A DNA stretch of 64,000 bases, from NCBI RefSeq assembly GCF_000208385.1, contig NC_015436.1, positions 1,364,001 to 1,428,000 on the forward strand, in the 5' to 3' direction. Within the stretch, counting starts at the first letter, position 1; every line of letters starts with the position of its first letter. This document shows positions 1 to 64,000 of this stretch, piece by piece. The DNA is from Parasphaerochaeta coccoides DSM 17374. GTDB lineage: Bacteria > Spirochaetota > Spirochaetia > Sphaerochaetales > Sphaerochaetaceae. The notes below the pieces were generated by a model. That model worked only from the letters and a program-made list of their open reading frames with translations. It made no database searches and was not told the origin of the DNA. A program made the translations under genes and the position numbers.

Positions 1-389
1 ATGACGAACTTGACAAGATTGACCAGCCCTCTTGGTGATACGCCAAGAGCTTCGCGCACGGGCCCCCTCTCCGCGAACCCTACAGGACGCCCAAGCATCA
101 CGAGAAAAAATACGACGAATACAGAGAATCCCAGACCACCCGTCTGGATTAACAATGCTATGACCGTCCTGCCGAAGACGGTGAAAGTATCTCCGGGAGA
201 CACCGTGACAAGGCCGGTGACACACACGGAACTGGTTGAAATAAACAGCGAATCGACATACTTGAGCTTCATTCCGTCCTTGAGGGAGAACGGCACCATC
301 AGCAGGATGCTTCCTAGCACGATGATTGCAAGAAAACCAATAAGGAGCGTGCTTCCCGGACTGATTCGCATTCTGCGTTTACCAAGCAT
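1..389 (-). CDS. ktrB: KtrB/TrkH-family potassium transporter subunit, partial (C-terminal part lies outside the window)
   Basis: Integral-membrane pore subunit of a K+ (or Na+-coupled K+) uptake system. The 129 visible residues hold a first membrane segment near residues 14-33 and the first selectivity P-loop around STSSVCVTGLVTV, followed by IQTGGLGFSVFV at the start of the next helix. Both are hallmarks of the KtrB/TrkH superfamily. The frame stays open to base 1. The start at 389 has no SD of its own and overlaps the stop of the 37-residue ORF at 379-492, so coupling is likely. An ATG at 371 (residue 7, MRISPG) is the alternative start. It is distinct from the complete TrkH at 2468, so the genome has two pore-type K+ transporters. 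The family call is firm; whether the partner is KtrA is not visible. Confidence 0.85.
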   Translation of the reverse strand, partial: MLGKRRMRISPGSTLLIGFLAIIVLGSILLMVPFSLKDGMKLKYVDSLFISTSSVCVTGLVTVSPGDTFTVFGRTVIALLIQTGGLGFSVFVVFFLVMLGRPVGFAERGPVREALGVSPRGLVNLVKFV

Positions 390-492
390 GATAGGTGAAG
401 TATATCAAAAATCCAGTAAACAATCCAAGGAGACACCTTAACGGACGCTTAACCCAAACATCGTCCAAAAACCAGAGACTTTTGTCCATCAT
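379..492 (-). CDS. Small membrane ORF (37 aa) overlapping the ktrB start
   Basis: Short ORF starting MMDKSLWFLDDVWVKRP and then running into a hydrophobic stretch, roughly residues 20-34, that could form one membrane helix. Its TAA stop lies 11 bases inside the ktrB-like gene, so translating it would bring ribosomes to the ktrB start, which lacks an SD. The SD of this ORF is itself weak. I do not recognise the peptide. It could be a small accessory subunit or a leader peptide, or a chance ORF. The composition (D/W-rich head, basic linker, hydrophobic tail) looks protein-like, but this is inference. Confidence 0.4.
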   Translation of the reverse strand: MMDKSLWFLDDVWVKRPLRCLLGLFTGFLIYFTYHAW

Positions 493-525
493 TCGCGCCC
501 ATCATTCATCCACAAACAAATCTGA

Positions 526-660
526 TTACCGCAGCATGTGCAGCAGTTCCTTTAACAGGCTATTTTCATCCTCAAGGGATGCAATGCGGTTTTTCTTGGC
601 AGACTCTCCAATTTCAGGAATATTTAGCCATACTATAAACCATAATATAAAACATTGAAT
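526..660 (-). CDS. Possible 44-aa single-helix membrane protein lacking a standard start codon
   Basis: Between an in-frame TGA and the TAA at 526-528 lies a frame encoding a hydrophobic helix (FILWFIVWLNIPE) followed by a charged, heptad-like tail (ASLEDENSLLKELLHMLR). This is the layout of PspB-like or other small bitopic proteins. The frame has no ATG, GTG or TTG before the helix. The only candidate is an ATT at 660-658, five bases after GGAGTGAG. The nearby ATG at 655 is in another frame and stops after 13 codons. It may use a non-standard start, carry a frameshift, or be a decayed gene. It lies in the same orientation upstream of the 37-aa ORF and the ktrB-like gene. There is no identification beyond layout. 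Confidence 0.3.
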   Translation of the reverse strand: MQCFILWFIVWLNIPEIGESAKKNRIASLEDENSLLKELLHMLR

Positions 661-743
661 TATGACTCACTCCATATAATGATGGAATTTCTGACTTCAT
701 CACTTAAGAATACCATTAAACCTTCATCTGTAAGGACTGATTT

Positions 744-765
744 AATTTAATTCGCAAATTAAATT
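744..765. repeat. AT-rich inverted repeat upstream of the tRNA promoter
   Basis: Arms AATTTAATT (744-752) and AATTAAATT (757-765) with a CGCA loop. It sits between the minus-strand small ORFs and the -35 box of the tRNA promoter. There is no T-run, so it is not an obvious terminator. It could be a protein-binding site or an AT-rich upstream promoter element. Confidence 0.45.
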
Positions 766-777
766 CGTCAGCGCTGG

Positions 778-806
778 TTGACAATATCATGCAACTTCCA
801 TATAGT
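778..806 (+). promoter_or_regulatory. Sigma-70 type promoter for the initiator tRNA
   Basis: A perfect -35 box TTGACA (778-783), a 17-base spacer and a -10 box TATAGT (801-806) place the start of transcription a few bases before the tRNA at 822. This is one of the best consensus promoters in the window. Confidence 0.75.
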
Positions 807-821
807 GACGTAGCACATCGA

Positions 822-894
822 CGCGGGGTAGAGCAGTTGGCAGCTCGTCGGGCTCATAACCCGGAGGTCGCAGGTTCGAGTCCTGTCCCCGCTA
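822..894 (+). tRNA. Initiator tRNA-fMet (anticodon CAT)
   Basis: A full cloverleaf can be drawn: acceptor 5' arm CGCGGGG, D-arm GAGC/GCTC, anticodon stem ending in GGG-CTCATAA-CCC, T-arm GCAGG/CCTGT with loop TTCGAGT. The three G-C pairs next to the anticodon loop and an unpaired first base are the identity marks of initiator tRNAs. Position 72 is T (C1 opposite U72) where most bacteria have A72. The mismatch needed for formylation is kept, but the base is unusual. CCA is not encoded (the gene continues CTA). Confidence 0.95.
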
Positions 895-907
895 CTAAAA
901 TTGATTG

Positions 908-940
908 GCAATTCCTTATAATATAGGGAATTGCTTTTTT
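908..940 (+). terminator. Rho-independent terminator after tRNA-fMet
   Basis: Arms GCAATTCC (908-915) and GGAATTGC (927-934) are followed by six T. It lies 13 bases past the tRNA and closes a one-gene transcription unit. Confidence 0.85.
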
Positions 941-1107
941 ATTGTCCTTTCTGTGTCCGTAATTTGGCCGTTACCAACCCAACAACCTGCCTAACTTCCC
1001 AATTCTACATCAGGAATGTGGAAAGAGCGTGGCTTCAACACCAATTTATCATCCCCCGCTCATCACGCACTTGAAATTACACGGAAGAATGGGATAATGA
1101 CAGCATC

Positions 1108-2457
1108 ATGAAAGTCATCATCCTTGGAGCCGGACGACGGGGACTCCTCATGGCACGGCAACTCATAGCGGAAGACAACGATGTCGTATTGATTGACTCT
1201 GACCCTGCACGCATTGAGGATGCGCTCTCTCGCCTTGACTGCATGGGAATCGTCGGAAGCGGCATGGACGTTGAAGTGCTGAAGTCAGCCGACTGCGAAC
1301 ATGCCGATGCTTTCATTGCCGTATCGGACAGTGATGAAATCAACCTGGTGTCCTGCGGCATCGTATCTACCGAGTTCGGCGAGACCAAGACCGTGGCGGC
1401 AATCCGCAACATCACCTATACCGGACAAGCCGGCTTGAAAGGAGCCCTGCTTGGCATTGACTACATAGCAAATCCTGACGAAGAAGCCGCAAAAAGCCTT
1501 CATGCCATGATAGAAAGCGGAATCTTCGGCAATGCCATCTCCTTCACCCGCTCGGACCTGTTGCTTTTCACCTTTTCCGTCAAACACGGCTCTCCTTTCG
1601 CTGACAAACATATCTCCGCCCTACGGGGAAGCATGGACGCGGAATTCATCGTAGCCGCGATAAACCGCAGCGGTACCGTGTTCGTACCCTCCGGCACATC
1701 GGTCATCAAAGTCGGCGACACTGTTTCCCTCGTAGCCAAGGATGCTGACATCGACATCCTCCGAGGCTCCGCCGGATACTTCCGGAAAAGACCCAAGTCC
1801 ATCGTCATGGTGGGAGGAACCCGCATCGCCCATCTGATACTCAAGGAATTTCCGCCTGAGACACGGACATGCGTGGCTTTGGTTGACAGAAACCGGGAAG
1901 TGTGTGAACAGTTTGCCTCGCACTTTCCCGGAATCCTGGTTCTGAACGCCGCGATCACCGATGATTCCGTCTTTGAGGAAGAACACCTGGCCTCCTACGA
2001 CCTTCTCTTGTCCCTGACAGACAGCGACGAATTGAACATCATAACCGCCAGCTATGCCAAAAGAGCCGGAAACATGTATTCCGTCGCGCTGATACGGGAC
2101 AACAATAACTATGTCCGCCTTGCCTCCATGCTGGACATTGACGCGGTCATCTCCACAACGGAAGCAACAGCCGACTCCCTGCTCCGTTTCCTCCGTGGTG
2201 ACAATGTATCAAGCCTGCATCTCCTGTTTAAAGGCCAGCTTGAAGTATATGAGTTCACTCTTTCTGCTGAAGCCGAAGTATGCGGGAAACACTTGAAGGA
2301 AATAGACATCCGCGGAAAAGGAATTGTGGCGGGCATCACGGATACAGATGGCAGGGATGTCATCCCTACCGGAGAGTATTTGCTGAAAGCAGGAGAGACA
2401 GTCCTGGTGACCGTGTCCAAGAAGCACGCTGAATACATCCGGCGTCTTTTCGACTGA
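1108..2457 (+). CDS. trkA: Trk potassium uptake protein TrkA (peripheral NAD-binding regulator)
   Basis: Cytoplasmic gating subunit that binds NAD(H)/nucleotide and controls the TrkH pore. The 449 residues show the duplicated layout of long TrkA proteins: RCK/TrkA-N domain 1 (residues 1-120, Rossmann motif GAGRRG at 7-12), TrkA-C 1 (about 140-225), TrkA-N 2 (about 230-350, opening IVMVGGTRIA) and TrkA-C 2 (about 365-449). It lies 10 bases upstream of trkH on the same strand, so the two form an operon. The second Rossmann motif (GGTRIAHLI) departs from GxGxxG, as is common in half-degenerate second domains. The start is the only ATG before GAGRRG. Confidence 0.93.
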   Translation: MKVIILGAGRRGLLMARQLIAEDNDVVLIDSDPARIEDALSRLDCMGIVGSGMDVEVLKSADCEHADAFIAVSDSDEINLVSCGIVSTEFGETKTVAAIRNITYTGQAGLKGALLGIDYIANPDEEAAKSLHAMIESGIFGNAISFTRSDLLLFTFSVKHGSPFADKHISALRGSMDAEFIVAAINRSGTVFVPSGTSVIKVGDTVSLVAKDADIDILRGSAGYFRKRPKSIVMVGGTRIAHLILKEFPPETRTCVALVDRNREVCEQFASHFPGILVLNAAITDDSVFEEEHLASYDLLLSLTDSDELNIITASYAKRAGNMYSVALIRDNNNYVRLASMLDIDAVISTTEATADSLLRFLRGDNVSSLHLLFKGQLEVYEFTLSAEAEVCGKHLKEIDIRGKGIVAGITDTDGRDVIPTGEYLLKAGETVLVTVSKKHAEYIRRLFD

Positions 2458-2467
2458 GGGAGAAGCC

Positions 2468-3922
2468 ATGCTGAACTGGAAACAAGACGCGCGACTGCTT
2501 TCATCCATTCTCATGGTCTTTACGCTTGTAATGAGCATCCCAACAGCCATTGCCTGGAGCTCACGGGAACATGATGCCTTCCGTGGTTTTCTCTGGGCAA
2601 TGTTCACTGCCCTTGTTCTGGCTGCCCTGCTGTACCATATTTCCCTGTCCGCTTCCTCACGCAAGCTAGGGACGCGTGACGGGTATATCCTGGTCACCAC
2701 GACATGGCTGCTTGTCACGGCCATCGGCGCAATCCCCCTACGGGCAAGCGGGGCCTTCCCCACGTATACCGCTGCGTATTTTGAAATCATGAGCGGCTTC
2801 TCGACCACGGGAGCCAGTGTCATTCCGGTACACGATGCAATACCGTCCAGCATCCATTTCTGGCGGAGCGCAACAAACTGGCTTGGCGGCATGGGCATCA
2901 TCGTCCTTTTCGTAGCTCTGGTTCCCGTAATGGGTTCCGGAGGAGCCAAATTGGTCGGAGCTGAGTTCGTCGGCCCGACAAAAGACAAGCTCACGCCAAA
3001 AATCCGAAACACAGCCCTCTCCCTGTGGCTTATTTACGTTGGACTGTCCGTACTCCAGGCAATCCTGCTGCTGGCCGGAGGGATTCCCCTCTATGATGCT
3101 GCTACCATCACTTTCTCCACAATGAGTGCGGCAGGGTTCTCACCGTATGCGGGGGGAGTCAGTTTCTTCTCCAGCCGTTATGTCCTGGTAATAGTCATCA
3201 TCTTCATGTTTCTCAGCGGCGTGAATTTCGCCCTGTTCTTCAAAGCCCTGATGGGACAGGGGAAACTGGCTATAAGAGACAAAGAACTACGTACCTATGG
3301 CATCATCACCCTCGTGGTTGCAACCGCAGGTGGCATATCGTTGGCTTTCTCAGGTATGTACGACATAGGAGAATCATTCTTCCAGTCCTTGTTCCAGACT
3401 GTTTCTTTCATCAGCACGACCGGATTCGTGACCGCTGACTATCAAACATGGCCCGCGTTCAACCAGATGCTCCTGTTCATCCTGATTTTCATAGGAGGTT
3501 GCGCGGGATCGGCAGCAGGAGGAATCAAGGTCATGCGTATCATGACAATGGCACGCCTGGCAAAGGTTCATATGCGCCAACGCCTGCATCCCAATGGCGT
3601 GTTTCCCGTCCATGTCGGCACCAAAATCTTATCCCCGGAGGTCACCCGTGGCGTCTCCGCGTATTTCGGCATATATTTCACGACGGCACTTGCCGGGATT
3701 CTTGTCATTTCCCTCACCGGGGTTGATTTCGAGACAGCAGTGAGCAGTGTCCTTACCTGCCTGAGCAATGTGGGCATAGGTTTCGGGCAGGTCGGTCCAA
3801 AAGGAAGTTTCGCCATGTTCCCGCCATGGGCACACTGGGTATTTTCCTTCCTTATTTTGGCCGGACGTCTGGAATTTTTCACTGTATTCACCGTATTCAC
3901 CCGTGATTTCTGGAAACGTTAG
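2468..3922 (+). CDS. trkH: Trk potassium uptake channel TrkH
   Basis: Integral-membrane K+ translocating subunit. Of its 484 residues, four P-loop segments with the filter glycines can be seen: FSTTGASVI, MSAAGFSPYAGG, ISTTGFVTADYQ and LSNVGIGFGQVGP. Hydrophobic helices lie between them, matching the four MPM repeats of the family. SD GGGAG lies just before the ATG. It is the partner of TrkA immediately upstream. The protein length matches full TrkH (about 480). Confidence 0.93.
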   Translation: MLNWKQDARLLSSILMVFTLVMSIPTAIAWSSREHDAFRGFLWAMFTALVLAALLYHISLSASSRKLGTRDGYILVTTTWLLVTAIGAIPLRASGAFPTYTAAYFEIMSGFSTTGASVIPVHDAIPSSIHFWRSATNWLGGMGIIVLFVALVPVMGSGGAKLVGAEFVGPTKDKLTPKIRNTALSLWLIYVGLSVLQAILLLAGGIPLYDAATITFSTMSAAGFSPYAGGVSFFSSRYVLVIVIIFMFLSGVNFALFFKALMGQGKLAIRDKELRTYGIITLVVATAGGISLAFSGMYDIGESFFQSLFQTVSFISTTGFVTADYQTWPAFNQMLLFILIFIGGCAGSAAGGIKVMRIMTMARLAKVHMRQRLHPNGVFPVHVGTKILSPEVTRGVSAYFGIYFTTALAGILVISLTGVDFETAVSSVLTCLSNVGIGFGQVGPKGSFAMFPPWAHWVFSFLILAGRLEFFTVFTVFTRDFWKR

Positions 3923-3930
3923 GAAATACA

Positions 3931-4659
3931 ATGGAAATGAAAGTGGAAATGAACCCTGTAATGACATACCGCGCATTGCTCAAAGAGCAGGCCGATTCCA
4001 CCTACAAGACATTCTCGGAAAAACTGAAATCGACGGAACGGGAGATATTGGGAGTGAGGATGCCCTTCCAGCGGACATTGGCGTCCCGTCTTGCTTCATC
4101 AGGGGAAGGGCGTGAATATAGTGAGGCGGCTGGAAGGGGACAGGATCTCTTTCATGAGGAGGTCATACTCCGGGGGATGGTGATTGCCAAGATAAAGGTT
4201 CCTTTGGAAGAACGCCTTGAGCTTGCCGCCACACAAGTTCCTCTGTTGAGGGGATGGGCCTCCTGCGATAGCCTCTGTTCCGCCCTGAAGTTTTCTGAAA
4301 GGGAACTCCCCCTGGCATGGGAATGGAACAGACAGTATCTTTCCTCTCCATCTTCCATGCCCCGGCGTTTCGGCCTGGTGATGCTGCTGACCCATTTCAT
4401 CCGGGATGCATACATCAATGACATCCTCACGACCTACAGGACTGAATCGCATCCCGACTATCTTGTCAGGATGGGAGCCGCATGGGGAATGTCCGTCTGC
4501 TGCGTGTATTTCCCCGACAGGACATCAACCGTGCTGAAAGACTCATTGCTTTTTGTCCAAGAGGAAATTCGCCGCTTGGCCATACGCAAATGCAAGGAAT
4601 CATACAGGATTCCCGATGAGCTGAAAAAAGAACTTGCTACCACGCTCGCGAAGAAATAA
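3931..4659 (+). CDS. DNA alkylation repair protein, AlkD-like HEAT-repeat glycosylase
   Basis: Predicted to excise N3- or N7-alkylated purines. The 242 residues are all-helical and fit the DNA alkylation repair family (PF08713). Visible marks are EVILRGMVIAKIKVP in the first helical repeats and GWASCDSLCSAL, which matches the conserved W-x-x-x-D segment carrying the catalytic Asp. The C-terminus (RKCKESYRIPDELK) also matches family members. The ATG at 3931 follows AGGA and lies 8 bases after trkH, so it may be co-transcribed with trkAH, although no functional link is evident. No terminator is seen before the convergent dipeptidase. Confidence 0.75.
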   Translation: MEMKVEMNPVMTYRALLKEQADSTYKTFSEKLKSTEREILGVRMPFQRTLASRLASSGEGREYSEAAGRGQDLFHEEVILRGMVIAKIKVPLEERLELAATQVPLLRGWASCDSLCSALKFSERELPLAWEWNRQYLSSPSSMPRRFGLVMLLTHFIRDAYINDILTTYRTESHPDYLVRMGAAWGMSVCCVYFPDRTSTVLKDSLLFVQEEIRRLAIRKCKESYRIPDELKKELATTLAKK

Positions 4660-4704
4660 CAGAAAGCGGACAATAGCCTGTAATTTCATATCTTCTAAAT
4701 ACAA

Positions 4705-5700
4705 TTAGATTTCAAGCACTCTAAGGACATTGTTTTCCCACATGTCATCCAGTTCCGACTGGCTCATGCCTGCCAGGGACAGGGCGTCACGCAGGCGGGG
4801 AAGTTCCGCTGCGGTGGGAATCTCCAGCTCTCCCCCTATGCCATCAAAGTCCGTACCCATGGCCAGAACGGAGCGACCCGCAACGTTCCTGATATGCAGG
4901 ACGTGGCGCACCATATCCTCTATCCTGCTCGTCCCTGTCCCAGAGAACGAACCCCGTGTCAACAATGCCCCTTGCGCCGTTGGCTCAAGGAATGCGGGAC
5001 AGAAGTTCAGACCAATGACACCCCCATGTTCCGCTATGACCCGCATCTGGCTATCGGTAAGGTTGCGGCATACATTGCTGATGGAACGGCTGTTCGAATG
5101 TGTCGCGACAAAAGGCCGGGTCGCACATATGGCCGCGACATCGGAGAATCCGCCATCGTTAAGATGGGAGACATCAACCAGGACATGCCGCTCATTCATC
5201 CTCTCAACAAATTCTCTGCCTTTTGCCTTCAACGGCCTGGCCATGATGTCGGAATCAGGTGAATTAGGATATGCAAGACTGTTCTCGAAGTTCCATATCA
5301 GTCCACTAATCCGCATCCCCCAGGAAACAGCTTCATCAAGAGCTTCAATGCGCCCTTCATAGGCTTCCCCCTCCTCAACGGTGAGTATCGCCGACAACAG
5401 ACCTTCATTCCTGTTGCGCCGGACATCCGCGGCGGTACGTGCCTGGCGCATCACGCCATGGAGAGAATCCAGCTCTGAGACGAATCTGTCATGAAGGGAA
5501 TGAAGGATTTCTGATGGACCCAGCCCCTCATGGATGGCCGGCACATGGTCATTCATGGGAACGAACAAAGCAAAGCATTGGGCAGTCACTCCACCCTTCC
5601 TCATCTTCCTTACGTCAATGCTGAGACTGTTCACAGCAAGCGACTCGCTGGACTCCTCACTCCATAACCGCAAAATGGTATCACAATGCAAATCAATCAT
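4705..5700 (-). CDS. Membrane dipeptidase family (peptidase M19) protein
   Basis: Zinc-dependent dipeptidase fold. MIDLHCDT at the start supplies the first metal ligands (H5, D7). Later blocks VDVSHLND, ATHSNSR, GVIGLNFCPAF and GTDFDGI match the renal dipeptidase/M19 family across the full 331 residues. No signal peptide is seen, so it is probably cytoplasmic, as in most bacterial M19 enzymes. With the Opp peptide importer further on, a role in dipeptide breakdown is plausible. It is monocistronic and converges with alkD. Confidence 0.88.
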   Translation of the reverse strand: MIDLHCDTILRLWSEESSESLAVNSLSIDVRKMRKGGVTAQCFALFVPMNDHVPAIHEGLGPSEILHSLHDRFVSELDSLHGVMRQARTAADVRRNRNEGLLSAILTVEEGEAYEGRIEALDEAVSWGMRISGLIWNFENSLAYPNSPDSDIMARPLKAKGREFVERMNERHVLVDVSHLNDGGFSDVAAICATRPFVATHSNSRSISNVCRNLTDSQMRVIAEHGGVIGLNFCPAFLEPTAQGALLTRGSFSGTGTSRIEDMVRHVLHIRNVAGRSVLAMGTDFDGIGGELEIPTAAELPRLRDALSLAGMSQSELDDMWENNVLRVLEI

Positions 5701-5961
5701 TTTCTCTCTCCCGACGACATCCTGATGACATGCCCATCTACTTCATCCTGTATCTTCCTCCTGTATCACTCCTTCCCGATTCCTGCAAGACACATAGCAA
5801 GGAAAAGGAAGAAAAACAGGAAAAAGCAGGAAATCCAAAGACAGAGAGTCTTATTCCTCTTTCCGATTATTGCTTTCTTTATTACTATTGAAAAGAAATC
5901 CTGATAAGGTATTTCTACCCTTTGCACAGGGAATCAGATATACTGGATTTGACCACAGAGC

Positions 5962-5978
5962 CTCCGGTTCATCCGGAG
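5962..5978 (+). promoter_or_regulatory. Hairpin next to the trxA ribosome binding site
   Basis: Arms CTCCGG (5962-5967) and CCGGAG (5973-5978), loop TTCAT. The second arm runs directly into the purine-rich SD region (GGAGAAAGGAAAA) before the ATG at 5993, so folding could limit ribosome access or protect the mRNA end. The effect is inferred. Confidence 0.4.
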
Positions 5979-5992
5979 AAAGGAAAAAATAC

Positions 5993-6307
5993 ATGATCAA
6001 GCATGTCACGGAAAAAAACTTTGAAGAAAACGTCCTGAAAAGTCCCGTACCGGTACTGGTTGACTTCTGGGCTTCATGGTGCGGCCCCTGCCGAATGCAG
6101 GGAGGAATCCTGGACACATTCGACTCGACTATCACGGAATCCCAGGCAGTCATTGCAAAAGTCAATGTTGATGAGGAGCAGTCGCTTGCCATGCGTTTCG
6201 GCGTCATGTCCATCCCCACCCTCATCGTATTCAAGGACGGCGAACCAATTCATACAGCCGTCGGCGTACAGAGAGAACCAGAGTTGAAGAAAATGCTGGG
6301 GCTCTAG
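5993..6307 (+). CDS. trxA: Thioredoxin
   Basis: Small cytoplasmic thiol-disulfide reductant. The 104 residues carry the active site WASWCGPC (Cys30 and Cys33) and the cis-proline motif SIPT (Pro75), the standard length and order for TrxA. The frame is open 123 bases upstream, but the ATG at 5993 has a good SD (AAAGGA) and matches family N-termini, so the longer form is rejected. Monocistronic, with a strong terminator downstream. Confidence 0.93.
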   Translation: MIKHVTEKNFEENVLKSPVPVLVDFWASWCGPCRMQGGILDTFDSTITESQAVIAKVNVDEEQSLAMRFGVMSIPTLIVFKDGEPIHTAVGVQREPELKKMLGL

Positions 6308-6332
6308 GGATACCTTGGAAAACTGATATACG

Positions 6333-6372
6333 GACTGTCCATGACCATATGTCGCGGACAGTCTTTTTTTTT
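6333..6372 (+). terminator. Rho-independent terminator after trxA
   Basis: Arms GACTGTCC (6333-6340) and GGACAGTC (6356-6363), then nine T (6364-6372). Confidence 0.9.
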
Positions 6373-6436
6373 ACCAATTTAATCTATCAAGACAACAAGC
6401 CTGATGAGTCTTTTTTATTTGCTTTCTCGTCTGGTT

Positions 6437-6946
6437 CTATTCAACCCACGTGACAGTCCCCTGTTTCATCACACGGGGATGCAGAGAAGCTCCCTTTCCG
6501 GGATGACCAATGGCGACAGCCCCATGAGGCACTTTGTCCGCCGGTACTCCGAAGTCGCGGAGCCTCTCGATGATTTGAGCATCCCCACGGAGCCGGTTGA
6601 GCCGGTTGCACCATACAGAACCCAAACCCAAGCCATGGGCGGCAAGCATGATGTTCTGGAGCGCGCAGGAAGAATCCTCAACTCCATATTCAGCGGACGA
6701 ATCAAGCGAAGCAATGACAAGAACCGGCGCCCTATAGAAAAAAGAGTTGTCCGGACTGACAAGGGTATCAAGCGCATCCAGTTTCTTCCTGTCGGTGATT
6801 ACAGTGAAATGCCACGGCTGGATGTTCATTGCTGACGGGGCATGGACAGCGGCATCCATGATTTTATCAAGCAGCCCACGTTCTACGGGAAGGTCGGCAA
6901 AACTGCGACATGACCTCCTCGTCAAGATTGCTTCCTGTACTTCCAT
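6437..6946 (-). CDS. Nitroreductase family protein (FMN-dependent)
   Basis: Flavin oxidoreductase of the nitroreductase fold. Its 169 residues include the FMN-binding start TRRSCRSF, the APSAMNIQPWHF block and the late GLGSVWCN segment. At this length it is a compact member of the family. The ATG at 6946 follows AGGAGGT and overlaps the end of the YitT gene by 25 bases, so the two are translationally coupled. The substrate (quinones, nitro compounds or a stress-generated electrophile) cannot be read from sequence. Confidence 0.85.
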   Translation of the reverse strand: MEVQEAILTRRSCRSFADLPVERGLLDKIMDAAVHAPSAMNIQPWHFTVITDRKKLDALDTLVSPDNSFFYRAPVLVIASLDSSAEYGVEDSSCALQNIMLAAHGLGLGSVWCNRLNRLRGDAQIIERLRDFGVPADKVPHGAVAIGHPGKGASLHPRVMKQGTVTWVE

Positions 6947-7857
6947 GTTGACCTCCTGTTCTCAGTCTTTTCCACTTTTTCCACGAACCTGCTCATCGGC
7001 ACGAATCCTTCACCCAGCACCTGGTACGCCTCATGGACGAACACAAAGGCCATAGGGTCTTCATCATGCACAATCTCGGTAAGTTTGTATATTTCCCTGT
7101 TATGGACTACCGTCAGCAAGACACCGCGCGGACTGCGCGTAAAGATACCCGTCCCCGGAATCAACGTCCCTCCATGGTGGAGTTCGCTGATAATCCTCCG
7201 GGATATGGCGTCATGTTTATCGCTGATGATATAGGCTGTCTTGGCATATTTCGTACCGATAGTCATGACAATGTAGTTAATCATGCGGCTGGCAATGTAA
7301 ACGCTGATGACAGCAATCAAAGCCCTCTCTATGCCGAAGGCAAAGGCTCCGGCGGCGATAATCACTCCATCAACCAGCAACATTCCGGTTCCCAGGTTGA
7401 AGGGCGTGTACTTATTGAGTATCTGGACAAGGATGTCCGTTCCGCCTGTGTTGGCGCCAGTACGCATCACCAGAGCCAGCCCGCAGCCCATCAACGCGCC
7501 GCCGAAGATAGCGGCGAGAAGTATCTGCAAGTCATCCTCCATAGGAAGGATCCCTCTGTAGTCTGTCACCAGACCAATCAGACTGACCCAACCGGAGAAA
7601 AGAAGCGTCCCCACGAGGCTTTTGGCACCATAGAGAGGGCCGAAGACTTTCATGCCGATGATGAACAGCGGAATGTTGAGTATCAGCATGACGACTCCGG
7701 GATCCCAGCCGAAGGTATGGAAAAGGATAGTACCTATGCCATTGACTCCCCCGGCTGCAATCCTTGCCGGAGTGTCAAAAAGAGCTATGCCGCATCCTGC
7801 AATGAAAGTTCCCAGGATGATATACAAATATTCCTTGATATAATGACGCTTGGACAC
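6922..7857 (-). CDS. YitT family membrane protein (DUF161/DUF2179)
   Basis: Predicted inner-membrane protein with five or six helices in residues 10-200 and a soluble C-terminal DUF2179 domain (about 220-300). The motif DTPARIAAGGVNGIGTIL near the start and RTGANTGGTDILVQIL in the middle identify the YitT family. I start it at the GTG at 7857 because AGGAGG (7867-7872) lies 9 bases upstream; the open frame beyond that (to 8001) is Pro/Cys-rich and has no SD. Function is unsettled in the family; membrane transport has been suggested. It is coupled to the nitroreductase. Confidence 0.85.
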   Translation of the reverse strand: MSKRHYIKEYLYIILGTFIAGCGIALFDTPARIAAGGVNGIGTILFHTFGWDPGVVMLILNIPLFIIGMKVFGPLYGAKSLVGTLLFSGWVSLIGLVTDYRGILPMEDDLQILLAAIFGGALMGCGLALVMRTGANTGGTDILVQILNKYTPFNLGTGMLLVDGVIIAAGAFAFGIERALIAVISVYIASRMINYIVMTIGTKYAKTAYIISDKHDAISRRIISELHHGGTLIPGTGIFTRSPRGVLLTVVHNREIYKLTEIVHDEDPMAFVFVHEAYQVLGEGFVPMSRFVEKVEKTENRRSTWKYRKQS

Positions 7858-8039
7858 GTTCCAAGACCTCCTGCTAACCACGCAACGGCTCCGGTGTACC
7901 ATGACACGCCGGCATGGGGCAAACGTCATGGTACATCCAAGCCCCAGAAAAAACAACGGGGGGAAATACAACGGGGGAAATACCACCACAGACGCCGCCA
8001 CAACCCGGCATCGGACGCATCACATGCATCGGACTCCCG

Positions 8040-9653
8040 TCAGGTTCCCAGGAGACGAACCAACGTATCGCGTACAGCGCCCTTTCCGGCTACCAGGCTA
8101 TAGAAATACTCAAGGACGAGAGGAACCATCCCGACCTCGACAAGATTAACCCCGAACACCGCAGAGTTCCTCAACAGGCCATCAAGTCCCGGTACAGGAC
8201 CTGCATGACCAAGACGCACGTCCTTGACATACGCCCCCGCTTCGGAGGCAAGAGGATCGGGGCTTAACTCGAAGACCCTGTCCTCATCATCGCGACCCAT
8301 CAGATAGCGGAGCCAGCCTGCGAAAACAAGAGGGATGAACTTCAAGCCGGAGACATCCAAAGAAGGATTTTCCACATATACCTTGATGGTTTCGCCGAAA
8401 CGAATCGCCAGCTTCTGGGATGTATCGCTTGCAATACGTTGGGGAGTGTCCGGCATGAAAGGATTAGGGAAACGAACCTCAACGACTTCCTTGATGAACG
8501 CCCGCGGATCCAGGATACCCGGATTCACCACGACCGGAAGCCCCTCGTCATACCCGATTTTTTCCACAAGCCGTTTCAACTGCGGATCCTTCATTTCTTC
8601 ACTAATCAAAGTATAACCGAGCAGGCATCCGAAGATTGCCAATGCGGTATGCAGAGGATTCAGACAGGTACAGACCTTCATCTTCTCCACCTTGTTGACC
8701 GTATCACGGTCGGTGAAATACACTCCTGCACGCTCAAGGACGGGACGGCCATTGGGAAAGCTGTCCTCTACCACCAGGTACTGAGCCTCCTCCGCGTTGA
8801 CGAAAGGAGCAGTCCATGTCTTGCGGGCGGTCACGACAATGCCAGTATCCTTGAAACCGTCAGCCTCAAGCATTTTCTTTACTCCCTCATCAGGGCGGGG
8901 AGTAATCTTGTCTATCATCGACCACGGGAAACTTACCGTGGAAGGATTGGAGACATAGGCAAGGAAACCACTGTCCACAAAAGAGACCTCCTCCCAATGG
9001 TGAACGATGTCGATAATGGCAGAGCCAAGTTTCTCTCCGTTATGGGAGCAGTTGTCCATGCTCACCAGAGCCAGGGGATGTCCTCCTGCCCGGAATCTCT
9101 CATGAAGGAGGGCGGCGACACGGGAAACGAGAAGCACAGACATCGCGGGACCAGCAGCAAAATCCTTTTCAGCCATGGCTGTGTACGCTCCGGAGGAATC
9201 CGTCAGGGAATAGCCTTTCTCCGTAATAGTGAACGAAACCATCTGGAGCGATGGTGAACGGAATACGGATGAGAAATATTCCCAGTCCTCCGTTTTGGCC
9301 TGGTCACAGATACGGGCTTCAGCGACAGATGCTATCACCTTCTTTTCAATGGAACCATCGCTTTTCAGCACGACCAGCAGCGACAGATTATCACAAGGCG
9401 TATATACCGAACTGATGATTTCCGGGTCAAAACCCTCACCCACAATGATGCCGGTATCCGCCAGTCCTTCGTCCAGCAGCCGCTGATGCAGGACGGCTGG
9501 GAACGCACGGAAAATATTGCCGGCGCCTATATGAACCCAGCGCGGCTCCCTGCGTGTCTTTTCTTTCATTGCCTCGCGGTCAAAGGACGGAAGCCCATAT
9601 CCTTTTTCTTCCCATGGACAGCGGTCTTTTATACTTTCATCAGTGAGCTTCAT
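8040..9653 (-). CDS. uxuB: Fructuronate reductase (D-mannonate oxidoreductase)
   Basis: NAD-dependent interconversion of D-fructuronate and D-mannonate in hexuronate catabolism. The 537 residues match the mannitol dehydrogenase/UxuB family: N-terminal Rossmann part with WVHIGAGNIFRAF, middle motif LVSMDNCSHNGEK, and the catalytic region around KMKVCTCLNPLHTALA. The start is taken at the ATG at 9653, which has GGAG 9 bases upstream; the TTG five codons earlier lies on that SD. It is last in the uxuA-gntR-uxuB operon. Confidence 0.92.
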   Translation of the reverse strand: MKLTDESIKDRCPWEEKGYGLPSFDREAMKEKTRREPRWVHIGAGNIFRAFPAVLHQRLLDEGLADTGIIVGEGFDPEIISSVYTPCDNLSLLVVLKSDGSIEKKVIASVAEARICDQAKTEDWEYFSSVFRSPSLQMVSFTITEKGYSLTDSSGAYTAMAEKDFAAGPAMSVLLVSRVAALLHERFRAGGHPLALVSMDNCSHNGEKLGSAIIDIVHHWEEVSFVDSGFLAYVSNPSTVSFPWSMIDKITPRPDEGVKKMLEADGFKDTGIVVTARKTWTAPFVNAEEAQYLVVEDSFPNGRPVLERAGVYFTDRDTVNKVEKMKVCTCLNPLHTALAIFGCLLGYTLISEEMKDPQLKRLVEKIGYDEGLPVVVNPGILDPRAFIKEVVEVRFPNPFMPDTPQRIASDTSQKLAIRFGETIKVYVENPSLDVSGLKFIPLVFAGWLRYLMGRDDEDRVFELSPDPLASEAGAYVKDVRLGHAGPVPGLDGLLRNSAVFGVNLVEVGMVPLVLEYFYSLVAGKGAVRDTLVRLLGT

Positions 9654-9689
9654 CTTTATTTTCTCCAATTTTATTCCTATAACGGAATC

Positions 9690-10361
9690 TTATACGATGA
9701 AATAGTTCGGAAACTTCTTTCTCAATACCACAGTTTCGTCAGTAAGCTTGGACAGATGGGAATTTTCGAGACGGCAGGACTCATCGACATCACGACGCCC
9801 GAAAGCATCCATCATCCTCTCATGTTGCGCCACGATGTCTCCGAGAACGCCCTCAAGTCGGAATGACAGAAGACGTATGCGGTGATGGTTGCCGCAGAGA
9901 GTGGAAATGACATCCCAACACCATGAACGTCCGATTGCATTGAACACCTGATAGTGGAAGGCATCATCGCTTTCAAGGAATGCCAGGTAGTCTTCTTTTT
10001 CCATTGCCTTCATCTGGAGGGCAATGGCATGTCTGAGTATGGCCATGTCATCTTCATGATGGGATGCCGCGAATATCTTGACCGCGGCCTCCTCCATGCT
10101 CCTGCGCATGAACCGTTCGTCCTCGACCCGCTCCACATCGAGCAAAGCTACCCGTGTTCCCTTCTGGGGAAATACATCCACAAGTTTGTCGCGTGACAGC
10201 TTAATCAAGGCATCCCGTACAGGAGAACGGCTGACGCCCAGTTCCCCTGCCAGGAAATTGATATTCAATTCCTCACCGGGAGGGAGTGTAAGCGAAAGTA
10301 TCTGGCGGCGCAGGATGTCAAATATCCCGTCGCTTGCCGTGATGCGGGACGGACGTTCCAT
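9690..10361 (-). CDS. GntR-family (FadR-type) regulator of the hexuronate operon
   Basis: A 223-residue transcription factor with an N-terminal winged helix (about 10-72, with LAGELGVSRSPVRDALIKLS) and a C-terminal all-helical FCD ligand domain carrying the expected His/Asp residues (DDAFHYQVF, CGNHHRIR). Lying between uxuA and uxuB, it most likely senses a pathway intermediate such as fructuronate and represses the operon. A near-perfect 18-base palindrome ahead of uxuA is the candidate operator. The start at 10361 follows AGAGGG; the upstream open frame is mostly uxuA 3' end. Confidence 0.88.
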   Translation of the reverse strand: MERPSRITASDGIFDILRRQILSLTLPPGEELNINFLAGELGVSRSPVRDALIKLSRDKLVDVFPQKGTRVALLDVERVEDERFMRRSMEEAAVKIFAASHHEDDMAILRHAIALQMKAMEKEDYLAFLESDDAFHYQVFNAIGRSWCWDVISTLCGNHHRIRLLSFRLEGVLGDIVAQHERMMDAFGRRDVDESCRLENSHLSKLTDETVVLRKKFPNYFIV

Positions 10362-10389
10362 ATCGTATTCCCTCTTTATTTCATCTTTT

Positions 10390-11475
10390 TCATTTTTTTG
10401 GCGATGCGGCATGCGCCGATTTGTCAATCGCTTCCCACAGACCATTCAGATATGCAGCGCCGAGGGCACGGTCATATAAACCGTAACCAGGCATGGCGAC
10501 TTCTCCCCAAATCATGCGTCCATGGTCAGGGCGGGCAGGTCCGTCAAAACCTATATCATAGAGTGCCTTGACGATTTCATACATGTCGAAGGTTCCGTCC
10601 TTGGACAAGTGGGCGGCCTCCTCGAACACTCTAGGAGAGAAATGCTGAAGATTCCTCAGATGGGCAAAGTGGATACGCTTTCCCAATGAACGGATGATAT
10701 CGGGAAGGTCATTCTTCAAGGAAGTTCCCAAGGAGCCTGTACACAGGGTGACGCCATTGAACGGGGCATCCACGGCTTTCATAAGGCGCAGGAGGTTCTT
10801 CTTGTTGGTAATAATCCGGGGAAGTCCGAACACCGGCCACGCCGGGTCATCGGGATGGATTGCCATACGGATACCCCATTTCTCACAGACGGGACGAATC
10901 GCTTCAAGGAAATATATCAGATTGGCAAAGAGTTTTTCTTCGTCTACTCCCTTGTACGCTTCAAAGAGATCCTTCACCCTGGCAAGACGTTCCGGCTCCC
11001 AGCCCGGCATCACGAACCCTTGGGCATTGGCCGTAGTCGTGTCAAAGAAAACCTGCGGGTCAATGGAATCGACGGTTCTCTGGTCATACGCCAGCACAGT
11101 CGAACCGTCATATCGTTCCTTGGCCAAATCAGTACGCGTCCAGTCGAAAACCGGCATGAAGTTGTAGCATACCATGGTAATGCCTTCGGCACCCAGATTG
11201 TCCAACGTGGTGATATAGTTCTTGATGTACGTGTCCCGATCAGGAGAACCAATTTTGATGCTGTCGTGGATATTGACGCTTTCAATGCCCATGATTTTCA
11301 GGCCGGATGCCTCGACTTCTTTCTTGATGGCTGCAATCTTCTCCCGTGGCCATTCTTCTCCGGCAGGGATATCGTAGAGAGTCGTAATAACACCTTCCAC
11401 GCCAGGGATCTGACGTATCTTCCACAAGGGAACCGAATCAAAAGAACTGCCGAACCAGCGTAACGTCATATGCAT
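10390..11475 (-). CDS. uxuA: Mannonate dehydratase
   Basis: Converts D-mannonate to 2-keto-3-deoxygluconate. The 361 residues are standard for UxuA. Diagnostic blocks are MTLRWFGSSFDSV, LYDIPAGEEWP, GITMVCYNFMPVFDWTRTDL, AIHPDDPAWPVFGLPRI and the metal-binding end GPARPDHGRMIWGE. It is the first gene of the operon with AAGGAG 9 bases before the ATG at 11475. Glucuronate isomerase (uxaC) and the KDG enzymes are not in the window. Confidence 0.95.
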   Translation of the reverse strand: MHMTLRWFGSSFDSVPLWKIRQIPGVEGVITTLYDIPAGEEWPREKIAAIKKEVEASGLKIMGIESVNIHDSIKIGSPDRDTYIKNYITTLDNLGAEGITMVCYNFMPVFDWTRTDLAKERYDGSTVLAYDQRTVDSIDPQVFFDTTTANAQGFVMPGWEPERLARVKDLFEAYKGVDEEKLFANLIYFLEAIRPVCEKWGIRMAIHPDDPAWPVFGLPRIITNKKNLLRLMKAVDAPFNGVTLCTGSLGTSLKNDLPDIIRSLGKRIHFAHLRNLQHFSPRVFEEAAHLSKDGTFDMYEIVKALYDIGFDGPARPDHGRMIWGEVAMPGYGLYDRALGAAYLNGLWEAIDKSAHAASPKK

Positions 11476-11561
11476 GGCGTCATCTCCTTACCTTGTCATT
11501 ACCGTATCATTTTGCCTGCTGAGGACGGTTTCCGCCACAAAACAGAACTTCATACACACCA

Positions 11562-11579
11562 TAACATACTAGTATATTA
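11562..11579. promoter_or_regulatory. Palindromic operator candidate upstream of uxuA
   Basis: TAACATACTAGTATATTA is an 18-base palindrome with a single mismatched pair around a perfect 10-base core ATACTAGTAT. It lies 87 bases upstream of the uxuA start on the minus strand, in the promoter region, and is a good fit for a dimeric GntR/FadR-type repressor site. Regulation by the operon's own GntR protein is inferred. Confidence 0.5.
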
Positions 11580-11647
11580 GTTAGCAATCTTTTTCTTCCT
11601 TTTCATTTTCCCCGCAATCCTTTCACATCCTTGTCTTCTTATTCTTA

Positions 11648-12607
11648 TCAGACATATGCTTCTTCAGATGATTTTACCTTCTCATTCCAATCATGGACAC
11701 GCATCACTATTTCCATGGCTGAAACGGTATATGATACATCGTCAAACATCCGGGAAAGTTTTAGACCGTCTCCCATCATGGGCATGACCACAGTGAAGCA
11801 GCCAGAACGGGCAACCAACCGGTTCATATGGTCGAACAACAGGCGAAACAATCCCATGCCCCTGTATTCCGGTTCGACCCGGTACCCGATGATTCGCGCC
11901 GTGCCTTTCTCATCGGTCCACCATGCCAGGAATCCTGCCGGTTCGCCGCCATCGGCCATGGCGACCAATGCCTGTTTTTCCGGGATCTCTGCCCACAGCT
12001 GCATCAAACGGGCGGCAAGGCACTCCCCATGAGGCATACCGCCGAGTTCCTCCCCCATCTGGGCAACTGCGCGGGTGAGATATGCTTCATGACCTTCGTC
12101 CGCCTGGACTATGATAAAATCAGAAAGCAGCAGGTCGCGGGCATCGTCATCAATCTCAAGCTCAAGGCGGGACAGACGGACGACTTCTCCCTGTCGCTCG
12201 TACCAGAGGGAAATCACGTTCATGATTTCCTTGTCCTTGAAATAATACCACAGCCTCTCAAGCGGGGGCATGCTGTGAAGGGCGTCCTTGAACTGCCGGA
12301 AAACACCTTTGCCCGATTGGAGAATCATCTTCAACTGCTCCCGATGTATGGGGTTGCGCAGAGAAGCGACGAATTTTTCCATAATCCTGAACCCGTCAGC
12401 CGGACCCCATGGAGGCAGGGACAGGTAACGCTCAGGCTTGTCCTCGTCGGCATTGTCCTCAAAGATGATTTCTCCGGTCGCCATGTCCAGCAGGTACTCG
12501 TTATCTTGATCCTCCATGCTGAAAACAAGCTGGTAGAGCAACTCATCGGTAAACAGCGGCAGGGAATATGAGGCAGGAACATCCTGACCCGGAATTTTTT
12601 GATTCAT
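11648..12607 (-). CDS. UPF0158-family domain fused to a GNAT acetyltransferase
   Basis: A 319-residue two-part protein. Residues about 1-150 look like the UPF0158 family (DMATGEIIFED, PPWGPADGFRIMEKFVAS, RFKDAL-type block QFKDALHSMPPLERLWYYFK). From about 150 to 319 a GNAT fold follows, with YRVEPEYRGMGLFRLLFDH as the acetyl-CoA loop (R/Q-x-x-G-x-G/A region). The acceptor substrate is unknown. SD AAGGAGGG (12621-12628) lies 14 bases from this ATG but only 6 from an ATG-ATG pair in another frame, so the start is slightly uncertain. It is divergent from enolase. Confidence 0.7.
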   Translation of the reverse strand: MNQKIPGQDVPASYSLPLFTDELLYQLVFSMEDQDNEYLLDMATGEIIFEDNADEDKPERYLSLPPWGPADGFRIMEKFVASLRNPIHREQLKMILQSGKGVFRQFKDALHSMPPLERLWYYFKDKEIMNVISLWYERQGEVVRLSRLELEIDDDARDLLLSDFIIVQADEGHEAYLTRAVAQMGEELGGMPHGECLAARLMQLWAEIPEKQALVAMADGGEPAGFLAWWTDEKGTARIIGYRVEPEYRGMGLFRLLFDHMNRLVARSGCFTVVMPMMGDGLKLSRMFDDVSYTVSAMEIVMRVHDWNEKVKSSEEAYV

Positions 12608-12735
12608 GACATCATTCTATCCCTCCTTCAATGATTTGAAAAGAATGATTGGATGATGCCAGGAAAAAGGCCGGAAACAGAGAATCACGCACAAGAGCAA
12701 TTGAATCCCATGGCGCAAGAAAACAGTGGCAAGCA

Positions 12736-12764
12736 TTGACAATCCACCCAAAAGGGAGGATATT
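12736..12764 (+). promoter_or_regulatory. Promoter of eno
   Basis: Perfect -35 TTGACA (12736-12741), 17-base spacer, -10 GATATT (12759-12764), about 40 bases of leader before the ATG. Confidence 0.6.
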
Positions 12765-12813
12765 TTGCCATGTAATCAATCGTTCTGAATCACATAAAAA
12801 CAGGAGTACATAG

Positions 12814-14109
<1,296 letters not shown>

Positions 14110-14128
14110 AAAATAACCAAACAAGAAT

Positions 14129-14165
14129 AAGACCGTCGGCGGTATGTCGGCGGTCTTTCTTTTTC
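14129..14165 (+). terminator. Rho-independent terminator after eno
   Basis: Arms AAGACCGTCG (14129-14138) and CGGCGGTCTT (14148-14157) with one G-U pair, then a T-rich tract. Confidence 0.85.
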
Positions 14166-14211
14166 CCATGGTCAGGCATTATCCGTATGAGAGCCTATGG
14201 ATTCCTATGAT

Positions 14212-15996
14212 TCAGTCAGAGATGCGCAATATTCCGTTGAGCTTTTGTACCATGGCAAGGTCAATCTTCACTACCTTGCGGTCGTAGGTGACCAACCCAT
14301 TCGTCTCATCTTCTACATCGCTCAGCTGAGTATAGATAGTAGCGGACAAACCGCCTCCGAGCAGTGGCATGATTTGCTCCCCGAACAGCTTTCGGTAAGC
14401 GTCATTGAAGGTTTCAGATGTGGAAAACTTTTTGTACCCGAATGATTTTTTCATATTGTACGTATGTCCGGGGACGTCGAGGCGGTAGCCACCAAATTCC
14501 GAAAGGACAGCAGGCCGTTCATCCCATTGAAAATGGACAGTTCTGAAATAGATATGACGGCTATTGAAGTCCCCACCACCCTGATCGTACCAGCCACTCG
14601 CATGATCAATCAGTCGGGAAGAATCCAACCTGCGTATCTTCATGGCAATTCTTTTGCTGTCGAACTGCCCCCATCCTTCGTTGAACGGAACCCATACGAC
14701 CACACACGGACTATTGGCAAGGAGTGAGATGGTCTGCTCCAGTTCCCGTTCAAACTCACCCCTGCCCTCAACGTCCCGGCGGTAGGTCATCCGCCAGCAT
14801 CGTGTATCATCAACGGGAAGTTTTACAAAGGGAGTAATGGACATCAGAGCCTTGCTGTACTGTCCTCCGCCACTGATCATGTCCTGCCACACCACCATGC
14901 CCAGCCTGTCACAATGATAGTACCAACGCAGCGGTTCAATCTTGATATGTTTGCGGAGCATGTTGAATCCCATCTTCTTCATGAGCGTGATATCGTATAT
15001 CAACGCCTTGTCCGAGGGTGCGGTGTATAGGCCGTCAGGCCAGTAACCCTGATCCAGTACACCATTCTGAAAATATGGGCGATTGTTCAACAAGAGCCGT
15101 CTGATTCCGCTGGAATCGGTACCAATGGATATCTTACGCATGGCGGCGTAACTTGTGACGCGGTCTTCACCGTACTCAATCCGCAGGCCATAGAGAAAAG
15201 GATCTTCGGGTGACCAAAGCCGCATGTCAGGAACAGGAATGACCACAGTTCCCATGGAGTCGAACGGACACCGGATTATTTCCGCCTCCCCATCCATGAG
15301 CCGGACGTTACCATTGGCAGGAAAGGATGGCACGACAGTGAGTGTAATCGTCCTCTCGTCAATGTCCGTAGTGACCTTCATTTCCTTCACATATGCCAAT
15401 GGAACGCTTTCCAGCCAAACGGTCTGCCAGATACCCGACTGCGGCGTATACCAGATACCTCCCGGACGGGAAGACTGTTTGCCACGGGAATGAAAGGAAG
15501 AATCAGTCACATCTGTGACGACTACGCGCACCATGTTCTTTTGCGGTGAAAGGAACGTACTGATATCAAAGGAGAACGGAAGATATCCTCCCGAATGAGT
15601 CCCGGCCAGCATATCATTGACGAATACTTCGCATTCTTGATCCACTGCTCCAAAATGAAGCAGAACCAGACCACGGATAAAGCCTTCCGCAAGCTCAAAG
15701 CTCCGTTCATACACCAGCGTATCGGAAGGACTGACCCAACGTTTCACGGAAGACAGCTCGGATTCAGGTGAAAACGGAACACGTATCTCCCCGTCAAACC
15801 TTTCACATGCCTTGTCCTTCGGGATGATGGCATAGTGCCACCACCCGTTGAGATTCAGATAACTGTCACGTACCATCTGTGGTCGAGGATATTCAGGCAA
15901 CGGTTGCATACTGAGGTTTCCCAGAAGTTCCTCTCCCCAAGGCGTAAGCAACGTGGCCGTCTTTCGTTCCCAGACAGTATTTTTTTTCTGCCTCAT
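14212..15996 (-). CDS. Glycoside hydrolase family 2 protein (beta-glycosidase)
   Basis: Retaining beta-galactosidase/beta-glucuronidase-type enzyme, 594 residues. Domain order is the GH2 one: jelly-roll sugar-binding domain (about 40-200), immunoglobulin-like domain (about 200-300) and TIM barrel (about 300-590). The acid/base Glu440 (PFNEGWGQ) and nucleophile Glu500 (VLSEFGGY) are both present. There is no signal peptide, so it works on imported sugar. Its ATG overlaps the MFS stop by 4 bases, coupling hydrolase and carrier. The exact sugar cannot be decided: nearby uronate genes make a glucuronide possible, but the two operons are separate. Confidence 0.88.
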   Translation of the reverse strand: MRQKKNTVWERKTATLLTPWGEELLGNLSMQPLPEYPRPQMVRDSYLNLNGWWHYAIIPKDKACERFDGEIRVPFSPESELSSVKRWVSPSDTLVYERSFELAEGFIRGLVLLHFGAVDQECEVFVNDMLAGTHSGGYLPFSFDISTFLSPQKNMVRVVVTDVTDSSFHSRGKQSSRPGGIWYTPQSGIWQTVWLESVPLAYVKEMKVTTDIDERTITLTVVPSFPANGNVRLMDGEAEIIRCPFDSMGTVVIPVPDMRLWSPEDPFLYGLRIEYGEDRVTSYAAMRKISIGTDSSGIRRLLLNNRPYFQNGVLDQGYWPDGLYTAPSDKALIYDITLMKKMGFNMLRKHIKIEPLRWYYHCDRLGMVVWQDMISGGGQYSKALMSITPFVKLPVDDTRCWRMTYRRDVEGRGEFERELEQTISLLANSPCVVVWVPFNEGWGQFDSKRIAMKIRRLDSSRLIDHASGWYDQGGGDFNSRHIYFRTVHFQWDERPAVLSEFGGYRLDVPGHTYNMKKSFGYKKFSTSETFNDAYRKLFGEQIMPLLGGGLSATIYTQLSDVEDETNGLVTYDRKVVKIDLAMVQKLNGILRISD

Positions 15997-17303
15997 GCTC
16001 CGCCCTTCCGTACAGTCCTCTCACGACCGAGCAGAACCGGCAGGAAGATCAACACACCGCTTACCGCTGCGGCAAGGAACAGCATTGGCGTGGGAACGCT
16101 CTTGGATACACCAAATTCCTCGTACATCAGAGGGGAGCCTGCGGTCACTATGGAACCAATGAACGGTCCGCATGTCATAGGAACCAATACGGTGAACATC
16201 ATCCGTATCCCCTGGAACAGTCCGACCTGCCCTGGGGGTGTCAGATCGCGCACACGGGAATTCAGGTTCATCAAGATTGTGAGGTTCCCTGTCATCATCA
16301 CAATGCCCCATATGATAACCGGCACAAGATTCCTGGTGAAATACAGCCCTATCAGACCAATCAGATATAGAACTAAAGCCGGAAATATCATTCGTCCACG
16401 CCCAATCTTGTCAGCCAGACGCCCTGTCAGGACACTGCCTACCGCTGAAAAGACGAATACCATGCCGAGAAGGACAGCATAATTTTTGATTCCCAGCCAC
16501 TGTTCGATGTAGATGATGAAATAAGGCATGTATGTCTGGAGTGATATTCCTGCCAAGGAGAGAGCCGTAAAGGTAAGATAGAGATTCTTGTTCTGTTTGA
16601 TCATCGATGGCCTGAATGTCCTGGCCAGATTTACGAGAGGATTCAGATTGCTCTTGGCAAGACCGGGAACGTCCTGGATGAGGAAGAATCCGACAAGCCC
16701 TACCACGGAAGTAAGTCCTCCGACCAGCAGGAAGAACACTTGCCACTTCCCCTGCTTGGTAAGACCATCAAACAACCCGAATATAATAAGCAAGGCAACC
16801 AGAGGCATAGCTGACAGCATGCCTTCCACCGCGCCACGGTTTGATGGATCCGTGATATCCGTAACCCACGAATTGAACGCGGCGTCATTGGCCGTTGCGC
16901 CAAAAAAGGTCATTATGCAGTCCATCACGATAATCAGGATCACGGCGACCGTCATTACCTGAGCCGCAGGAATAAAACGTTGCAGGTTGGCGGTGTTGAT
17001 GACGGAAAATGCCATGGTAGTGATACCCCAGAGCAAGTAGCACACGCTGATCAGAATTCGGCGGCGACCCTTGCGGTCAGAGAGCGCCCCCATGAACAGC
17101 GTAGCCAGCGTAGCGATAATCGCGCTGGCGGCAACCATGATTGCAATATCTTGCACCCCTCCTGTGGTCGTCTTGTAAAGGAACACATTGAAATACATGT
17201 TCTCCACCATCCAGGCAATTTGTCCGAAAAGCCCGAACAACGCCAGAACAACCCATTGCCGCTTAGTCACCCGCATCCCGCCCATATACACCTCTCCCAT
17301 CAT
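15993..17303 (-). CDS. MFS transporter, probable glycoside carrier
   Basis: Twelve-helix major facilitator. The inter-helix loops MGALSDRKGRRRIL (after helix 2-3) and TGRLADKIGRGRMIF (second half) are the duplicated MFS signature. Residues 1-12 are hydrophilic. I start it at the ATG at 17303 with GAGGGG upstream; the ATG at 17285, with GGAGAGG five bases upstream, is also possible. The longer frame to 17402 is rejected because it runs through a terminator-like hairpin. Coupling to the GH2 gene by ATGA overlap suggests it imports the glycoside that the enzyme splits. Confidence 0.85.
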   Translation of the reverse strand: MMGEVYMGGMRVTKRQWVVLALFGLFGQIAWMVENMYFNVFLYKTTTGGVQDIAIMVAASAIIATLATLFMGALSDRKGRRRILISVCYLLWGITTMAFSVINTANLQRFIPAAQVMTVAVILIIVMDCIMTFFGATANDAAFNSWVTDITDPSNRGAVEGMLSAMPLVALLIIFGLFDGLTKQGKWQVFFLLVGGLTSVVGLVGFFLIQDVPGLAKSNLNPLVNLARTFRPSMIKQNKNLYLTFTALSLAGISLQTYMPYFIIYIEQWLGIKNYAVLLGMVFVFSAVGSVLTGRLADKIGRGRMIFPALVLYLIGLIGLYFTRNLVPVIIWGIVMMTGNLTILMNLNSRVRDLTPPGQVGLFQGIRMMFTVLVPMTCGPFIGSIVTAGSPLMYEEFGVSKSVPTPMLFLAAAVSGVLIFLPVLLGRERTVRKGGA

Positions 17304-17340
17304 TGCTATCCCCTCAGCCTGAAAACCAACCATCGGCAGA

Positions 17341-17366
17341 AAAAGAAAAATCCTGCCTTTGGCAGG
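17341..17366 (-). terminator. Terminator-like hairpin in the leader of the MFS-GH2 operon (attenuator candidate)
   Basis: On the minus strand CCTGCC (17366-17361), loop AAA, GGCAGG (17357-17352), then ATTTTTCTTTT. It lies about 40 bases upstream of the MFS start and downstream of the likely promoter region, so it could end transcription early. There is no gene upstream on this strand needing a terminator, since recX points away. Confidence 0.5.
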
Positions 17367-17513
17367 GGACATGCAATTTTGTTTTTTTGTCTTTATATAC
17401 ATCCTAAGTACAGAAAGTGAACAATTAAGTGATGTAATGTGTGTAATATATGTAAAATATGAATTGGTTTCTTTTTCTTGATGTGTGTAAGAGCATGTAT
17501 ATGAGGATAATTC

Positions 17514-18134
17514 TCACATGAAAGCATCTATAGATCCAATCACACGCCTGATAGAGGACAGAGGAAAACCCTTGCGTCGTAAGTAGGCCATGAGCTTGTG
17601 ACCCGTGGCGGCACGGGGAGCCTTGCGGATAGCATCGTTGATTGCATCCGTCATGCTTTCCTCAGAAGAAAAAGCCTCGCTGACGACAGCTTGAATGACA
17701 TCCCGTCCTATTCCCTTCTCCTTAAGCCTCAGTTCAAGATGGCCAGGAGCTTCCGGCGAGCGTCTCCGACGTGACTCGACGAATGAACGTGCATATCTTT
17801 CCTCATCCACCAGATGTTCTTCACGGAGCCGGGCAATGACCTCATCGGCTTCTTCACGCATCCAGCCTTTACGACAGAGCTTGAGCGCAAGTTCCCGCGG
17901 TGCATGGTCCCGCATGGCAAGAAGCGTCAGGGCTTTCTGGCGGCAGGCATGGATGCGGGAAGCATGGAGACAGAGCGCCGTCTGCTCATCAGTCAAGGAA
18001 TCCCCATCATGGAGATGAAGCGTGATGGCAACGGATGTCGGGATAAAAAAAGGGGAACCCTCCTCGGTGATGACCATATAGCCATCCCTGGAAGATTCCC
18101 TTTCGAGTCGCGCGGACACCAAGGTCTCCGACAT
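17514..18134 (-). CDS. recX: RecX family regulatory protein
   Basis: Modulates RecA filament growth. 206 residues: an N-terminal tail of about 70, then three-helix RecX repeats (ALTLLAMRDHAPRELALKLC, EVIARLREEHLVDEERYARSF and a C-terminal AYLRRKGFPLSSIRRVI). It lies 9 bases after rpsI on the same strand and so is read with the ribosomal protein operon. recA is not in this window. Confidence 0.85.
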   Translation of the reverse strand: MSETLVSARLERESSRDGYMVITEEGSPFFIPTSVAITLHLHDGDSLTDEQTALCLHASRIHACRQKALTLLAMRDHAPRELALKLCRKGWMREEADEVIARLREEHLVDEERYARSFVESRRRRSPEAPGHLELRLKEKGIGRDVIQAVVSEAFSSEESMTDAINDAIRKAPRAATGHKLMAYLRRKGFPLSSIRRVIGSIDAFM

Positions 18135-18143
18135 TCCCAGGCT

Positions 18144-18563
18144 TTAGCGCTTGGAGAACTGGAACTTGCGGCGGGCGCCTTTCTGACCGAACTTCTTACG
18201 TTCGACCATGCGGGAGTCACGGGTCATGAATCCGTTAGCATGCAGAACCGGGCGGTTCGTCTCGTCCTCGGCGACAAGAGCGCGAGCCACGCCATGGCGG
18301 CAAGCACCGGCCTGTCCGGAAGGACCGCCTCCGGAAACATTGATCACCAGATTGTACTTGGTGACGTTGTCGGTCACGTCAAGAGGCTGCCTGACCATGA
18401 ACACATACAAAGGATTGGAGAAATACTCGTTGACATCCTTACCGTTCACAATAATCTGGCCGTTGCCCTCACGGAGATACACGCGGGCAACAGCAGTCTT
18501 CCTGCGCCCGGTACCCAATCCGAGATTTATCTTGCTTACTGCTTCTTTCTTGATTGTTGCCAT
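18144..18563 (-). CDS. rpsI: 30S ribosomal protein S9
   Basis: A 139-residue S9 with the universal end SRMVERKKFGQKGARRKFQFSKR-type tail (basic C-terminus reaching the P-site tRNA) and the GGGPSGQAGACRHGVARAL block. It starts at the ATG at 18563 with AAGGAG upstream; the open frame above it is the rplM 3' end. The downstream partner of rplM, spacing 10 bases. Confidence 0.97.
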   Translation of the reverse strand: MATIKKEAVSKINLGLGTGRRKTAVARVYLREGNGQIIVNGKDVNEYFSNPLYVFMVRQPLDVTDNVTKYNLVINVSGGGPSGQAGACRHGVARALVAEDETNRPVLHANGFMTRDSRMVERKKFGQKGARRKFQFSKR

Positions 18564-18573
18564 GTCCTGCTCC

Positions 18574-19002
18574 TTAGATTTCCACCGCGATGGGCTGCTG
18601 TGCGATATGCGGGTGCTTGTCCCCGGCATAGACCTTCACATTGGTGAAAAGCTTGCGTCCAAGCGGACCCTTGGGAAGCATTCCCTTGATGGCATGTTCC
18701 ATGGGATAGACGGGCTTGCGAACCACAATCTGGTTGTAGGACTCTGTCTTCAATCCCCCCGGATAACCGGAATGGCGGTAATACTTCTTGTCCTCACCTT
18801 TGTTGCCTGTCAGCGCAGCCTTGGCAGCATTGATGACGATGACGAAATCACCCATATCCATGTTGGGGACGTACTCTGGCTTGTTCTTGCCTCTCAAAAT
18901 CCTGGCGGCGGCGACGGCAACGCGGCCAAGTTCCTTTCCCTCTGCGTCAATGAGATACCATTTTTTCTCAAGTGACTGCGGTTTCACGAAAATTGTCTTC
19001 AT
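18574..19002 (-). CDS. rplM: 50S ribosomal protein L13
   Basis: A 142-residue L13 with WYLIDAEGKELGRVA, YVPNMDMGDFVIVINA, KKYYRHSGYPGG and AIKGMLPKGPLGR, all family blocks. The ATG at 19002 follows AAGGTG; a GTG two codons earlier is too close to the SD. First gene of rplM-rpsI-recX. Confidence 0.97.
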   Translation of the reverse strand: MKTIFVKPQSLEKKWYLIDAEGKELGRVAVAAARILRGKNKPEYVPNMDMGDFVIVINAAKAALTGNKGEDKKYYRHSGYPGGLKTESYNQIVVRKPVYPMEHAIKGMLPKGPLGRKLFTNVKVYAGDKHPHIAQQPIAVEI

Positions 19003-19081
19003 TATCACACCTTGACGGCACAGACCAGCCTGTACCCTTTGTTTTCATTCATGCATTCGACATTATGGACAGTAGGAGTTA

Positions 19082-19110
19082 TAATTACACACCGAAGCAC
19101 ATGCTGTCAA
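19082..19110 (-). promoter_or_regulatory. Promoter of rplM-rpsI-recX
   Basis: On the minus strand TTGACA (19110-19105), 17-base spacer, -10 TAATTA (19087-19082), leaving a leader of about 70 bases before rplM. Confidence 0.55.
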
Positions 19111-19178
19111 GACAGTAACATACAGTCCGGACAACACTTGCGCTCCCTTGTGCCGGGAGTCCCGCGCCATAAACACCA

Positions 19179-20015
19179 TTAACGGCGATACTTCAACGCA
19201 ATCGACGCAAGCGCAACCACATCCCCATGATTCAAAGCAGAGGGAATGATGACTGGCTCCGACGGCACAGGAGGAAGAACCACACGGACATCGAGCACCT
19301 CGGAACGGAAACGGGCATATGCCGCTTCATCCAAGCCGGTGTCCACATACGGACCCCGCGGTTTCCCGAAGGCTCCGTCAAACGGATCTTCCCATGCAAG
19401 CGGCTCCTTCTCCTGGGCTTTCCGGAGCACCGCCACCGCCTTGACGAGCAAATCAAGAAGGAGGGGAGAACAGAGTCCCGAAGGAGGCGCCAGAGCTGCC
19501 AGCTTTTCATCTTTGACGCAAACGACCTTGGGTGTGAAACTCCCTGGGAAAGGTAGGATTGGGAGGAGAATCGCGGATTCTTCCCCGCACGAACCAAGGT
19601 ACGGACGCCAATAAGCCAGCAGGGTTCCCTTCCCTATGGAGCCGAAGGCCGGATCCGCAGGAGACAAGGCTGTCTCTCCCGTCATCCGGCGCAGGGCATC
19701 TTCCAGTGTCCTTTCATCAGGGTAAACCCGGACAAAGGGATGGGAGGGAATCACATGCGCTATCAGTTTCTCAAGCCGTTCCTGGAATACGGAGGGATAC
19801 TCCGCGACCAATCCCCTGGAAATCGTGGACTTCAACGCCCTCTGCATTCCCATGGGACGGTGACCAAGGATGGCTCTACCGTTGTTTTGATAAAAATCGA
19901 GGTATCGCACGCCATGACGGTCGTATAGGTAATACTCCCGCGCACGCACGACAACAGGCATAATATAACCATCGGACTTTTTTTGTCCAGTGCGTACAGG
20001 CTTGTCCTGACTCAT
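19179..20015 (-). CDS. Truncated class III aminotransferase-like protein
   Basis: A 278-residue protein whose first half reads like the N-terminus of class III PLP aminotransferases (REYYLYDRHGVRYLDFYQNNG, ILGHRPMGMQRALK, VAEYPSVFQERLEKLIAHVIP). The family is usually 400-450 residues with a central DEV/Q...G motif and a PLP-binding lysine; neither can be seen, and the middle is replaced by a Pro/Ala-rich section. It is probably a catalytically dead derivative with a conserved but unknown job. It starts 3 bases after the pcrA stop, last in rimO-pcrA-this. Confidence 0.6.
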   Translation of the reverse strand: MSQDKPVRTGQKKSDGYIMPVVVRAREYYLYDRHGVRYLDFYQNNGRAILGHRPMGMQRALKSTISRGLVAEYPSVFQERLEKLIAHVIPSHPFVRVYPDERTLEDALRRMTGETALSPADPAFGSIGKGTLLAYWRPYLGSCGEESAILLPILPFPGSFTPKVVCVKDEKLAALAPPSGLCSPLLLDLLVKAVAVLRKAQEKEPLAWEDPFDGAFGKPRGPYVDTGLDEAAYARFRSEVLDVRVVLPPVPSEPVIIPSALNHGDVVALASIALKYRR

Positions 20016-20018
20016 TTT

Positions 20019-22445
20019 TCATTCCCCTATCTTGTCAAGGACGGCAAAACGGCTGATGAAGCGTGCCTTGCGTCCAGTCTCGAACACGACGTCAATCACC
20101 TGGCGTCCGGTACGGTCGTCCTCTGCCTTGACGACTTCACCCATACCGTAATCATGGCTTAATACCCTCTGCCCGACATCATACCGTTTTTCATTATCCT
20201 GTACAGGTTCTGCTTCTGCTTTCTTTTTTTCCACCCGTGCGGCCATGGCAACCGCCAGTGATGGGTCGGAGAAAACCCCGGAAGTTCCGCTATCCTTCCG
20301 CCGTACATACGTTCCGTCCCCATAACGGCGCGAACGAGCACGTTTTTCATCCAGGCTGCCTCCGCGGTTCCCGTAGCCGTTCTCTCCGTAAGTACGCTCT
20401 CCGTACCCGCCTCCCCGTGCCGATGCGCCGGAAAATACGCCAGGGAACGAACCGGGAAATGAACCAGAACCACCGGCGGATCCGGAAGTCCAGCCGTAGA
20501 CGCCTCTGCCCGGCCGGTTGCCACGGACAGTCAGCAACCCGGAAGGTATTTCATCAATGAAAGGGCTTTGCAGCTGATAGCTCACCCTTCCCCAAATCAT
20601 CCTCCGCCGCGCACTGGTCAGAACCAAGGTCTCCCGCGCCCGTGTCACCGCTACATAGAAAAGACGACGTTCTTCTTCCATGTCGTCCTCGTCATCCATC
20701 TTGCCGGGAAATAAACCATCCTCAAGTCCAGTGACGAAAACCCTGTCGAACTCCAGCCCCTTGGTATTGTGCATGGTGATGAGCTTGACGTAGTTTCCAT
20801 CATCCTTGCCCTCAACTCCCAGCGTGGTCGGATCAAGGGAGATGTTTTCCAGGCAGGCGATGATACCCTCCCGTCCTTTTTCGTACTCAGCAAACATGTT
20901 AATCAGGGCACCAAGGTTTCCCTCTTTGGTTTCAGTCTCATTCTTCTCATCCATCTGGCGATAGTAGGCAAGAAGTCCTGATTTTTCGACCAGCACCGAG
21001 GCAAAGCCCACATTGTCCCCGCTATCCAGGAGCGCAAGCGCTTCATCGAACATGTGTCGGAAGGCTGTGATTCCTTGGGCGGCCTTTCCACTGAGCAAGC
21101 CGGATTCCAAGGCATCGTCCATTGTCTGGAACAGGTCACCATCATGTTTAGTGGCAAGTTCAAGGAGCTTGTCCATGCCGGACGCGCCTAATCCTCTGGT
21201 CGGTTTGTTTGCCATGCGGCGGAAACTTACCTCGTCCCGATGGTTCAGAGCGAGAGACACCAAGGCAAGGCCGTCCTTGACCTCCTCTCGCTCATAAAAA
21301 CGCAGGGAGCCGATGACTTTCACCGGAATACCCATCCGGGGCAACACAAGCTCAAAATTCATTGACTGGGCATTGGTACGGTACAAGATGGCCGTTTCCC
21401 TGTAATTCTTGTCTTGGGATATCATCTGCCCTATCAGCCGCGCCTCGGCTTTGTCATCATCCACATAGGTGAGCAGAGGTTTCTGCCCGTTGGGGTTGTC
21501 CGTCCACAAGGTCTTCTCATGGCGGGACGTGTTATGGGATATCACCGCGCCCGCGACGGCAAGGATGTTCCCCGTTGAACGGTAATTCTGTTCCAGCTTG
21601 ATGATGCGGGTTCCAGGATACTTCTCAGGAAACGACAGGATGTTCTTTATCTCCGCGCCACGAAAACGGTAGATGGACTGGTCATCGTCGCCAACGACGC
21701 ACAGGATGGTGTCCGACCCGACCAGCCGGGCAAGCAGTTCAAATTGAGCAGGGTTTGAGTCCTGGTATTCATCGACCAAGATGACACGGAAACGGTTTCT
21801 CATTTTGTCGGCTATGTCAGGATGAGCGTCCAGAAGCTCAATCGAACGTCCGATCAAGTCGGCGAAGTCAACATTGCCAATGGCGTGGAGCCGTCTCTGA
21901 TATGCGTCGAACATTTCAGGGAGACGTTTGTCCTTGACAAAGCCCAAGGATGCTCCAGCGGTGATGCCCCGATCCTTTGCCGCGGCAATCTTCTTCATAT
22001 AGGGGCTCAATTCTTTTTTCTTGAACTCCGGATAGGCACTGGCAAGGAGTGACAGGGAATCTTCGTCATCATAGATGGTAAAACCAGAATTTAGTCCCAA
22101 CAGCTCCCCGTGACGGCGGAGAAACCACGCGCCAAAAGAGTGAAAGGTGCGAATCATGAAATCTTGGGGATTTGCGTCAGGAACCATGGCGAGCACCCTG
22201 TCCCTCATCTCTCCCGCCGCTTTGTTGGTGAACGTGACGGCCAGAATCTTCCATGGAGCTATGCCCAACGCACGGATGCACCAGGCTATCTTCGTGGTGA
22301 TGACACGGGTCTTGCCGCTGCCGGCTCCAGCCAAGACGAGCAAAGGAGCTGAATTTTCCAGCACTGCTTCGCGCTGCGGCTCATTCAATCCTGCAAGGAG
22401 TTCATCGGGACTGCCGCTGCCACCATTTTCAGGCAAAAAACTCAT
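20019..22445 (-). CDS. pcrA: ATP-dependent DNA helicase PcrA/UvrD (Rep family)
   Basis: SF1A 3'-5' helicase in repair and replication, 808 residues. Motif I AGAGSGKT (39-46), motif Ia VTFTNKAAGEM, motif II VDEYQDSN, motif III DDDQSIYRFRGA, motif IV NYRSTGNIL, motif V MHNTKGLEFDRVFV and motif VI VAVTRARETLVL are all present. After the helicase core comes a Gly/Arg/Tyr-rich linker (about 670-750, GGGYGERTYGENGYG) and a C-terminal Tudor-like part with VGQRVLSHDYGMGEVV, known in PcrA as an RNA polymerase contact. The start ATG overlaps the rimO TGA. Confidence 0.94.
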   Translation of the reverse strand: MSFLPENGGSGSPDELLAGLNEPQREAVLENSAPLLVLAGAGSGKTRVITTKIAWCIRALGIAPWKILAVTFTNKAAGEMRDRVLAMVPDANPQDFMIRTFHSFGAWFLRRHGELLGLNSGFTIYDDEDSLSLLASAYPEFKKKELSPYMKKIAAAKDRGITAGASLGFVKDKRLPEMFDAYQRRLHAIGNVDFADLIGRSIELLDAHPDIADKMRNRFRVILVDEYQDSNPAQFELLARLVGSDTILCVVGDDDQSIYRFRGAEIKNILSFPEKYPGTRIIKLEQNYRSTGNILAVAGAVISHNTSRHEKTLWTDNPNGQKPLLTYVDDDKAEARLIGQMISQDKNYRETAILYRTNAQSMNFELVLPRMGIPVKVIGSLRFYEREEVKDGLALVSLALNHRDEVSFRRMANKPTRGLGASGMDKLLELATKHDGDLFQTMDDALESGLLSGKAAQGITAFRHMFDEALALLDSGDNVGFASVLVEKSGLLAYYRQMDEKNETETKEGNLGALINMFAEYEKGREGIIACLENISLDPTTLGVEGKDDGNYVKLITMHNTKGLEFDRVFVTGLEDGLFPGKMDDEDDMEEERRLFYVAVTRARETLVLTSARRRMIWGRVSYQLQSPFIDEIPSGLLTVRGNRPGRGVYGWTSGSAGGSGSFPGSFPGVFSGASARGGGYGERTYGENGYGNRGGSLDEKRARSRRYGDGTYVRRKDSGTSGVFSDPSLAVAMAARVEKKKAEAEPVQDNEKRYDVGQRVLSHDYGMGEVVKAEDDRTGRQVIDVVFETGRKARFISRFAVLDKIGE

Positions 22446-23818
22446 TGTGCCCTCCCGGAAACGGGAACAGCCTCAAGGTCAAGGCCGTTGCGCCGGGTGA
22501 TGCCGCACTTCACCATGGTTCCGGGAACCATGTCCCTCCCCATGACGACGGTCAGTCCGTCTACGTCCGGAGCCTGGGCGTACATCCTTCCAATGTACAG
22601 ATCCTCGCCTTCAACCTTCTCTTCCAGAAGGACATCATGCACAGTTCCGACAAAACGCTCAAGTCGGGTAAAGGTAATCTCCTCCTGGAGGGCGATTAGT
22701 TCCTGCTGCCATAGCGCGGCCTGCTTGACTGCCTTGCGGTGGGCGGTCTCTCCACGCATGTCCCACGCGGAGGTTCCTTCCTCACGGGAATAGATGAAGG
22801 AACCCACCCAGTCAAGCCGGGCGTCCTTAAGGAAGTCCAGCAGGACATCAAACTCGGCGCGGTTTTCTCCGGGGAAGCCCAGCATGAAGGTGCTGCGGAA
22901 CACTGCCTGCGGGATACGACTCCTGATGGAGTCAATCAACGCAAGATACGATTCCGGCGTCCCTGCCCGTCCCATGGCTCTCAGCACAGGAACGGCGGCA
23001 TGCTGGAAAGGCAGGTCGAAGTACGGCAGTATCTTTCCTTCCGACGCAGCTATGATGTCGGTAAGTCGACGTGGATAAGCATCGGGATATATATAGAGAA
23101 GGCGCACGAAAAAATTGCCTGGCACGGCAGCAATGGATTCCACAAGGTCACAAAAACGTGATTTTCCGCCATTATCCACGCCGAAGGATGCCAAATCCTG
23201 GGCTATCAGGTTAATCTCCCGCACCCCGTCTGATATCAAGGAACGAGTCTCCGCCAAGACATCCTCCATGCTCCGGGATACCAGGGGCCCCCGGATGCCA
23301 GGAATGGCGCAGAAGGCACAGGTGTGGTTGCATCCCTCGCTAATCTTCACGTAAGAGGAACCAGGATAGCCAAGACGATCCATGCGCTCGACGAACTCAT
23401 GTCCCTGTGACGCGTGGTCGGGAATCCGCACCGGCCTGGCGCCGTCAAGTACGGAACGGACAAACGGCAGAACCTGGGTAAGGTCGCGGTTTCCAAAGAT
23501 GCCATCAGCCTCAGGCAAGTCGGCGGCAAGGCTGTCAGCGTACCTTTGGGCAAGGCAGCCGGTCATGACAACCTTGGCATCCGGGCAGCGAGCTTTCAAG
23601 CTGAAGAAAGCGTCAATGCTTTCCTTGCGTGCCGCTTCAATGAATGAACATGTGTTCACCACCACCAGCTCAGCATTGGCGGCATCATCCACACGACTCC
23701 AACCATCGCTTTCCAGATATCCCAGCATTGTTTCCGCGTCTACTTGGTTCTTGGCACAACCCAGGTTCTCGATGTATACTTTTTTCTTCCGGTCTTCCCC
23801 GGAAATGAGTGACTGCAT
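22442..23818 (-). CDS. rimO: Ribosomal protein S12 methylthiotransferase RimO
   Basis: Radical-SAM enzyme adding a methylthio group to the aspartate of ribosomal protein S12. 458 residues: N-terminal UPF0004 domain with cluster cysteines 21, 57 and 88, radical-SAM motif CNHTCAFC (163-170), and a C-terminal TRAM domain. The blocks ENLGCAKNQVDAE and CAIPGIRG separate RimO from MiaB. I use the ATG at 23818, which has GGAGG 6 bases upstream, rather than the one at 23932. First gene of the operon with pcrA. Confidence 0.93.
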   Translation of the reverse strand: MQSLISGEDRKKKVYIENLGCAKNQVDAETMLGYLESDGWSRVDDAANAELVVVNTCSFIEAARKESIDAFFSLKARCPDAKVVMTGCLAQRYADSLAADLPEADGIFGNRDLTQVLPFVRSVLDGARPVRIPDHASQGHEFVERMDRLGYPGSSYVKISEGCNHTCAFCAIPGIRGPLVSRSMEDVLAETRSLISDGVREINLIAQDLASFGVDNGGKSRFCDLVESIAAVPGNFFVRLLYIYPDAYPRRLTDIIAASEGKILPYFDLPFQHAAVPVLRAMGRAGTPESYLALIDSIRSRIPQAVFRSTFMLGFPGENRAEFDVLLDFLKDARLDWVGSFIYSREEGTSAWDMRGETAHRKAVKQAALWQQELIALQEEITFTRLERFVGTVHDVLLEEKVEGEDLYIGRMYAQAPDVDGLTVVMGRDMVPGTMVKCGITRRNGLDLEAVPVSGRAQ

Positions 23819-23892
23819 GCGCGCCTCCGGCAAGAGCAAGTCTTGTGCAACCTGCTCTCTCCTGTCAAGGGGAAGCGGTAAAATTATCAAAC

Positions 23893-23920
23893 TTGCATTG
23901 CAATCATGATTTGGTATAGT
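23893..23920 (+). promoter_or_regulatory. Promoter candidate for oppBCDF
   Basis: -35 TTGCAT (23893-23898), 16-base spacer, -10 TATAGT (23915-23920), about 80 bases before oppB and divergent from rimO. Confidence 0.5.
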
Positions 23921-24007
23921 ATTGCCTAACATTGTATTGGATTATGGACAGACGCGCATTGACGTCCTTCCTTATCCAGCACCTTTTTAATTTTCACGAG
24001 GTACTTG

Positions 24008-24937
24008 ATGACCAAATACATCATACGACGACTGATCGGGATTATTCCGACTCTTTTCATTATTGTGACGCTGAGCTTCTTCATTGTCCGCATCGCCCCC
24101 GGAGGTCCCTTTGATGGGGAAAGAGCCATGCCGGAGACGGTCAAGCGCAACATTGAAGCGAAGTATCACCTGGACGAACCTTTGCTTATGCAATATGGCC
24201 GTTATCTTTTTGATGTCTTCCGCGGCGATCTGGGACCTTCCTATAAATACAAGGATCATGACGTGAACTATTTCATTGCCATGAGTTTGCCTAATTCCAT
24301 CATCCTGGGTGTCGTGGCTCTCAGCCTGGCCCTTATATTCGGCATTTCCCTGGGTACTTTGGCGGCGGTACGGCAGAACTCATGGATGGATTATGGCTCC
24401 ATGGGGCTTGCGGTCATAGGTATATCCGTGCCGCTGTTTGTCATAGGTCCGATATTACAGTATGTATTCGCCATGAAGCTCAGATGGCTGCCGACCAGCG
24501 GTTGGTTCGCCGCCGGGGACTCATGGAAAACAATCATCCTCCCCGCCATAGCCCTTTCCTTCTCCTATTTCGCCGATGTCGCCCGCCTGACCCGTTCCAG
24601 CATGCTGGAGACGCTGCGCAGTGATTACATACGCACGGCCAAGGCAAAGGGGATGCGCAACTCGGTCATTGTAGCCAAACATGCCATGAAGGGAGCCATG
24701 CTCCCGATTGTCAGCTATCTCGGCCCCGCCTTCGCGGGCATCATCACAGGTTCCATTGTCATTGAACAGGTCTTCCGCATACCCGGACTCGGACGGTTCT
24801 TCGTCCAGAGCTCCTTCAACCGCGACTATACGCTGATTGTCGGTGTCGTCATTGTCTACTCGGTCATCCTGGTAATCATGAACTTCCTGGTGGACATTGC
24901 CTACGCACAGCTCGACCCGCGTATCTCGTATAAATAA
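24008..24937 (+). CDS. oppB: Oligopeptide ABC transporter permease OppB
   Basis: Inner-membrane permease, 309 residues. Starts MTKYIIRRLIGIIPTLF, typical of OppB/DppB, with the permease-ATPase coupling (EAA-type) loop around SDYIRTAKAKGMRNSVIVAKH and the conserved ending LVDIAYAQLDPRISYK. The ATG at 24008 with GAGGT upstream is preferred to the TTG just before it. First of four coding genes of the transporter, 14 bases before oppC. Confidence 0.93.
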   Translation: MTKYIIRRLIGIIPTLFIIVTLSFFIVRIAPGGPFDGERAMPETVKRNIEAKYHLDEPLLMQYGRYLFDVFRGDLGPSYKYKDHDVNYFIAMSLPNSIILGVVALSLALIFGISLGTLAAVRQNSWMDYGSMGLAVIGISVPLFVIGPILQYVFAMKLRWLPTSGWFAAGDSWKTIILPAIALSFSYFADVARLTRSSMLETLRSDYIRTAKAKGMRNSVIVAKHAMKGAMLPIVSYLGPAFAGIITGSIVIEQVFRIPGLGRFFVQSSFNRDYTLIVGVVIVYSVILVIMNFLVDIAYAQLDPRISYK

Positions 24938-24951
24938 GGAGCAATACAGAC

Positions 24952-26589
24952 ATGTCAATCAGCAATGTATTCAAAAACATAGTCAGAAGCTTTTCCCACC
25001 GTTCCGGCGAAGACGCTGTGAATGAATTCGACCAAGTGGTCATGGGAAACAGCCTGACCAAGGACGCATGGCGCCGCCTGAAGAAAAACAAAATGGCAGT
25101 CATCGGTCTGGTCGTCATATCGCTCTACGCCCTGATTACCATTTTTGCCGATTTTCTTCCCTTTTATCCGTCTGATGAAATCATCCTTGAGCATCAGCAT
25201 CTTCCTCCTACTCTCTCCCACACCGCCGGAGACCTCATGATGGAGAAGAAGTTGAAGGAAGTGTATTTCATGGCATGGAAGGACGGGCGGCTGGTCGTGA
25301 CCGATGAGGAAAGCGCCCAAATCCGCGCATGGATTGATGCGAATGATACAAATAAAGTCTGGAACTTCAGTTATGCGGAAGGAGAACGCCAACGCGCGGC
25401 AGGAACCTTTGAGTTCAACAACAGCGAAAGACAGTCTCTGGAACGCCTCCAGACTCAGATTGATACCGACTTGCAGGTCAGGGTGGAGAAAATCTGGTGG
25501 AAGGATCCCGCGACAGGCAAGCTTCATGACATCCAGGGCATGAGTCTTGCGGAGATGATTGGAATTTACGCTGACCTGCTCAAGGTTGATGACAAGCTTA
25601 TCGTGGCTCAGCTGGAAAGCGAAATCCGCGCCCAGCTGATCAATGTAATCAAGACAGACTCCCCCGACCTGACAAACGAAGAATATGAGATTCTCGTTGA
25701 CACGGAACTTGATGTACGGAGTGAACGGGAACTGACCCAGATGGAGAAGGACAACATCTACGGCAAGCTCAAGACGCAGAGCCTCCGCTATGCGCAGAAC
25801 CAACTGAAAACCATTGTCCTTGACCCCGAAGTCGTCTTTCCCCTGACAGAAAGGTTTGATGTCTCATCCTTCCTCACTGCCGAGGTGGTGGCATCCAAGA
25901 AACATGAACGAAAATATGTCTTCGGTACAGACCACCAGGGACGCGACCTGTTGAGCCGCATTGTGTACGGTGGGCGCGTGTCAATCGCCATTGGGTTGGT
26001 CGGAACCTTTACCAGCGTGCTGATCGGCATCATAGTCGGGGCACTGGCCGGGTATCTCGGCGGCAAGGTAGACTATTTCCTGATGCGTTTCGTTGACATC
26101 ATGTATGGACTGCCCTATATGCTGCTGGTCATCATCTTCATGGCAATCTTCGGACGCAACACGATGAACCTTTTCGTTGCCCTCGCCCTTGTCAGCTGGC
26201 TGACCATTGCCCGCATGGTACGCGGACAAATCATGAGTTTGAAGAATCAGGAATTCATAGAAGCGGCTCGTTCCATGGGGGCTTCAACCTTGAGAATCAT
26301 CTTCTATCATCTTATACCTAATTCCTTGAGTGTCATCATTGTCTATTCCACGTTGAGAATCCCCGCGTTTGTCATGCAGGAGTCCTTCCTTTCCTTCCTT
26401 GGACTAGGAATCCAGGCACCTGCGTCATCATGGGGTTCCCTCTTGGGAGATGCCGTGAACGGCATGACCTTATACCCGTGGAAAATGATTTTCCCTGCCA
26501 TTGCAATGACCCTGTTCCTCTTTATGATGAACTTCCTGGGCGATGGACTGAGGGATGCCTTTGATCCACAGAGCAAGAACCAGCTATAG
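24952..26589 (+). CDS. oppC: Oligopeptide ABC transporter permease OppC with a large extracytoplasmic insertion
   Basis: Second permease, 545 residues against about 300 for usual OppC. The first helix (about 47-71) and the standard permease core starting at VFGTDHQGRDLLSRIVYGGR (323 onward, EAA-type loop EFIEAARSMGAS, ending DFLGDGLRDAFDP-like) are normal. Between them lie about 230 extra residues, rich in charged residues and helices (QIDTDLQVRVEKIWW, LESEIRAQLINVIK), placed outside the membrane by topology. The frame is clean, so this is an insertion and not a sequencing artefact. It may dock the lipoprotein OppA. The function of the insert is unknown. Confidence 0.9.
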   Translation: MSISNVFKNIVRSFSHRSGEDAVNEFDQVVMGNSLTKDAWRRLKKNKMAVIGLVVISLYALITIFADFLPFYPSDEIILEHQHLPPTLSHTAGDLMMEKKLKEVYFMAWKDGRLVVTDEESAQIRAWIDANDTNKVWNFSYAEGERQRAAGTFEFNNSERQSLERLQTQIDTDLQVRVEKIWWKDPATGKLHDIQGMSLAEMIGIYADLLKVDDKLIVAQLESEIRAQLINVIKTDSPDLTNEEYEILVDTELDVRSERELTQMEKDNIYGKLKTQSLRYAQNQLKTIVLDPEVVFPLTERFDVSSFLTAEVVASKKHERKYVFGTDHQGRDLLSRIVYGGRVSIAIGLVGTFTSVLIGIIVGALAGYLGGKVDYFLMRFVDIMYGLPYMLLVIIFMAIFGRNTMNLFVALALVSWLTIARMVRGQIMSLKNQEFIEAARSMGASTLRIIFYHLIPNSLSVIIVYSTLRIPAFVMQESFLSFLGLGIQAPASSWGSLLGDAVNGMTLYPWKMIFPAIAMTLFLFMMNFLGDGLRDAFDPQSKNQL

Positions 26590-26598
26590 GAGAACGCC

Positions 26599-27684
26599 AT
26601 GAACATTAAGAAAGAAAACACGGAAAAAACGGCGCACCTCCTTGAAGTCAAGGACTTGCGGACATACTTCCTGACTGATGCCGGCATAGTGAAAGCGGTT
26701 GACGGCATCTCATTCACCGTTGATGAAGGTGAGACTCTCGCCCTGGTCGGTGAGTCAGGCTGCGGAAAGAGCGTCACGAACCTGTCCATCATGCGTCTGG
26801 TTCCTTCTCCTCCAGGGAAAATCGTCGGTGGTGAGGTTCTGTTCGAGGGTAAGGACATACTCAAGCTTTCCGAAGGGGAACTGAGGGGAATCCGGGGAAA
26901 CAAGATATCAATGATATTCCAGGACCCGATGACCAGCCTCAATCCGTTCCTGCGCATCTCGACGCAAATGACCGAGACAATTCTTCTTCACAACAAGGAC
27001 ATCACCAAGAAAGCGGCCTTACAGAAATCCATAGAAATGTTGCAGCTGGTCGGCATCCCTTCCCCTGAGAAGCGTATCCGCAACTATCCCCATCAGTTCT
27101 CCGGAGGCATGCGCCAGCGGGTCATGATTGCCATGGCTCTCTCCTGCAATGCGCAGCTCCTGATAGCTGACGAGCCGACCACCGCCCTGGACGTGACCAT
27201 CCAGGCACAGATACTTGAGCTGATCAAGTCCCTGAGCACCAAGCTGAGGACAGCAGTAATTCTCATCACCCATGACCTGGGAGTCGTTGCGGGCATGTGC
27301 GATGTAGTGTGCGTCATGTATGCCGGGCGCATTGTGGAAAAGGCCATGACCGACGACCTGTACGCCAATCCCGCCCACCCGTATACGGAAGGACTGATAA
27401 ACTCCGTCCCCCGGATGGATCTGAGGGGAAAAGATGAGCGCCTGTTCTCCATTGAAGGACAGCCGCCGAATGTCATTGACCTTCCTCCCTGCTGCCCCTT
27501 CCATCCCCGCTGTCACAAGGCGATGGATGTGTGCAAGCATGTCTATCCGCCTGCCGTCACGGTCGGTACGGGTCATGAGACAGCATGCTGGCTCTACAAC
27601 GATGAACAGACAGTCGCCGATGCTCTCGCCAAAGTAGCTGAAACGGCTGAAATGGCGAAATCAACGCAGGAGACACCCCGATGA
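26599..27684 (+). CDS. oppD: Oligopeptide ABC transporter ATP-binding protein OppD
   Basis: Cytoplasmic ATPase, 361 residues: Walker A GESGCGKS, signature [15 protein letters not shown], Walker [15 protein letters not shown], switch His in [11 protein letters not shown], and the C-terminal oligopeptide extension with the four-cysteine cluster region ([15 protein letters not shown]). Pairs with OppF; its stop overlaps the OppF start by 4 bases. Confidence 0.95.
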
Positions 27685-28808
27685 ATGATACAGATAAAAA
27701 AAATGCCGACAGACAACCCCTGCTCATGGTCAGGGATTTGGTTCAGCATTTCCCCATAACATCCGGCGGAGTGATCACCCGGAGGACAGGAGCCATCCGT
27801 GCCGTCGATGGTATTTCATTTGATGTCTATTCCGGAGAAACCCTGGGCATTGTTGGAGAGTCCGGCTGCGGGAAGTCAACCACTGTCCGTTCCATCTCCC
27901 AGCTCCACAAGCCCACATCCGGCTCGGTCGTCTTTGACGGCATGGAACTGACGACGGCGGACAAACGCCAGATGATGAAGGCGCGGCGCGAGATGCAGAT
28001 GATATTCCAGGATCCTTTCGCATCCCTCGATCCCCGCATGACCGTCCGTTCAATCATTGCCGAACCTATGAACATCCATATGCGCTATCTGGAAGATGGT
28101 CATAAGGCGGACGCGCTGGACACGGAAAAGCGCGTCGAGGAATTGATGGAACGGGTGGGATTGAACAAAACCTTCAAGAACCGCTATCCCCATGAGTTCT
28201 CCGGTGGACAACGCCAGCGCATTGGCATTGCACGCGCCCTTGCCCTGAACCCCAAGATTATCCTTGCCGACGAACCGGTCTCGGCGCTGGATGTCTCAAT
28301 CCAAGCCCAGATACTCAACCTTCTGACCGACCTCCAGCATGAGCTTGGCCTTACCTACATTTTCATTGCCCATGACCTGGCGGTCATCAAGCATATAAGC
28401 ACCCGTGTCGCAGTCATGTATTTGGGCAAGATTGTGGAAATCTCTCCGTCCAGTTCCCTGTATGAGAAGCCTCTGCATCCGTATACCCAAGCTCTGCTGT
28501 CCGCCGCGCCAATCCCTGACCCAAAGGTCGAGAGAACCCGCCAGAGAATCATCTTGACAGGTGATGTCCCCTCTCCTGACAAAGAGCGGTTCGGTTGCTA
28601 TTTCTTCGACCGTTGCCCCAAGAAGATGCCGTGGTGTTCCTGCCACATCCCGCAGATGTTCCCTGTCACTGAAAAGCATGAGGTAGCCTGCTGGCTCTAC
28701 GACAAGGAAGACAGGTCGGCATATTCAGAGGCGCAGGCCAAGCGTCATGCGCTGGAGCTTGAAATGGAAAAGACAGCTCAAGCACTAGGCACAACAGCAA
28801 AGAAATAA
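27681..28808 (+). CDS. oppF: Oligopeptide ABC transporter ATP-binding protein OppF
   Basis: Second ATPase, 375 residues: Walker [10 protein letters not shown], signature [15 protein letters not shown], Walker [15 protein letters not shown], switch His [11 protein letters not shown], and a C-terminal cluster region ([14 protein letters not shown]). The N-terminal block LVQHFPI and the insert before the signature are usual for OppF. Last gene of oppBCDF; a terminator follows. OppA is encoded further on, past an opposite-strand gene. Confidence 0.95.
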
Positions 28809-28851
28809 TCAGATCACTGACGTGATTAATGACCTTGCTTCCGGTCACGAC

Positions 28852-28886
28852 CTACCCTCAGATGTCTCTGAGGGTAGTTTGTGTTT
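28852..28886 (+). terminator. Rho-independent terminator after oppF
   Basis: Perfect 10-base arms CTACCCTCAG (28852-28861) and CTGAGGGTAG (28868-28877), loop ATGTCT, then TTTGTGTTT. It also covers the stop codon of the opposing gene at 28858. Confidence 0.8.
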
Positions 28887-29421
28887 CTTGGTCGTAGGGA
28901 CGATCCATGTCAAAAGGTAAACCGCAAAGCTCGGAAATAATGCGGCCTGTCTGTTCCGTCCGTCCTCCTGATACCCGCTCGGAAATGATTTCAATGTCGA
29001 TTTTTCCATCTTGAAATGTCTCAAGGCTCAAGACGACCATAGGGGCGTTTCCCCATCTCCTCTTGGGTGCGTCAGGACCGGTTTTCATCGTGCCTTTGCG
29101 GAAATGCCTCACCACGACTTTCCTGATGTCAGCGCACGGGATAATTCTCCGGCGTACCACTGGCCATATCCCGAAATAAGAGATAATGTTTTCTGACACG
29201 GGGGAAAATATCCATTTTTCCACGTATAACGCTCCACACAGGCTCAAAAAGAGAATAAAGAGAGGCGGGATATAGGACACTCCTGCCCCCCCCCCGTCCA
29301 TCACCACGGACAGGAAGCCCGTCCCCAGGATGAAGGAAAAAAGAATACAGATGATTCTGAACGAGAGTGTCGTCGCGTAGAAATAGGAACCATCAGTTTT
29401 CTTTCGTCCTCTCAGCCGCAT
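28858..29421 (-). CDS. Hypothetical membrane protein with two N-terminal helices and a soluble C-terminal domain
   Basis: 187 residues, start ATG 29421 with AAAAGGAG upstream. Two hydrophobic segments (about 17-39 and 50-72) are followed by about 110 residues rich in beta-forming residues (SYFGIWPVVRRRIIPCADIRKVVV), resembling bacterial PH-like (YdbT/DUF-type) domains behind a membrane hairpin. The link to PH-like domains is by layout only. The loop between the helices is encoded by a run of ten G on the coding strand. It is located between oppF and oppA on the opposite strand. Confidence 0.6.
   Translation of the reverse strand: MRLRGRKKTDGSYFYATTLSFRIICILFSFILGTGFLSVVMDGGGAGVSYIPPLFILFLSLCGALYVEKWIFSPVSENIISYFGIWPVVRRRIIPCADIRKVVVRHFRKGTMKTGPDAPKRRWGNAPMVVLSLETFQDGKIDIEIISERVSGGRTEQTGRIISELCGLPFDMDRPYDQETQTTLRDI
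29286..29295. repeat. Homopolymer run of ten C (G on the coding strand) inside a gene
   Basis: Ten identical bases encode the Gly-Gly-Gly part of VVMDGGGAGVSY in the membrane protein at 28858-29421. A change of one base would shift the frame after residue 45, before the soluble domain. Such tracts are mutation-prone and can act as on/off switches. Confidence 0.7.
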
Positions 29422-29702
29422 AAAAGTCTCCTTTTGGCACTCTGCCAGCTTTCTTGCTATCATACGGCAGGACTTCTTGATAGGTCAATTCATATAATAT
29501 TTCATAGGTCGATGCAAATCTAAACGGTATCGGCTGCCCGCAAACGATGCGTCAGTTCATTTTTTTGCGGTTTTCCGCAATCTACCGTACCCCTAATACC
29601 CTGAAAGAAACGAAATGTAGAGAATGGGTTTTACTTTTTCCCAAAAAAATGACATACTTTATTCTAATTTCGGAAATATCAACTTCATAAGGAGATAAGA
29701 CA
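29422..29702 (+). promoter_or_regulatory. Intergenic region ahead of oppA
   Basis: Divergent region between the membrane protein (minus) and oppA (plus). It holds a TATAAT at about 29494, a small stem TTGCGG/CCGCAA (29565-29580), and a possible promoter TTTACT (29630-29635), 17 bases, CATACT (29653-29658) close to the oppA SD AAGGAG. None of the -35 boxes is good, so promoter positions are tentative. Confidence 0.35.
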
Positions 29703-31385
29703 ATGAAAAGAATCATGACTGTTCTGATCGGCGTTTTGTTGGTTGGTGCTCTTTTCGTCTCCTGCGGAGGTGGTAGTCAGGCTCCCGCCACAACTACTAC
29801 CACTCCTGCGGCAACGACAACACCGGCTGCAACGACTCCGGCTCCGGCTACCACTACCCCTGCTCCCGCAGCCCCTGCTGCTACAGCTACGGGTGAGGTC
29901 GTATTCCGGTTTAACAATGTCGCGGAGCCAGAATCCCTCGATCCTCACCAGATCCAGGGCGTTCCCGAACACCGCCTCTACATGGCGATCTTCGAAGGCT
30001 TGGTCGTTCCTGACCCTGTGACAGCAGAAAGCATCCCCGGCCTGGCCGAAAGTTGGGATATCTCCGAAGACGGCAAGCAATACACCTTCCATCTGCGCAA
30101 GGCTAATTGGAGCGATGGAGTTCCCATCACCGCCCATGACTTCGTATGGTCATGGCTCCGCATGCTTGACCCCAACACGGCTTCCCCTTATGCATGGTTC
30201 CCCGCCATGTTCGTCAAGGGAGCAGAGGAGTATAACTCCGGTGCTGCTGGAGCTGATGCTGTCAGCATCCGTGCGCTCGACGATTATACTTTCCAGATTG
30301 ACCTGATCGGTCCCCTCCCCTATGTACTGGGAGCCCTTGAGCACTACTCCTTCGCGGTCGTACCTCGCCACGCCATTGAGAAGTACGGACAGGACTGGAT
30401 TAAGCCGGAAAACTTCGTCGGAAATGGTCCCTACACCCTCTCCGAGTGGATTCCCCAGCAGTACATCTCCGTCGTCCCCAACAAGGCTTACTGGGACAAG
30501 GATGCCGTCAAGCTGGACAAGGTCATCTTCTACTCCATCGATGACATGACGACCTCCTGGAACATGTACCTGAACGGTGAGATTGACTGGTTGACCAACA
30601 TTCCTCTTGACCAGGTCGAGAGTGCCAAGATGCGCAATGACTATCATGTCTCTCCGCAGATCTCCACCTATTACTATGTCTTCCAGACACAGAAGGCTCC
30701 GTTCAACAATCCGTTGGTCAGAAAGGCTTTCGCCCTTTCCGTTGACCGCCAGGCTCTTGTTGACCGTGTAATCCGCCAGGGACAGCTCCCCGCATGGGGC
30801 ATTGTACCTGAGATGCCGGGCTATGAAGGTCTCGGTGAGCCTCAGTATGATATCGCTTTGGCGCAGGATCTTCTGGCACAGGCCGGATATTCGAACGGAA
30901 TCGGATTCCCCAAGACGTCCATCCTTTACAACACTCTCGACAGCCACAAGGCTATCGCTGAGTTCCTGCAACAGGAATGGAAGAACAACCTGGGAGTCAC
31001 GCTGGAGCTTGACAACAAGGAATGGGCGACCTACTTGTCCGAGAGAAATGCCGGCAACTTCCAGATTGCTCGTGCCGGATGGGTCGGTGACTACCAGGAT
31101 CCGAACACCTTCCTTGACATGTTCATCACTGGCGCTGGCATGAACGGCGGCAAGTACTCCAATGATATCTACGACCTGCTGATCAATGAAGCGGCTCGCA
31201 TGGCTGCCGGTGCTGATCGTTTTGGTGTTCTCCAGACTGCTGAGGACATCCTGATCAACCAGGATCAGGCTCTCATGCCGTTGTACTACTATGTATCCAT
31301 CAACATGATTAATACGAGTATCTGGGGTGGATGGCATATGAACCCGATGGACTACCATCCGGTCAAGGACATTTACAAGAAGTAG
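29703..31385 (+). CDS. oppA: Oligopeptide-binding lipoprotein OppA
   Basis: Extracytoplasmic peptide-binding protein (SBP family 5), 560 residues. Signal peptide with lipobox GALFVSC (lipid-bearing Cys near residue 21), then an unusually long Thr/Pro/Ala-rich tether (about 25-62), then the SBP_bac_5 fold with FRFNNVAEPESLDPHQIQG, the SWDISEDGKQYTFHLRK block and HDFVWSWLRMLDP. SD AAGGAG; own terminator. Single copy, some 900 bases from oppF. The low-complexity tether probably spans the periplasmic or cell-surface layer. Confidence 0.95.
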   Translation: MKRIMTVLIGVLLVGALFVSCGGGSQAPATTTTTPAATTTPAATTPAPATTTPAPAAPAATATGEVVFRFNNVAEPESLDPHQIQGVPEHRLYMAIFEGLVVPDPVTAESIPGLAESWDISEDGKQYTFHLRKANWSDGVPITAHDFVWSWLRMLDPNTASPYAWFPAMFVKGAEEYNSGAAGADAVSIRALDDYTFQIDLIGPLPYVLGALEHYSFAVVPRHAIEKYGQDWIKPENFVGNGPYTLSEWIPQQYISVVPNKAYWDKDAVKLDKVIFYSIDDMTTSWNMYLNGEIDWLTNIPLDQVESAKMRNDYHVSPQISTYYYVFQTQKAPFNNPLVRKAFALSVDRQALVDRVIRQGQLPAWGIVPEMPGYEGLGEPQYDIALAQDLLAQAGYSNGIGFPKTSILYNTLDSHKAIAEFLQQEWKNNLGVTLELDNKEWATYLSERNAGNFQIARAGWVGDYQDPNTFLDMFITGAGMNGGKYSNDIYDLLINEAARMAAGADRFGVLQTAEDILINQDQALMPLYYYVSINMINTSIWGGWHMNPMDYHPVKDIYKK

Positions 31386-31449
31386 TAGCCTGACGGTGTC
31401 CATGAGGCACTGGAAAGAACCTGACTACTTTATCTAACGGTATTTATAA

Positions 31450-31482
31450 GCCACTCTCCGGGGTTCGGGGAGTGGCTTTTTT
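31450..31482 (+). terminator. Rho-independent terminator after oppA
   Basis: Arms GCCACTCTCC (31450-31459) and GGGGAGTGGC (31467-31476) with one G-U pair, then six T. Confidence 0.92.
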
Positions 31483-31489
31483 ATAGTCT

Positions 31490-31920
31490 CGTGAATACCG
31501 ACGGTTCATGCATCGGTGGCTGATCCCAATTGCGGTATTGTTGATTCCTTTGGCGATGTCATTGACTTCGCCGGGTTTGAAGCTTAGAATACTCCTTCCG
31601 GTTTAGGGCTTAGAATCCATCAGTCATTCGTTGTCTTCTTCCTTTTTGCGCTGCCGATCTTGATGATAGTGACTGCCGTTTCCATCTATGTCATCACCCA
31701 TGTGCAAAGAGAAACGTCGAATGAAAACTTAGGGAAGGTCATGGCGATCATCATGGCGGTGTCGCAATGCGCCGCTCCTGTCGGTCAAATCGTCTATGGC
31801 TTCGTCTTTGAAGCTTTTAACAAAGCAGCTTATGTGCCTGCGCTGCTTGCGAGTATCGCTACCATGATAATCGCGGTAATGGCACGAACCATGGTGAAAA
31901 ATAAGGAGTCTTTATCTTGA
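31490..31920 (+). pseudogene. Remnant of an MFS (macrolide-efflux-like) transporter, C-terminal part, frameshifted
   Basis: Starting right after the oppA terminator, one frame reads HRWLIPIAVLLIPLAMSL and stops at a TAG (31604). Another frame, open from 31588, continues FFLFALPILMIV, THVQRETSNENLGKVMAII and APVGQIVYGFVFE to the TGA at 31920. Joined, they are the last two or three helices of an MFS drug exporter; the first nine or so are missing. At the break an imperfect repeat (GCTTAGAAT at 31582 and again at 31608, offset 26 bases) explains the frame change. Its TGA overlaps the ABC gene start, so it was once the first gene of that operon. Confidence 0.8.
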
Positions 31921-32642
31921 CACACATCGTATCCATCAGAAATCTCACAAAGGCCTTCGGAACCCATGAGGTCATCCGGAACTGCACCATCTCTGTGAAT
32001 GAAGGAGAAATCTACGGCTTTTTAGGCGCGAACGGCGCGGGAAAGACCACGGTGTTAAAGCTAATTGCGGGGCTTTTGAATCCGACAAGCGGACGGATAG
32101 AGGTTTGCGGTATGGAACATCCCGGCAACAGGGAGGCAATCCTGAGAAACATCGGCAGTCTGATTGAGGTTCCCGCTTTTTATGAACATCTGTCCGCGAC
32201 AGAGAATTTGGAAATCCACCTTGCCTATATGGGCATACAAAAGGCGGATATTGAAGGAACGCTCAATCGCGTAGGACTGCCCGGAACATCGGCACAGCCG
32301 GTTTCTCAGTTCTCATTAGGTATGCGCCAGAGGCTCGGAATCGCGCGCACGATTATCCACAAGCCGCGCCTCCTGCTTTTGGACGAGCCGATCAACGGGC
32401 TTGACCCGATGGGCATACGGGACATGAGAGAGCTGTTCTCGTCCCTTGCGCACGAGGACGGCATGACTCTGATGATATCAAGCCATATCTTAGGCGAGAT
32501 AGAACATATCGCAAACACCGTCGGGGTAATCGTGGATGGCGCAGTCGTTAAAGAAGTCGCGATGGACTCCATAAAGAAAAATTACCCGGAAGGGCTGGAG
32601 GATTATTTCTTTACCGTCATGAGAGGGAGGGAAGCACAATGA
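31917..32642 (+). CDS. ABC transporter ATP-binding protein, lantibiotic/bacitracin-export type
   Basis: 241-residue ATPase: Walker A GANGAGKTT, signature FSLGMRQRLGIAR, Walker B LLLLDEPINGLDP, switch His SSHILGEIEHIA. The BcrA/LanF-like subfamily is suggested by the FLGANGAGKTTVLKLI start and by the pairing with a small ABC-2 type permease. It begins at TTG 31917, 8 bases after AAGGAG, overlapping the MFS remnant stop. Likely role: export of, or self-protection against, a peptide antibiotic. The expected second permease is absent. Confidence 0.85.
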   Translation: MTHIVSIRNLTKAFGTHEVIRNCTISVNEGEIYGFLGANGAGKTTVLKLIAGLLNPTSGRIEVCGMEHPGNREAILRNIGSLIEVPAFYEHLSATENLEIHLAYMGIQKADIEGTLNRVGLPGTSAQPVSQFSLGMRQRLGIARTIIHKPRLLLLDEPINGLDPMGIRDMRELFSSLAHEDGMTLMISSHILGEIEHIANTVGVIVDGAVVKEVAMDSIKKNYPEGLEDYFFTVMRGREAQ

Positions 32643-33343
32643 CGAACCTTATAAAACTGGAATTGCGGAGGAACAAGATTCGCACATACATCTTCGCGGC
32701 GCTTTACATTACGGCGGGCATACTCGGATTGCTGTATCTGTTCGCCGCCATGCCCTACATGGAGACGGGCGATGCGGACATGGCCGAGTTCGTCAACTAC
32801 ACCGAAATCATGATGTCCGCGGCAATCGTCAATACGGCGGCCTTCTGCGTCCTGTCCGCTGTCATGCACTCCCGGTTCGTGATAGAAGAATACAGGGGTT
32901 CGCAGGCCATACTGCTGTTCTCCTATCCCGTGAGCAGGAAGAAAGTGTTCCTGTCCAAACTGGCTCTTGTGAGTATGACTACGATAGCCGGATTGATTAT
33001 CAGCAACCTGATTGTGTTCTCGGTATTCCTCGGAATGGAATCCGTGTTTTCGCTTGTCGGTGATAAGGTTACATCCGATCTGCTGGCGCACCTGATTATC
33101 CTGACTGTTGTCACGTCAGCTCTGGCTGCGGCAATCGGTGTTGTTTCTTTGTCAATAGGCTTTCGCAAGAAGTCTTCTCAGGCAACTATCGTATCTGCCG
33201 TTGTGTTGATGGCGCTCTTTTGTAGTGCTATTTCCAACATAGGTGTGGGTGGTTTTCTCGCCGTAGCTATCGGGATTATCCTGCTGATAGCCGTGATAGT
33301 GACCGGCGGATTGGTGAAGAAGATTACCCATATGGAGGCGTGA
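32639..33343 (+). CDS. ABC-2 type permease, partner of the upstream ATPase
   Basis: 234 residues with six predicted helices (first at about 17-37, last at about 205-225), a soluble stretch MPYMETGDADMAEFV after helix 1, and the YRGSQAILLFSYPVSRKKVF loop typical of antibiotic-peptide ABC permeases. The start overlaps the ATPase stop by 4 bases. Together with the ATPase and the MFS remnant it forms a module inserted between the oppA terminator and the GH4 gene. Confidence 0.8.
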   Translation: MTNLIKLELRRNKIRTYIFAALYITAGILGLLYLFAAMPYMETGDADMAEFVNYTEIMMSAAIVNTAAFCVLSAVMHSRFVIEEYRGSQAILLFSYPVSRKKVFLSKLALVSMTTIAGLIISNLIVFSVFLGMESVFSLVGDKVTSDLLAHLIILTVVTSALAAAIGVVSLSIGFRKKSSQATIVSAVVLMALFCSAISNIGVGGFLAVAIGIILLIAVIVTGGLVKKITHMEA

Positions 33344-33367
33344 ATTATCATAATTGTGTATTGAAAC

Positions 33368-33428
33368 AAAGACATACCGCCCGGTACTAATGGACATAAT
33401 GAACACAGTACCGGCACGTACGTCTTTT
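33368..33428 (+). terminator. Terminator after the ABC exporter
   Basis: Long interrupted stem: AAAGAC at 33368 pairs with GTCTTT at 33422, and CCGGTAC pairs with GTACCGG around a 20-base loop, followed by T-rich sequence. The internal mismatches make it weaker than the others. Confidence 0.5.
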
Positions 33429-33507
33429 TCCGTCTTTCCCGTCTTTTCCGACACGGAAGTCTCGACAGCCTTGACTTTGGCAGCCTTGCCCGTCGGTTTT
33501 CCCCGCC

Positions 33508-34851
33508 TCAATACTGCAACGCGGACGCTTTGAGCATCCGGTCGAACAATTCCCGTGCCTTGTCCCGTGAAATGTTCACCAAAGGATCACAGAGGAAAGC
33601 GGAGAAAAGCAATCCATCATCTCCGGAGACAACCGCGTCAAGCGTCATCTGCTGGACATCACTGACCTGTCTGACCAGATTTTGGACTGCCAACGGAGGA
33701 GCTGACGAGACAAGAGGACGGATGGAATCCTGTGAGATTACCCCGTTGCTCTCCACAATCCGTCCCACGGGCAGATAGTTGATCTGACCCTCGTTGGGAA
33801 AATTGATATTGGTTACCATAGTACGTTCACCCATAAGGGAACGCATGATGTCCACGCCTTCCTCATCAGAAAGCTCAGCCACCAACTCATCATCCTTGAA
33901 GACCTTCTCCCTTTTCTCCTTGGCCGAACGCAACCGCCAATCATAAGGCGTACGAATCACTCCATAGTGATGAAGATCTTCGTCACTGGTCAGGAACCAT
34001 GGGACGAACTCGGCAAGATGCCGATCCCCGGCAGCCCCCAATGCCCCGAAATCACGAAAGAAACTAAGACCTATGATCTGGTCGCAGTCAAACCACTTCT
34101 CATCCTTCAACCTCTGGAGTGCCTGTGCCGTCCTGTTGGTAAATATCGCGGGATTGGAAACAAGCTCAAGAAGATGGGGCATCAGGTCATTGCCCTGCCA
34201 GGTAGCCTTGGTCAGGAAGGTGAAGTGATTTACCCCCGTAATGTCAATCTTTATATCCCTGCGGTCCGGTCGGGGGACGGAGAACCACCGGGAGACTCCA
34301 TCGGCAAGGAAGTTCTGGGTATGAAATACCTCATGGCAGCAACCGAGAGCCTTTATCCCAGGAAAGGCATGGTACAGCGCGGCAGTACACAAGGTCATAG
34401 GATTGGTGTAGTTGATGACCCACGCATCAGGACAGTATTTCTCAATCTGTCGGGCGAAATCAAAGAAAATCGGTAATGCCCTGCGGGCACGCATGATGCC
34501 GCCGGGTCCGGTGGTATCTCCGACGGACTGCAAGATTCCATATTCTTCAGGCAGAACCAGATCCCCGTAACGGCATTCAGTCTTTCCTGGCTCAATTGAG
34601 ATAACCACCAAATCACAACCAGAGAGAGCCTCGCCTATCTCATCGCATGCCTCAACCTGAAATCGCCCTTCGCTTTTGTTGACGGAAAACACTTGACGCG
34701 CGACAGCTACGTTGTTCCGTGCCGCTGCCTTATCGATATCGTACAGAACCAAGCTTCCGTGCGTCGTGGTATTGTACGCAAGGTCCTTCATGAACTGTAT
34801 TGCCCAAAGACGACTTCCTCCACCGATGATGCAGATGCGGGTCTTTTTCAT
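33508..34851 (-). CDS. GH4 glycosidase with CHEV motif, probable alpha-galacturonidase (LplD type)
   Basis: NAD- and Mn-dependent family 4 glycosidase, 447 residues: N-terminal Rossmann start ICIIGGGSR (7-14), NYTNPM (147-152), CHEV (172-175) and GVNHF (206-210). In GH4 the residues after the metal-binding Cys-His sort substrates; CHEV is the mark reported for alpha-galacturonidases such as Bacillus LplD. The nearby CUT1 importer and YesMN-like regulators make an LplABCD-type locus, supporting a uronic-acid oligosaccharide substrate. SD AGGAGG. It lies away from the ABC genes, divergent to the regulator. Confidence 0.8.
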   Translation of the reverse strand: MKKTRICIIGGGSRLWAIQFMKDLAYNTTTHGSLVLYDIDKAAARNNVAVARQVFSVNKSEGRFQVEACDEIGEALSGCDLVVISIEPGKTECRYGDLVLPEEYGILQSVGDTTGPGGIMRARRALPIFFDFARQIEKYCPDAWVINYTNPMTLCTAALYHAFPGIKALGCCHEVFHTQNFLADGVSRWFSVPRPDRRDIKIDITGVNHFTFLTKATWQGNDLMPHLLELVSNPAIFTNRTAQALQRLKDEKWFDCDQIIGLSFFRDFGALGAAGDRHLAEFVPWFLTSDEDLHHYGVIRTPYDWRLRSAKEKREKVFKDDELVAELSDEEGVDIMRSLMGERTMVTNINFPNEGQINYLPVGRIVESNGVISQDSIRPLVSSAPPLAVQNLVRQVSDVQQMTLDAVVSGDDGLLFSAFLCDPLVNISRDKARELFDRMLKASALQY

Positions 34852-34937
34852 ATTCCGTTCCTCCTATTCCTGCCCTATTATCATGCCTGTCCCACCGGAT
34901 TGCATAGGTCGCTTAGTTTGACATTCGGTATCTTTTC

Positions 34938-34969
34938 TTGACATGAACCGGAAAAATCAATGATATGAT
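34938..34969 (+). promoter_or_regulatory. Promoter of the response regulator gene, possibly giving a leaderless mRNA
   Basis: TTGACA at 34938-34943; the -10 is TGATAT at 17 bases (34961-34966) or the better TATGAT at 20 bases (34964-34969). Either places the transcript start at or within a few bases of the ATG at 34976, which has no SD. Confidence 0.45.
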
Positions 34970-34975
34970 ATCATC

Positions 34976-35713
34976 ATGTATTCGTTGATTATCATAGATG
35001 ATGAAAAAGAACTTTTGGAAGGGCTCGCGCACTATTTCCCGTGGGAATCCATTGGTTTTATCACCGTCGGAGCTTTCAGTGATGCCAAGAGTGCCCTTGC
35101 ATATTGCCGGGATAATCCGGTCGATGTAGTCCTGACGGACATCCGCATGCCTTTCCTTTCCGGTCTCGACCTGATCAAAGAACTCCGTACACACAATCCA
35201 ACCCCAATATTCTGCGTCATGAGCGCCTACAGCGACTTTGAATATGCCAAGCAAGCCATTGCATTCGGCGTGAAGGAATACTTGGTCAAACCTCTATCTT
35301 TTGATGATCTCAGGGCCTCTTTCCAGAAAATCCATGCGCATCTTGACGGGACTCCCGTTCTCCTGCCCTCTGAATACAGTCATGATGAGACGCTTCCCCT
35401 GATCAGCCAGACCCTTGCCATCATTGAGAAGCGGTTAGGGACATGTTCGTTGCAGAACATTGCCGGAGAATTGAATATATCCGCCAGCTATCTGTCACGG
35501 CTTTTCAAGAAAGAGGTCGGACAAAACTTCCAGGAATACCTGCTCAAGAGGAAAATGGACATGGCCGGGAAGATGCTTTCCGGCAAGGTGGAATACAGGA
35601 ACAAAGAAATAGCCCGGACACTCGGATATCAGGATACCCAGAATTTTTGCAGGACTTTCCGCAGATATTTCAAGACATCTCCACAGCAATACAGACAAGA
35701 GAACAAGACATGA
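34976..35713 (+). CDS. Two-component response regulator with AraC-type DNA-binding domain (YesN-like)
   Basis: 245 residues: receiver domain 1-120 with acidic pocket D8/D9, phospho-Asp55 (VLTDIRMP) and Lys in LVKPLSF; AraC/XylS helix-turn-helix pair about 145-243 (IAGELNISASYLSRLFKKEVG and IARTLGYQDTQNFCRTFRRYF). It is coupled by ATGA overlap to the sensor kinase. By analogy with YesMN/LplR-type systems it should activate the adjacent sugar ABC operon. Confidence 0.9.
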   Translation: MYSLIIIDDEKELLEGLAHYFPWESIGFITVGAFSDAKSALAYCRDNPVDVVLTDIRMPFLSGLDLIKELRTHNPTPIFCVMSAYSDFEYAKQAIAFGVKEYLVKPLSFDDLRASFQKIHAHLDGTPVLLPSEYSHDETLPLISQTLAIIEKRLGTCSLQNIAGELNISASYLSRLFKKEVGQNFQEYLLKRKMDMAGKMLSGKVEYRNKEIARTLGYQDTQNFCRTFRRYFKTSPQQYRQENKT

Positions 35714-37539
35714 CGAACAGCAAGAACAGGATATTCAGGATATTCCTCCGTCACAGTCTTCCGTTGCTCATTGTGACGCTGCTCTTTGGGACAGGGGCAA
35801 CCATCATGGTCCGCAGCTTCATCCAGCGCAACAGCATCAGCCAGGCTCATCGAACCTTAAACCAGATAAGCGCGTATTACGATGTCATCCTTGACGAAAT
35901 GGATTCCCTGAGCCTGATGCTCAGTACCAATCCTGAGATGCTGGTGAGGTTGCAGAACATCCTTGAAAACGAAGCAAGCATCGACCTGGATACCTTCCGT
36001 GAAATCAAGCTCATCCGTTCCTTTCTCTCCGCTCCAGCCAACGCGCGACCGTACATCGAAGGCATCTATGTCTATCTGGAAAACCACCGACAACTGGTTC
36101 TGTCAGGCAACCTTGGATTCGTCACCCTGCCAACGATGGAGGATGCTTCCTGGTACAGGACATACAGGGCAATGCCGACAGATATCCAAGAATACTCGGA
36201 ACATGTGACCATCCGGGAAGGAACTGCCACCGAACAGAGCATCATCCGTATATATCGCCGGATTACCACTTTCGCCGGAGCTCCGCTGGGAATCATCGTC
36301 CTGGACATCAAGGAAAGCGCCCTTGCACAAAGCTACATGGTTGGAGAAGGTGAACGTTTCTCCGTTTACAACAACAATGAAAACTTACTTTTTTCCAATC
36401 CTCCCGGAGCTTCTGCCTACCCGAAGGACGACCTGGAGCTTTTTCAGGCAAAATCAGGCAAGTATGGGTGGACGTATGTCCTGAGCATCTACAAACCACA
36501 GCTTTATGCTCTTTCGATCACTTTGAGGAATTATACTCTTGCGCTCACCATTTTCGCTTTGCTCATAGGCCTTTTCCTGACTCACCGAACCAATCGGCGG
36601 GAACACCAGTTCCTCGCCAATGTGATGAAACAACTCACACAGGTCGGGGATATAGACTTAAAGGGAAAAACTCCCTCGGAATATCGCAACATATTCGATT
36701 ATCTCAACTACCATGTCATCAAGACCTTCATTGAGCAGGACTACCTGCGGTGGCAGAAAGAAGCCATGGAATACCGCGCCTTACAGATGCAGATTAATCC
36801 TCACTTCCTGTTCAATGCGCTGGACACAATCAACTGGAAGGCAGTGAGACTTGCCGAGGGGGAGAACGATGTAAGCCGAATGATCCTATTGCTCTCAAAA
36901 CTCATCAAATATTCATTGCAGGTGGATGGATTGGATGGAGTCCCGCTGGAAAAGGAACTGGAACAAACCGACTGCTACATCCAACTCCAGCAGATACGTT
37001 TCCGTGATTCTTTCACCTTCACGTGTGATGTGGACAGTACTCTGCGGGACGTCCTGGTTCCCAGCATGTTCTTTCAGCCAATTTTGGAGAACTCCTTCAA
37101 TCATGGTTTCGTCGAAGGTCGGATGCTGGTAATTTCCCTGAGAGCCGAAAGCCTGGGAGAAAATGTCCTGTTCACTATCTCCAACAACGGTAATCCCTTG
37201 TCGACACAGGAACTTGAGCGTCTTAACAAGGACAATTATGATGCCCTTAAGAAAAGAACTTCCCTCGGTTTGCAGAACATCCGCAACCGATTGGAACTTT
37301 TCTCCCAGAGGAAAGGGAGAATGGTCATCTCCAGTGATGGCAGGCAGGGCATGTCGGTCAGCATACTCCTGCAACAAAGACGGTCAGTTTTTCATGCCGG
37401 TGGTGGCGATTCCTTCGACGAAGTACTTCTGGGCGGAGAAGAACAGAATCACCGGCGGCAAGATGGAGAGCAGGCTCATCGCCATGATCTGGTTCCAGTC
37501 GAACTCGGCGGAAATGTCCATTGTCATTCTCAAACCTAA
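35710..37539 (+). CDS. Sensor histidine kinase (YesM-like, His_kinase/LytS type) with a C-terminal read-through tail
   Basis: 609 residues: helix 1 (about 17-35), extracytoplasmic Cache-like sensor (about 36-270), helix 2 (about 273-291), HAMP-like linker, then the His_kinase block with phospho-His365 (MQINPHFLFNALD) and an ATPase domain with N-box PILENSFNHGF and LGLQNIRNRLELF. The family normally stops soon after SVSILLQQ (about 556); here 53 further residues, His/Gly/Glu-rich, are read from the antisense of the permease 3' end. The true start is the ATG at 35710 and not the long upstream frame. Confidence 0.88.
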   Translation: MTNSKNRIFRIFLRHSLPLLIVTLLFGTGATIMVRSFIQRNSISQAHRTLNQISAYYDVILDEMDSLSLMLSTNPEMLVRLQNILENEASIDLDTFREIKLIRSFLSAPANARPYIEGIYVYLENHRQLVLSGNLGFVTLPTMEDASWYRTYRAMPTDIQEYSEHVTIREGTATEQSIIRIYRRITTFAGAPLGIIVLDIKESALAQSYMVGEGERFSVYNNNENLLFSNPPGASAYPKDDLELFQAKSGKYGWTYVLSIYKPQLYALSITLRNYTLALTIFALLIGLFLTHRTNRREHQFLANVMKQLTQVGDIDLKGKTPSEYRNIFDYLNYHVIKTFIEQDYLRWQKEAMEYRALQMQINPHFLFNALDTINWKAVRLAEGENDVSRMILLLSKLIKYSLQVDGLDGVPLEKELEQTDCYIQLQQIRFRDSFTFTCDVDSTLRDVLVPSMFFQPILENSFNHGFVEGRMLVISLRAESLGENVLFTISNNGNPLSTQELERLNKDNYDALKKRTSLGLQNIRNRLELFSQRKGRMVISSDGRQGMSVSILLQQRRSVFHAGGGDSFDEVLLGGEEQNHRRQDGEQAHRHDLVPVELGGNVHCHSQT

Positions 37540-38229
37540 CGCTACAGGATATTTCGCGACACTGCTGATATAAATTAGAGCGTTGAAGAATTCATTCCAT
37601 GTCCAGACGAACTGGAAGACGATTACCGAAAACATCGCCGACTTGCATAATGGAAGCAGCAGGTCTTTGAGAATCACAAAACTGTTACACCCATCAAGTT
37701 TCCCGGACTCATCAATTTCAAGCGGCAGGCCACGGAAGAATTGTACCATCATGAAATTGAAGAATGGAAAGCATCCCAGCAATGCCGGGACGATGAACGG
37801 CAAATATGAATCCAACCAGCCAAGCTCGCGGAAAAAAATGTACCGAGGAATGATGATTACCGTCGCTGGCAGCATCATCGTGGAAAGCATGACGATGAAA
37901 AGGATCTTCTTCAGCGGGAAATTGAAACGGGCAAAGCCGTAGCCGACCAGCATGGAGGAAAACACTGTAAAAAGCACTGTCGGGACGACCATCAGGAACG
38001 TATTGATGAAAAAAGTGCCAAACCCGTACTGTCCGCTGCCCTTCCAACCAGAAGCGAAAGCTCCGAACACAGGGTTCCTCGGTAACAGGGAAAGGGTGCC
38101 AAATATCTCCTCATTGCTTTTGAAGGAAGCTCCGATCATCCAGAGCAGAGGATAAACCATGATATAGGCCAGCAGGATAAGCAGGACATAGGAAGCGATC
38201 TTGGCAAAGCTATGTTTCTGTCTGATCAT
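37384..38229 (-). CDS. Sugar ABC transporter permease, LplC/MalG type (CUT1)
   Basis: 281 residues, six helices, with the coupling motif ESGKLDGCNSFVILKDLLLPL and the ending QKYFVEGIATTGMKN typical of MalG-like permeases. Starts at the ATG at 38229 (GGAG 7 bases upstream), overlapping the stop of the first permease by 4 bases. Its last 156 bases overlap the convergent kinase gene on the other strand. Confidence 0.9.
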   Translation of the reverse strand: MIRQKHSFAKIASYVLLILLAYIMVYPLLWMIGASFKSNEEIFGTLSLLPRNPVFGAFASGWKGSGQYGFGTFFINTFLMVVPTVLFTVFSSMLVGYGFARFNFPLKKILFIVMLSTMMLPATVIIIPRYIFFRELGWLDSYLPFIVPALLGCFPFFNFMMVQFFRGLPLEIDESGKLDGCNSFVILKDLLLPLCKSAMFSVIVFQFVWTWNEFFNALIYISSVAKYPVALGLRMTMDISAEFDWNQIMAMSLLSILPPVILFFSAQKYFVEGIATTGMKN

Positions 38230-39110
38230 AGGGAATCTCCATAATGTACCCAGGAATCCGATGATTTGAAGGTCAGTCCGGTAAAGAACAGGATGATGGC
38301 GAACAATATCCACGAAAGAGCGGAAGCATAGCCCATCCTGAAAAACTTAAAACCATGGTCATAGAGCATCAGTCCATAGAGATATGTCGATTTCAACGGC
38401 CCTCCCTGGGTGATGACGAACGCCGGGGTAAAATCCTGGAAGGCGTTGATCATTTGCATGATGAGGTTGAAAAGAACAATCGAGGACAACTGAGGCAAAG
38501 TAATCTTCCAAAAAATACGCATCTTCCCCGCGCCGTCGATTCGTGCCGCCTCGTAAAGGCTTTCAGGAATCTGTTTCAAGCCCGCCAGGAAAAGAAGCAT
38601 GGATGAACCGAACTGCCAGATGGTGACCAGGCTGACGGTTCCCAAGGCAAGATTCGGATCTCCAAGCCAGTCGGCTCCGGGAAGTCCGATGCTTGTGAGC
38701 AGATTGTTTAGCACCCCCTGGTTCATGAAAAGATATTTCCACAATACGGCTATGGATACACTGCCACCAAGGATGGAAGGAATGTAATAGAGCGTCCTGA
38801 ACAGGTTGATTCCTTTGATTTTTTGGTTGAGGATGACTGCGATGGCCAAGGCAAAAGCTATCTTGCAGGGTACGGCTATCAGTACATATGCAGCGGTGAC
38901 CTGCAAGGATTTGAGAAAGGAAAGATCCCCGCTGAATATCTTCCTGTAGTTGTCCAAGCCAACGAACTTTGGGTCTCCCAGCAACTGAAAATCAGTGAAG
39001 GAATACCAGAACGATCTGACCAAGGGCACAAGCTGGAGAACGAGAAAGCCAATGAGCCAAGGCATGATATAGATATATCCGGGGAAAGAATACTTTTTAC
39101 GTATCACCAT
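38226..39110 (-). CDS. Sugar ABC transporter permease, LplB/MalF type (CUT1)
   Basis: 294 residues. Starts MVIRKKYSFPGYIYIMPWLIGF with AGGAGGG 4 bases upstream. Coupling loop ESLYEAARIDGAGKMRIFWKITLP is the standard EAA motif. The signature QDFTPAFVITQGGPLKST is common in MalF/UgpA-like permeases. Second gene of the SBP-permease-permease operon; no ATPase gene lies in the window, so a shared MsmK-type ATPase elsewhere is expected. Confidence 0.92.
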   Translation of the reverse strand: MVIRKKYSFPGYIYIMPWLIGFLVLQLVPLVRSFWYSFTDFQLLGDPKFVGLDNYRKIFSGDLSFLKSLQVTAAYVLIAVPCKIAFALAIAVILNQKIKGINLFRTLYYIPSILGGSVSIAVLWKYLFMNQGVLNNLLTSIGLPGADWLGDPNLALGTVSLVTIWQFGSSMLLFLAGLKQIPESLYEAARIDGAGKMRIFWKITLPQLSSIVLFNLIMQMINAFQDFTPAFVITQGGPLKSTYLYGLMLYDHGFKFFRMGYASALSWILFAIILFFTGLTFKSSDSWVHYGDSL

Positions 39111-39217
39111 TGTCCCTCCTGATGGATAGGATAACATGCCATCCGCCCAATCATTCTCATCCATGTGGGTGGTATGTGGATGGTATTGCGGATGGCAATT
39201 CAACACAGTAATGAAAT

Positions 39218-40495
39218 CTACAGATTGGTCAGCGTAGCCGTGAGATTTGCAATCATCTTGGCAGATGCCTGCTGCGGAGTAAGACGACCAAAACCAAATT
39301 CATCAATGACATCCTGCATGGTCTGGATGACTTCGCTGTTCATCTGCCATGAACTTTGAGGAAGCCCGGCCTGAGCTATTCCATCATTGGTAGCCTTTTC
39401 CGCCAAAGCAGTAATCTGGTTTTTCTCTGCAAGGATTCTTCTTCCGCTGACCGTGGCAGGGATTCCGCGGGCTGTGCCGAGGATTTCTATGGCTTCATGA
39501 TTGGTGAAAAGATAATCCAGGACTTTGATAGCCTCGTCCTTATGCACGGAACTGTTGTTCACAACCATGATTTGTGAAGGTCTCATCAGGACGCCAGTGT
39601 TCTTTGCCCCTTCCATGACAGGTAATTGACGCGTCTCGATGTTTTTCTTATTGCCAATGGCTTTATCCATGGAACTGACCCAATCCCAGGCGGTAGCCGT
39701 TTTGCCATTAATCCATGAGGGATTCTCGTGGAATTTCTGATAGAAAAGGGATGTCTGGGAAAACGGCGCGACAATACCTTCATCGAACCATTGTTTGAAA
39801 TAGGCAAATGCCTGGGTTCCCTGCTCTTCGGTAAAGGCTACCTGTTTATTGCTGTTAACGACTGCGCCAGCAAGTTGGGCAATGTAGATTTCAAACCAGT
39901 AGCGCATGATGTCCGGGCTTGCGGAACTGAAATAAGCGGCGGGGTCGTTCTGATGTATCTTGCGACCTTCGGTGATGATGTTCTCCCACGTCCATACGGT
40001 ATCAGGGTCTATGCCGTTATCCGCAAGCAACGTGACATCAACAAGGAAAGTATTGACATTGATTCCGGTGGGAAGTCCCAGAAGCTTGCCATTGTAAGTG
40101 CAATAATCATTCAGGAAGTCAACATCGAATTCGTCAAGGTCGATCATCGTTCGGTCCAGGACGACAAAGACATCTCCTCTGGCTGAAAGTTCGTTGAGCC
40201 ACGGCTGGTCAATCTGGATGATATCGGCAGCAGTCCTTCCGGCAATCTGGGTGACAAGTTTTTGGTAATAACCGTCCCAACCGCCATACTCGCCTTCCAG
40301 TCTGACGTTGGGATTCTCCCGTTGGTAAGCTGCCATCGCATTGAGGGTGGGCGTATGCCGGGAATCACTGCCCCACCAAGAAACGCGGAGAGTCTTTGAT
40401 CCTGAATCCTTGGATGATTCTTTGCCGCCACCTGCAAACATAGTTCCCATGGTCACAAGGACGATGAGAAATAGCATAAGGTTTTTTTTCATCAT
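39218..40495 (-). CDS. Sugar ABC transporter substrate-binding protein (CUT1), exported without a lipobox
   Basis: 425 residues. Signal peptide of about 22 residues ending MFAGGGKES; there is no cysteine, so it is probably cleaved by signal peptidase I and not lipidated, or kept by its signal anchor. The mature part opens LRVSWWGSDSRHTP and has ADIIQIDQPWLNEL, usual for family 1 sugar binders. SD GGAGG before ATG-ATG. First gene of the importer operon next to the GH4 and YesMN genes. Confidence 0.9.
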   Translation of the reverse strand: MMKKNLMLFLIVLVTMGTMFAGGGKESSKDSGSKTLRVSWWGSDSRHTPTLNAMAAYQRENPNVRLEGEYGGWDGYYQKLVTQIAGRTAADIIQIDQPWLNELSARGDVFVVLDRTMIDLDEFDVDFLNDYCTYNGKLLGLPTGINVNTFLVDVTLLADNGIDPDTVWTWENIITEGRKIHQNDPAAYFSSASPDIMRYWFEIYIAQLAGAVVNSNKQVAFTEEQGTQAFAYFKQWFDEGIVAPFSQTSLFYQKFHENPSWINGKTATAWDWVSSMDKAIGNKKNIETRQLPVMEGAKNTGVLMRPSQIMVVNNSSVHKDEAIKVLDYLFTNHEAIEILGTARGIPATVSGRRILAEKNQITALAEKATNDGIAQAGLPQSSWQMNSEVIQTMQDVIDEFGFGRLTPQQASAKMIANLTATLTNL

Positions 40496-40640
40496 GAACC
40501 TCCATTTGTTCTACCTGTACGGCTAGTCTGCTGGGGTTTCCCGCATATGGACAGTACGAGTTTCTTGACATAAAGGTATCATTTTTTGATATTTCAGACA
40601 GCAGGACACTGAATCATCACGTCCAGAAATGGAACGACAT

Positions 40641-41678
40641 TCACTTCAGGCCGCTTTTCAGCCATAATGCCGTGGCTCGGACAGTATCTTCTACAGACCG
40701 TGGTTTATACCCCAGTTCACTGCTGGCTCTTTCATGGGAATACAATGAGTTTTCCGACAAGGTTCTCAAGGAGTACCGGGTGAACAGTGGTGTTTCACCG
40801 GTAAGTCGGTAATGAAGCTCCATGAAAGGGGTAAACAGCTTGGCAAACCACAGGGGGAGATAGAGTTTTGTCTTCCTGTTTCCTGTGGCACGGGACAAAG
40901 AGTCGAACAGTTCCTTCACTTCAACGAAGCGGTTGGAAAGAATATAACATTCCCCTCTCCTTCCTTTCTCCGCAGCCGCGATGATGCCGTTGGCGACATC
41001 CCGAACATCCACGAAGTCAAACCCACCCCGTACTCCAGCAGGCAACTTGCCCTGCACATACAGGGACATCATGTGCGTCATGTTCCCAGTCTGCAAACCA
41101 TGCGGACCTATGATGCCAGAAGGATGGACGACGACCGCATCCAGATTGTCTGCCGCCGCATCAAGCACCATCTGCGTAGCCATGGCTTTGGTCTTGTCGT
41201 AGTATCCGCGAACCGCGTCAGGATTGAAATTACGTATTTCACGCATGATCTGACCATGGGGCAGCACAGGAATGGCATGGACGGAGCTGACATAGACCAG
41301 CCTACGGACATGATGGCGCAGACATGCGTCAATGATGTTCCTGGTTCCATTCACATTGACAGTTTCTACCCTCTTATCTGGCTTGCGGGATATCGTAACA
41401 ATACCAGCGCAATGAATGACAATGAACCCGCTCTCCTCAGCATCCGCTGCATCAGCCTCTCCATTATCCTTAGCGAACAGCGGATCAAGGGAAGATGGAT
41501 TACACACATTGCCCGCATATTCAGTCAGTAGTTCACGGTTCACGTTGATGAAAGCCGGACACGTCTCCCCCGGCAGGACAAGGGCACGTACTCCATGTCC
41601 TTGTTCCAGCAGCTTCCTGACGACATATCCGCCAAGATGCCCGGTCGCGCCAGTCACTATATACATTTTTTCACTCAT
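40641..41678 (-). CDS. NAD-dependent epimerase/dehydratase (extended SDR)
   Basis: 345 residues. Rossmann TGATGHLGGYV at the start, a VSSVH serine strand, and the catalytic YYDKTKA (Y-x-x-x-K). The later block PSGIIGP and length fit dihydroflavonol-reductase/3-beta-HSD-like extended SDRs. The substrate is unknown. GGAGG precedes the ATG. It is divergent from the TetR gene, which probably controls it. Confidence 0.82.
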   Translation of the reverse strand: MSEKMYIVTGATGHLGGYVVRKLLEQGHGVRALVLPGETCPAFINVNRELLTEYAGNVCNPSSLDPLFAKDNGEADAADAEESGFIVIHCAGIVTISRKPDKRVETVNVNGTRNIIDACLRHHVRRLVYVSSVHAIPVLPHGQIMREIRNFNPDAVRGYYDKTKAMATQMVLDAAADNLDAVVVHPSGIIGPHGLQTGNMTHMMSLYVQGKLPAGVRGGFDFVDVRDVANGIIAAAEKGRRGECYILSNRFVEVKELFDSLSRATGNRKTKLYLPLWFAKLFTPFMELHYRLTGETPLFTRYSLRTLSENSLYSHERASSELGYKPRSVEDTVRATALWLKSGLK

Positions 41679-41717
41679 GCTGTACCTCCATGATGTCCGT
41701 CTTGTTCCAATCGTTTT

Positions 41718-41843
41718 TCATTCGGCCTCAAACTGTTCCATCACCTTCCAAAACACCTTGAGACCGGAATCTACAGCCTGATGGGTTCCCAGGCCAAACC
41801 CTTCGGTAGATTGTTCTTCCCTTGCAATGGGAGATTTCTCCAT
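41718..41843 (-). CDS. Possible 41-aa leader ORF upstream of the SDR gene
   Basis: ATG at 41843, TGA at 41718. The peptide MEKSPIAREEQSTEGFGLG continues into AVDSGLKVFWKVMEQFEAE, with protein-like composition, but no SD. The TGA overlaps a further ATG (41721) of a 16-codon ORF ending across the SDR start. It may be a small leader or a chance frame. Not recognised. Confidence 0.25.
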   Translation of the reverse strand: MEKSPIAREEQSTEGFGLGTHQAVDSGLKVFWKVMEQFEAE

Positions 41844-41964
41844 TTAAAATATTCATACCGGTTGTCATTTAATCAACAGCATGTTCGCGAATTACCGTCA
41901 TTCATCTAACATGGCACAAGACATCCGTTCGATAAAATCCAGAACGATGCCGGGAGGTATTAAA

Positions 41965-42543
41965 ATGAAACACTCCGGGGAAAAGATTGACCGCAGGGTT
42001 CTCTACACCAAGATGATACTTAAGGAAAGTCTAGTAGAGTTGATGAAGGAAAAACCTATCGGAAAAATTACACCTACTGAACTCTGCCGCCATGCAAACA
42101 TGAACCGCAATACTTTTTATTCACATTATGACAGTCCAGAAGATCTTTTGCGCAGCATTGAGGATGAACTGTACGAACAGATAAAACATTCCATCGTAAA
42201 TTCCTTGTCAAAAGGAGATATTTTCTTGTTGCTGAGTGAGATATGCCAAGCAATCCATAACAATGGGGATCTCTGCTCCGTGCTTCTCTCCGAATATGGT
42301 GATAAAGATTTCTTCCGGCATCTCATTGATCTGGCTCATGATAGAACCATTGAGGAATGGAGGGCTGCGGGCATTCTCCTTGAAAAAGAAAAGGTTGAAT
42401 TTCTCTATTGCTTCTCCATAAGCGGGAGCGTCGCGACAATCCAGAAATGGATACAGGACGGGATGAAGCAACGCCCGGAGGATATTGCCCGTTTCATTGA
42501 AAAAGCAACACAGCACGGTGTCCGTGGATTTGTGGGAAGATGA
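41965..42543 (+). CDS. TetR/AcrR-family transcriptional regulator
   Basis: 192 residues. N-terminal helix-turn-helix about 13-58 (LVELMKEKPIGKITPTELCRHANMNRNTFYSHY-type block), then a helical ligand domain ending in the TetR_C-like GSVATIQKWIQDGMK segment seen in DhaS-like regulators. GGGAGG lies 7 bases before the ATG at 41965. It is divergent from the SDR gene; autoregulation and control of the SDR are inferred. Confidence 0.85.
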   Translation: MKHSGEKIDRRVLYTKMILKESLVELMKEKPIGKITPTELCRHANMNRNTFYSHYDSPEDLLRSIEDELYEQIKHSIVNSLSKGDIFLLLSEICQAIHNNGDLCSVLLSEYGDKDFFRHLIDLAHDRTIEEWRAAGILLEKEKVEFLYCFSISGSVATIQKWIQDGMKQRPEDIARFIEKATQHGVRGFVGR

Positions 42544-42570
42544 AGAACAGGGAGCTTCACTTTCTCCCCA

Positions 42571-43557
42571 TCAGTCGAAAAGCAATGAAATAATTTCAGC
42601 TTGGGTTATTGTTCCGAAATACTGGGACATCGTGAATTGACCAAGGATTTTTTCCATTGTCCACCTGCTGTATTGTTCGCCGCGAAGTCGTTCTTCAATC
42701 TCAACGACATCATGGAGTCCAAGGTAATCGCCGATGAACCGGATGGAACGGATGAGTCCTTGGCCGACATCGGCGTAGGCCTCAATCTTCCCACCGGGGA
42801 AACGACGCGCGACATGGACATTGAATGCTGGTGACGCTCCATAAATCCATCCCCATGTAGAGAACCTTTCATCAGCTTCTTTCTGTACTGCTGCTTTTTG
42901 TTCTGAGGTCAGAATGATTTCAGTGTCTCTAGCCTTATCAGAAAGATAATAATGCAAGGCGTCCCAGAACTGACGGATGTCCATGTCCTTGGGAAGATGT
43001 TCGCGAATGTTGGTGACGCGGGAGCGGACGGACTTGGAACCTTTTGAGCTGATCTTGTCCGGATTCACGTTCAGGGCAGCAACCAAATCATCAAGGTTCT
43101 CATCAAACAACAGCGTGCCATGGTGCATCAGCCTGCCGTTGGCTATGCGTTGGGCGTTGCCCGATATTTTCTTGCCGTCTATCAGGATGTCGTTCCGTCC
43201 GGACAGCTCTGCCTTGACTCCCAAGGTCGCAAGGGCATCAATGACCGGCTGCACATATTTAAAGAAGTTGACGCGGGACAAGTCATCCACATTGAGGATG
43301 AAAGTGAAATTCAGGTTCCCCAAATCGTGATAGACCGCTCCCCCGCCGGAAACCCTGCGGGCTACATGGATTCCCCGTTCTTCCACGAAGGCCGAATTAA
43401 TCTCCTCCAAGGTCGTCTGGTTCTTACCTATAATGATGGACGGCTCGTTTTGCCACAGGAAGAAAAAGTCCTCCTTCTCATCTATATGCTTCATGGCATA
43501 CTCATCCAGAGCAAGGTTGTAATAGGGATTCACCGATGGATTCAGCAGATATCGCAT
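42571..43557 (-). CDS. lplA: Lipoate-protein ligase A
   Basis: Activates lipoate with ATP and attaches it to lipoyl domains such as GcvH. 328 residues with the catalytic block RRVSGGGAVYHDLGNLNFTF, the lysine motif LIDGKKISGNAQ and GTLLFDENLDDL; the C-terminal accessory domain (about 250-328) is present. It is last on the glycine cleavage strand, after a strong hairpin at 43619-43649. The location supports GcvH as its main target. Confidence 0.93.
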   Translation of the reverse strand: MRYLLNPSVNPYYNLALDEYAMKHIDEKEDFFFLWQNEPSIIIGKNQTTLEEINSAFVEERGIHVARRVSGGGAVYHDLGNLNFTFILNVDDLSRVNFFKYVQPVIDALATLGVKAELSGRNDILIDGKKISGNAQRIANGRLMHHGTLLFDENLDDLVAALNVNPDKISSKGSKSVRSRVTNIREHLPKDMDIRQFWDALHYYLSDKARDTEIILTSEQKAAVQKEADERFSTWGWIYGASPAFNVHVARRFPGGKIEAYADVGQGLIRSIRFIGDYLGLHDVVEIEERLRGEQYSRWTMEKILGQFTMSQYFGTITQAEIISLLFD

Positions 43558-43618
43558 ATGAACGCATCCTTCTTGTCGTTTTTCCTCACAGGCACCTTAC
43601 TACATGTGCTGAGGGAAT

Positions 43619-43649
43619 GGAATGCCATCACTGCGGGTGATGGCATTCC
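43619..43649 (-). promoter_or_regulatory. Strong hairpin between gcvPB and lplA
   Basis: Perfect 13-base arms GGAATGCCATCAC (43619-43631) and GTGATGGCATTCC (43637-43649) with a 5-base loop. There is no T-run on the minus strand, so it is more likely a partial terminator or mRNA-stability element setting a lower lplA level than a full stop. Confidence 0.55.
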
Positions 43650-43661
43650 TCTGAGACGCCT

Positions 43662-45059
43662 CTACTCTCCGAATGCGTACCGTACCACCGGATGACGCGC
43701 GGCCTGGACATCATCCGGCCTTCCCACAGACGTGCTGGTCGGCGCGGCATGGAGAGCATCAGGATCAGTTTTGGCCAGCTCGTGAATCTCAAGCAAATCC
43801 GCAATGGCCTTGTCAAGCGTTTCCAAAGATTCAGTCTCAACCGGCTCCACCATCAGTGCCTCATGGACTATCAGGGGAAAATACATTGTTGGAGGATGGA
43901 TGCCCCGATCCTGCAAGCTCTTGGCAATGTCCATCGCCGTGACACCATACTTCTCCTTCTCTGGTTGGAGAGTCATGACAAACTCATGCATGCACAGTCC
44001 AGGATGGCTCATCGTATACGTACCTGCGAGCTTTTTCTTCATGTAGTTCGCATTAAGCACTGCGCCACGGGCGACCTCCGGAATGCCTTCCCTGCCTAAA
44101 GTCATGATATAGGACAATGCCTTCACTACCACGCCGAAATTACCATGGAAAGCATGAATACGACCTATGCTTTCCCTACCCGTTTCTGGAAGGAAGGACG
44201 ACAGGAGCGCTTTGCAACCCACTGCGCCGCTTCCCGGTCCACCGCCGCCATGGGGCGTAGCAAAAGTTTTGTGGAGGTTCAGGTGAATCACATCGAAGCC
44301 CATGTCACCGGGACGCGCCATGCCGACCACCGCATTGAGGTTTGCTCCATCATAATAGTTCAATCCGCCTGCCTCATGGACAATACGGGTGATTTCAAGA
44401 ATGTTCGGGTCGAAGATTCCCAGCGTATTGGGATTGGTCAACATCAACCCAGCGGTATCAGGGCCTACGGCGGCCTTCAATGCTTCAACGTCCACGCATC
44501 CATCCGGAGCGGACGGCAGGTTCACCACGGAGAAACCCGCCATGGCAGCGCTCGCCGGATTGGTTCCATGGGCGGAGTCCGGCACAATGATCTTGGTTCG
44601 TCCGTCATCGCCCTGCCTCTTGTGGTATGCCTTGATCAGAAGCAAGCCGGTGAACTCGCCCTGGCTGCCAGCGGACGGCTGGAAGGTCATGTCCTCCATT
44701 CCCGTAATCTCACACAAGTAAGAACGTGCAGTGTCCAGTACTTCATGCGCACCTTCAACCGTATGATTCGGTTGGAGGGGATGGATGTCCGTAAAGCCGG
44801 GAAGACCAGCAAGGACTTCGGCAATCTTGGGATTATATTTCATTGTACAGGAACCCAAGGGATAGAAACCATCGTTCACCCCGAAGGAACGCCGGGCAAG
44901 CGCGCTGTAATGTCGGCTAATGTCGTTCTCGCTCATCTGAGGCAGACGGGGCGGGTTTTTCCGCGCATAAGAGGAAGGGATCTCCACAGACGGGACATCG
45001 CACGATGCAAGGATGGAACAACGGCGTCCGACATGGCTTTTCTCAAACAGCAAGTCCAT
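43662..45059 (-). CDS. gcvPB: Glycine dehydrogenase (decarboxylating) subunit 2
   Basis: Half of the split P-protein, the PLP-binding half. 465 residues with the PLP lysine Lys264 in HLNLHKTFATPHGGGGPG, the block YPLGSCTMKYNP and FQPSAGSQGE. It begins at the ATG at 45059, one base overlapping the gcvPA stop, with GGGGAGG upstream. It forms an alpha2-beta2 complex with GcvPA. Confidence 0.96.
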   Translation of the reverse strand: MDLLFEKSHVGRRCSILASCDVPSVEIPSSYARKNPPRLPQMSENDISRHYSALARRSFGVNDGFYPLGSCTMKYNPKIAEVLAGLPGFTDIHPLQPNHTVEGAHEVLDTARSYLCEITGMEDMTFQPSAGSQGEFTGLLLIKAYHKRQGDDGRTKIIVPDSAHGTNPASAAMAGFSVVNLPSAPDGCVDVEALKAAVGPDTAGLMLTNPNTLGIFDPNILEITRIVHEAGGLNYYDGANLNAVVGMARPGDMGFDVIHLNLHKTFATPHGGGGPGSGAVGCKALLSSFLPETGRESIGRIHAFHGNFGVVVKALSYIMTLGREGIPEVARGAVLNANYMKKKLAGTYTMSHPGLCMHEFVMTLQPEKEKYGVTAMDIAKSLQDRGIHPPTMYFPLIVHEALMVEPVETESLETLDKAIADLLEIHELAKTDPDALHAAPTSTSVGRPDDVQAARHPVVRYAFGE

Positions 45060-46378
45060 CACAGCACCTCCCCTTTCAAGATATCGACAAGCCTGTCTAT
45101 ATCGTCTTTGCCTATCATCTCGGTCACGCACCAGAGCAATGAGCCGTCTTCCAGGGGAAGCCCGCCCAAGATGCCATGAGACTCAAGGACAGCCAATGTT
45201 TTTTCCGTATCAGGACACGCGGTGACGAACTCATGGAAGAACTCGCCGGAATGTTTCAGGGCAAAGCCAGGGATGGCGGATATCCGGGCAGCCGCGTACC
45301 GTGCCTTGGCATGGCACTGGCTCGCCACGTCTTCCAGACCAGCGGGCCCCATGACGCTCATGTAAACGGCGGCGGTCAAAGCGCACAGCGCTTGGTTGGT
45401 GCAGACATTGCTTGAAGCCTTCTCCCTGCGGATATGTTGCTCACGCGCCTGGAGGGTCAGCACAAAAGCCCTCTGGCCGCGGCTGTCCGTTGTCTCCCCC
45501 ACGATGCGTCCGGGCAGACTGCGCATAAGAGGAGCCTTGCATGTGAGGAAACCCAGATAGGGACCGCCGAAACCAAGGGGAAGACCCAGAGGCTGACCTT
45601 CACCCGCCGCAATATCCGCGCCCCAGACACCGGGAGCTTCATAAACACCCAGGGAAATGGGATTGACGCCGGCGACAAGCTTGGCTCCGTAGCTATGTAC
45701 GATTGCCGCTATTGCTTCCCCATCCTCCAGAAGTCCGTAGTAGTTAGGTTGCTGGACATAGACACAAGCAGCTTGGGGATCTTTTTCCAGCATGGCAGAA
45801 AGAGCCTCTTTGTCGGTACGCCCGTCCTTTTCAGGAATGATGGTCAGAGGAGCCCCAGAACCGAAGCAGTAGGTTCTGATGGTTTCCGTGATACGCGGAT
45901 TGGTAGTGGCGGAGACATAGATACCATGCTTCTTGCGTTCGCGGCACATGGCGACCGCTTCAGCGGCGGCACTGGCTCCGTCATAGAGGGACGCATTGGA
46001 CGCATCCATTCCGGTCAGCTCGCAAATCATTGTCTGGTACTCAAAGATGGACTGCAAGATACCTTGGCTGATTTCCGCCTGATAAGGGGTATACGCCGTA
46101 AGGAAGGTTTCATTGGATGTGATACGTGTCACGGCGGCGGGGATATAGTGGCGATACGCGCCAGCGCCGCGGAAGATGGTGGGGAATACCTTGTTCTTCC
46201 CGGCCATTACCGTCACCTTGTCATGCAGCTCCATCTCCCCCATGCCCGATGGAATGGCCAGCTCCCCGGCGCGGGTCTTTTCCGGCAGGACAGCGAACAG
46301 TTCATCTACAGACGACATGCCCAAAGCCTCAAGCATGATGCGGCGCTCAGCATTGGTCGAAGGAATATAAGAACCCAT
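45059..46378 (-). CDS. gcvPA: Glycine dehydrogenase (decarboxylating) subunit 1
   Basis: Other half of the split P-protein, 439 residues: FRGAGAYRHYIPAAV, TAYTPYQAEISQGILQ, DASNASLYDGASAAAEA and REKASSNVCTNQALCAL are diagnostic. Start ATG overlaps the gcvH TAA by one base; ends inside the gcvPB start. The split form is normal in many anaerobes and Firmicutes. Confidence 0.96.
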   Translation of the reverse strand: MGSYIPSTNAERRIMLEALGMSSVDELFAVLPEKTRAGELAIPSGMGEMELHDKVTVMAGKNKVFPTIFRGAGAYRHYIPAAVTRITSNETFLTAYTPYQAEISQGILQSIFEYQTMICELTGMDASNASLYDGASAAAEAVAMCRERKKHGIYVSATTNPRITETIRTYCFGSGAPLTIIPEKDGRTDKEALSAMLEKDPQAACVYVQQPNYYGLLEDGEAIAAIVHSYGAKLVAGVNPISLGVYEAPGVWGADIAAGEGQPLGLPLGFGGPYLGFLTCKAPLMRSLPGRIVGETTDSRGQRAFVLTLQAREQHIRREKASSNVCTNQALCALTAAVYMSVMGPAGLEDVASQCHAKARYAAARISAIPGFALKHSGEFFHEFVTACPDTEKTLAVLESHGILGGLPLEDGSLLWCVTEMIGKDDIDRLVDILKGEVL

Positions 46379-46755
46379 TATTTCACTCCTGTCACAGCAT
46401 CATATTCCTTGGCATCGAGCAGCCCTTTCTCATCAAGGGTGCCACGGACGCGGATGAACCACGTACCATAAGGATCCTGGTTGATTGCTTCCGGGGTGTC
46501 TGCAAGGATGTCGTTGATTTCTTCCACAGTACCAGTGACCGGACAGTATACATCACTTGATGTCTTCACAGACTCCACGGTTCCGAAGTCCTGACCAGCC
46601 TCTATATCATCACCAACCTCCGGCAAGGCAACGAAAACAATGTCTCCAAGTTCTTTCTGCGCAAAATCTGTGATGCCGATTTCATAGACGCCATCAGAAA
46701 GGATCTTGATCCATTCATGGGATTTCGCATACTTCAGGTCTGTGGGCAGTTTCAT
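46378..46755 (-). CDS. gcvH: Glycine cleavage system H protein
   Basis: Lipoyl carrier, 125 residues. The lipoylated lysine is Lys64 in GTVESVKTSSDVY; YAKSHEWIK at the start and INQDPYGTWFIRV at the end are family marks. ATG at 46755 after GAGGAG; the upstream frame is rejected. Confidence 0.96.
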   Translation of the reverse strand: MKLPTDLKYAKSHEWIKILSDGVYEIGITDFAQKELGDIVFVALPEVGDDIEAGQDFGTVESVKTSSDVYCPVTGTVEEINDILADTPEAINQDPYGTWFIRVRGTLDEKGLLDAKEYDAVTGVK

Positions 46756-46833
46756 GGTCTTTCTCCTCATGCGGACGAACCGCACTGTTCTCAATATCCG
46801 CGACCCCGCGGGGCCGGTCAAGGAAGTTTCTCG

Positions 46834-47919
46834 TCAGGTTCTTTTATAAAAAGGCAGTGCAATGACTTTCACGCCAATTCTCCGTCCGCGCACATCTGCT
46901 TCAAGCTCCGTTCCCTCTGCGCTCGCTTCTTTCTCAACATACGCCATAGCGACAGCCTTGCCGATCCCCGGACACATTGTCCCGCTGGTCGTGTGGCCAA
47001 TCTTTTTCTCTCCCAGGTAGATATCTTCATGTTCACGGACAATGCCCCGGCTGGTCACCTCCAATCCTACCCGGACGACATCAGGGGCTTCCATGCCATC
47101 AAGCGCGTTCCGACCTATGAAATCCCCTTTGTCCATCTTGACGGCAAAATGCAGTCCTGCCTGGAAAGGCGTGGTATCTTCATCCATTTCATGTCCGTAG
47201 AGAGGCATGGCGGCTTCAAGGCGCAGGGTATCACGGGCAGCCAGCCCGCAGGGAACCAATCCGTCAGGGGCTCCGGTCGCCAGCAGAAGCTCCCAAAGCC
47301 TCTGCGCATCAGCTGGGGCGCAGAAAAATTCATAACCAAGTTCCCCGGTATAGCCAGTACGGGAGATGATGCAGGAAATGTCCCCCACCCGGCCATCCTC
47401 GACCAAGGTATAATATTTCTCCGGTATGACAGCAGGCTCGGCAAGGCGGGCAAGAATGGCGGGAGCCGCTGGACCCTGGAGGGCGATGAGAGCCGTTGAG
47501 TCGGATATGTCGGTGAATCTGACGTCTCCCTCCAGATGCTCCTGTATCCACGCTGCGTCCTTGGCTCGGTTCGAGGCATTGAGTACCATGAAGTACCTGT
47601 CCTCGTCCATCTTGCAGACCACCAGGTCGTCGAGGATACCTCCCTTTTCATTGCACATCAGGGTGTAGCGGACGCGGCCTTTTTTCATGTTCCTGAAATC
47701 ATTGGTGAAGATGCGCTGGATGTTTTCAAGGGCATCAGGTCCTTCCAGGGTCATCTCTGCCATATGGGAGATATCAAAGAGTCCGGCATGGGCGCGGACG
47801 GCCTTGTGTTCAGCAATGACTCCGTCCTGGTACTGGACGGGAAGGACATACCCACCAAAGGACACCATGCGTCCTCCGTGGGCTTCATGCCATGCATATA
47901 GCGGCGTCTTCAGCTCCAT
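46834..47919 (-). CDS. gcvT: Aminomethyltransferase (glycine cleavage T protein)
   Basis: Tetrahydrofolate-dependent T protein, 361 residues. Blocks MELKTPLYAWHEAHGGRMV, GLFDISHMAEM, SRTGYTGELGYEFF and AARDTLRLEAAMPLYGHEMDE are all present. ATG at 47919 after GAGGAG. First gene of gcvT-gcvH-gcvPA-gcvPB-lplA. The E3 dehydrogenase (lpd) is not in the window. Confidence 0.96.
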   Translation of the reverse strand: MELKTPLYAWHEAHGGRMVSFGGYVLPVQYQDGVIAEHKAVRAHAGLFDISHMAEMTLEGPDALENIQRIFTNDFRNMKKGRVRYTLMCNEKGGILDDLVVCKMDEDRYFMVLNASNRAKDAAWIQEHLEGDVRFTDISDSTALIALQGPAAPAILARLAEPAVIPEKYYTLVEDGRVGDISCIISRTGYTGELGYEFFCAPADAQRLWELLLATGAPDGLVPCGLAARDTLRLEAAMPLYGHEMDEDTTPFQAGLHFAVKMDKGDFIGRNALDGMEAPDVVRVGLEVTSRGIVREHEDIYLGEKKIGHTTSGTMCPGIGKAVAMAYVEKEASAEGTELEADVRGRRIGVKVIALPFYKRT

Positions 47920-48113
47920 TATCAGCTCCTCATGCAAAAAGAACCGGTACGAAACAAAGCATGCAAACACGTGCCAGAAGTAGCAATGGCTTCTTTCATC
48001 CAAGGACATCCAAGAGCATTGTCACACGCTATGAACTCTGAACAAAACTGTACACGGATTCTTCAGGACATGAACGAAGAACGCCATGGTTCAACACTGT
48101 ACCGGCCAGGAGG

Positions 48114-48142
48114 ATGCTAGCAGGAAACCATAGGGATGTCAA
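48114..48142 (-). promoter_or_regulatory. Promoter of the glycine cleavage operon
   Basis: Minus strand TTGACA (48142-48137), 17-base spacer, -10 TAGCAT (48119-48114). The leader to gcvT is then nearly 190 bases. I looked for glycine-riboswitch core sequences there and saw none; it holds two copies of CTTGGATG and a TTCTTC/GAAGAA stem. 48143-48324 holds nothing I recognise. Confidence 0.5.
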
Positions 48143-48324
48143 GTTTTGATAGGTGTACGAGCCTGTGCGGGCGATGTGTACAGGTGGTAGGCGCGGGCGG
48201 TGCGTGCGTATGCGGGAACTGAACGCAAACCGGGGGGAACGAGCTGGCAACCATATTTTTTGACGATAGTGAAGCCATTATTTGAATAGTTGTTAACTGT
48301 TCATCCTATGTGCATCACTAGTCG

Positions 48325-48357
48325 CAAAACAAGAGTCCAAACAAATATCTGGACTCT
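48325..48357 (-). terminator. Terminator after mutT
   Basis: On the minus strand AGAGTCCA (48357-48350) and TGGACTCT (48339-48332) with a 10-base loop, followed by TGTTTTG. Confidence 0.6.
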
Positions 48358-48430
48358 CAAACCAACCTGAAACTTCTGGATCGAACTTTCTTGAGTTATT
48401 TTAGTTTCCGCAACTGCAAAGCATGTCGTA

Positions 48431-48823
48431 TCATACTACCCTGTCCTTGATCGCCTGTGCTATCGGGACATCGGCATCTGCCCATGCCACGGAAAAAAGA
48501 CTGTCCTTGTCCAGCCAGCGGAAAGCAAGATGTTCTTCAAGAGATAATTCCCCCTCCACCAAAGTACAGAGATAAGCATGCATGGTCAGGCTGAAAGAAT
48601 GGTACGCATGCTCAACCGTCATGATGTACCGGTCAACCGAAATGACTGAATCAAGCTCCTCGCGGATTTCACGGACAAGAGCTTCTTCAGAGCTTTCCCC
48701 ATCTTCCACCTTCCCTCCGGGAAACTCCCATCTACAGGCCATCTCCCCCGCATCCTTCCTCTGTGCGGCGAAGACTTTCCCATCCCGGATGATGACTGCG
48801 GCGACGACTTCCACATGTTTCAT
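48431..48823 (-). CDS. mutT: Nudix hydrolase, MutT-type (8-oxo-dGTP diphosphatase)
   Basis: 130 residues with the Nudix box GGKVEDGESSEEALVREIREELD; the start HVEVVAAVIIRDGKVFAAQR and the WEFPGGK segment are as in MutT. The box ends ELD where G is usual, a minor change. Probable role: cleaning oxidised nucleotides. AAGGA precedes the ATG. Confidence 0.85.
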   Translation of the reverse strand: MKHVEVVAAVIIRDGKVFAAQRKDAGEMACRWEFPGGKVEDGESSEEALVREIREELDSVISVDRYIMTVEHAYHSFSLTMHAYLCTLVEGELSLEEHLAFRWLDKDSLFSVAWADADVPIAQAIKDRVV

Positions 48824-48996
48824 GGCTGTTCCTTATGCGCGGTAGCTTACCACAAAAGACTGGCGGAAGAAATCATTGTATGGTACGTTTCACGCCCAAT
48901 CACCGGCTAATCACCAGCAGGAACTATTCAAGAAAATTAAACTGAACCACTATTGAATCCAGAGAATAGAAGAAGCAAGGAAGGTTGGAGAGAATA

Positions 48997-49067
48997 TAAA
49001 AGGGGGCAGGAACCCCACGGAAGATTATTCCATTGCAAGTGCCACACAATCGCAGGGCCTCTGCCCC
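48997..49067 (-). terminator. Terminator candidate after the AEC carrier
   Basis: On the minus strand GGGGCAG (49067-49061) pairs with CTGCCCC (49009-49003) around a long, partly paired loop, then CTTTTATATT. It is the only structure in the 48824-49182 gap; the rest is AT-rich sequence without an ORF I believe. Confidence 0.45.
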
Positions 49068-49182
49068 AAAGTCCATTATTCTCTTACGCACAAAAGAAAA
49101 TGATAAGGCTTACAATTCAAATATAAGCATGATACTTTCTTTCGCCAACATATACAGATAAAAATTTTGTAAAATGGAATCC

Positions 49183-50118
49183 TCAAAAGAAATGATTGAG
49201 AAGTGAAATGACCAGGGGCAAAGTGAAGACACTGAATACCGTCCCCTGAGCCATGGTTGCTACGGCAAAGTCAGGGGCACTTCCAAATTTCTGCGCAAAG
49301 ATGACATTCAAGGAACCCGCCGGCAGAGACGTAATCACCACACACGTCCCCACGACAACAGGGGAAATGGCAAAGTGACGAGCGACAAAGATCATAATCA
49401 GCGGAAAGCAAACCAACCGCATGAGGGATATCACATAAGAAAGACCATCCCTGACCAGAGCTTTCGCCGGGATATCAGACAGCCAGCACCCTATCAGAAT
49501 CATGGACAGCGGCATTGACATGGAACCGACCAGAGAGAAAGAATCGGTAACCATGGCAGGAAACCGGAAAGGAGAGATGAAGATGAGCAGGGAGATAACC
49601 GAGGATATTGTCAAAGGATTAGTGACAAGCTTACGCCAATCAATTGTGCTGGCTCCATTCCCCTCTATGCTCATCACCCCGAAGGTGAACATGAAAAGAT
49701 TGTAGAGCAGATTGTACACGATGGCGAACAACATGCCCTCGTGACCAAATAAAGTGGAAGCGATGGCATATCCCATGAAACTGGTATTCGCAAAGACATT
49801 CATCGCAACGAACACCCCCTTCTTCTTCCCTGGGGGATTGAACAGCCTGCCCATCAGGAGGGACAAGCCAATCGCCACAATGTAATAGGCAAACACGATG
49901 AGCGCGGTGAGCAGAAGATTATTGCTGTACTTGGGATTGAACGTGCTGTTGCCAGCGGCCAGCACGCCAAGAGGCAGGATGATGGAGAGCAACAACCGTG
50001 AGATTGTCTGCTGCCCTTCCTGACTGATGACGCGGAAACGACAGGCGACCATGCCAAGGGCTATCAGAATTACCATCTTGGCCAGAAGACCGAAAATCAC
50101 CGTTGAATCAAGTTCCAT
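49183..50118 (-). CDS. AEC family (auxin efflux carrier-like) transporter
   Basis: 311 residues, ten predicted helices in two bundles of five with the cytoplasmic middle loop around GVMSIEGNGASTIDW. Motifs NVFANTSFMGYAIASTLFG and the end SLPAGSLNVIFAQKFG fit bacterial AEC/malate permease-like proteins. ATG at 50118 after GGGAGGG; the longer frame to 50367 is intergenic. The substrate is not predictable; malate or other organic acids are known for relatives. Confidence 0.85.
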   Translation of the reverse strand: MELDSTVIFGLLAKMVILIALGMVACRFRVISQEGQQTISRLLLSIILPLGVLAAGNSTFNPKYSNNLLLTALIVFAYYIVAIGLSLLMGRLFNPPGKKKGVFVAMNVFANTSFMGYAIASTLFGHEGMLFAIVYNLLYNLFMFTFGVMSIEGNGASTIDWRKLVTNPLTISSVISLLIFISPFRFPAMVTDSFSLVGSMSMPLSMILIGCWLSDIPAKALVRDGLSYVISLMRLVCFPLIMIFVARHFAISPVVVGTCVVITSLPAGSLNVIFAQKFGSAPDFAVATMAQGTVFSVFTLPLVISLLNHFF

Positions 50119-50226
50119 ACCCCCACCCTCCCATCGGACACGAGCATGCTTCAGACCATGATGCATCATGGATAAAGACATTGTTTTTTCTGGAATACAG
50201 AGAGACGCATATAAAAAGACACCCGA

Positions 50227-50274
50227 AGGAATATTTTCCGGGGCAACACGCCAGACGCCAGCGTAAATATTCCT
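50227..50274. repeat. Inverted repeat enclosing a tandem ACGCCAG pair
   Basis: Arms AGGAATATTT (50227-50236) and AAATATTCCT (50265-50274) enclose two head-to-tail ACGCCAG copies (50248-50261). It lies in the gap between the old yellow enzyme gene and the AEC carrier. Its role is unknown. Confidence 0.5.
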
Positions 50275-50367
50275 GAATCTCTGGTCAAGTACCAGAGAGC
50301 CTGTAATACACCTGTAACGTCTGTAATACAACACTATAGTGAGATAATCCGCGGAAACTTCCGGCAC

Positions 50368-51387
50368 CTAAAGATGAAAACCTCTCCTCAGATAATCCGG
50401 GATGGATTCAAAAAGCGCCTTGTGATGACCGAGCGCCGCCTCAAGCGGCCAGTTGGGATTGCGCAACAAAGCCCGCCCGATGCAGACCAGATCGGCGTCT
50501 CCGTTCTGGAGGACATACTCGGCCAAATCCGGAGCATCCAAGATGCCGACCACCATGACAGGAAGACCAAGAGCGTCCTTCACCGCGCGTGCCAAGGGAA
50601 CCTGATAGCCGGGAAATACAGCAGGAGGCACGGGAATGACCCCACCGCTGGAAACATTCACCGCGTTAATCTTGTCCTTTACCTTCTCCAACACAGAAAT
50701 GATATGTCCCATACCGTAGTCCTGGGGACTGTCGGCGCTGACACGAACCCAAAGAGCCTTGTCCGCTGGCCAGACGAGACGCACGGCGTCAATGACACGG
50801 GACAGGAACAAACTCGGTTCCCCATAGGCATCTGTACGTGTGTTGACCGTAGGGCTGATGAACTGGTTGATAAGATAGCCATGAGCGGCATGAAGCTCGA
50901 TTGCGTCGAAACCCGCCTCATCAGCACGACGGGCGGCTGCCTGGAAGTCGGCAAGGACACCCTCGATTTGCTTCTCCGTCAGTGCTTGAGGCTTCCGATA
51001 TTCGGAACTGAAAGCGACTGTACCGGGGCCGTAAATCGAGGACACGCCATCGGTAACGGCGCACTTGCGCCCGGCATGATTAATCTGGATGGCTATTTTA
51101 CCACCTTCATGATGGACGGCTTCTACTACCGAAACCAAAGCATCACGCTGCGCATCGTTCCACAGACCAAGGTCGGCATCCATGATTCGTCCCTCAGGAC
51201 TGATTCCAGTCGCTTCCACAATAATCAGCCCGGTTCCGCCTATGGCGCGTGCGGCGTAATGAGCTTGGTGAAAGACGGTCGCTATGCCATCATGGGCATG
51301 CGCTTGGGTGGTACACATGGGCGGCATGACAATCCGATTTTTCAGCTTCATGCCCTTTATTTCAAAAGATTCAAACAATTTCATCAT
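50368..51387 (-). CDS. NADH:flavin oxidoreductase, old yellow enzyme family (YqjM-like)
   Basis: FMN enzyme reducing activated C=C bonds, 339 residues. Opening FESFEIKGMKLKNRIVMPPM, the active-site pair INHAGRK (His/Asn-type), ELHAAHGYLINQFISPTVN and the end VCIGRALLRNPNWP are family marks. No C-terminal iron-sulphur extension, so it is the short YqjM/OYE form. ATG-ATG at 51387 after CGGAGG. Confidence 0.9.
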   Translation of the reverse strand: MMKLFESFEIKGMKLKNRIVMPPMCTTQAHAHDGIATVFHQAHYAARAIGGTGLIIVEATGISPEGRIMDADLGLWNDAQRDALVSVVEAVHHEGGKIAIQINHAGRKCAVTDGVSSIYGPGTVAFSSEYRKPQALTEKQIEGVLADFQAAARRADEAGFDAIELHAAHGYLINQFISPTVNTRTDAYGEPSLFLSRVIDAVRLVWPADKALWVRVSADSPQDYGMGHIISVLEKVKDKINAVNVSSGGVIPVPPAVFPGYQVPLARAVKDALGLPVMVVGILDAPDLAEYVLQNGDADLVCIGRALLRNPNWPLEAALGHHKALFESIPDYLRRGFHL

Positions 51388-51484
51388 TTTTTTCCTCCGT
51401 GACGATGCATATGGGTATATCTTTACGTGTGAGGAGCGCATCGTTCCTATGTTTTCATGATACACGGAATCACGGAGGACTTCC

Positions 51485-52366
51485 ATGGCTTACCAACCCC
51501 TTCCCTTTCTTCCCCTTTCGCCTGACCTGTATGAAAAAATCCCCCTGCCTGCGCAAAAGGTGATGGAACAGGGCGGAACCGAACTGCCTGGAACCGGTGA
51601 GTATGAACATTTCAGCCGGGAAGGAACCTACTTCTGCAACCGTTGCCATTCTCCGCTCTATCGGTCATCGGATAAATTCGACTCCGGCTGCGGCTGGCCA
51701 TCCTTTGACGCTGAAATCCCCCATGCAGTGGAAAGGATTCCTGACCGTGATGGACAGAGAATTGAAATCCGCTGCGCCACCTGCGGCGGACATCTCGGCC
51801 ATGTCTTTAGTGGCGAAGGTTTCACATCGAGGGACGTGCGCCATTGCGTGAATTCCCTCTCCCTCCATTTCGCGGCATCTCCACCTCTGGGGAGGGCATT
51901 CTTCGCCGGTGGATGCTTCTGGGGAGTAGAAGATCTTTTCAGCCGACTGGAAGGAGTCACCGACGTGACGAGCGGATATTCCGGAGGCTATGTGGAAAAC
52001 CCCTCCTATGAGGATGTCTGCCGTGGTTTGACCGGACACCTTGAAACCGTCCGCGTCACCTATGACATTGACCGTCTTTCCTACAAAGATCTGATCCACT
52101 GGTTCTTCGAGATACATGATCCTACCCAGACAGACGGGCAGGGACCGGACATTGGCGAGCAGTATGAGTCAGCTGTCTTTTACCGGAACCGTCATGAATA
52201 TGACATTGCCTTGGAAGCAATACGGGAGTTGGAGGAAAAAGGCTACGACATAGCCACCCGGCTCCTGCCTGCCGCGCCGTTCTGGGAGGCTGAGGACTAC
52301 CATCAGGACTATTATGAGCGCACAGGTTCCCGGCCATACTGCCATGCCCATGTGAAGCGGTTCTGA
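51485..52366 (+). CDS. msrBA: Fused methionine sulfoxide reductase MsrB-MsrA
   Basis: Repairs both methionine sulfoxide isomers. 293 residues: MsrB domain first (1-135), zinc cysteines 51/54 and 97/100 and catalytic Cys121 (RHCVNSLSL); then MsrA (136-293) with catalytic Cys144 in GGCFWGVED and the later FEIHDPTQTDGQGPDIGEQYESAVF. The B-then-A order occurs in spirochaetes, Firmicutes and Helicobacter-type fusions in different orders. No signal peptide. SD GGAGG. Divergent from the old yellow enzyme gene. Confidence 0.95.
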   Translation: MAYQPLPFLPLSPDLYEKIPLPAQKVMEQGGTELPGTGEYEHFSREGTYFCNRCHSPLYRSSDKFDSGCGWPSFDAEIPHAVERIPDRDGQRIEIRCATCGGHLGHVFSGEGFTSRDVRHCVNSLSLHFAASPPLGRAFFAGGCFWGVEDLFSRLEGVTDVTSGYSGGYVENPSYEDVCRGLTGHLETVRVTYDIDRLSYKDLIHWFFEIHDPTQTDGQGPDIGEQYESAVFYRNRHEYDIALEAIRELEEKGYDIATRLLPAAPFWEAEDYHQDYYERTGSRPYCHAHVKRF

Positions 52367-52404
52367 CCATCCCGTCCAGGTCGTATGTCTTTATCTGACC
52401 TCTT

Positions 52405-52464
52405 GTCTGTCCTTTAGTCTGTCCTTTAGTCTGTCCTTTAGTCTGTCCTTTTGTCTGTCCTTTT
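52405..52464. repeat. Five tandem copies of a 12-base repeat
   Basis: GTCTGTCCTTTA three times then GTCTGTCCTTTT twice, plus a partial sixth (GTCTGG). It lies just after msrBA. Read on the minus strand it would encode KDRL/KDRQ units in a 63-residue frame, which I do not believe is a gene. The rest of 52367-52652 holds nothing else recognised. Confidence 0.85.
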
Positions 52465-52652
52465 GTCTGGCGGAGCGATGGTGAACGCTATCATGTGGAA
52501 TTAAAAAAGCATTCCCGTGGAACAATGTAGTCAGTGGCTTCGTTCTGAATCGTCGTACATGAGCATTGCCAGGAAAAGACAAAAAAGATATTCTTCATAA
52601 TATTAAGAATGCGTGACCCGCGTATGACAGGCATACACAGAGGAGATTTGCG

Positions 52653-53474
52653 ATGCGCTTGATGGATTCACCCATATTCCTTGCTTTCCTGGCGACTCTT
52701 TTCACCTGGGGCATGACGGCCCTGGGCGCCGCGTTGGTATTTTTCTTCAAAGATATCAAGAAATCCATGCTCAACACCATGTTGGGATTTGCCTCCGGTG
52801 TCATGATTGCCGCCAGCTTCTGGTCCCTGCTCAACCCTGCCCTGGAAATGGCTCCGGATACAAGCTCCCTCCCGGCATGGCTGGTGGTAGGCATTGGCTT
52901 CATGCTCGGCGGAATCTTTCTTTGGGGAGCTGACAAGCTGCTGCCCCACCAGCACTTTTCCGCTGACAAGAACGCCGTTGAGGGATTGCCCAGCCATCTG
53001 CGCCGGAGCATCCTCCTGGTACTTTCCATTACCCTGCACAATATCCCGGAAGGTCTGGCCGTAGGGGTGGCGTTTGGAGCAGTCGCGAATGGGCATGATA
53101 CGGCCACCATTGCAGCGGCTCTCTCGGTGGCCATAGGAATCGGCATCCAGAACTTTCCGGAGGGAGCCGCAGTGTCCATCCCTTTGAGACGGGAAGGCTT
53201 GAGCCGCTTCCGCTGTTTCATGTACGGACAGGCTTCCGGCATAGTTGAGCCGATTTCCGCCGTCCTGGGAGCCTTTTTGGTTACCCAAATGCGCTCGATA
53301 CTCCCCTACGCGCTGGCATTTGCCGCCGGAGCCATGATATTCGTCGTCATTGAAGAACTCATACCCGAAGCGCAAATCAGGGATCCCAAGGAATACAGCA
53401 AGGCGCACTTTGTCACTGCGGGAGCGATGATCGGCTTCACGGTGATGATGATTCTCGATGTCGCGCTGGCGTGA
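52653..53474 (+). CDS. ZIP family metal transporter (ZupT/GufA-like)
   Basis: Zinc or other divalent metal importer, 273 residues, eight helices. Helix 4 and 5 metal motifs HNIPEGLAVGVAF and QNFPEGAAVSIPL, and EELIPEA in helix 7, are the ZIP signatures. The His-rich loop (PHQHFSADKN) is short. GAGGAG before the ATG. It converges with the YihY gene. Confidence 0.9.
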   Translation: MRLMDSPIFLAFLATLFTWGMTALGAALVFFFKDIKKSMLNTMLGFASGVMIAASFWSLLNPALEMAPDTSSLPAWLVVGIGFMLGGIFLWGADKLLPHQHFSADKNAVEGLPSHLRRSILLVLSITLHNIPEGLAVGVAFGAVANGHDTATIAAALSVAIGIGIQNFPEGAAVSIPLRREGLSRFRCFMYGQASGIVEPISAVLGAFLVTQMRSILPYALAFAAGAMIFVVIEELIPEAQIRDPKEYSKAHFVTAGAMIGFTVMMILDVALA

Positions 53475-53481
53475 GACACAG

Positions 53482-53520
53482 CGCCAGAAAACCACGCCGG
53501 AAAATTACGCCAGAAAACTA
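53482..53520. repeat. Three tandem 13-base repeats
   Basis: CGCCAGAAAACCA, CGCCGGAAAATTA, CGCCAGAAAACTA in tandem directly after the ZIP stop. They share CGCCAG with the repeats at 50248 and 61618. The role is unknown. Confidence 0.75.
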
Positions 53521-53580
53521 AGATAGAGAAGCCGCAAGATTGACAGACTGGCATCTTGAAAACAGGTAGTGAGGCGGGAT

Positions 53581-55179
53581 TTACAGGCGGTCAAGCAGAT
53601 TGTCGATAGTATAGTTCCCCAAGCGGGATACGCCGCCCTGAAGCAACTCGCGGCTGATTGCCTCGCCAGCCGTGTCAGATTCCTCTGTCTTCCCGCTTTC
53701 CCGTAATCTCTTTTTCTCACCCGCGGCAAGGCCATAGACAGCCTCGACTACCTCACGCACCTTCATGCTGTCCAGAGGACGCGCAGGCATGAACATGGTA
53801 CGGTTGTTGTTTGTAGCGACTATGTAGTGGAGGGACGTGAGGAGTTCAATGTAAGAAAACAGCCGTCGGTCAGGAATAATCAGGAGATCACCCAGCTCGC
53901 GCGATGAGGAAGAACCCTTGCCTTCCCTATAGTTGCTGCCAATCAGCATCAGCACATCAAGCGCCTCGGCAATCTGGACGGAAGGAGAATTAGTCAGACC
54001 AACACGCTTCCCGTCAGGATGAAACTGATGCACGTAGGAGATTTCCACGGCACTCAAGATGATGACCCACATCAGGTACATCCAGAGAAGGAAGAAGAAT
54101 ATTGATGCGATGGAACCATAAATCACCGAATACGTGACGGCTGTCCCCATCATCCACGTCATGCCGTCCTTGGTCAAAGAGAAAAGAACCGCCCCGATGC
54201 CGGCGCCCAGAGCCGCGCTGGAAAGCCTCACCTTGGTGTTGGGAACAGTGAAGATGACAAGGAAGAATATGACGAACATGATTACCCACTGGAGGAAATC
54301 CTTGGAGAAAAATTGGAAGCCTGCCACTGAACCCCCGTTCATCGAGGCAATGATCGGAGTCATGATAGGTTGGATGCTGATGTAAAGACCTAACAGAAGA
54401 ATGCCGATGATCAGGAAACTGATGGAATTGGTAAAACGGCGGATAGGATTACGGTTGAGGGCGACATGGTATATCTGGTTGATGATAGTCCATACCTTGT
54501 TCACCAGCAAGATGGATGTGAACAGGAATGAAATGATGCCGAAGATTCCCAAACTGGTGGCGTTCCCGGTGAAAGTCGTGAGCAAACCAAGAAGCTGCGC
54601 TCCTGCTTCAGGACCGAAAAACTCCACTGTCAGGTCATTGAGAAATGTGATGAAGGGCTGTATCGCTCCCATGGGCGCAAGGAACATCAGAATGACCGTG
54701 ACTAAGGGAACCACTGCCATCAAGGACGAATAGACCATGCCGCTTGCCATGATGGCGACTTGGTCCCTGTTTATCCGGTACCACACGGAGGCAAGGAACT
54801 TACCCATCGTCTGAAGGAGGTAAAGCACTTTCCCCATGAAGTCTGAAAATGAAGCGTGCGCTGAATCCTGTGTCCGGGTATTGGAGGGAATACCGTGCGT
54901 CCCACCGTCCTTTGCGTCCTTTCCTCCTGTATCTTCCTGATAGCGGGTAATCACTCCCAAGGGCGTGGTTTCCGTGCTGAGGGTTCCCGACCGTATCCGG
55001 GAAGGCTTGTCAGGGGAAACAGGTTCCCCTGCCGCCTTTTGAACGGCGGCAGGGACCTGGGGAACTTCCGGCGAGGGTGCAACCTCGCCGACCGGCATGC
55101 CATGCTTGTCGTCCTTGGCTTCCCGGAATGGAGGCAGGTTCTTAATCCATGAAAGAATCCGTGCAGGCCGGTTGCTCAT
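53581..55179 (-). CDS. YihY/virulence factor BrkB family membrane protein
   Basis: 532 residues. A long hydrophilic, Pro/Ala/Ser-rich N-terminal tail (1-115) precedes the six-helix YihY core (about 125-400: MASGMVYSSLMAVVPLV, FGIISFLFTSILLVNKVW, WMYLMWVIILSAVE). A C-terminal soluble part (about 420-532) includes a winged-helix-like stretch. Once annotated as ribonuclease BN, but the family has no proven enzymatic role. It lies 6 bases after the lipase-like gene and is probably co-transcribed. Confidence 0.85.
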   Translation of the reverse strand: MSNRPARILSWIKNLPPFREAKDDKHGMPVGEVAPSPEVPQVPAAVQKAAGEPVSPDKPSRIRSGTLSTETTPLGVITRYQEDTGGKDAKDGGTHGIPSNTRTQDSAHASFSDFMGKVLYLLQTMGKFLASVWYRINRDQVAIMASGMVYSSLMAVVPLVTVILMFLAPMGAIQPFITFLNDLTVEFFGPEAGAQLLGLLTTFTGNATSLGIFGIISFLFTSILLVNKVWTIINQIYHVALNRNPIRRFTNSISFLIIGILLLGLYISIQPIMTPIIASMNGGSVAGFQFFSKDFLQWVIMFVIFFLVIFTVPNTKVRLSSAALGAGIGAVLFSLTKDGMTWMMGTAVTYSVIYGSIASIFFFLLWMYLMWVIILSAVEISYVHQFHPDGKRVGLTNSPSVQIAEALDVLMLIGSNYREGKGSSSSRELGDLLIIPDRRLFSYIELLTSLHYIVATNNNRTMFMPARPLDSMKVREVVEAVYGLAAGEKKRLRESGKTEESDTAGEAISRELLQGGVSRLGNYTIDNLLDRL

Positions 55180-55185
55180 TACGCA

Positions 55186-56115
55186 TCACACCTCGACACG
55201 ACGTCGAAGCCAATCCAAGACATAAGCGTACACATCTTCCTTGTCAATCTCGTTAAGAATCTCATGACGCCCGCCGGGGAACAGCTTGAGCGTCACATCG
55301 GAAACATTCGCGTCATGATACATCCCGTAGACGGCGCGGACACCTCTGCCAAATTTCCCCACAGGATCCTTGTCCCCGCTGATGATAAGCAACGGAAGGT
55401 CACGGGGAACCTGCGCGGTCACATGTCTGTCGTTCACATAGGCGATTCCCGTGAGCAAATCCGCGAAGAAGCCAGATGTGCAGACAAACCCGCAATTATC
55501 GTCTGCCACATACTCATCCACCGCATGGATGTCACGGCTCAGCCAGTCAAAAGCCGTGCGGGCAGGAGCGAATCTTCGGTTATAACCGCCGAAGGACAGC
55601 TTATCCAGCCTTTTGGAGACATGATGGCTGCCATACCGCCGCACTTCACCACGGGCAAGTGCCAGTCCAAGACGACCGGCAATGCCCTGTCCGGGAGCTG
55701 TGCCACAGATGATGATGCCGCTGTAGAAAGAAGGATGCTTCACCATGGCGGTACGGGCAAGGAACGAACCCATGCTGTGTCCGAAAAGGAACACCGGTAC
55801 ATCAGGATAGTCCGAGGAAACCGCATAGCTGATCTCCCAGGCATCCTCGGCGACCCGGAACCACCCGTCGTTGTCAGAAAACCATCCCCGGTTCTCAGGG
55901 CGGTCAACACTCAGCCCATGCCCGCGATGGTCATGGGCACAGACAATGAAACCCTGTGAGGTCATGAAGGAAGCAAAGTCCTCATACCGGGCACTATGTT
56001 CCGCCATACCGTGCAGGATATGGAGCAAACCCACAGGATTTCTGCGGGATCGTGGTTCCCAGATGCGACAGGCCAGCCTGAAACCGTCACTGGTATTCAT
56101 GTACCGTACTTCCAT
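55186..56115 (-). CDS. Alpha/beta hydrolase, monoacylglycerol-lipase-like
   Basis: 309 residues of the serine aminopeptidase/Hydrolase_4 type. Nucleophile Ser114 in FGHSMGSF, acid Asp in ISGDKDPVG and His in PGGRHEI form the triad; ILHGMAEHSARY and HDHRGHGLS are the oxyanion region. ATG at 56115 after TGGGA; a start 4 codons earlier is possible. Likely a lysophospholipid or monoglyceride lipase. Confidence 0.85.
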   Translation of the reverse strand: MEVRYMNTSDGFRLACRIWEPRSRRNPVGLLHILHGMAEHSARYEDFASFMTSQGFIVCAHDHRGHGLSVDRPENRGWFSDNDGWFRVAEDAWEISYAVSSDYPDVPVFLFGHSMGSFLARTAMVKHPSFYSGIIICGTAPGQGIAGRLGLALARGEVRRYGSHHVSKRLDKLSFGGYNRRFAPARTAFDWLSRDIHAVDEYVADDNCGFVCTSGFFADLLTGIAYVNDRHVTAQVPRDLPLLIISGDKDPVGKFGRGVRAVYGMYHDANVSDVTLKLFPGGRHEILNEIDKEDVYAYVLDWLRRRVEV

Positions 56116-56272
56116 ATCTATTCCCATCCTATGTTAAAAGAAACTATGCCCATAGGTTCTGTAAGTATTTATATAAGTCTAATATCATATTAGACATAAT
56201 ATGCGCATCTGGCAAGAAGCGAATAATCAGTTTTGACAGTTTTTGCCAAGAAAGGCAGAGCTGTGCTACTGT

Positions 56273-56809
56273 ATGTCCATGACACGCCTCCTGATAGCTT
56301 CCGACCTTCATGGAAATGCCGATTCATTGAAGACTCTGTATGATGTCGCCGTCCGGACAGGATGCGCCGCCATCCTGATGGCCGGGGATCAATGTCCAGG
56401 AGCCAGCGCAACCTTTGCCACAGCTCTGGCCTCGCCTCCCATCCCTCTGGTCATGGTCAGGGGGAACTGCGACGGCTCATGGGAATACGACGGCTACCTG
56501 CTGCGTTATCCTCCCCGTTTCAGGATTTATGACTGGGACGGACGCACCATACTTCTGACCCATGGCGATGCATTCACCTCGCCGGAGATGACCGGAACAA
56601 CCTTGAAGCCGGGAGACCTCTTTGTCACCGGCCACACCCATGTACCCCTCTTGGTGAAAGAGCCGCAGGGATGGTTGCATCTTAATCCTGGTTCGGCATC
56701 CCGCGGCAGGGGGAAAAGTGACCCTTCATATGCGCTGGCGGACGGGGACGGCATCACGATATACGTGCTGGAAACGGGAAAGCCCATAGCCAGTATTCCT
56801 TGGCCGTGA
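56273..56809 (+). CDS. YfcE/MJ0936-family metallophosphoesterase
   Basis: 178 residues; metal motifs IASDLHGN, MAGD, GNCD, THGD and GHTH in order give a small cyclic-phosphodiesterase-type enzyme. The last part HLNPGSASRGRG is also typical. The ATG at 56273 (or 56279) has only a weak SD. Monocistronic, divergent from the lipase-like gene. Confidence 0.85.
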   Translation: MSMTRLLIASDLHGNADSLKTLYDVAVRTGCAAILMAGDQCPGASATFATALASPPIPLVMVRGNCDGSWEYDGYLLRYPPRFRIYDWDGRTILLTHGDAFTSPEMTGTTLKPGDLFVTGHTHVPLLVKEPQGWLHLNPGSASRGRGKSDPSYALADGDGITIYVLETGKPIASIPWP

Positions 56810-56873
56810 CTGGCCATGAGCAGCACATGCCAGCTCTGCTACTGTCTTTTTTGATTTCTTGCATCATATACGC

Positions 56874-56901
56874 TTGAAAATTAATCATAAACAAATATTA
56901 A
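56874..56901 (+). promoter_or_regulatory. Promoter candidate for the RCC1 lipoprotein gene
   Basis: TTGAAA (56874-56879), 16 bases, TATTAA (56896-56901). A GTATTAT/ATAATAC stem follows (about 56929-56961) in an AT-rich stretch; it could be a weak terminator of the phosphodiesterase gene or part of the leader. The gap 56810-57122 holds this and the GA repeat. Confidence 0.4.
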
Positions 56902-57071
56902 CATCCAAAATCACCAAATAACCCGAAAGTATTATATGCTTTTCATGCAAAATAATACCTTTGGGTAATAGCTTTCTGCCATCACCACGTTTATACTACT
57001 TTATTAATTACTACCATATGCGTAAGCTGGCATGTCATCATCTTCTTCATGAAGAAAGGAAAAGACACTAT

Positions 57072-57097
57072 GAGAGAGAGAGAGAGAGAGAGAGAGA
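57072..57097 (+). repeat. (GA)13 dinucleotide repeat ahead of the lipoprotein gene
   Basis: Thirteen GA units. The first G completes an ATG at 57070-57072 that has AAAGGA ten bases upstream. From that ATG the repeat is read as Arg-Glu units and stops at TGA 57109-57111, twelve bases before the ATG at 57123. With one unit fewer or two more, the ATG at 57070 would be in frame with the lipoprotein. Confidence 0.95.
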
Positions 57098-57122
57098 ACG
57101 ACGAAATCTGAGAGAACTGCGT

Positions 57123-59531
57123 ATGAGCAAATCTAGCAGACCAGGTTTTGTGGTTCTTACAACCATTCTGATACTACTTGCCGCCCTTATTTCATGCGAC
57201 AGCAAACTGAATGTTTCAAATACAAACGAAGTACGTTTCACTTCCGAGATAGGCCGCAAGGCCACGGCAGACTCCGAATGGCAAGCCGATGATGAAGTCG
57301 GCATCTACATGGTAGCTCATGATGCCCTGACAGCTACTGCCGCCTCAGAACGTGCAAACAAACTCTACACGGCTGACACAGCCTTCCAGACTTCCGGCTT
57401 CACTCCTGCTACCGTTGGTGACACCTTGAAGTGGGATGACATCTCCACCCCTGCCATCACACACTTTGACTTCATCGCCTATTATCCTTACGTGTCTTCC
57501 ATCGCCAATACCACCGCCCTACCCATAAATGTCTATCCAGGTTCCGGGGAACAGGATACCGGAAAGGCTGACTTCCTGTGGGGACGCACCGACAATGTAC
57601 AGAACAATACCTCAACGGTGCATCTGAAGCTTGACCATATGCTCTCCCGCCTGATTGTCAACATCTCTCCCAGCACGACCGTTGATGCTACGGCTATCAA
57701 TGATGCCACCGGTGGATTTACTGCTACGGTCAAAGGCTTGAACACGCAGAGCGCAATCAACCTGAATGACGGAACCTTGGGCACGACGGATACGAGCGCA
57801 TCTATTCTCATGAAGGACATTTCCGACACCCTTACGGCTACGGAAAGAACCGAGGGAAAGCGCAGGTTCGAGGCTGTGCTGATACCTGTGGACAACACTT
57901 TTGCTCTGGCTAACGTGAGCCTGGAGTTTACCCTGAGCGGTGGTGCTGGCGCTGGTACATACACATGGGCAGCGGATTCCGTAGCGACCTCTGATCAAGG
58001 CAAGATTCACTTTGACAAAGGCAAGCAGCATGTCTACAACATGACGCTCAATACGTCTGATGAAGAAGTCGCCGTTGCCGCCATTGAGATTGAGATTGGG
58101 GATTGGGATGAAAGTGACGGCGGGAACTGGGGAGCCGTCAAGGCATACCGGCTCACTTTTGATGACAACGATGCCACGAACGGAAATGCACCGGGACAGA
58201 TACTCGCTCATGAAGGAAGTCAAATCACACTGCCGGGTCCCGGAGACCTGGAGAAAAACATCCATTACTTCTATGGATGGAATACTGATCCTGCTGGCAC
58301 TGGAACCCAGTATGCCGCTGGTGACACATTAGAGATTCTTGACCAGGATGTGACTCTGTATGCACGGTGGTTGGTGAAGATTAAATCAGTCTTCACCGGA
58401 TACAGCCATACGATGATACTGAAGGAGGACGGGACTCTCTGGGCGACTGGAAGCAACTATTATGGTCAACTGGGCTTGGGTTACAGCGGCATTCTAACCA
58501 ACAGAAGCACACCCGAACAAGTCACATCCACATCCGAGGGTTCTCTCCCTGTTATCGCGTCTATCTCCGCCGGAGGCTATCACACGATGATCGTGGATGA
58601 GGATGGGAGTCTCTGGGCGACTGGATCCAATGAGGACGGACAACTAGGTTTAGGTGACAGCGGCTCTGCGACCGACAGAAGTACGCTCGAGAAAGTTCCG
58701 TCCATGGGCACTGATGTCGCAGATGTCTTTGTCGGAGGCTATCACACGATGATCCTGAAGAAAAACAATACACTCTGGGCAATAGGCTGGAATAGTTATG
58801 GCCAACTGGGCGATGGTACTTCAGGCGGCGATCCGGACTTCAAAAGCACACCCGTAGAAGTTTGGGATTCTCCCGATGGTCAGGTGAAAATGACTGATGT
58901 CGCGGCCGTATCCATCGGAGACGAACACACGATGATTCTGAAGAAGGACGGCACGCTCTGGGGGACAGGATTCAACTATTGGGGTCAACTGGGCGATGTC
59001 ACTACGATCAACAGAAGCATTCCTGTGCAGGCCACGTCCATGGGGACTGATGTCGAGGCCGTCTCTGCCGGATATTCTTTTACGATGATCCTGAAGAAAA
59101 ACAATACACTCTGGGGAGTAGGAGAGAACGCGGACGGACAACTGGGTGACAACACTAGGGCCCCCAGAAAGACTCCCGTACAGGTCATGGAGGCTGAAGG
59201 GGTCGGATTCATGACTGATGTCAAGGCTGTCTCTGCCGGATACTACTATACGATGATTGTGAAGAAGGACGGCACGCTCTGGGCGACTGGAGACAACTGG
59301 GCTGGTCAACTGGGTGACGGCACTACGACCGACAGAACTACTCCCGTGCAGGTCAAGGGTGCTGGAGGGGTCGGGTTCATGACTGATGTCAAGGCCGTCT
59401 CTGGCGGAGACGGCCACACGATGATCCTGAAGAATGACGGCACACTCTGGGCGACTGGATTTAACCATTATGGTCAACTGGGTGACGGCACTACGACCGA
59501 CAGAACTACTCCCGTGCAGATAATTCTCTGA
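57123..59531 (+). CDS. Large surface lipoprotein: fimbrillin-like, InlB-type and seven RCC1 repeats
   Basis: 802 residues from the ATG at 57123. Signal peptide with lipobox LISC (Cys25). About 35-333: a region resembling fimbrillin/Mfa-like proteins of Bacteroidetes (VRFTSEIGRKAT, FDFIAYYPYV, LDHMLSRLIVNIS). About 340-418: a Listeria-Bacteroides (InlB/Flg_new) repeat (YFYGWNTDPAGTGTQYAAGD, VTLYARW). About 420-802: seven RCC1-type repeats built on HTMILKKDGTLWATG and YGQLGDGTTTDRTTPVQ, giving a beta-propeller. Likely a surface adhesin or binding protein. Translation may be controlled by the GA repeat just upstream. The frame is open back to 56961, but no SD supports an earlier in-frame start. 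Confidence 0.8.
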   Translation: MSKSSRPGFVVLTTILILLAALISCDSKLNVSNTNEVRFTSEIGRKATADSEWQADDEVGIYMVAHDALTATAASERANKLYTADTAFQTSGFTPATVGDTLKWDDISTPAITHFDFIAYYPYVSSIANTTALPINVYPGSGEQDTGKADFLWGRTDNVQNNTSTVHLKLDHMLSRLIVNISPSTTVDATAINDATGGFTATVKGLNTQSAINLNDGTLGTTDTSASILMKDISDTLTATERTEGKRRFEAVLIPVDNTFALANVSLEFTLSGGAGAGTYTWAADSVATSDQGKIHFDKGKQHVYNMTLNTSDEEVAVAAIEIEIGDWDESDGGNWGAVKAYRLTFDDNDATNGNAPGQILAHEGSQITLPGPGDLEKNIHYFYGWNTDPAGTGTQYAAGDTLEILDQDVTLYARWLVKIKSVFTGYSHTMILKEDGTLWATGSNYYGQLGLGYSGILTNRSTPEQVTSTSEGSLPVIASISAGGYHTMIVDEDGSLWATGSNEDGQLGLGDSGSATDRSTLEKVPSMGTDVADVFVGGYHTMILKKNNTLWAIGWNSYGQLGDGTSGGDPDFKSTPVEVWDSPDGQVKMTDVAAVSIGDEHTMILKKDGTLWGTGFNYWGQLGDVTTINRSIPVQATSMGTDVEAVSAGYSFTMILKKNNTLWGVGENADGQLGDNTRAPRKTPVQVMEAEGVGFMTDVKAVSAGYYYTMIVKKDGTLWATGDNWAGQLGDGTTTDRTTPVQVKGAGGVGFMTDVKAVSGGDGHTMILKNDGTLWATGFNHYGQLGDGTTTDRTTPVQIIL
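59303..59520 (+). repeat. Exact 49-base direct repeat inside the RCC1 part
   Basis: Bases 59303-59351 and 59472-59520 are identical, encoding the end of RCC1 repeats 6 and 7. Recombination between them would delete or add exactly one repeat (169 bases apart, which is not a multiple of three, so such an event would also shift the frame). Confidence 0.9.
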
Positions 59532-59572
59532 CCGAAACATGAGAAAATGTTAGGACATCCATCGTTTATCAG

Positions 59573-59593
59573 CCTCCTTCGGGAGGCTTTTTA
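59573..59593 (+). terminator. Rho-independent terminator after the lipoprotein gene
   Basis: Arms GCCTCC (59573-59578) and GGAGGC (59583-59588) with the stable TTCG loop, then TTTTT. Confidence 0.85.
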
Positions 59594-59601
59594 TTAGTCA
59601 C

Positions 59602-61542
59602 TCAGAAAGCGTCCGGCTCCCGTTCTCCATCAATGGTGTCCACAGCATCGTAGACATGGCGCATACGTCGGTATGCATCCCTCAATGGACGGATGGACAG
59701 CACATCATGCCAAGATCCGTTTTCGGTAGGTATTATGGAGAAGTACGGCGAAAAATCAGCAGCAGTACAGTCGTCATCGGATCCGTTAAGACGTTTGTCC
59801 AACCTTTCCTGGATACGCCGCGCCCGACGACCGAGAAGAAGCACGCGGGCATAGGAGACATCATGTCCGACGATTGAACTGATGAAACCGGGCATGAATC
59901 GATGTGCCATCATCCGGATACCCAAGAAAGGAGCATGAAGAAGTTTGAAGGTTCCCAAGCTCGCGGAAATCCTGCCCGACGCTCCCCTCCTTCCCCAGTA
60001 ATAAATCTGTGCGCCGAAACAAGGATCCAGTCCCATGGTCTCGCAGCCGTAACGAACTGATTCATCATGAACCACCCAGGCAGCAGTCTTATTCACGCTC
60101 CCCCTCTGGAGAGCAGGCTGGATTACTCCGGCCATGAACGAACCGCCATAGCCCGTCATGTCAACAAGTGCCTGCCCACGGGCAGAGCGTATATCGTAGG
60201 GTCCTAGCTCAAGACCGCGTACCGAGAAAGCAAATTCCTTGTGCCCGTAGGCTTGTGCCGCGGCATCGATACCTCCCGCAAAACCAATCGCCCTGTTCTT
60301 GCACAGTGCTATGTCACGGAGCAAACGGGCAGCGAACACGACGAAGGATTCTCCGGCAGAAATGAACGGCGCATCATGAAAGGCTCCAGCCTCCATTCCG
60401 TGTCTCACCCAGCCCAGCATACCCCCGGCGGAAACCGGATCCATCCCCTGCTCCACACACACAGCAAGAAGGGAACGAACAATGTCAGGGTCGAAAATTC
60501 CCTGATGGGAGCCTAACATGATGGCCTCGGAGAAACCAGGTTCATTCTGGCTGGCCGGGGATGCGATATCAGGTAATAGGCGGGAGAATATGGTATAGCG
60601 TACCTGCCCATGAAGGCGTAACTGCTCCTGTCCCCCCAAGTATCTCAGCCTGGGGTCGGCACTGTAGGTGAAATTGTTGATGCTGACCGTACCGGTGGAA
60701 ACGGAATCAGTTACTTCGACGGCGGAACCATACCGGGCAAGGGCGCGGCAGACAGGATTAAGACGGATTCGACGGCGCAGCCTCTGGAAATTGGCGGTAA
60801 AGGCTTTTCTGTCGGCGGCAGGAATCCGCACGCCATCCTCCGCAGTGGAAGGTCGGGCGCTTATGCTGATAGCCTTGATATTCTTCAACCCCATTACCGC
60901 TCCCAGGCCCCCCCGCCCTATGCTCTGCGCCTGGCAGACCAGAGAGGCGCAGGCAACTCCATGTTCCCCCGCCGCTCCTATAGACAGCACCGTTACATTG
61001 GCACAGGCTCCCAGCGCATCATCCATGGCCGCGGTCGTGGCTTCATAGTACTTGTCAGCGTACATGAAACTGACACCCTTCTCGTCAATGACAATGACCG
61101 AGGAACGATGGAGGCGACCGGATAAAACCAGTGCATCGTAGGAACAGAAGCGAAGGAAACGGCCAAAGGCGGTATCACTGTAGGCCACTGAAATCCGTCT
61201 CGTCACCGGAGAGCGGGTCACAACAGAAAAACCTCCGTCCATGTACTCGTAGCCGGTAATCATTCCGCAGGCGAATACCATGGGGTTGCCCTGCTCATAG
61301 CGGGCTGTGACCGTAGCGGTATCCCGTACATATTTTTCGTATAACGCCAGGGCAAGCAGGCGTCCTCCAGCGCAGACTTCCAGCAACGGAGACGCAATGG
61401 GATCAATGCGCCATGAACGGGAATCCAGGTCAATGACAAGGCATCGTCCCTCACGTTCATGGGGAGGAACCACCTGCCGGGAACTACCCTGGAGGGATGG
61501 CGTATCATCAACCTGATAGTCTTCATAGGGGGACATGGTCAT
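59602..61542 (-). CDS. Aldehyde ferredoxin oxidoreductase-family protein lacking the usual iron-sulphur cysteines
   Basis: 646 residues, starting at ATG-ACC-ATG 61542. AOR family marks: GRGGLGAVMGLKNIKAIS (209-226), a GSHQGIFDPD-type block (344-353), DPVSAGGMLGW (368-378) and GLELGPYDIRSARGQALVDMTGYGGS (443-468). Family members carry a C-x-x-C-x-x-x-C cluster before the GS(N/H)xGI block; here the aligned stretch (about 312-328, GQVRYTIFSRLLPDIAS) has no cysteine. A late cysteine (about 500-508) remains. Tungstopterin binding is possible but electron transfer by the usual 4Fe-4S route is not. The upstream frame to 62100 is shadow of the kinase gene. Confidence 0.8.
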   Translation of the reverse strand: MTMSPYEDYQVDDTPSLQGSSRQVVPPHEREGRCLVIDLDSRSWRIDPIASPLLEVCAGGRLLALALYEKYVRDTATVTARYEQGNPMVFACGMITGYEYMDGGFSVVTRSPVTRRISVAYSDTAFGRFLRFCSYDALVLSGRLHRSSVIVIDEKGVSFMYADKYYEATTAAMDDALGACANVTVLSIGAAGEHGVACASLVCQAQSIGRGGLGAVMGLKNIKAISISARPSTAEDGVRIPAADRKAFTANFQRLRRRIRLNPVCRALARYGSAVEVTDSVSTGTVSINNFTYSADPRLRYLGGQEQLRLHGQVRYTIFSRLLPDIASPASQNEPGFSEAIMLGSHQGIFDPDIVRSLLAVCVEQGMDPVSAGGMLGWVRHGMEAGAFHDAPFISAGESFVVFAARLLRDIALCKNRAIGFAGGIDAAAQAYGHKEFAFSVRGLELGPYDIRSARGQALVDMTGYGGSFMAGVIQPALQRGSVNKTAAWVVHDESVRYGCETMGLDPCFGAQIYYWGRRGASGRISASLGTFKLLHAPFLGIRMMAHRFMPGFISSIVGHDVSYARVLLLGRRARRIQERLDKRLNGSDDDCTAADFSPYFSIIPTENGSWHDVLSIRPLRDAYRRMRHVYDAVDTIDGEREPDAF

Positions 61543-61591
61543 GAACAAACTGTACCTTTTGACCCGTGAGCTGTCAACGTGAGTATAACCG

Positions 61592-61639
61592 GAAACATCA
61601 CTCGAAACATCACCCCGACGCCAGGAGAACGCCAGGAGA
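61592..61639. repeat. Two pairs of short tandem repeats in a divergent promoter region
   Basis: GAAACATCAC at 61592 and 61604 (12-base period), then ACGCCAGGAGA at 61618 and 61629 (exact tandem). They lie between the AOR-like and nucleoside kinase genes and may bind a regulator of either. Confidence 0.75.
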
Positions 61640-61649
61640 AACCTTGCAC

Positions 61650-61678
61650 TTGTTCCCTGGCTCTCTCCCGCGTATAGT
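61650..61678 (+). promoter_or_regulatory. Promoter of the nucleoside kinase gene
   Basis: -35 TTGTTC (61650-61655), 17 bases, -10 TATAGT (61673-61678), about 30 bases before the ATG at 61711. Confidence 0.55.
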
Positions 61679-61710
61679 GGAAGATAAAGACAAGGAGAGG
61701 AGACCGCGCC

Positions 61711-63471
61711 ATGACACATCGAACTGAAGCAGGGAATAAGGTAGTATGGGCTGCCGTGTTGGAGAAGACGGGTCGTCTGCTCACCGTCACGGTCGAAGGA
61801 CAAGCCGTGGAAGCCCCTTATGCGTGTAGTGGACTGGATGCCCTGCGCCTTGCTGCACGCAAGGACAAGGCTTTGGACGCCCTGCTGAAAAATTCTGGAT
61901 ATCATGACAATCCCATAGTCGCCATCTTGGCGAACAATGAGCTGCTTCCCTTGTCCGGACGACTCAGGGCGAACTGCGTCCTCACTCCTGTGCGTCTTTA
62001 CAGCGAACATGGCAAGAGGGTCTACCGCCACAGCATCTGTTTCCTGCTGAGCAGAGCCGCACACGAGCTTTTTCCCGGACGCCGCTTGGTCATAGGACAT
62101 TCCCTTGGCGACGGCTACTACTTCTCATTCGATGATGAACAATCCGTCCCCTCCATGGATATCAGAAAGCTTTCGGAGCGGATGCAGGTCATTGTCGAAG
62201 CTGCTGAAAGTGTGGAGAACATTCATCTTTCCTACCAGCAATCAATGGACTACTTCACTGCCATGGGTTTTACGCAGACCCGCAGCATCCTTGAATACCG
62301 CAACGAGCCCTTGATCAGCCTGTACCGTTCCGGCTCCTATGTGGACATTGCCTACGAGCCGCTGGTGTACAATACGTCAATCATGGCGTTGTGGGAGCTT
62401 AAGCCTTACGGCAGCCGCGGCATGTTGCTCCGCTACCCCCGTTCCATTGACTTCCACACCCTTCTTCCCTGGAGGGACAATCCTCTGCTTTTTTCCGTGT
62501 TCACCGAATACAAGAAACGGGGCATAATCCAAGGCGTGAGCAGTCTGGGCGAGTTGAACAAGGTCTGCGGGACAGGGGACATCCGTTCCTTTATCCGTCT
62601 CTCTGAAACACTTCAGGAAAGCAAGATATCAGCAATAGCCGACCAGATACACCGCAGGGGAACAGTCCGGGCAGTATTCATTGCCGGGCCTTCTTCATCC
62701 GGCAAGACGACCTTTGCCCAAAAGCTGGGCATCCATCTCCAAGTTGCTGGTTACTCAACCGTCAAGGTGTCGCTGGACAACTACTATGTCCCGCGTGACC
62801 AAGTGCCGCTGGACGAGTTCGGAGAGAAGGATTATGAGGCGTTGGAAGCACTGGACACCGCAGGAATCAGGAATGATATCACCGCTCTTTGCCGAGGGGA
62901 GAGCGTCGTCCTTCCGCGTTTCAGTTTCAAGGATAGCAAGCGGTTCACCGATGGGCCGGCAATCACGGTTGATGCTTCGACACTTCTGATCATCGAAGGA
63001 ATACATGGCCTCAACCCCGCTTTGCGCACAGGTCTGGAGGATAACCAGGTGTTCCGTGTTTATATCTCCGCCCTGACGCAGTTGAACCTGGATGATCACA
63101 ACAGAATCAGCACGACGGACAACAGGATTCTCCGGCGGCTGGTACGGGACAAGAGGACGCGCCATGTCGATGCAAAGATTACCTTGGGCATGTGGTCAAG
63201 CGTGGAAAGGGGGGAACGCAGGCATATCTTTCCCTATCAGAACAATGCGGATGCCATGTTGAACAGTGCGCTTGACTACGAACTGGGGGTGCTGGCTCCA
63301 TTCGCCGAGCCTCTGCTCCGTGCGGTGAAACCACAGGATGGCAAGGCTTACACCATTGCCCGGCGGCTTCTCGCGTTCCTCAAGAATGCTTATCCCATCC
63401 AGGAAAGTCTTGTTCCCGGAGATTCGTTGCTTAGGGAGTTCATAGGAGGAAGCGAGTTCCATGCGGAATGA
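61711..63471 (+). CDS. Nucleoside (uridine-type) kinase with N-terminal TGS and ThrRS-like second additional domain
   Basis: 586 residues in three parts: a TGS-like domain (about 20-95), a threonyl-tRNA-synthetase-like additional domain (about 100-260, with GHSLGDGYYFSFD, cf. the HxxxH-containing ThrRS editing-associated fold), and a uridine kinase/phosphoribulokinase domain (about 318-586) with P-loop GPSSSGKT (326-333), VSLDNYYVPRDQ and a lid region RRLVRDKRTRH. This fusion is known as 'nucleoside kinase' in spirochaetes and Clostridia. Probably phosphorylates uridine/cytidine. SD AGGAG but 10 bases away. Confidence 0.88.
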   Translation: MTHRTEAGNKVVWAAVLEKTGRLLTVTVEGQAVEAPYACSGLDALRLAARKDKALDALLKNSGYHDNPIVAILANNELLPLSGRLRANCVLTPVRLYSEHGKRVYRHSICFLLSRAAHELFPGRRLVIGHSLGDGYYFSFDDEQSVPSMDIRKLSERMQVIVEAAESVENIHLSYQQSMDYFTAMGFTQTRSILEYRNEPLISLYRSGSYVDIAYEPLVYNTSIMALWELKPYGSRGMLLRYPRSIDFHTLLPWRDNPLLFSVFTEYKKRGIIQGVSSLGELNKVCGTGDIRSFIRLSETLQESKISAIADQIHRRGTVRAVFIAGPSSSGKTTFAQKLGIHLQVAGYSTVKVSLDNYYVPRDQVPLDEFGEKDYEALEALDTAGIRNDITALCRGESVVLPRFSFKDSKRFTDGPAITVDASTLLIIEGIHGLNPALRTGLEDNQVFRVYISALTQLNLDDHNRISTTDNRILRRLVRDKRTRHVDAKITLGMWSSVERGERRHIFPYQNNADAMLNSALDYELGVLAPFAEPLLRAVKPQDGKAYTIARRLLAFLKNAYPIQESLVPGDSLLREFIGGSEFHAE

Positions 63472-63533
63472 AGGAAGCGCAGCCTAAACGGAAAGAAATG
63501 GCGTGACCGCGTAAGCGGGACTCCGGTGGTTGT

Positions 63534-64000
63534 TCATGGTGAAGACATGGCGGCAACCATGATTTCAAAATTCTCAGGAAGCTCATAGGATGTACTTCTG
63601 CCCCCGGAAGCCGAACGGACAAGAAGTCCCTTCCCCATTAAGAAATTAATATCCCTGCCAGCAGTATCAACTGAACATTTGGCAATCTTCGCCCATTTAC
63701 TGGTCGTCAGTTTTCCATAGAAACTACCTTCGGCACGTTTGATGAGCAATGATATCTGCCGGGAGTTCAATCCTTGGGAATCAAAAGCCTGGACAAGCTG
63801 GCGGATCCTTATGGTGGTAGTGATGGAATCCGTGGCAATCTTCATTGCCCTCTCAACCATTCCTGCGTACCACAGCAACCAAGAAGTCACGTCAATACTG
63901 GAACTTTGACCGGACAGTCTGGATAATTCTTCATAATATGCTGAACGTTCCCGATTAATTTGTGCCGATATACTGTAATAATGCCCAGTATCTTCATGAT
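63534..64000 (-). CDS. Fic-family protein, C-terminal part (N-terminal part lies outside the window)
   Basis: The frame is open to base 64000 and reads into the end of the window (EDTGHYYSISAQINRERSAY near the edge). About 155 residues are visible: the helix after the Fic core, then DVTSWLLWYAGMVERAM, and a winged-helix C-terminus (LNSRQISLLIKRAEGSFYGKL, KCSVDTAGRDINFLMGKGLL, GGRSTSYELP), the standard end of long Fic proteins. The catalytic HPFxxGNGR loop lies beyond the window. Such proteins AMPylate targets or act as toxins; DNA binding by the winged helix is possible. Confidence 0.8.
   Translation of the reverse strand, partial: HEDTGHYYSISAQINRERSAYYEELSRLSGQSSSIDVTSWLLWYAGMVERAMKIATDSITTTIRIRQLVQAFDSQGLNSRQISLLIKRAEGSFYGKLTTSKWAKIAKCSVDTAGRDINFLMGKGLLVRSASGGRSTSYELPENFEIMVAAMSSP

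Follow-up and report, generated by a model that had tools for sequence, protein, structure and literature searches.

A putative α-galacturonide uptake-and-cleavage locus with a candidate bipartite operator in Parasphaerochaeta coccoides

The window analyzed here is a 64,000-nucleotide stretch of the Parasphaerochaeta coccoides DSM 17374 genome (NC_015436.1, positions 1,364,001 to 1,428,000). The locus of interest, at 33508-40495 of the window, encodes a GH4 enzyme with a CHEV motif, a divergently transcribed pair of response regulator and histidine kinase, and, in convergent orientation, an operon for a binding protein and two permeases. The GH4 gene is its own divergent unit; the regulator/kinase pair, running in the opposite direction, stands between it and the binding-protein operon. 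The first-pass annotation had named these parts (a CHEV-type GH4, a CUT1 binding protein, two permeases, and a YesMN-like system), and all are present by motif string and domain matches. The domain scan returned no PTS gene among the six locus genes and no ATPase gene among the eight proteins scanned (33508-42543); elsewhere in the genome, one OB_MalK match was found. The features are:

33508..34851, - strand: GH4 enzyme of the LplD group, predicted NAD/Mn-dependent α-galacturonidase, CHEV; 447 aa, PF02056 and PF11975
34918..34943, + strand: candidate operator 1, TTGACA-N4-GTATC-N5-TTGACA on the + strand; 66 bp before the GH4 ATG, 32 bp before the response-regulator ATG
34976..35713, + strand: response regulator, receiver and AraC-type HTH, YesN-like architecture; Response_reg and HTH_18
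35710..37539, + strand: histidine kinase; PF06580 His_kinase domain, dCache match below cut-off
37384..38313, - strand: CUT1-type permease (second); BPD_transp_1, internal ATG at 38229 a possible start
38226..39206, - strand: CUT1-type permease (first); BPD_transp_1, internal ATG at 39110 a possible start
39218..40495, - strand: solute-binding protein, nearest solved relatives TogB then YesO; SBP_bac_1
40565..40591, + strand: candidate operator 2; 69 bp before the binding-protein ATG

Both GH4 domains exceeded their Pfam cut-offs (PF02056, 170 bits; PF11975, 127 bits). Across 20 aligned sequences, G10-G12, C172, H173, N208, and H209 were invariant, and we take the GGG, Cys-His, and Asn-His residues to form the nucleotide/metal site of GH4. 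The top solved sequence was LplD of Bacillus subtilis (3fef; 357.5 bits, next 125.9), which shares 191 of 425 aligned residues (45%) and the CHEV, GxNHF, and AAGDRH elements. The AlphaFold model (mean pLDDT, 93.9) adopts the same fold, with 3fef as the best fold-search match (E 4e-46; next entry, 2.6e-25). A tree of 42 selected rows separated 29 of them, including the window enzyme and LplD, from the CHSV rows and from another CHEV clade with 100/100 support; the tool warned of long branches meeting between this 29-row group and that other CHEV clade. Within this tree, the window enzyme falls outside LplD's own subgroup. Assignment of the enzyme as α-galacturonidase-type is supported by homology.

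The active-site string, GCCHEVF, contains CHEV, which the first-pass annotation gave as the motif reported for α-galacturonidases. The motif is present but insufficient as a marker, since 3 of 92 CHEV rows fall in a different, remote GH4 clade; by itself, CHEV is no ground for naming a GH4 enzyme a galacturonidase. The motif and the fold leave the substrate of the enzyme unset. Hydrolysis of a neutral α-glycoside or 6-phospho-glycoside appears extremely improbable: the best NCBIfam label is an α-galactosidase subfamily, but at 258 bits versus a cut-off of 486, whereas the CHSV rows (presumably α-galactosidase-type) and the phospho-sugar enzymes are distant in sequence, motif rows, and tree, and the six locus genes include no PTS gene. 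Description of the locus as LplABCD-type holds for the enzyme and fails for the layout. In the LplABCD operon, the lplD-type gene sits alongside lplABC in a single transcription unit, whereas the window GH4 gene diverges from the regulator as a separate unit, and the solved chains nearest to the binding protein are TogB and YesO.

Against solved chains, the binding protein scored 157/156 bits with 2uvg/2uvh (TogB of Yersinia enterocolitica; similarity only), 118 with YesO of B. subtilis, 116 with 4r6k, 103 with 4ovj, and 42 or fewer with all others. The match to TogB (2uvg) spans residues 35-354. As a control, a different binding protein from this genome reached at most 60 bits, with TogB absent from its matches. 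By its nearest solved relatives, the importer looks TogB/YesO-like; the TogMNAB operon carries a dedicated ATPase, whereas the permeases here have no adjoining ATPase gene. According to PMC8839585, 2UVG-2UVJ are TogB in the apo form or bound to digalacturonate, its unsaturated counterpart, or trigalacturonate.

The tandem PF06580 kinase and receiver-AraC regulator constitute a YesMN-type arrangement, with the same domains as YesMN of B. subtilis; the window response regulator differs in being just 245 aa long. The kinase probably starts at the ATG at 35710, with 35443 being only the upstream ORF start. The C-terminus of the kinase is ~50 aa longer than in six aligned relatives, and this extension runs antisense into the permease gene.

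What is new here is a bipartite element, TGTCAA-N5-GATAC-N4/5-TGTCAA, located before both the GH4 gene (66 bp) and the binding-protein gene (69 bp); operator 2 is oriented to the latter as operator 1 is to the former. The genome (2,227,296 bases) contains exactly two matches, compared with none for the reversed control and none in 100 shuffles of the window. The element recurs in some relatives. Given that the pattern was derived from the very sites it matches, the matches that played no part in its derivation are those at loci L022, L023, L025, and L029 (G002 and G020 duplicate the L021 and L090 sequences). No strict match was found at L030, L038, or L059, though the regulator is present. We regard the element as the candidate operator of a putative private, two-promoter regulon. 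A role as a regulon common to catabolism was rejected upon a weight-matrix scan of five genome stretches carrying Uxa, GH28, and GH88/105 genes, which gave background scores (maximum, 15.2). Absence of the element from the examined Uxa/GH28/GH105 stretches also counts against the galacturonide reading. Promoter and terminator consensus scans performed no better than shuffles (6 versus 8.7 expected; 8 versus 7.1 expected).

Using tblastn, relatives of all six proteins were found together in 4 of 80 loci (L021, L024, L027, and L090), while L026, L029, and L030, where the contig ends, hold relatives of four. L059 has a rearranged set in which the kinase is reduced to a remnant. Because all six co-occur in these four loci, with partial sets at others, the grouping exceeds chance. 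GH105 and GH28 relatives appear together in seven loci (L046, L078, L083, L084, L088, L098, and L099), and UxaB-, UxaA-, UxaC-, KdgK-, and Eda-like proteins in 6, 4, 3, 9, and 8 of the 80, respectively. This pectin-gene context favors the galacturonide reading; its origin mainly in loci of clostridial type, at 38-42% identity to the window GH4, counts against that reading.

Two further genes recur in relatives and have no match in the window's genome: a PF04909 amidohydrolase near the GH4 gene (11/80 loci) and a lyxose-isomerase-like gene behind it (4/80). Both are unneeded for oligogalacturonate and, as such, weigh against a galacturonide reading. The amidohydrolase model, from 9 of the 11 loci, has a mean pLDDT of 81.7; its nearest entries are lactonase-type (4i6k, 2ffi, and 4dlf), and it shares 12-19% identity with the lactonase and decarboxylase entries that it resembles. 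At L021, the amidohydrolase ORF (- strand) starts at 4295, the operator spans 4318-4344, and the binding protein starts at 4416. It is distinctly unlikely, in our estimate, that the Sphaerochaetaceae locus forms a compact regulon under a bipartite operator of its own which, in relatives, extends to a lactonase-like amidohydrolase sharing that operator. If so, an uncharacterized enzyme would act on a lactone, ester, or other modification of the imported acidic oligosaccharide, a step that known galacturonide catabolism lacks and that the window's genome has lost. The same amidohydrolase could add a step for an α-uronidase acting on another acidic sugar, such as a glucuronide or unusual uronide. 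Placement of the window enzyme outside LplD's subgroup and the presence of uxuA in the window also fit such a substrate, which we consider very unlikely given that the window's genome has no match to this amidohydrolase and that α-glucuronidase TM0752 (1vjt/7br4) is much more remote in sequence and fold.

Elsewhere in the genome, UxaC, UxaB, and Eda exceed their NCBIfam cut-offs, a UxaA-type (altronate/galactarate-type) dehydratase is present by a GD_AH match, and a KdgK-type kinase is present below the cut-offs. UxaC, UxaB, and the dehydratase are sited at 47-51 kb of the genome. No match was found in the genome to UxaE, the epimerase joining galacturonate to the fructuronate branch, and of the window uxu pair, UxuA alone exceeds its NCBIfam cut-off. 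Therefore, galacturonate would reach KDG via the Uxa route rather than the window UxuA, and the proposed entry of the product through the window uxu genes is rejected as unneeded.

The pectin-cutting families searched were PF00544, PF18370, PF00295, and PF07470. The genome has one GH28 and four GH88/105 matches and none to PF00544. PF18370 (RGI_lyase) is unmatched in all eight genomes searched, including this one, in contrast to the Yes set. The lack of PF00544 and PF18370 matches in the genome, like the position of the GH4 outside the LplD subgroup, counts against the galacturonide reading. A rhamnogalacturonan-I fragment, with the GH4 cutting the bond between terminal α-galacturonate and rhamnose, is an unlikely substrate. 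In B. subtilis, YesO and regulation of the YesMN type are part of the rhamnogalacturonan set, YesO is the best solved relative after TogB and TogB-like entries, and the four GH88/105 matches are compatible; however, the oligogalacturonide binder TogB outscores YesO, and PF18370 has no match in the eight genomes searched. Rhamnogalacturonan is possible, and oligogalacturonate is favored over it.

Taken from the observed gene content, homology, and common DNA element, our inferences on substrate, chemistry, and regulation are that the locus is probably a private regulon for short α-galacturonides, most likely α-1,4-oligogalacturonates. The YesM-like kinase would sense the substrate or a related cue, and the AraC-type response regulator would bind the bipartite repeats upstream of the GH4 gene and of the binding-protein operon, activating both. 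Import of the oligomer may fall to the TogB/YesO-like binding protein together with the two permeases, powered by an ATPase encoded elsewhere. In the cytoplasm, the LplD-type GH4 would remove galacturonate by NAD/metal redox-elimination, the known mechanism of the family. Free galacturonate could then pass through UxaC, UxaB, altronate dehydratase, KdgK, and Eda, for which genes were found. Overall, the first-pass reading is partly supported, with galacturonide uptake and cleavage consistent with homology to the LplD-group GH4 and TogB/YesO-like binding proteins.

Our literature search, mostly at the level of result lists, found no publication describing the locus. A pectin-scavenging Sphaerochaeta sp. 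from a sheep-rumen enrichment resembles the window's host, having, in the sections of PMC7807696 consulted, a complete galacturonate pathway, pectin enzymes that lack signal peptides, and 52 COG1653 binding proteins. In the text searched, "GH4" matched GH43 alone, and neither a GH4 enzyme nor the locus is described. The present analysis offers a testable explanation for how non-spiral spirochaetes of the gut may subsist on pectin fragments that others release: a putative private regulon for uptake and cleavage, whose candidate operator and enzyme are defined here.

The six genes of the locus and the CHEV string of its GH4 enzyme lie where the first-pass annotation had placed them, as judged by a sequence check and domain scan, in a genome that is a single contig of 2,227,296 bases. 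Based on the GH4 enzyme, the nearest named relatives are Sphaerochaeta and other spirochaete records.

Layout of the locus (window coordinates)
40495 down to 37384, minus strand: binding protein and two permeases
34976 to 37539, plus strand: regulator and kinase, pointing towards the binding-protein and permease genes
34851 down to 33508, minus strand: GH4 gene, divergent from the regulator

A start at 35710 is likely for the histidine kinase, whose frame (window 35710-37539) runs about 50 amino acids past the point where six aligned relatives stop; this extra part is antisense to a permease gene.

Pfam matched both GH4 domains in the enzyme, and the best NCBIfam label, an alpha-galactosidase subfamily, fell under that model's cut-off. 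By sequence search, the Bacillus subtilis alpha-galacturonidase LplD (PDB 3fef) was far ahead of other solved structures, and a fold search with the AlphaFold model again gave LplD as the outstanding match. In a tree of 42 rows picked by hand, the window enzyme falls inside a 29-row group that includes LplD (support 100/100). Within it, LplD sits in its own separate 11-row group, whereas the window enzyme belongs to a 13-row spirochaete branch neighbored by alphaproteobacterial, then verrucomicrobial, proteins.

CHEV had been read as a marker of alpha-galacturonidases. Among 105 aligned rows from the loci of relatives (L001-L100, some genomes counted twice), 92 carry CHEV, 7 CHSV, 2 CHEI, and 1 CHNV; the other 3 are fragments without the motif. 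CHEV is therefore common, yet insufficient alone, because three CHEV rows (the second copies in L011, L015, and L019) lack the AAGDRH element and fall in another GH4 clade by alignment and tree. The L015 protein scored 145 and 140 bits against two 6-phospho-beta-glucosidase entries versus 130 against LplD, a slight margin. According to a warning from the tree software, this other clade and the group of the window enzyme are joined by their long branches, a kind of grouping that may be spurious.

Similarity to solved chains suggests that the importer resembles TogB. The binding protein scored highest against TogB (2uvg/2uvh, 157/156 bits), followed by 4ry1 (156), two designed esterases (154 and 152), YesO (118), 4r6k (116), and 4ovj (103), with every other entry at or below 42 bits. 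A control binding protein from the same genome had no TogB entry among its matches at the same threshold, its top score being 60. Galacturonate oligomers are present in solved TogB structures, according to passages of two reports (PMC8839585; PMC9314435). The locus holds no ATPase gene; a search with OB_MalK, which is blind to ATPases without that domain, gave one match in the window's genome.

A candidate operator, TGTCAA-N5-GATAC-N4/5-TGTCAA, is common to the stretches upstream of the GH4 gene and of the binding-protein gene, although the first half of the window's second element reads TATCAA. The strict pattern matched twice in the window versus none in 100 shuffles. Across eight whole genomes it occurred twice each in the window's genome (G000), G002, and G022, once in G020, and never in G004, G036, G014, or G005; a reversed control pattern had no match in the eight. 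The spacing is 64-66 bp from element to GH4 ATG (five loci measured) and 69, 71, and 73 bp to the binding-protein ATG (three loci measured). The pattern was put together by visual inspection of the window, L021, L024, L026, L027, L030, L090, and L115, so its presence at these places is no test, and G002 and G020 duplicate the L021 and L090 sequences. Matches outside this set occur at L022, L023, L025, and L029. The informative part is that the strict pattern is absent elsewhere in these genomes. Across L021-L100, it occurs at 6 of 9 loci with a regulator (a match of at least 250 bits) versus 3 of 71 without; two of those three, L022 (4994-5153) and L025 (1630-1789), retain just a 34-residue regulator match beside the GH4 gene. 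A weight matrix scored 36.2 and 35.2 at the two sites, against 15.8 at the next non-overlapping place in the window, at most 15.2 in five other genome stretches, and up to 15.3 in single-base shuffles.

The neighborhoods of 80 named loci, many ending at contig edges, were surveyed by tblastn (E 1e-15) with query proteins found in this analysis. GH28 was present in 8 and GH105 in 7, each of the latter also with GH28; UxaB-like proteins occurred in 6, UxaA-like in 4, UxaC in 3, KdgK-like in 9, Eda-like in 8, TRAP permease in 5, and lyxose isomerase in 4, counts that are not independent because several loci share one lineage. The pectin genes lie mostly at L078, L083, L084, L088, L098, and L099, where the GH4 enzyme shares about 40% identity with that of the window. 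The spirochaete branch has them only at L046 (weak GH105 and GH28) and L056 (UxaC and weak KdgK).

A PF04909 amidohydrolase lies near the GH4 or transporter genes at 11 of the 80 loci (L021, at 3339-4295, L024, L027, L032, L033, L035, L036, L038, L051, L059, and L090) and at the GH4 locus in five of seven related genomes (G002, G022, G020, G004, and G023). The match in G036 is only 29%, and G014 and the window's genome gave none. In L021 the operator lies between the amidohydrolase and binding-protein starts, and in a fold search the closest entries to the predicted model were of lactonase type, with low identity. From this distribution, shared operator, and lactonase-like model comes the improbable reading that the imported oligosaccharide carries a lactone, ester, or other modification.

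Other gene settings were also observed. In some Sphaerochaeta, a lyxose/mannose-isomerase-like gene directly follows the GH4 gene (L115:8902-9435, L023:10018-10563, L024:8288-8821, L026:4667-5200, and L027:11369-11902); the protein was matched in one of eight genomes searched, not the window's. Elsewhere in the GH4 clade, an MGH1-like glycoside hydrolase and an SDR dehydrogenase stand beside GH4 at 11 of 11 loci (L042, L043, L044, L048, L049, L050, L052, L054, L055, L057, and L058), with a family-5 binding protein at 10. Proteins of about 665-694 amino acids adjoin the GH4 gene at L037:7994-9991, L086:8753-10837, and L091:11344-13425; the two scanned with Pfam (L037 and L086) had no match at the thresholds used.

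In the first-pass annotation, the galacturonide product could enter the window's uxu pathway only by way of conversion steps encoded elsewhere. That route is now re-assigned: UxaE matched four of eight genomes searched, the window's not among them, while UxaC matched all eight, and a predicted galacturonate gene set lies in L109, another stretch of the window's own genome (G000:C1:36000-55999).

Predicted galacturonate genes of L109 (positions within L109)
13945-15438: UxaB
12388-13935: GD_AH dehydratase
10970-12391: UxaC
7293-8333: KdgK-type kinase
6093-7163: Eda
from about 4582: GH28, N-terminus without a signal peptide as judged by eye

By family, the GD_AH dehydratase may be an altronate or galactarate dehydratase; its single NCBIfam match, galactarate dehydratase, is far under cut-off, and we favor altronate because of the neighboring genes. 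In the window, UxuA (10390-11475) exceeds its NCBIfam cut-off, and the adjacent mannitol-dehydrogenase-family enzyme (8040-9668) scores under the cut-offs of all models, among them fructuronate reductase. Since a GH2 enzyme (beta-glucuronidase match under cut-off) and an MFS carrier lie near this pair, glucuronides would fit better, and the genes at window 8040-11475 and 14212-17402 are possibly a glucuronide set.

Apart from these genes, a fimbrillin-like domain (PF13149) is combined with RCC1-like repeats in three large proteins scanned (window 56961-59531, L109:17463-19646, and L110:16887-19376), and further ORFs of L109, L110, and L112 have similar N-termini.

The locus finding is real and biologically sensible, describing a probable pectin-fragment scavenger. 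This accords with PMC7807696, on a rumen enrichment fed with pectin, where a Sphaerochaeta sp. had the galacturonate pathway without extracellular enzymes for it. The system is a further example of an already known kind; the analysis re-assigns its importer and downstream route and limits CHEV as a marker, and what is new is the candidate operator.

What the first reader, a model, noticed from the sequence alone, without database searches (positions are those of the whole stretch)
59602..61542. AOR-family protein without the 4Fe-4S cysteine cluster
The protein keeps several AOR blocks over its full length, yet the stretch where AOR enzymes have C-x-x-C-x-x-x-C (residues about 312-328) contains no cysteine, and no C-x-x-C is seen anywhere. 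Loss of the cluster would stop normal electron transfer to ferredoxin. It could be a redox-independent pterin protein, a structural relative, or a new function.
Basis: partly seen in the sequence, partly recalled or inferred. Interest (0 to 1): 0.6.

Follow-up and report, generated by a model that had tools for sequence, protein, structure and literature searches.

The report
Tungsten-enzyme relative stripped of cofactors
One family of spirochaete-relative bacteria (Sphaerochaetaceae) keeps, nearly always at the same place in the genome, a gene descended from a tungsten aldehyde-oxidising enzyme that has lost the tungsten-cofactor site and, many times over, the iron-sulphur site too, yet natural selection still preserves the protein, so it must do some other, still unknown job.

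Summary
In detail: the 646-aa protein (59602-61542, minus) matches both AOR domains over its length and has no C-x-x-C anywhere. No frameshift hides one. The tungstopterin site is gone as well: R76, R182, T243, E313, D338, the G-x-C-H448 segment and C494 (P. furiosus numbering) are all missing. The genome has no detectable MoaA, MoaC or MoeA. The gene is not an oddity of this genome. Homologues occur in 130 of 139 genomes of its family (Sphaerochaetaceae), mostly single-copy, and in most genera in the same gene order (uridine kinase / AOR-like / alpha-beta hydrolase / BrkB). All 113 sequences examined lack the G-x-C-H segment. Only 8 of 111 full-length copies keep all four cluster cysteines; 26 keep none, lost independently several times. 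dN/dS is 0.05-0.10, even in cysteine-free lineages. The clade is sister to canonical AORs of other Spirochaetia, many of which sit with ferredoxin or iron alcohol dehydrogenase genes. The predicted fold is still AOR. Best reading: a cofactor-free descendant of an AOR, under selection for a non-redox role; that role is inferred, not shown. I found no description of it in the papers searched.

The parts
59602..61542 (-). CDS of the cofactor-free AOR-like protein (646 aa; AFOR_N residues 32-228, AFOR_C residues 254-573)
   Evidence: purifying selection in relatives
60559..60609 (-). Residues 312-328 (GQVRYTIFSRLLPDIAS): place of the lost C288-x2-C291-x3-C295 cluster motif
60025..60027 (-). Asp506, at the place of the fourth cluster ligand Cys494 of P. 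furiosus AOR
60139..60147 (-). Approximate place of the deleted N-R-G-x-C-H448 active-site segment (here ...DMTGYGGSF...)
   Evidence: gap at Pfu 445-448 in 113 of 113 AOR-like copies, present in the canonical AORs
60649..60657 (-). Asp296-Pro-Arg298, nearly invariant in the AOR-like clade (candidate new functional or structural residues)
   Evidence: D 0.97, R 0.98 (genus-weighted)
60187..60195 (-). Asp450-x-Arg452, nearly invariant in the AOR-like clade; next to the ancestral Tyr427 active-site position
   Evidence: D 0.98, R 0.98
61711..63471 (+). Divergent conserved neighbour: uridine-kinase-like protein (586 aa)
56243..56809 (+). Neighbour: YfcE-like metallophosphoesterase, convergent to the AOR-like gene
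   Evidence: its place fits the conserved gap of about 500-700 bp in relatives, inferred
55186..56127 (-). Conserved neighbour: alpha/beta hydrolase (Hydrolase_4, lysophospholipase / monoacylglycerol-lipase type)
53581..55179 (-). Conserved neighbour: YihY/BrkB membrane protein
52653..53474 (+). Conserved neighbour: ZIP zinc transporter

Best explanation
The protein is a vertically inherited descendant of a tungsten aldehyde:ferredoxin oxidoreductase that has become a cofactor-free protein of AOR fold. In the ancestor of Sphaerochaetaceae the gene, which was probably once linked to ferredoxin and Fe-alcohol dehydrogenase genes, lost the tungstopterin site. Later the [4Fe-4S] ligands wore away, separately in several genera: often Cys494 first, then the C-x2-C-x3-C motif. 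The window's protein is at the end point, with no ligand left. It cannot do AOR redox chemistry. It is kept for another job that needs the AOR fold and a small set of conserved residues (D296, R298, D450, R452). My choice of mechanism is that the vacated cavity binds a small anionic or carbonyl metabolite (an ancestral-substrate-like ligand) and the protein acts as a non-redox binding or regulatory protein (a pseudoenzyme). Shown by computation: homology, loss of both sites, family-wide retention, purifying selection in relatives, repeated Fe-S loss, predicted fold. Inferred: absence of cofactor in the cell, ligand binding, regulatory role. The confidence given is for the cofactor-free, selected descendant; the binding/regulatory role by itself I put at about 0.4.
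For: Both AOR domains present, one AOR-family gene in the genome. Ligand and active-site residues lost in the whole clade: G-x-C-H448 gap 113/113, R76 kept in 1/113, T243 and E313 not conserved. MoaC, MoaA (Mob_synth_C) and MoeA_N not found in G000; found in 11, 11 and 2 of 139 family genomes. Homologue in 130/139 family genomes, mostly single copy. Conserved gene order in most genera. Monophyletic with SH-aLRT 100, sister to canonical AORs. Cys states: 8 with all four, 54 with three, 26 with none, rest partial, against 45/45 canonical with four. At least 7 changes on a reduced tree, and a single cysteine-free clade rejected, p-AU 2.9e-7. dN/dS 0.05-0.10 for pairs with enough divergence, including cysteine-free pairs g14 0.105 and g13 0.063, in the range of the neighbouring genes. 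Distances correlate with those of the syntenic neighbours (rho 0.67-0.78), as expected for vertical descent. The window copy keeps 45 of the 51 clade-conserved positions. AF2 model pTM 0.84, best PDB match 1aor, TM 0.75/0.80.
Against: No biochemical or expression data. Absence of Moa/Moe genes is not proof: three family genomes with canonical AORs (G022, G027, G121) also show no MoaA/MoaC/MoeA hit, so scavenging or undetected synthesis is possible, or those assemblies are incomplete. No close relative of the window species is held, so dN/dS could not be measured in its own lineage, which has a long branch (1.31). The AF2 model comes from a shallow alignment that includes canonical AORs, so it leans towards the AOR fold. 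The conserved C-x2-C-x3-C in genera g2, g11 and g21 shows that a metal site still matters in part of the clade. Nothing here tests ligand binding or regulation.
Confidence: 0.78

Rival explanations
1. It is a new enzyme: the AOR fold has been re-used for catalysis without tungstopterin, with D296/R298/D450/R452 (in some genera plus a three-cysteine metal site) forming a new active site.
For: Strong purifying selection; a few polar residues nearly invariant although between-genus identity is only about 23%; the C-x2-C-x3-C motif kept in 32/32 g11 copies whose median pairwise identity is 37%.
Against: D428/R430 (Pfu numbering) are also conserved in canonical AORs and may only hold the fold; no substrate is suggested by the neighbourhood; no new conserved catalytic triad or metal site is shared by the whole clade.
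Confidence: 0.3
2. It still binds a pterin or another organic cofactor in a changed way (redox-independent pterin protein).
For: G341-L342-D343 of the first pterin motif and the GRGG loop are largely kept; a few family genomes carry MoaA and MoaC.
Against: R76, R182, D338, D489 and the G-x-C-H448 segment are lost, and the genome has no detectable MoaA, MoaC or MoeA. The MoaA/MoaC-bearing genomes are not those that keep the cysteines: several of them have cysteine-free, broken or no AOR-like copies.
Confidence: 0.08
3. It is a decaying relic on its way to a pseudogene.
For: Fast divergence (between-genus identity 23%, neighbours 35-63%); a broken copy in G081 (three ORFs) and no detected copy in nine family genomes.
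Against: Retained with an open frame in nearly all 130 genomes with a homologue; dN/dS 0.05-0.10; 45 of 51 clade-conserved positions kept in the window copy.
Confidence: 0.06
4. The cysteines are displaced or removed by a frameshift or sequencing error.
For: None found.
Against: Other frames hold no C-x2-C-x3-C; the clade profile runs through one frame without stops; independent cysteine-free orthologues exist in many genera.
Confidence: 0.01

Closest known systems
Aldehyde:ferredoxin oxidoreductase (AOR; tungsten-containing oxidoreductase family, WOR; P. furiosus AOR, PDB 1aor)
   Same: Both Pfam domains (PF02730, PF01314), predicted fold (TM 0.75/0.80), GRGG and K-N-x-K motifs, G-L-D and Y-D-x-R motifs.
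   Different: No [4Fe-4S] ligands, no R76, T243, E313 or H448, no tungstopterin genes detected in the genome, no linked ferredoxin.
Canonical AOR subtype of other Spirochaetia, often next to ferredoxin and/or iron alcohol dehydrogenase genes (G143, G163, G167, G429 and others)
   Same: Sister group of the AOR-like clade (SH-aLRT 99/100), full-length profile match; iron alcohol dehydrogenase is still nearby in Sphaerochaetaceae genera g6, g9, g15, g19 and g20.
   Different: Keeps all four cluster cysteines and, in nearly all, N-[RK]-G-[GA]-C-H; one locus is linked to moaA/moaC/moeA-like genes (L217).
Benzoyl-CoA reductase BamB (PDB 4z3w)
   Same: AOR fold used for chemistry other than aldehyde oxidation.
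   Different: BamB is a tungstopterin enzyme (established knowledge); here both cofactor sites are gone. Weaker match (E 5e-19 by fold, TM 0.67).
'Orphan molybdoproteins' of organisms without Moco biosynthesis (PMC6147048)
   Same: Molybdo/tungstoprotein homologue in genomes without the Moco pathway.
   Different: That survey found mostly DMSO-reductase and xanthine-oxidase families and no sequence feature that marks the orphans; here the cofactor residues are visibly lost across one clade.

Membership tests
AOR / tungsten oxidoreductase family (by descent) | AFOR_N and AFOR_C domains over the length | tested here: met
   E 7.7e-42 and 6.7e-22, both above curated cut-offs; 1aor E 6e-36
AOR / tungsten oxidoreductase family (by descent) | AOR three-dimensional fold | tested here: met
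   AF2 model pTM 0.84; Foldseek 1aor E 3.6e-27, TM 0.75/0.80; a model, not a solved structure
Functional AOR enzyme | [4Fe-4S] ligands C288-x2-C291-x3-C295 and C494 | tested here: not met
   0 of 4 in the window protein; 45 of 45 canonical AORs have all four
Functional AOR enzyme | Tungstopterin and substrate contacts R76, R182, T243, E313, Y427, H448 | tested here: not met
   Window: G, Q, S, S, Y, deleted; only Y427 kept
Functional AOR enzyme | Host makes the pterin cofactor (MoaA, MoaC, MoeA) | tested here: not met
   No hit in G000, a single-contig genome at 99% completeness; scavenging not excluded
Functional AOR enzyme | Bound W or Mo and aldehyde oxidation activity | not testable with these tools
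   needs purified protein
Sphaerochaetaceae AOR-like clade | Conserved gene order and monophyly with the other members | tested here: met
Sphaerochaetaceae AOR-like clade | Loss of the G-x-C-H448 segment and of R76 | tested here: met
   113/113 and 112/113; window copy lacks both
Pseudoenzyme | Catalytic residues lost while the gene stays under purifying selection | tested here: met
   residues; dN/dS 0.05-0.10 in relatives, not measurable in the window's own lineage

The most novel reading that the evidence does not exclude
A whole bacterial family has turned a tungsten oxidoreductase into a cofactor-free protein with a new, conserved function, either a new catalytic activity built in the emptied cavity or a ligand-sensing role. 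Repeated independent loss of the Fe-S cluster gives a natural series from four cysteines to none.
Probability: 0.55. Interest if true: 0.78.

Novelty: new variant of a known kind. Interest (0 to 1): 0.6.

Why it matters
A 2026 classification of tungsten oxidoreductases reports very little variation in the residues that hold the tungstopterin and the [4Fe-4S] cluster (PMC13328260), and a molybdenum survey left open whether 'orphan' molybdoproteins use any metal, having found no marking sequence feature (PMC6147048). Here is a clade of over 100 orthologues in which the pterin site is gone throughout and the cluster has been lost in steps, several times, while selection stays strong. It offers a testable case of a large cofactor enzyme turned into a cofactor-free protein. 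It also warns that genes matching aldehyde ferredoxin oxidoreductase models in Sphaerochaetaceae should not be read as tungsten-dependent aldehyde oxidation in metabolic models.

Tried and rejected
Frameshift or displaced cysteines: rejected. Recent pseudogene: rejected for the clade by dN/dS and conservation. A link between Moco genes and cysteine retention: none seen; MoaA/MoaC genomes include cysteine-free copies (G004, G006, G017, G079), a broken copy (G081) and three- or four-cysteine copies (G131, G093). Co-transcription with the alpha/beta hydrolase: not supported, median gap about 600 bp and only one pair within 50 bp; in the window a phosphodiesterase and an RCC1/fimbrillin-like gene on the other strand lie between them. 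RNA genes in the gap: none found by ARAGORN or Rfam in the loci scanned. A first scan of genome contigs with the single protein found no relative; one alignment was too diverse to scan with; a tighter alignment found 15, of which 11 were titled Spirochaetes, Spirochaetales, Sphaerochaetaceae or Sphaerochaeta. The AU test on the 109-row tree did not finish; it finished on 35 rows. Six literature searches gave no description of this clade; most subscription journals are not held.

Full report
Check of the observation. The ORF at 59602-61542 (minus strand) gives a 646-aa protein with AFOR_N and AFOR_C over residues 32-573 and P. furiosus AOR as best solved relative. It has 13 cysteines but no C-x-x-C. 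The stretch aligned to the cluster motif has no cysteine, and other frames hold no motif there.

What else is lost. I rebuilt most of the 1aor sequence from printed alignments and verified the numbering on known residues. In the window protein R76 is Gly, R182 Gln, T243 Ser, E313 Ser, D338 Val, D489 Glu, C494 Asp, and the G-x-C-H448 segment is deleted; Y427, G341 and D343 are kept. So both the tungstopterin and the iron-sulphur site are gone. The genome (G000, 2,227,296 bases, one contig) has one AOR-family gene and no MoaC, MoeA_N or MoaA C-terminal domain. From its size I take it for Sphaerochaeta (Parasphaerochaeta) coccoides; that is memory, not a test. The family name Sphaerochaetaceae rests on record titles of orthologues ('Sphaerochaetaceae bacterium', 'Sphaerochaeta sp. 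Phil3').

A family-wide gene. A tblastn search finds a homologue in 130 of 139 genomes of the same family, and AFOR_C in 125, nearly always once. I fetched about 120 loci. In most genera the AOR-like gene sits beside a divergent uridine-kinase-like gene, with an alpha/beta hydrolase and a BrkB protein downstream on the same strand and nifS/nifU-like genes beyond the kinase. The same genes flank it in the window, apart from nifS/nifU, which were not found there. Pairwise distances of the AOR-like protein follow those of its neighbours (rank correlation 0.67-0.78), which fits vertical inheritance.

Graded loss. In 113 AOR-like sequences the G-x-C-H448 segment is always missing and R76 is kept once. 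Of 111 full-length copies, 8 keep all four cluster cysteines, 54 keep the C-x2-C-x3-C motif without Cys494, 26 have none and 23 are partial; 45 canonical AORs all keep four. Within genus g16 the state runs from four to none, and in g2 two of 13 have lost all, which alone shows repeated loss. On a 35-row tree at least seven changes are needed, and one single cysteine-free clade is rejected (p-AU 2.9e-7). In g11 all 32 copies keep the three cysteines at a median pairwise identity of 37%, so there a metal site is still under selection.

Origin. Among 395 genomes drawn from the class, the best matches outside the family are canonical AORs with all four cysteines and, in nearly all, the active-site histidine. 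They often lie next to ferredoxin and/or iron alcohol dehydrogenase genes, in L217 also near moaA, moaC and moeA-like genes (gene identities there read from sequence). The AOR-like clade is monophyletic (SH-aLRT 100) and sister to them, with depth 2.08 against 0.62 substitutions per site. The iron alcohol dehydrogenase still lies near the AOR-like gene in g6, g9, g15, g19 and g20. I infer descent from an alcohol dehydrogenase-ferredoxin-AOR module.

Selection and fold. dN/dS is 0.05-0.10 in pairs with enough divergence, including the cysteine-free genera g13 (0.063) and g14 (0.105), close to neighbouring genes. The window lineage has no close relative to measure. The window copy keeps 45 of 51 clade-conserved positions. 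An AF2 model (pLDDT 76, pTM 0.84) matches 1aor best (E 3.6e-27, TM 0.75/0.80); the alignment behind it was shallow and held canonical AORs.

How it probably works. AOR chemistry is excluded unless unknown residues hold a cofactor. Residues nearly invariant in the clade are D296, R298, D450, R452, G344 and G504. I propose a non-redox protein whose vacated cavity binds a small ligand, acting as a binding or regulatory pseudoenzyme. The ligand and the role are inference. The main rival is a new catalytic activity.

Caveats. Genomes G022, G027 and G121 carry canonical AORs yet no MoaA/MoaC/MoeA hit, so lack of these genes is weak evidence by itself. Some MoaA/MoaC loci appear to carry a shorter MoeA-like gene that the MoeA_N model would miss (L037, L038, L040, L042, read from sequence only).

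Literature. PMC13328260 describes 92 clades of tungsten oxidoreductases and says that the cofactor-coordinating residues vary very little; the word stem 'spiroch' does not occur in its main text. PMC6147048 describes orphan molybdoproteins without Moco synthesis, found no sequence feature that marks them, and calls for tests. Six full-text searches found no account of this clade.

Noticed in passing
window 56961-59531 (+): 856-aa protein combining a fimbrillin-like domain, a Listeria-Bacteroides repeat and a run of RCC1 repeats, lying between the AOR-like gene and the conserved phosphodiesterase/hydrolase pair.
   Followed up: partly
G022 (L047, L048), G121 (L100, L101), G027 (L054): Sphaerochaetaceae genomes with canonical AORs but no detected MoaA, MoaC or MoeA_N; source of the pterin unclear (incomplete assembly, scavenging or unknown genes).
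   Followed up: partly
L032-L042 (MoaC loci of 11 family genomes): MoaA and MoaC occur in exactly the same 11 of 139 genomes while MoeA_N is found in only two (one shared); several loci instead carry a shorter MoeA-like reading frame.
   Followed up: partly
L059 (G081, genus g13): The AOR-like gene is split into three ORFs, so it looks broken in this genome, which does have MoaA and MoaC.
   Followed up: no
L131-L162 (genus g11), L105-L115 (genus g21): All copies keep C-x2-C-x3-C but have lost the fourth ligand Cys494; a three-cysteine metal site seems to be under selection.
   Followed up: partly
L225:3337-5247 (G394): A very divergent AOR relative (branch length 3.1) with rearranged cysteines beside a canonical AOR.
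   Followed up: no
window 51485-52366 (+): Reading frame that looks like a fused methionine sulfoxide reductase MsrB-MsrA (from sequence only).
   Followed up: no
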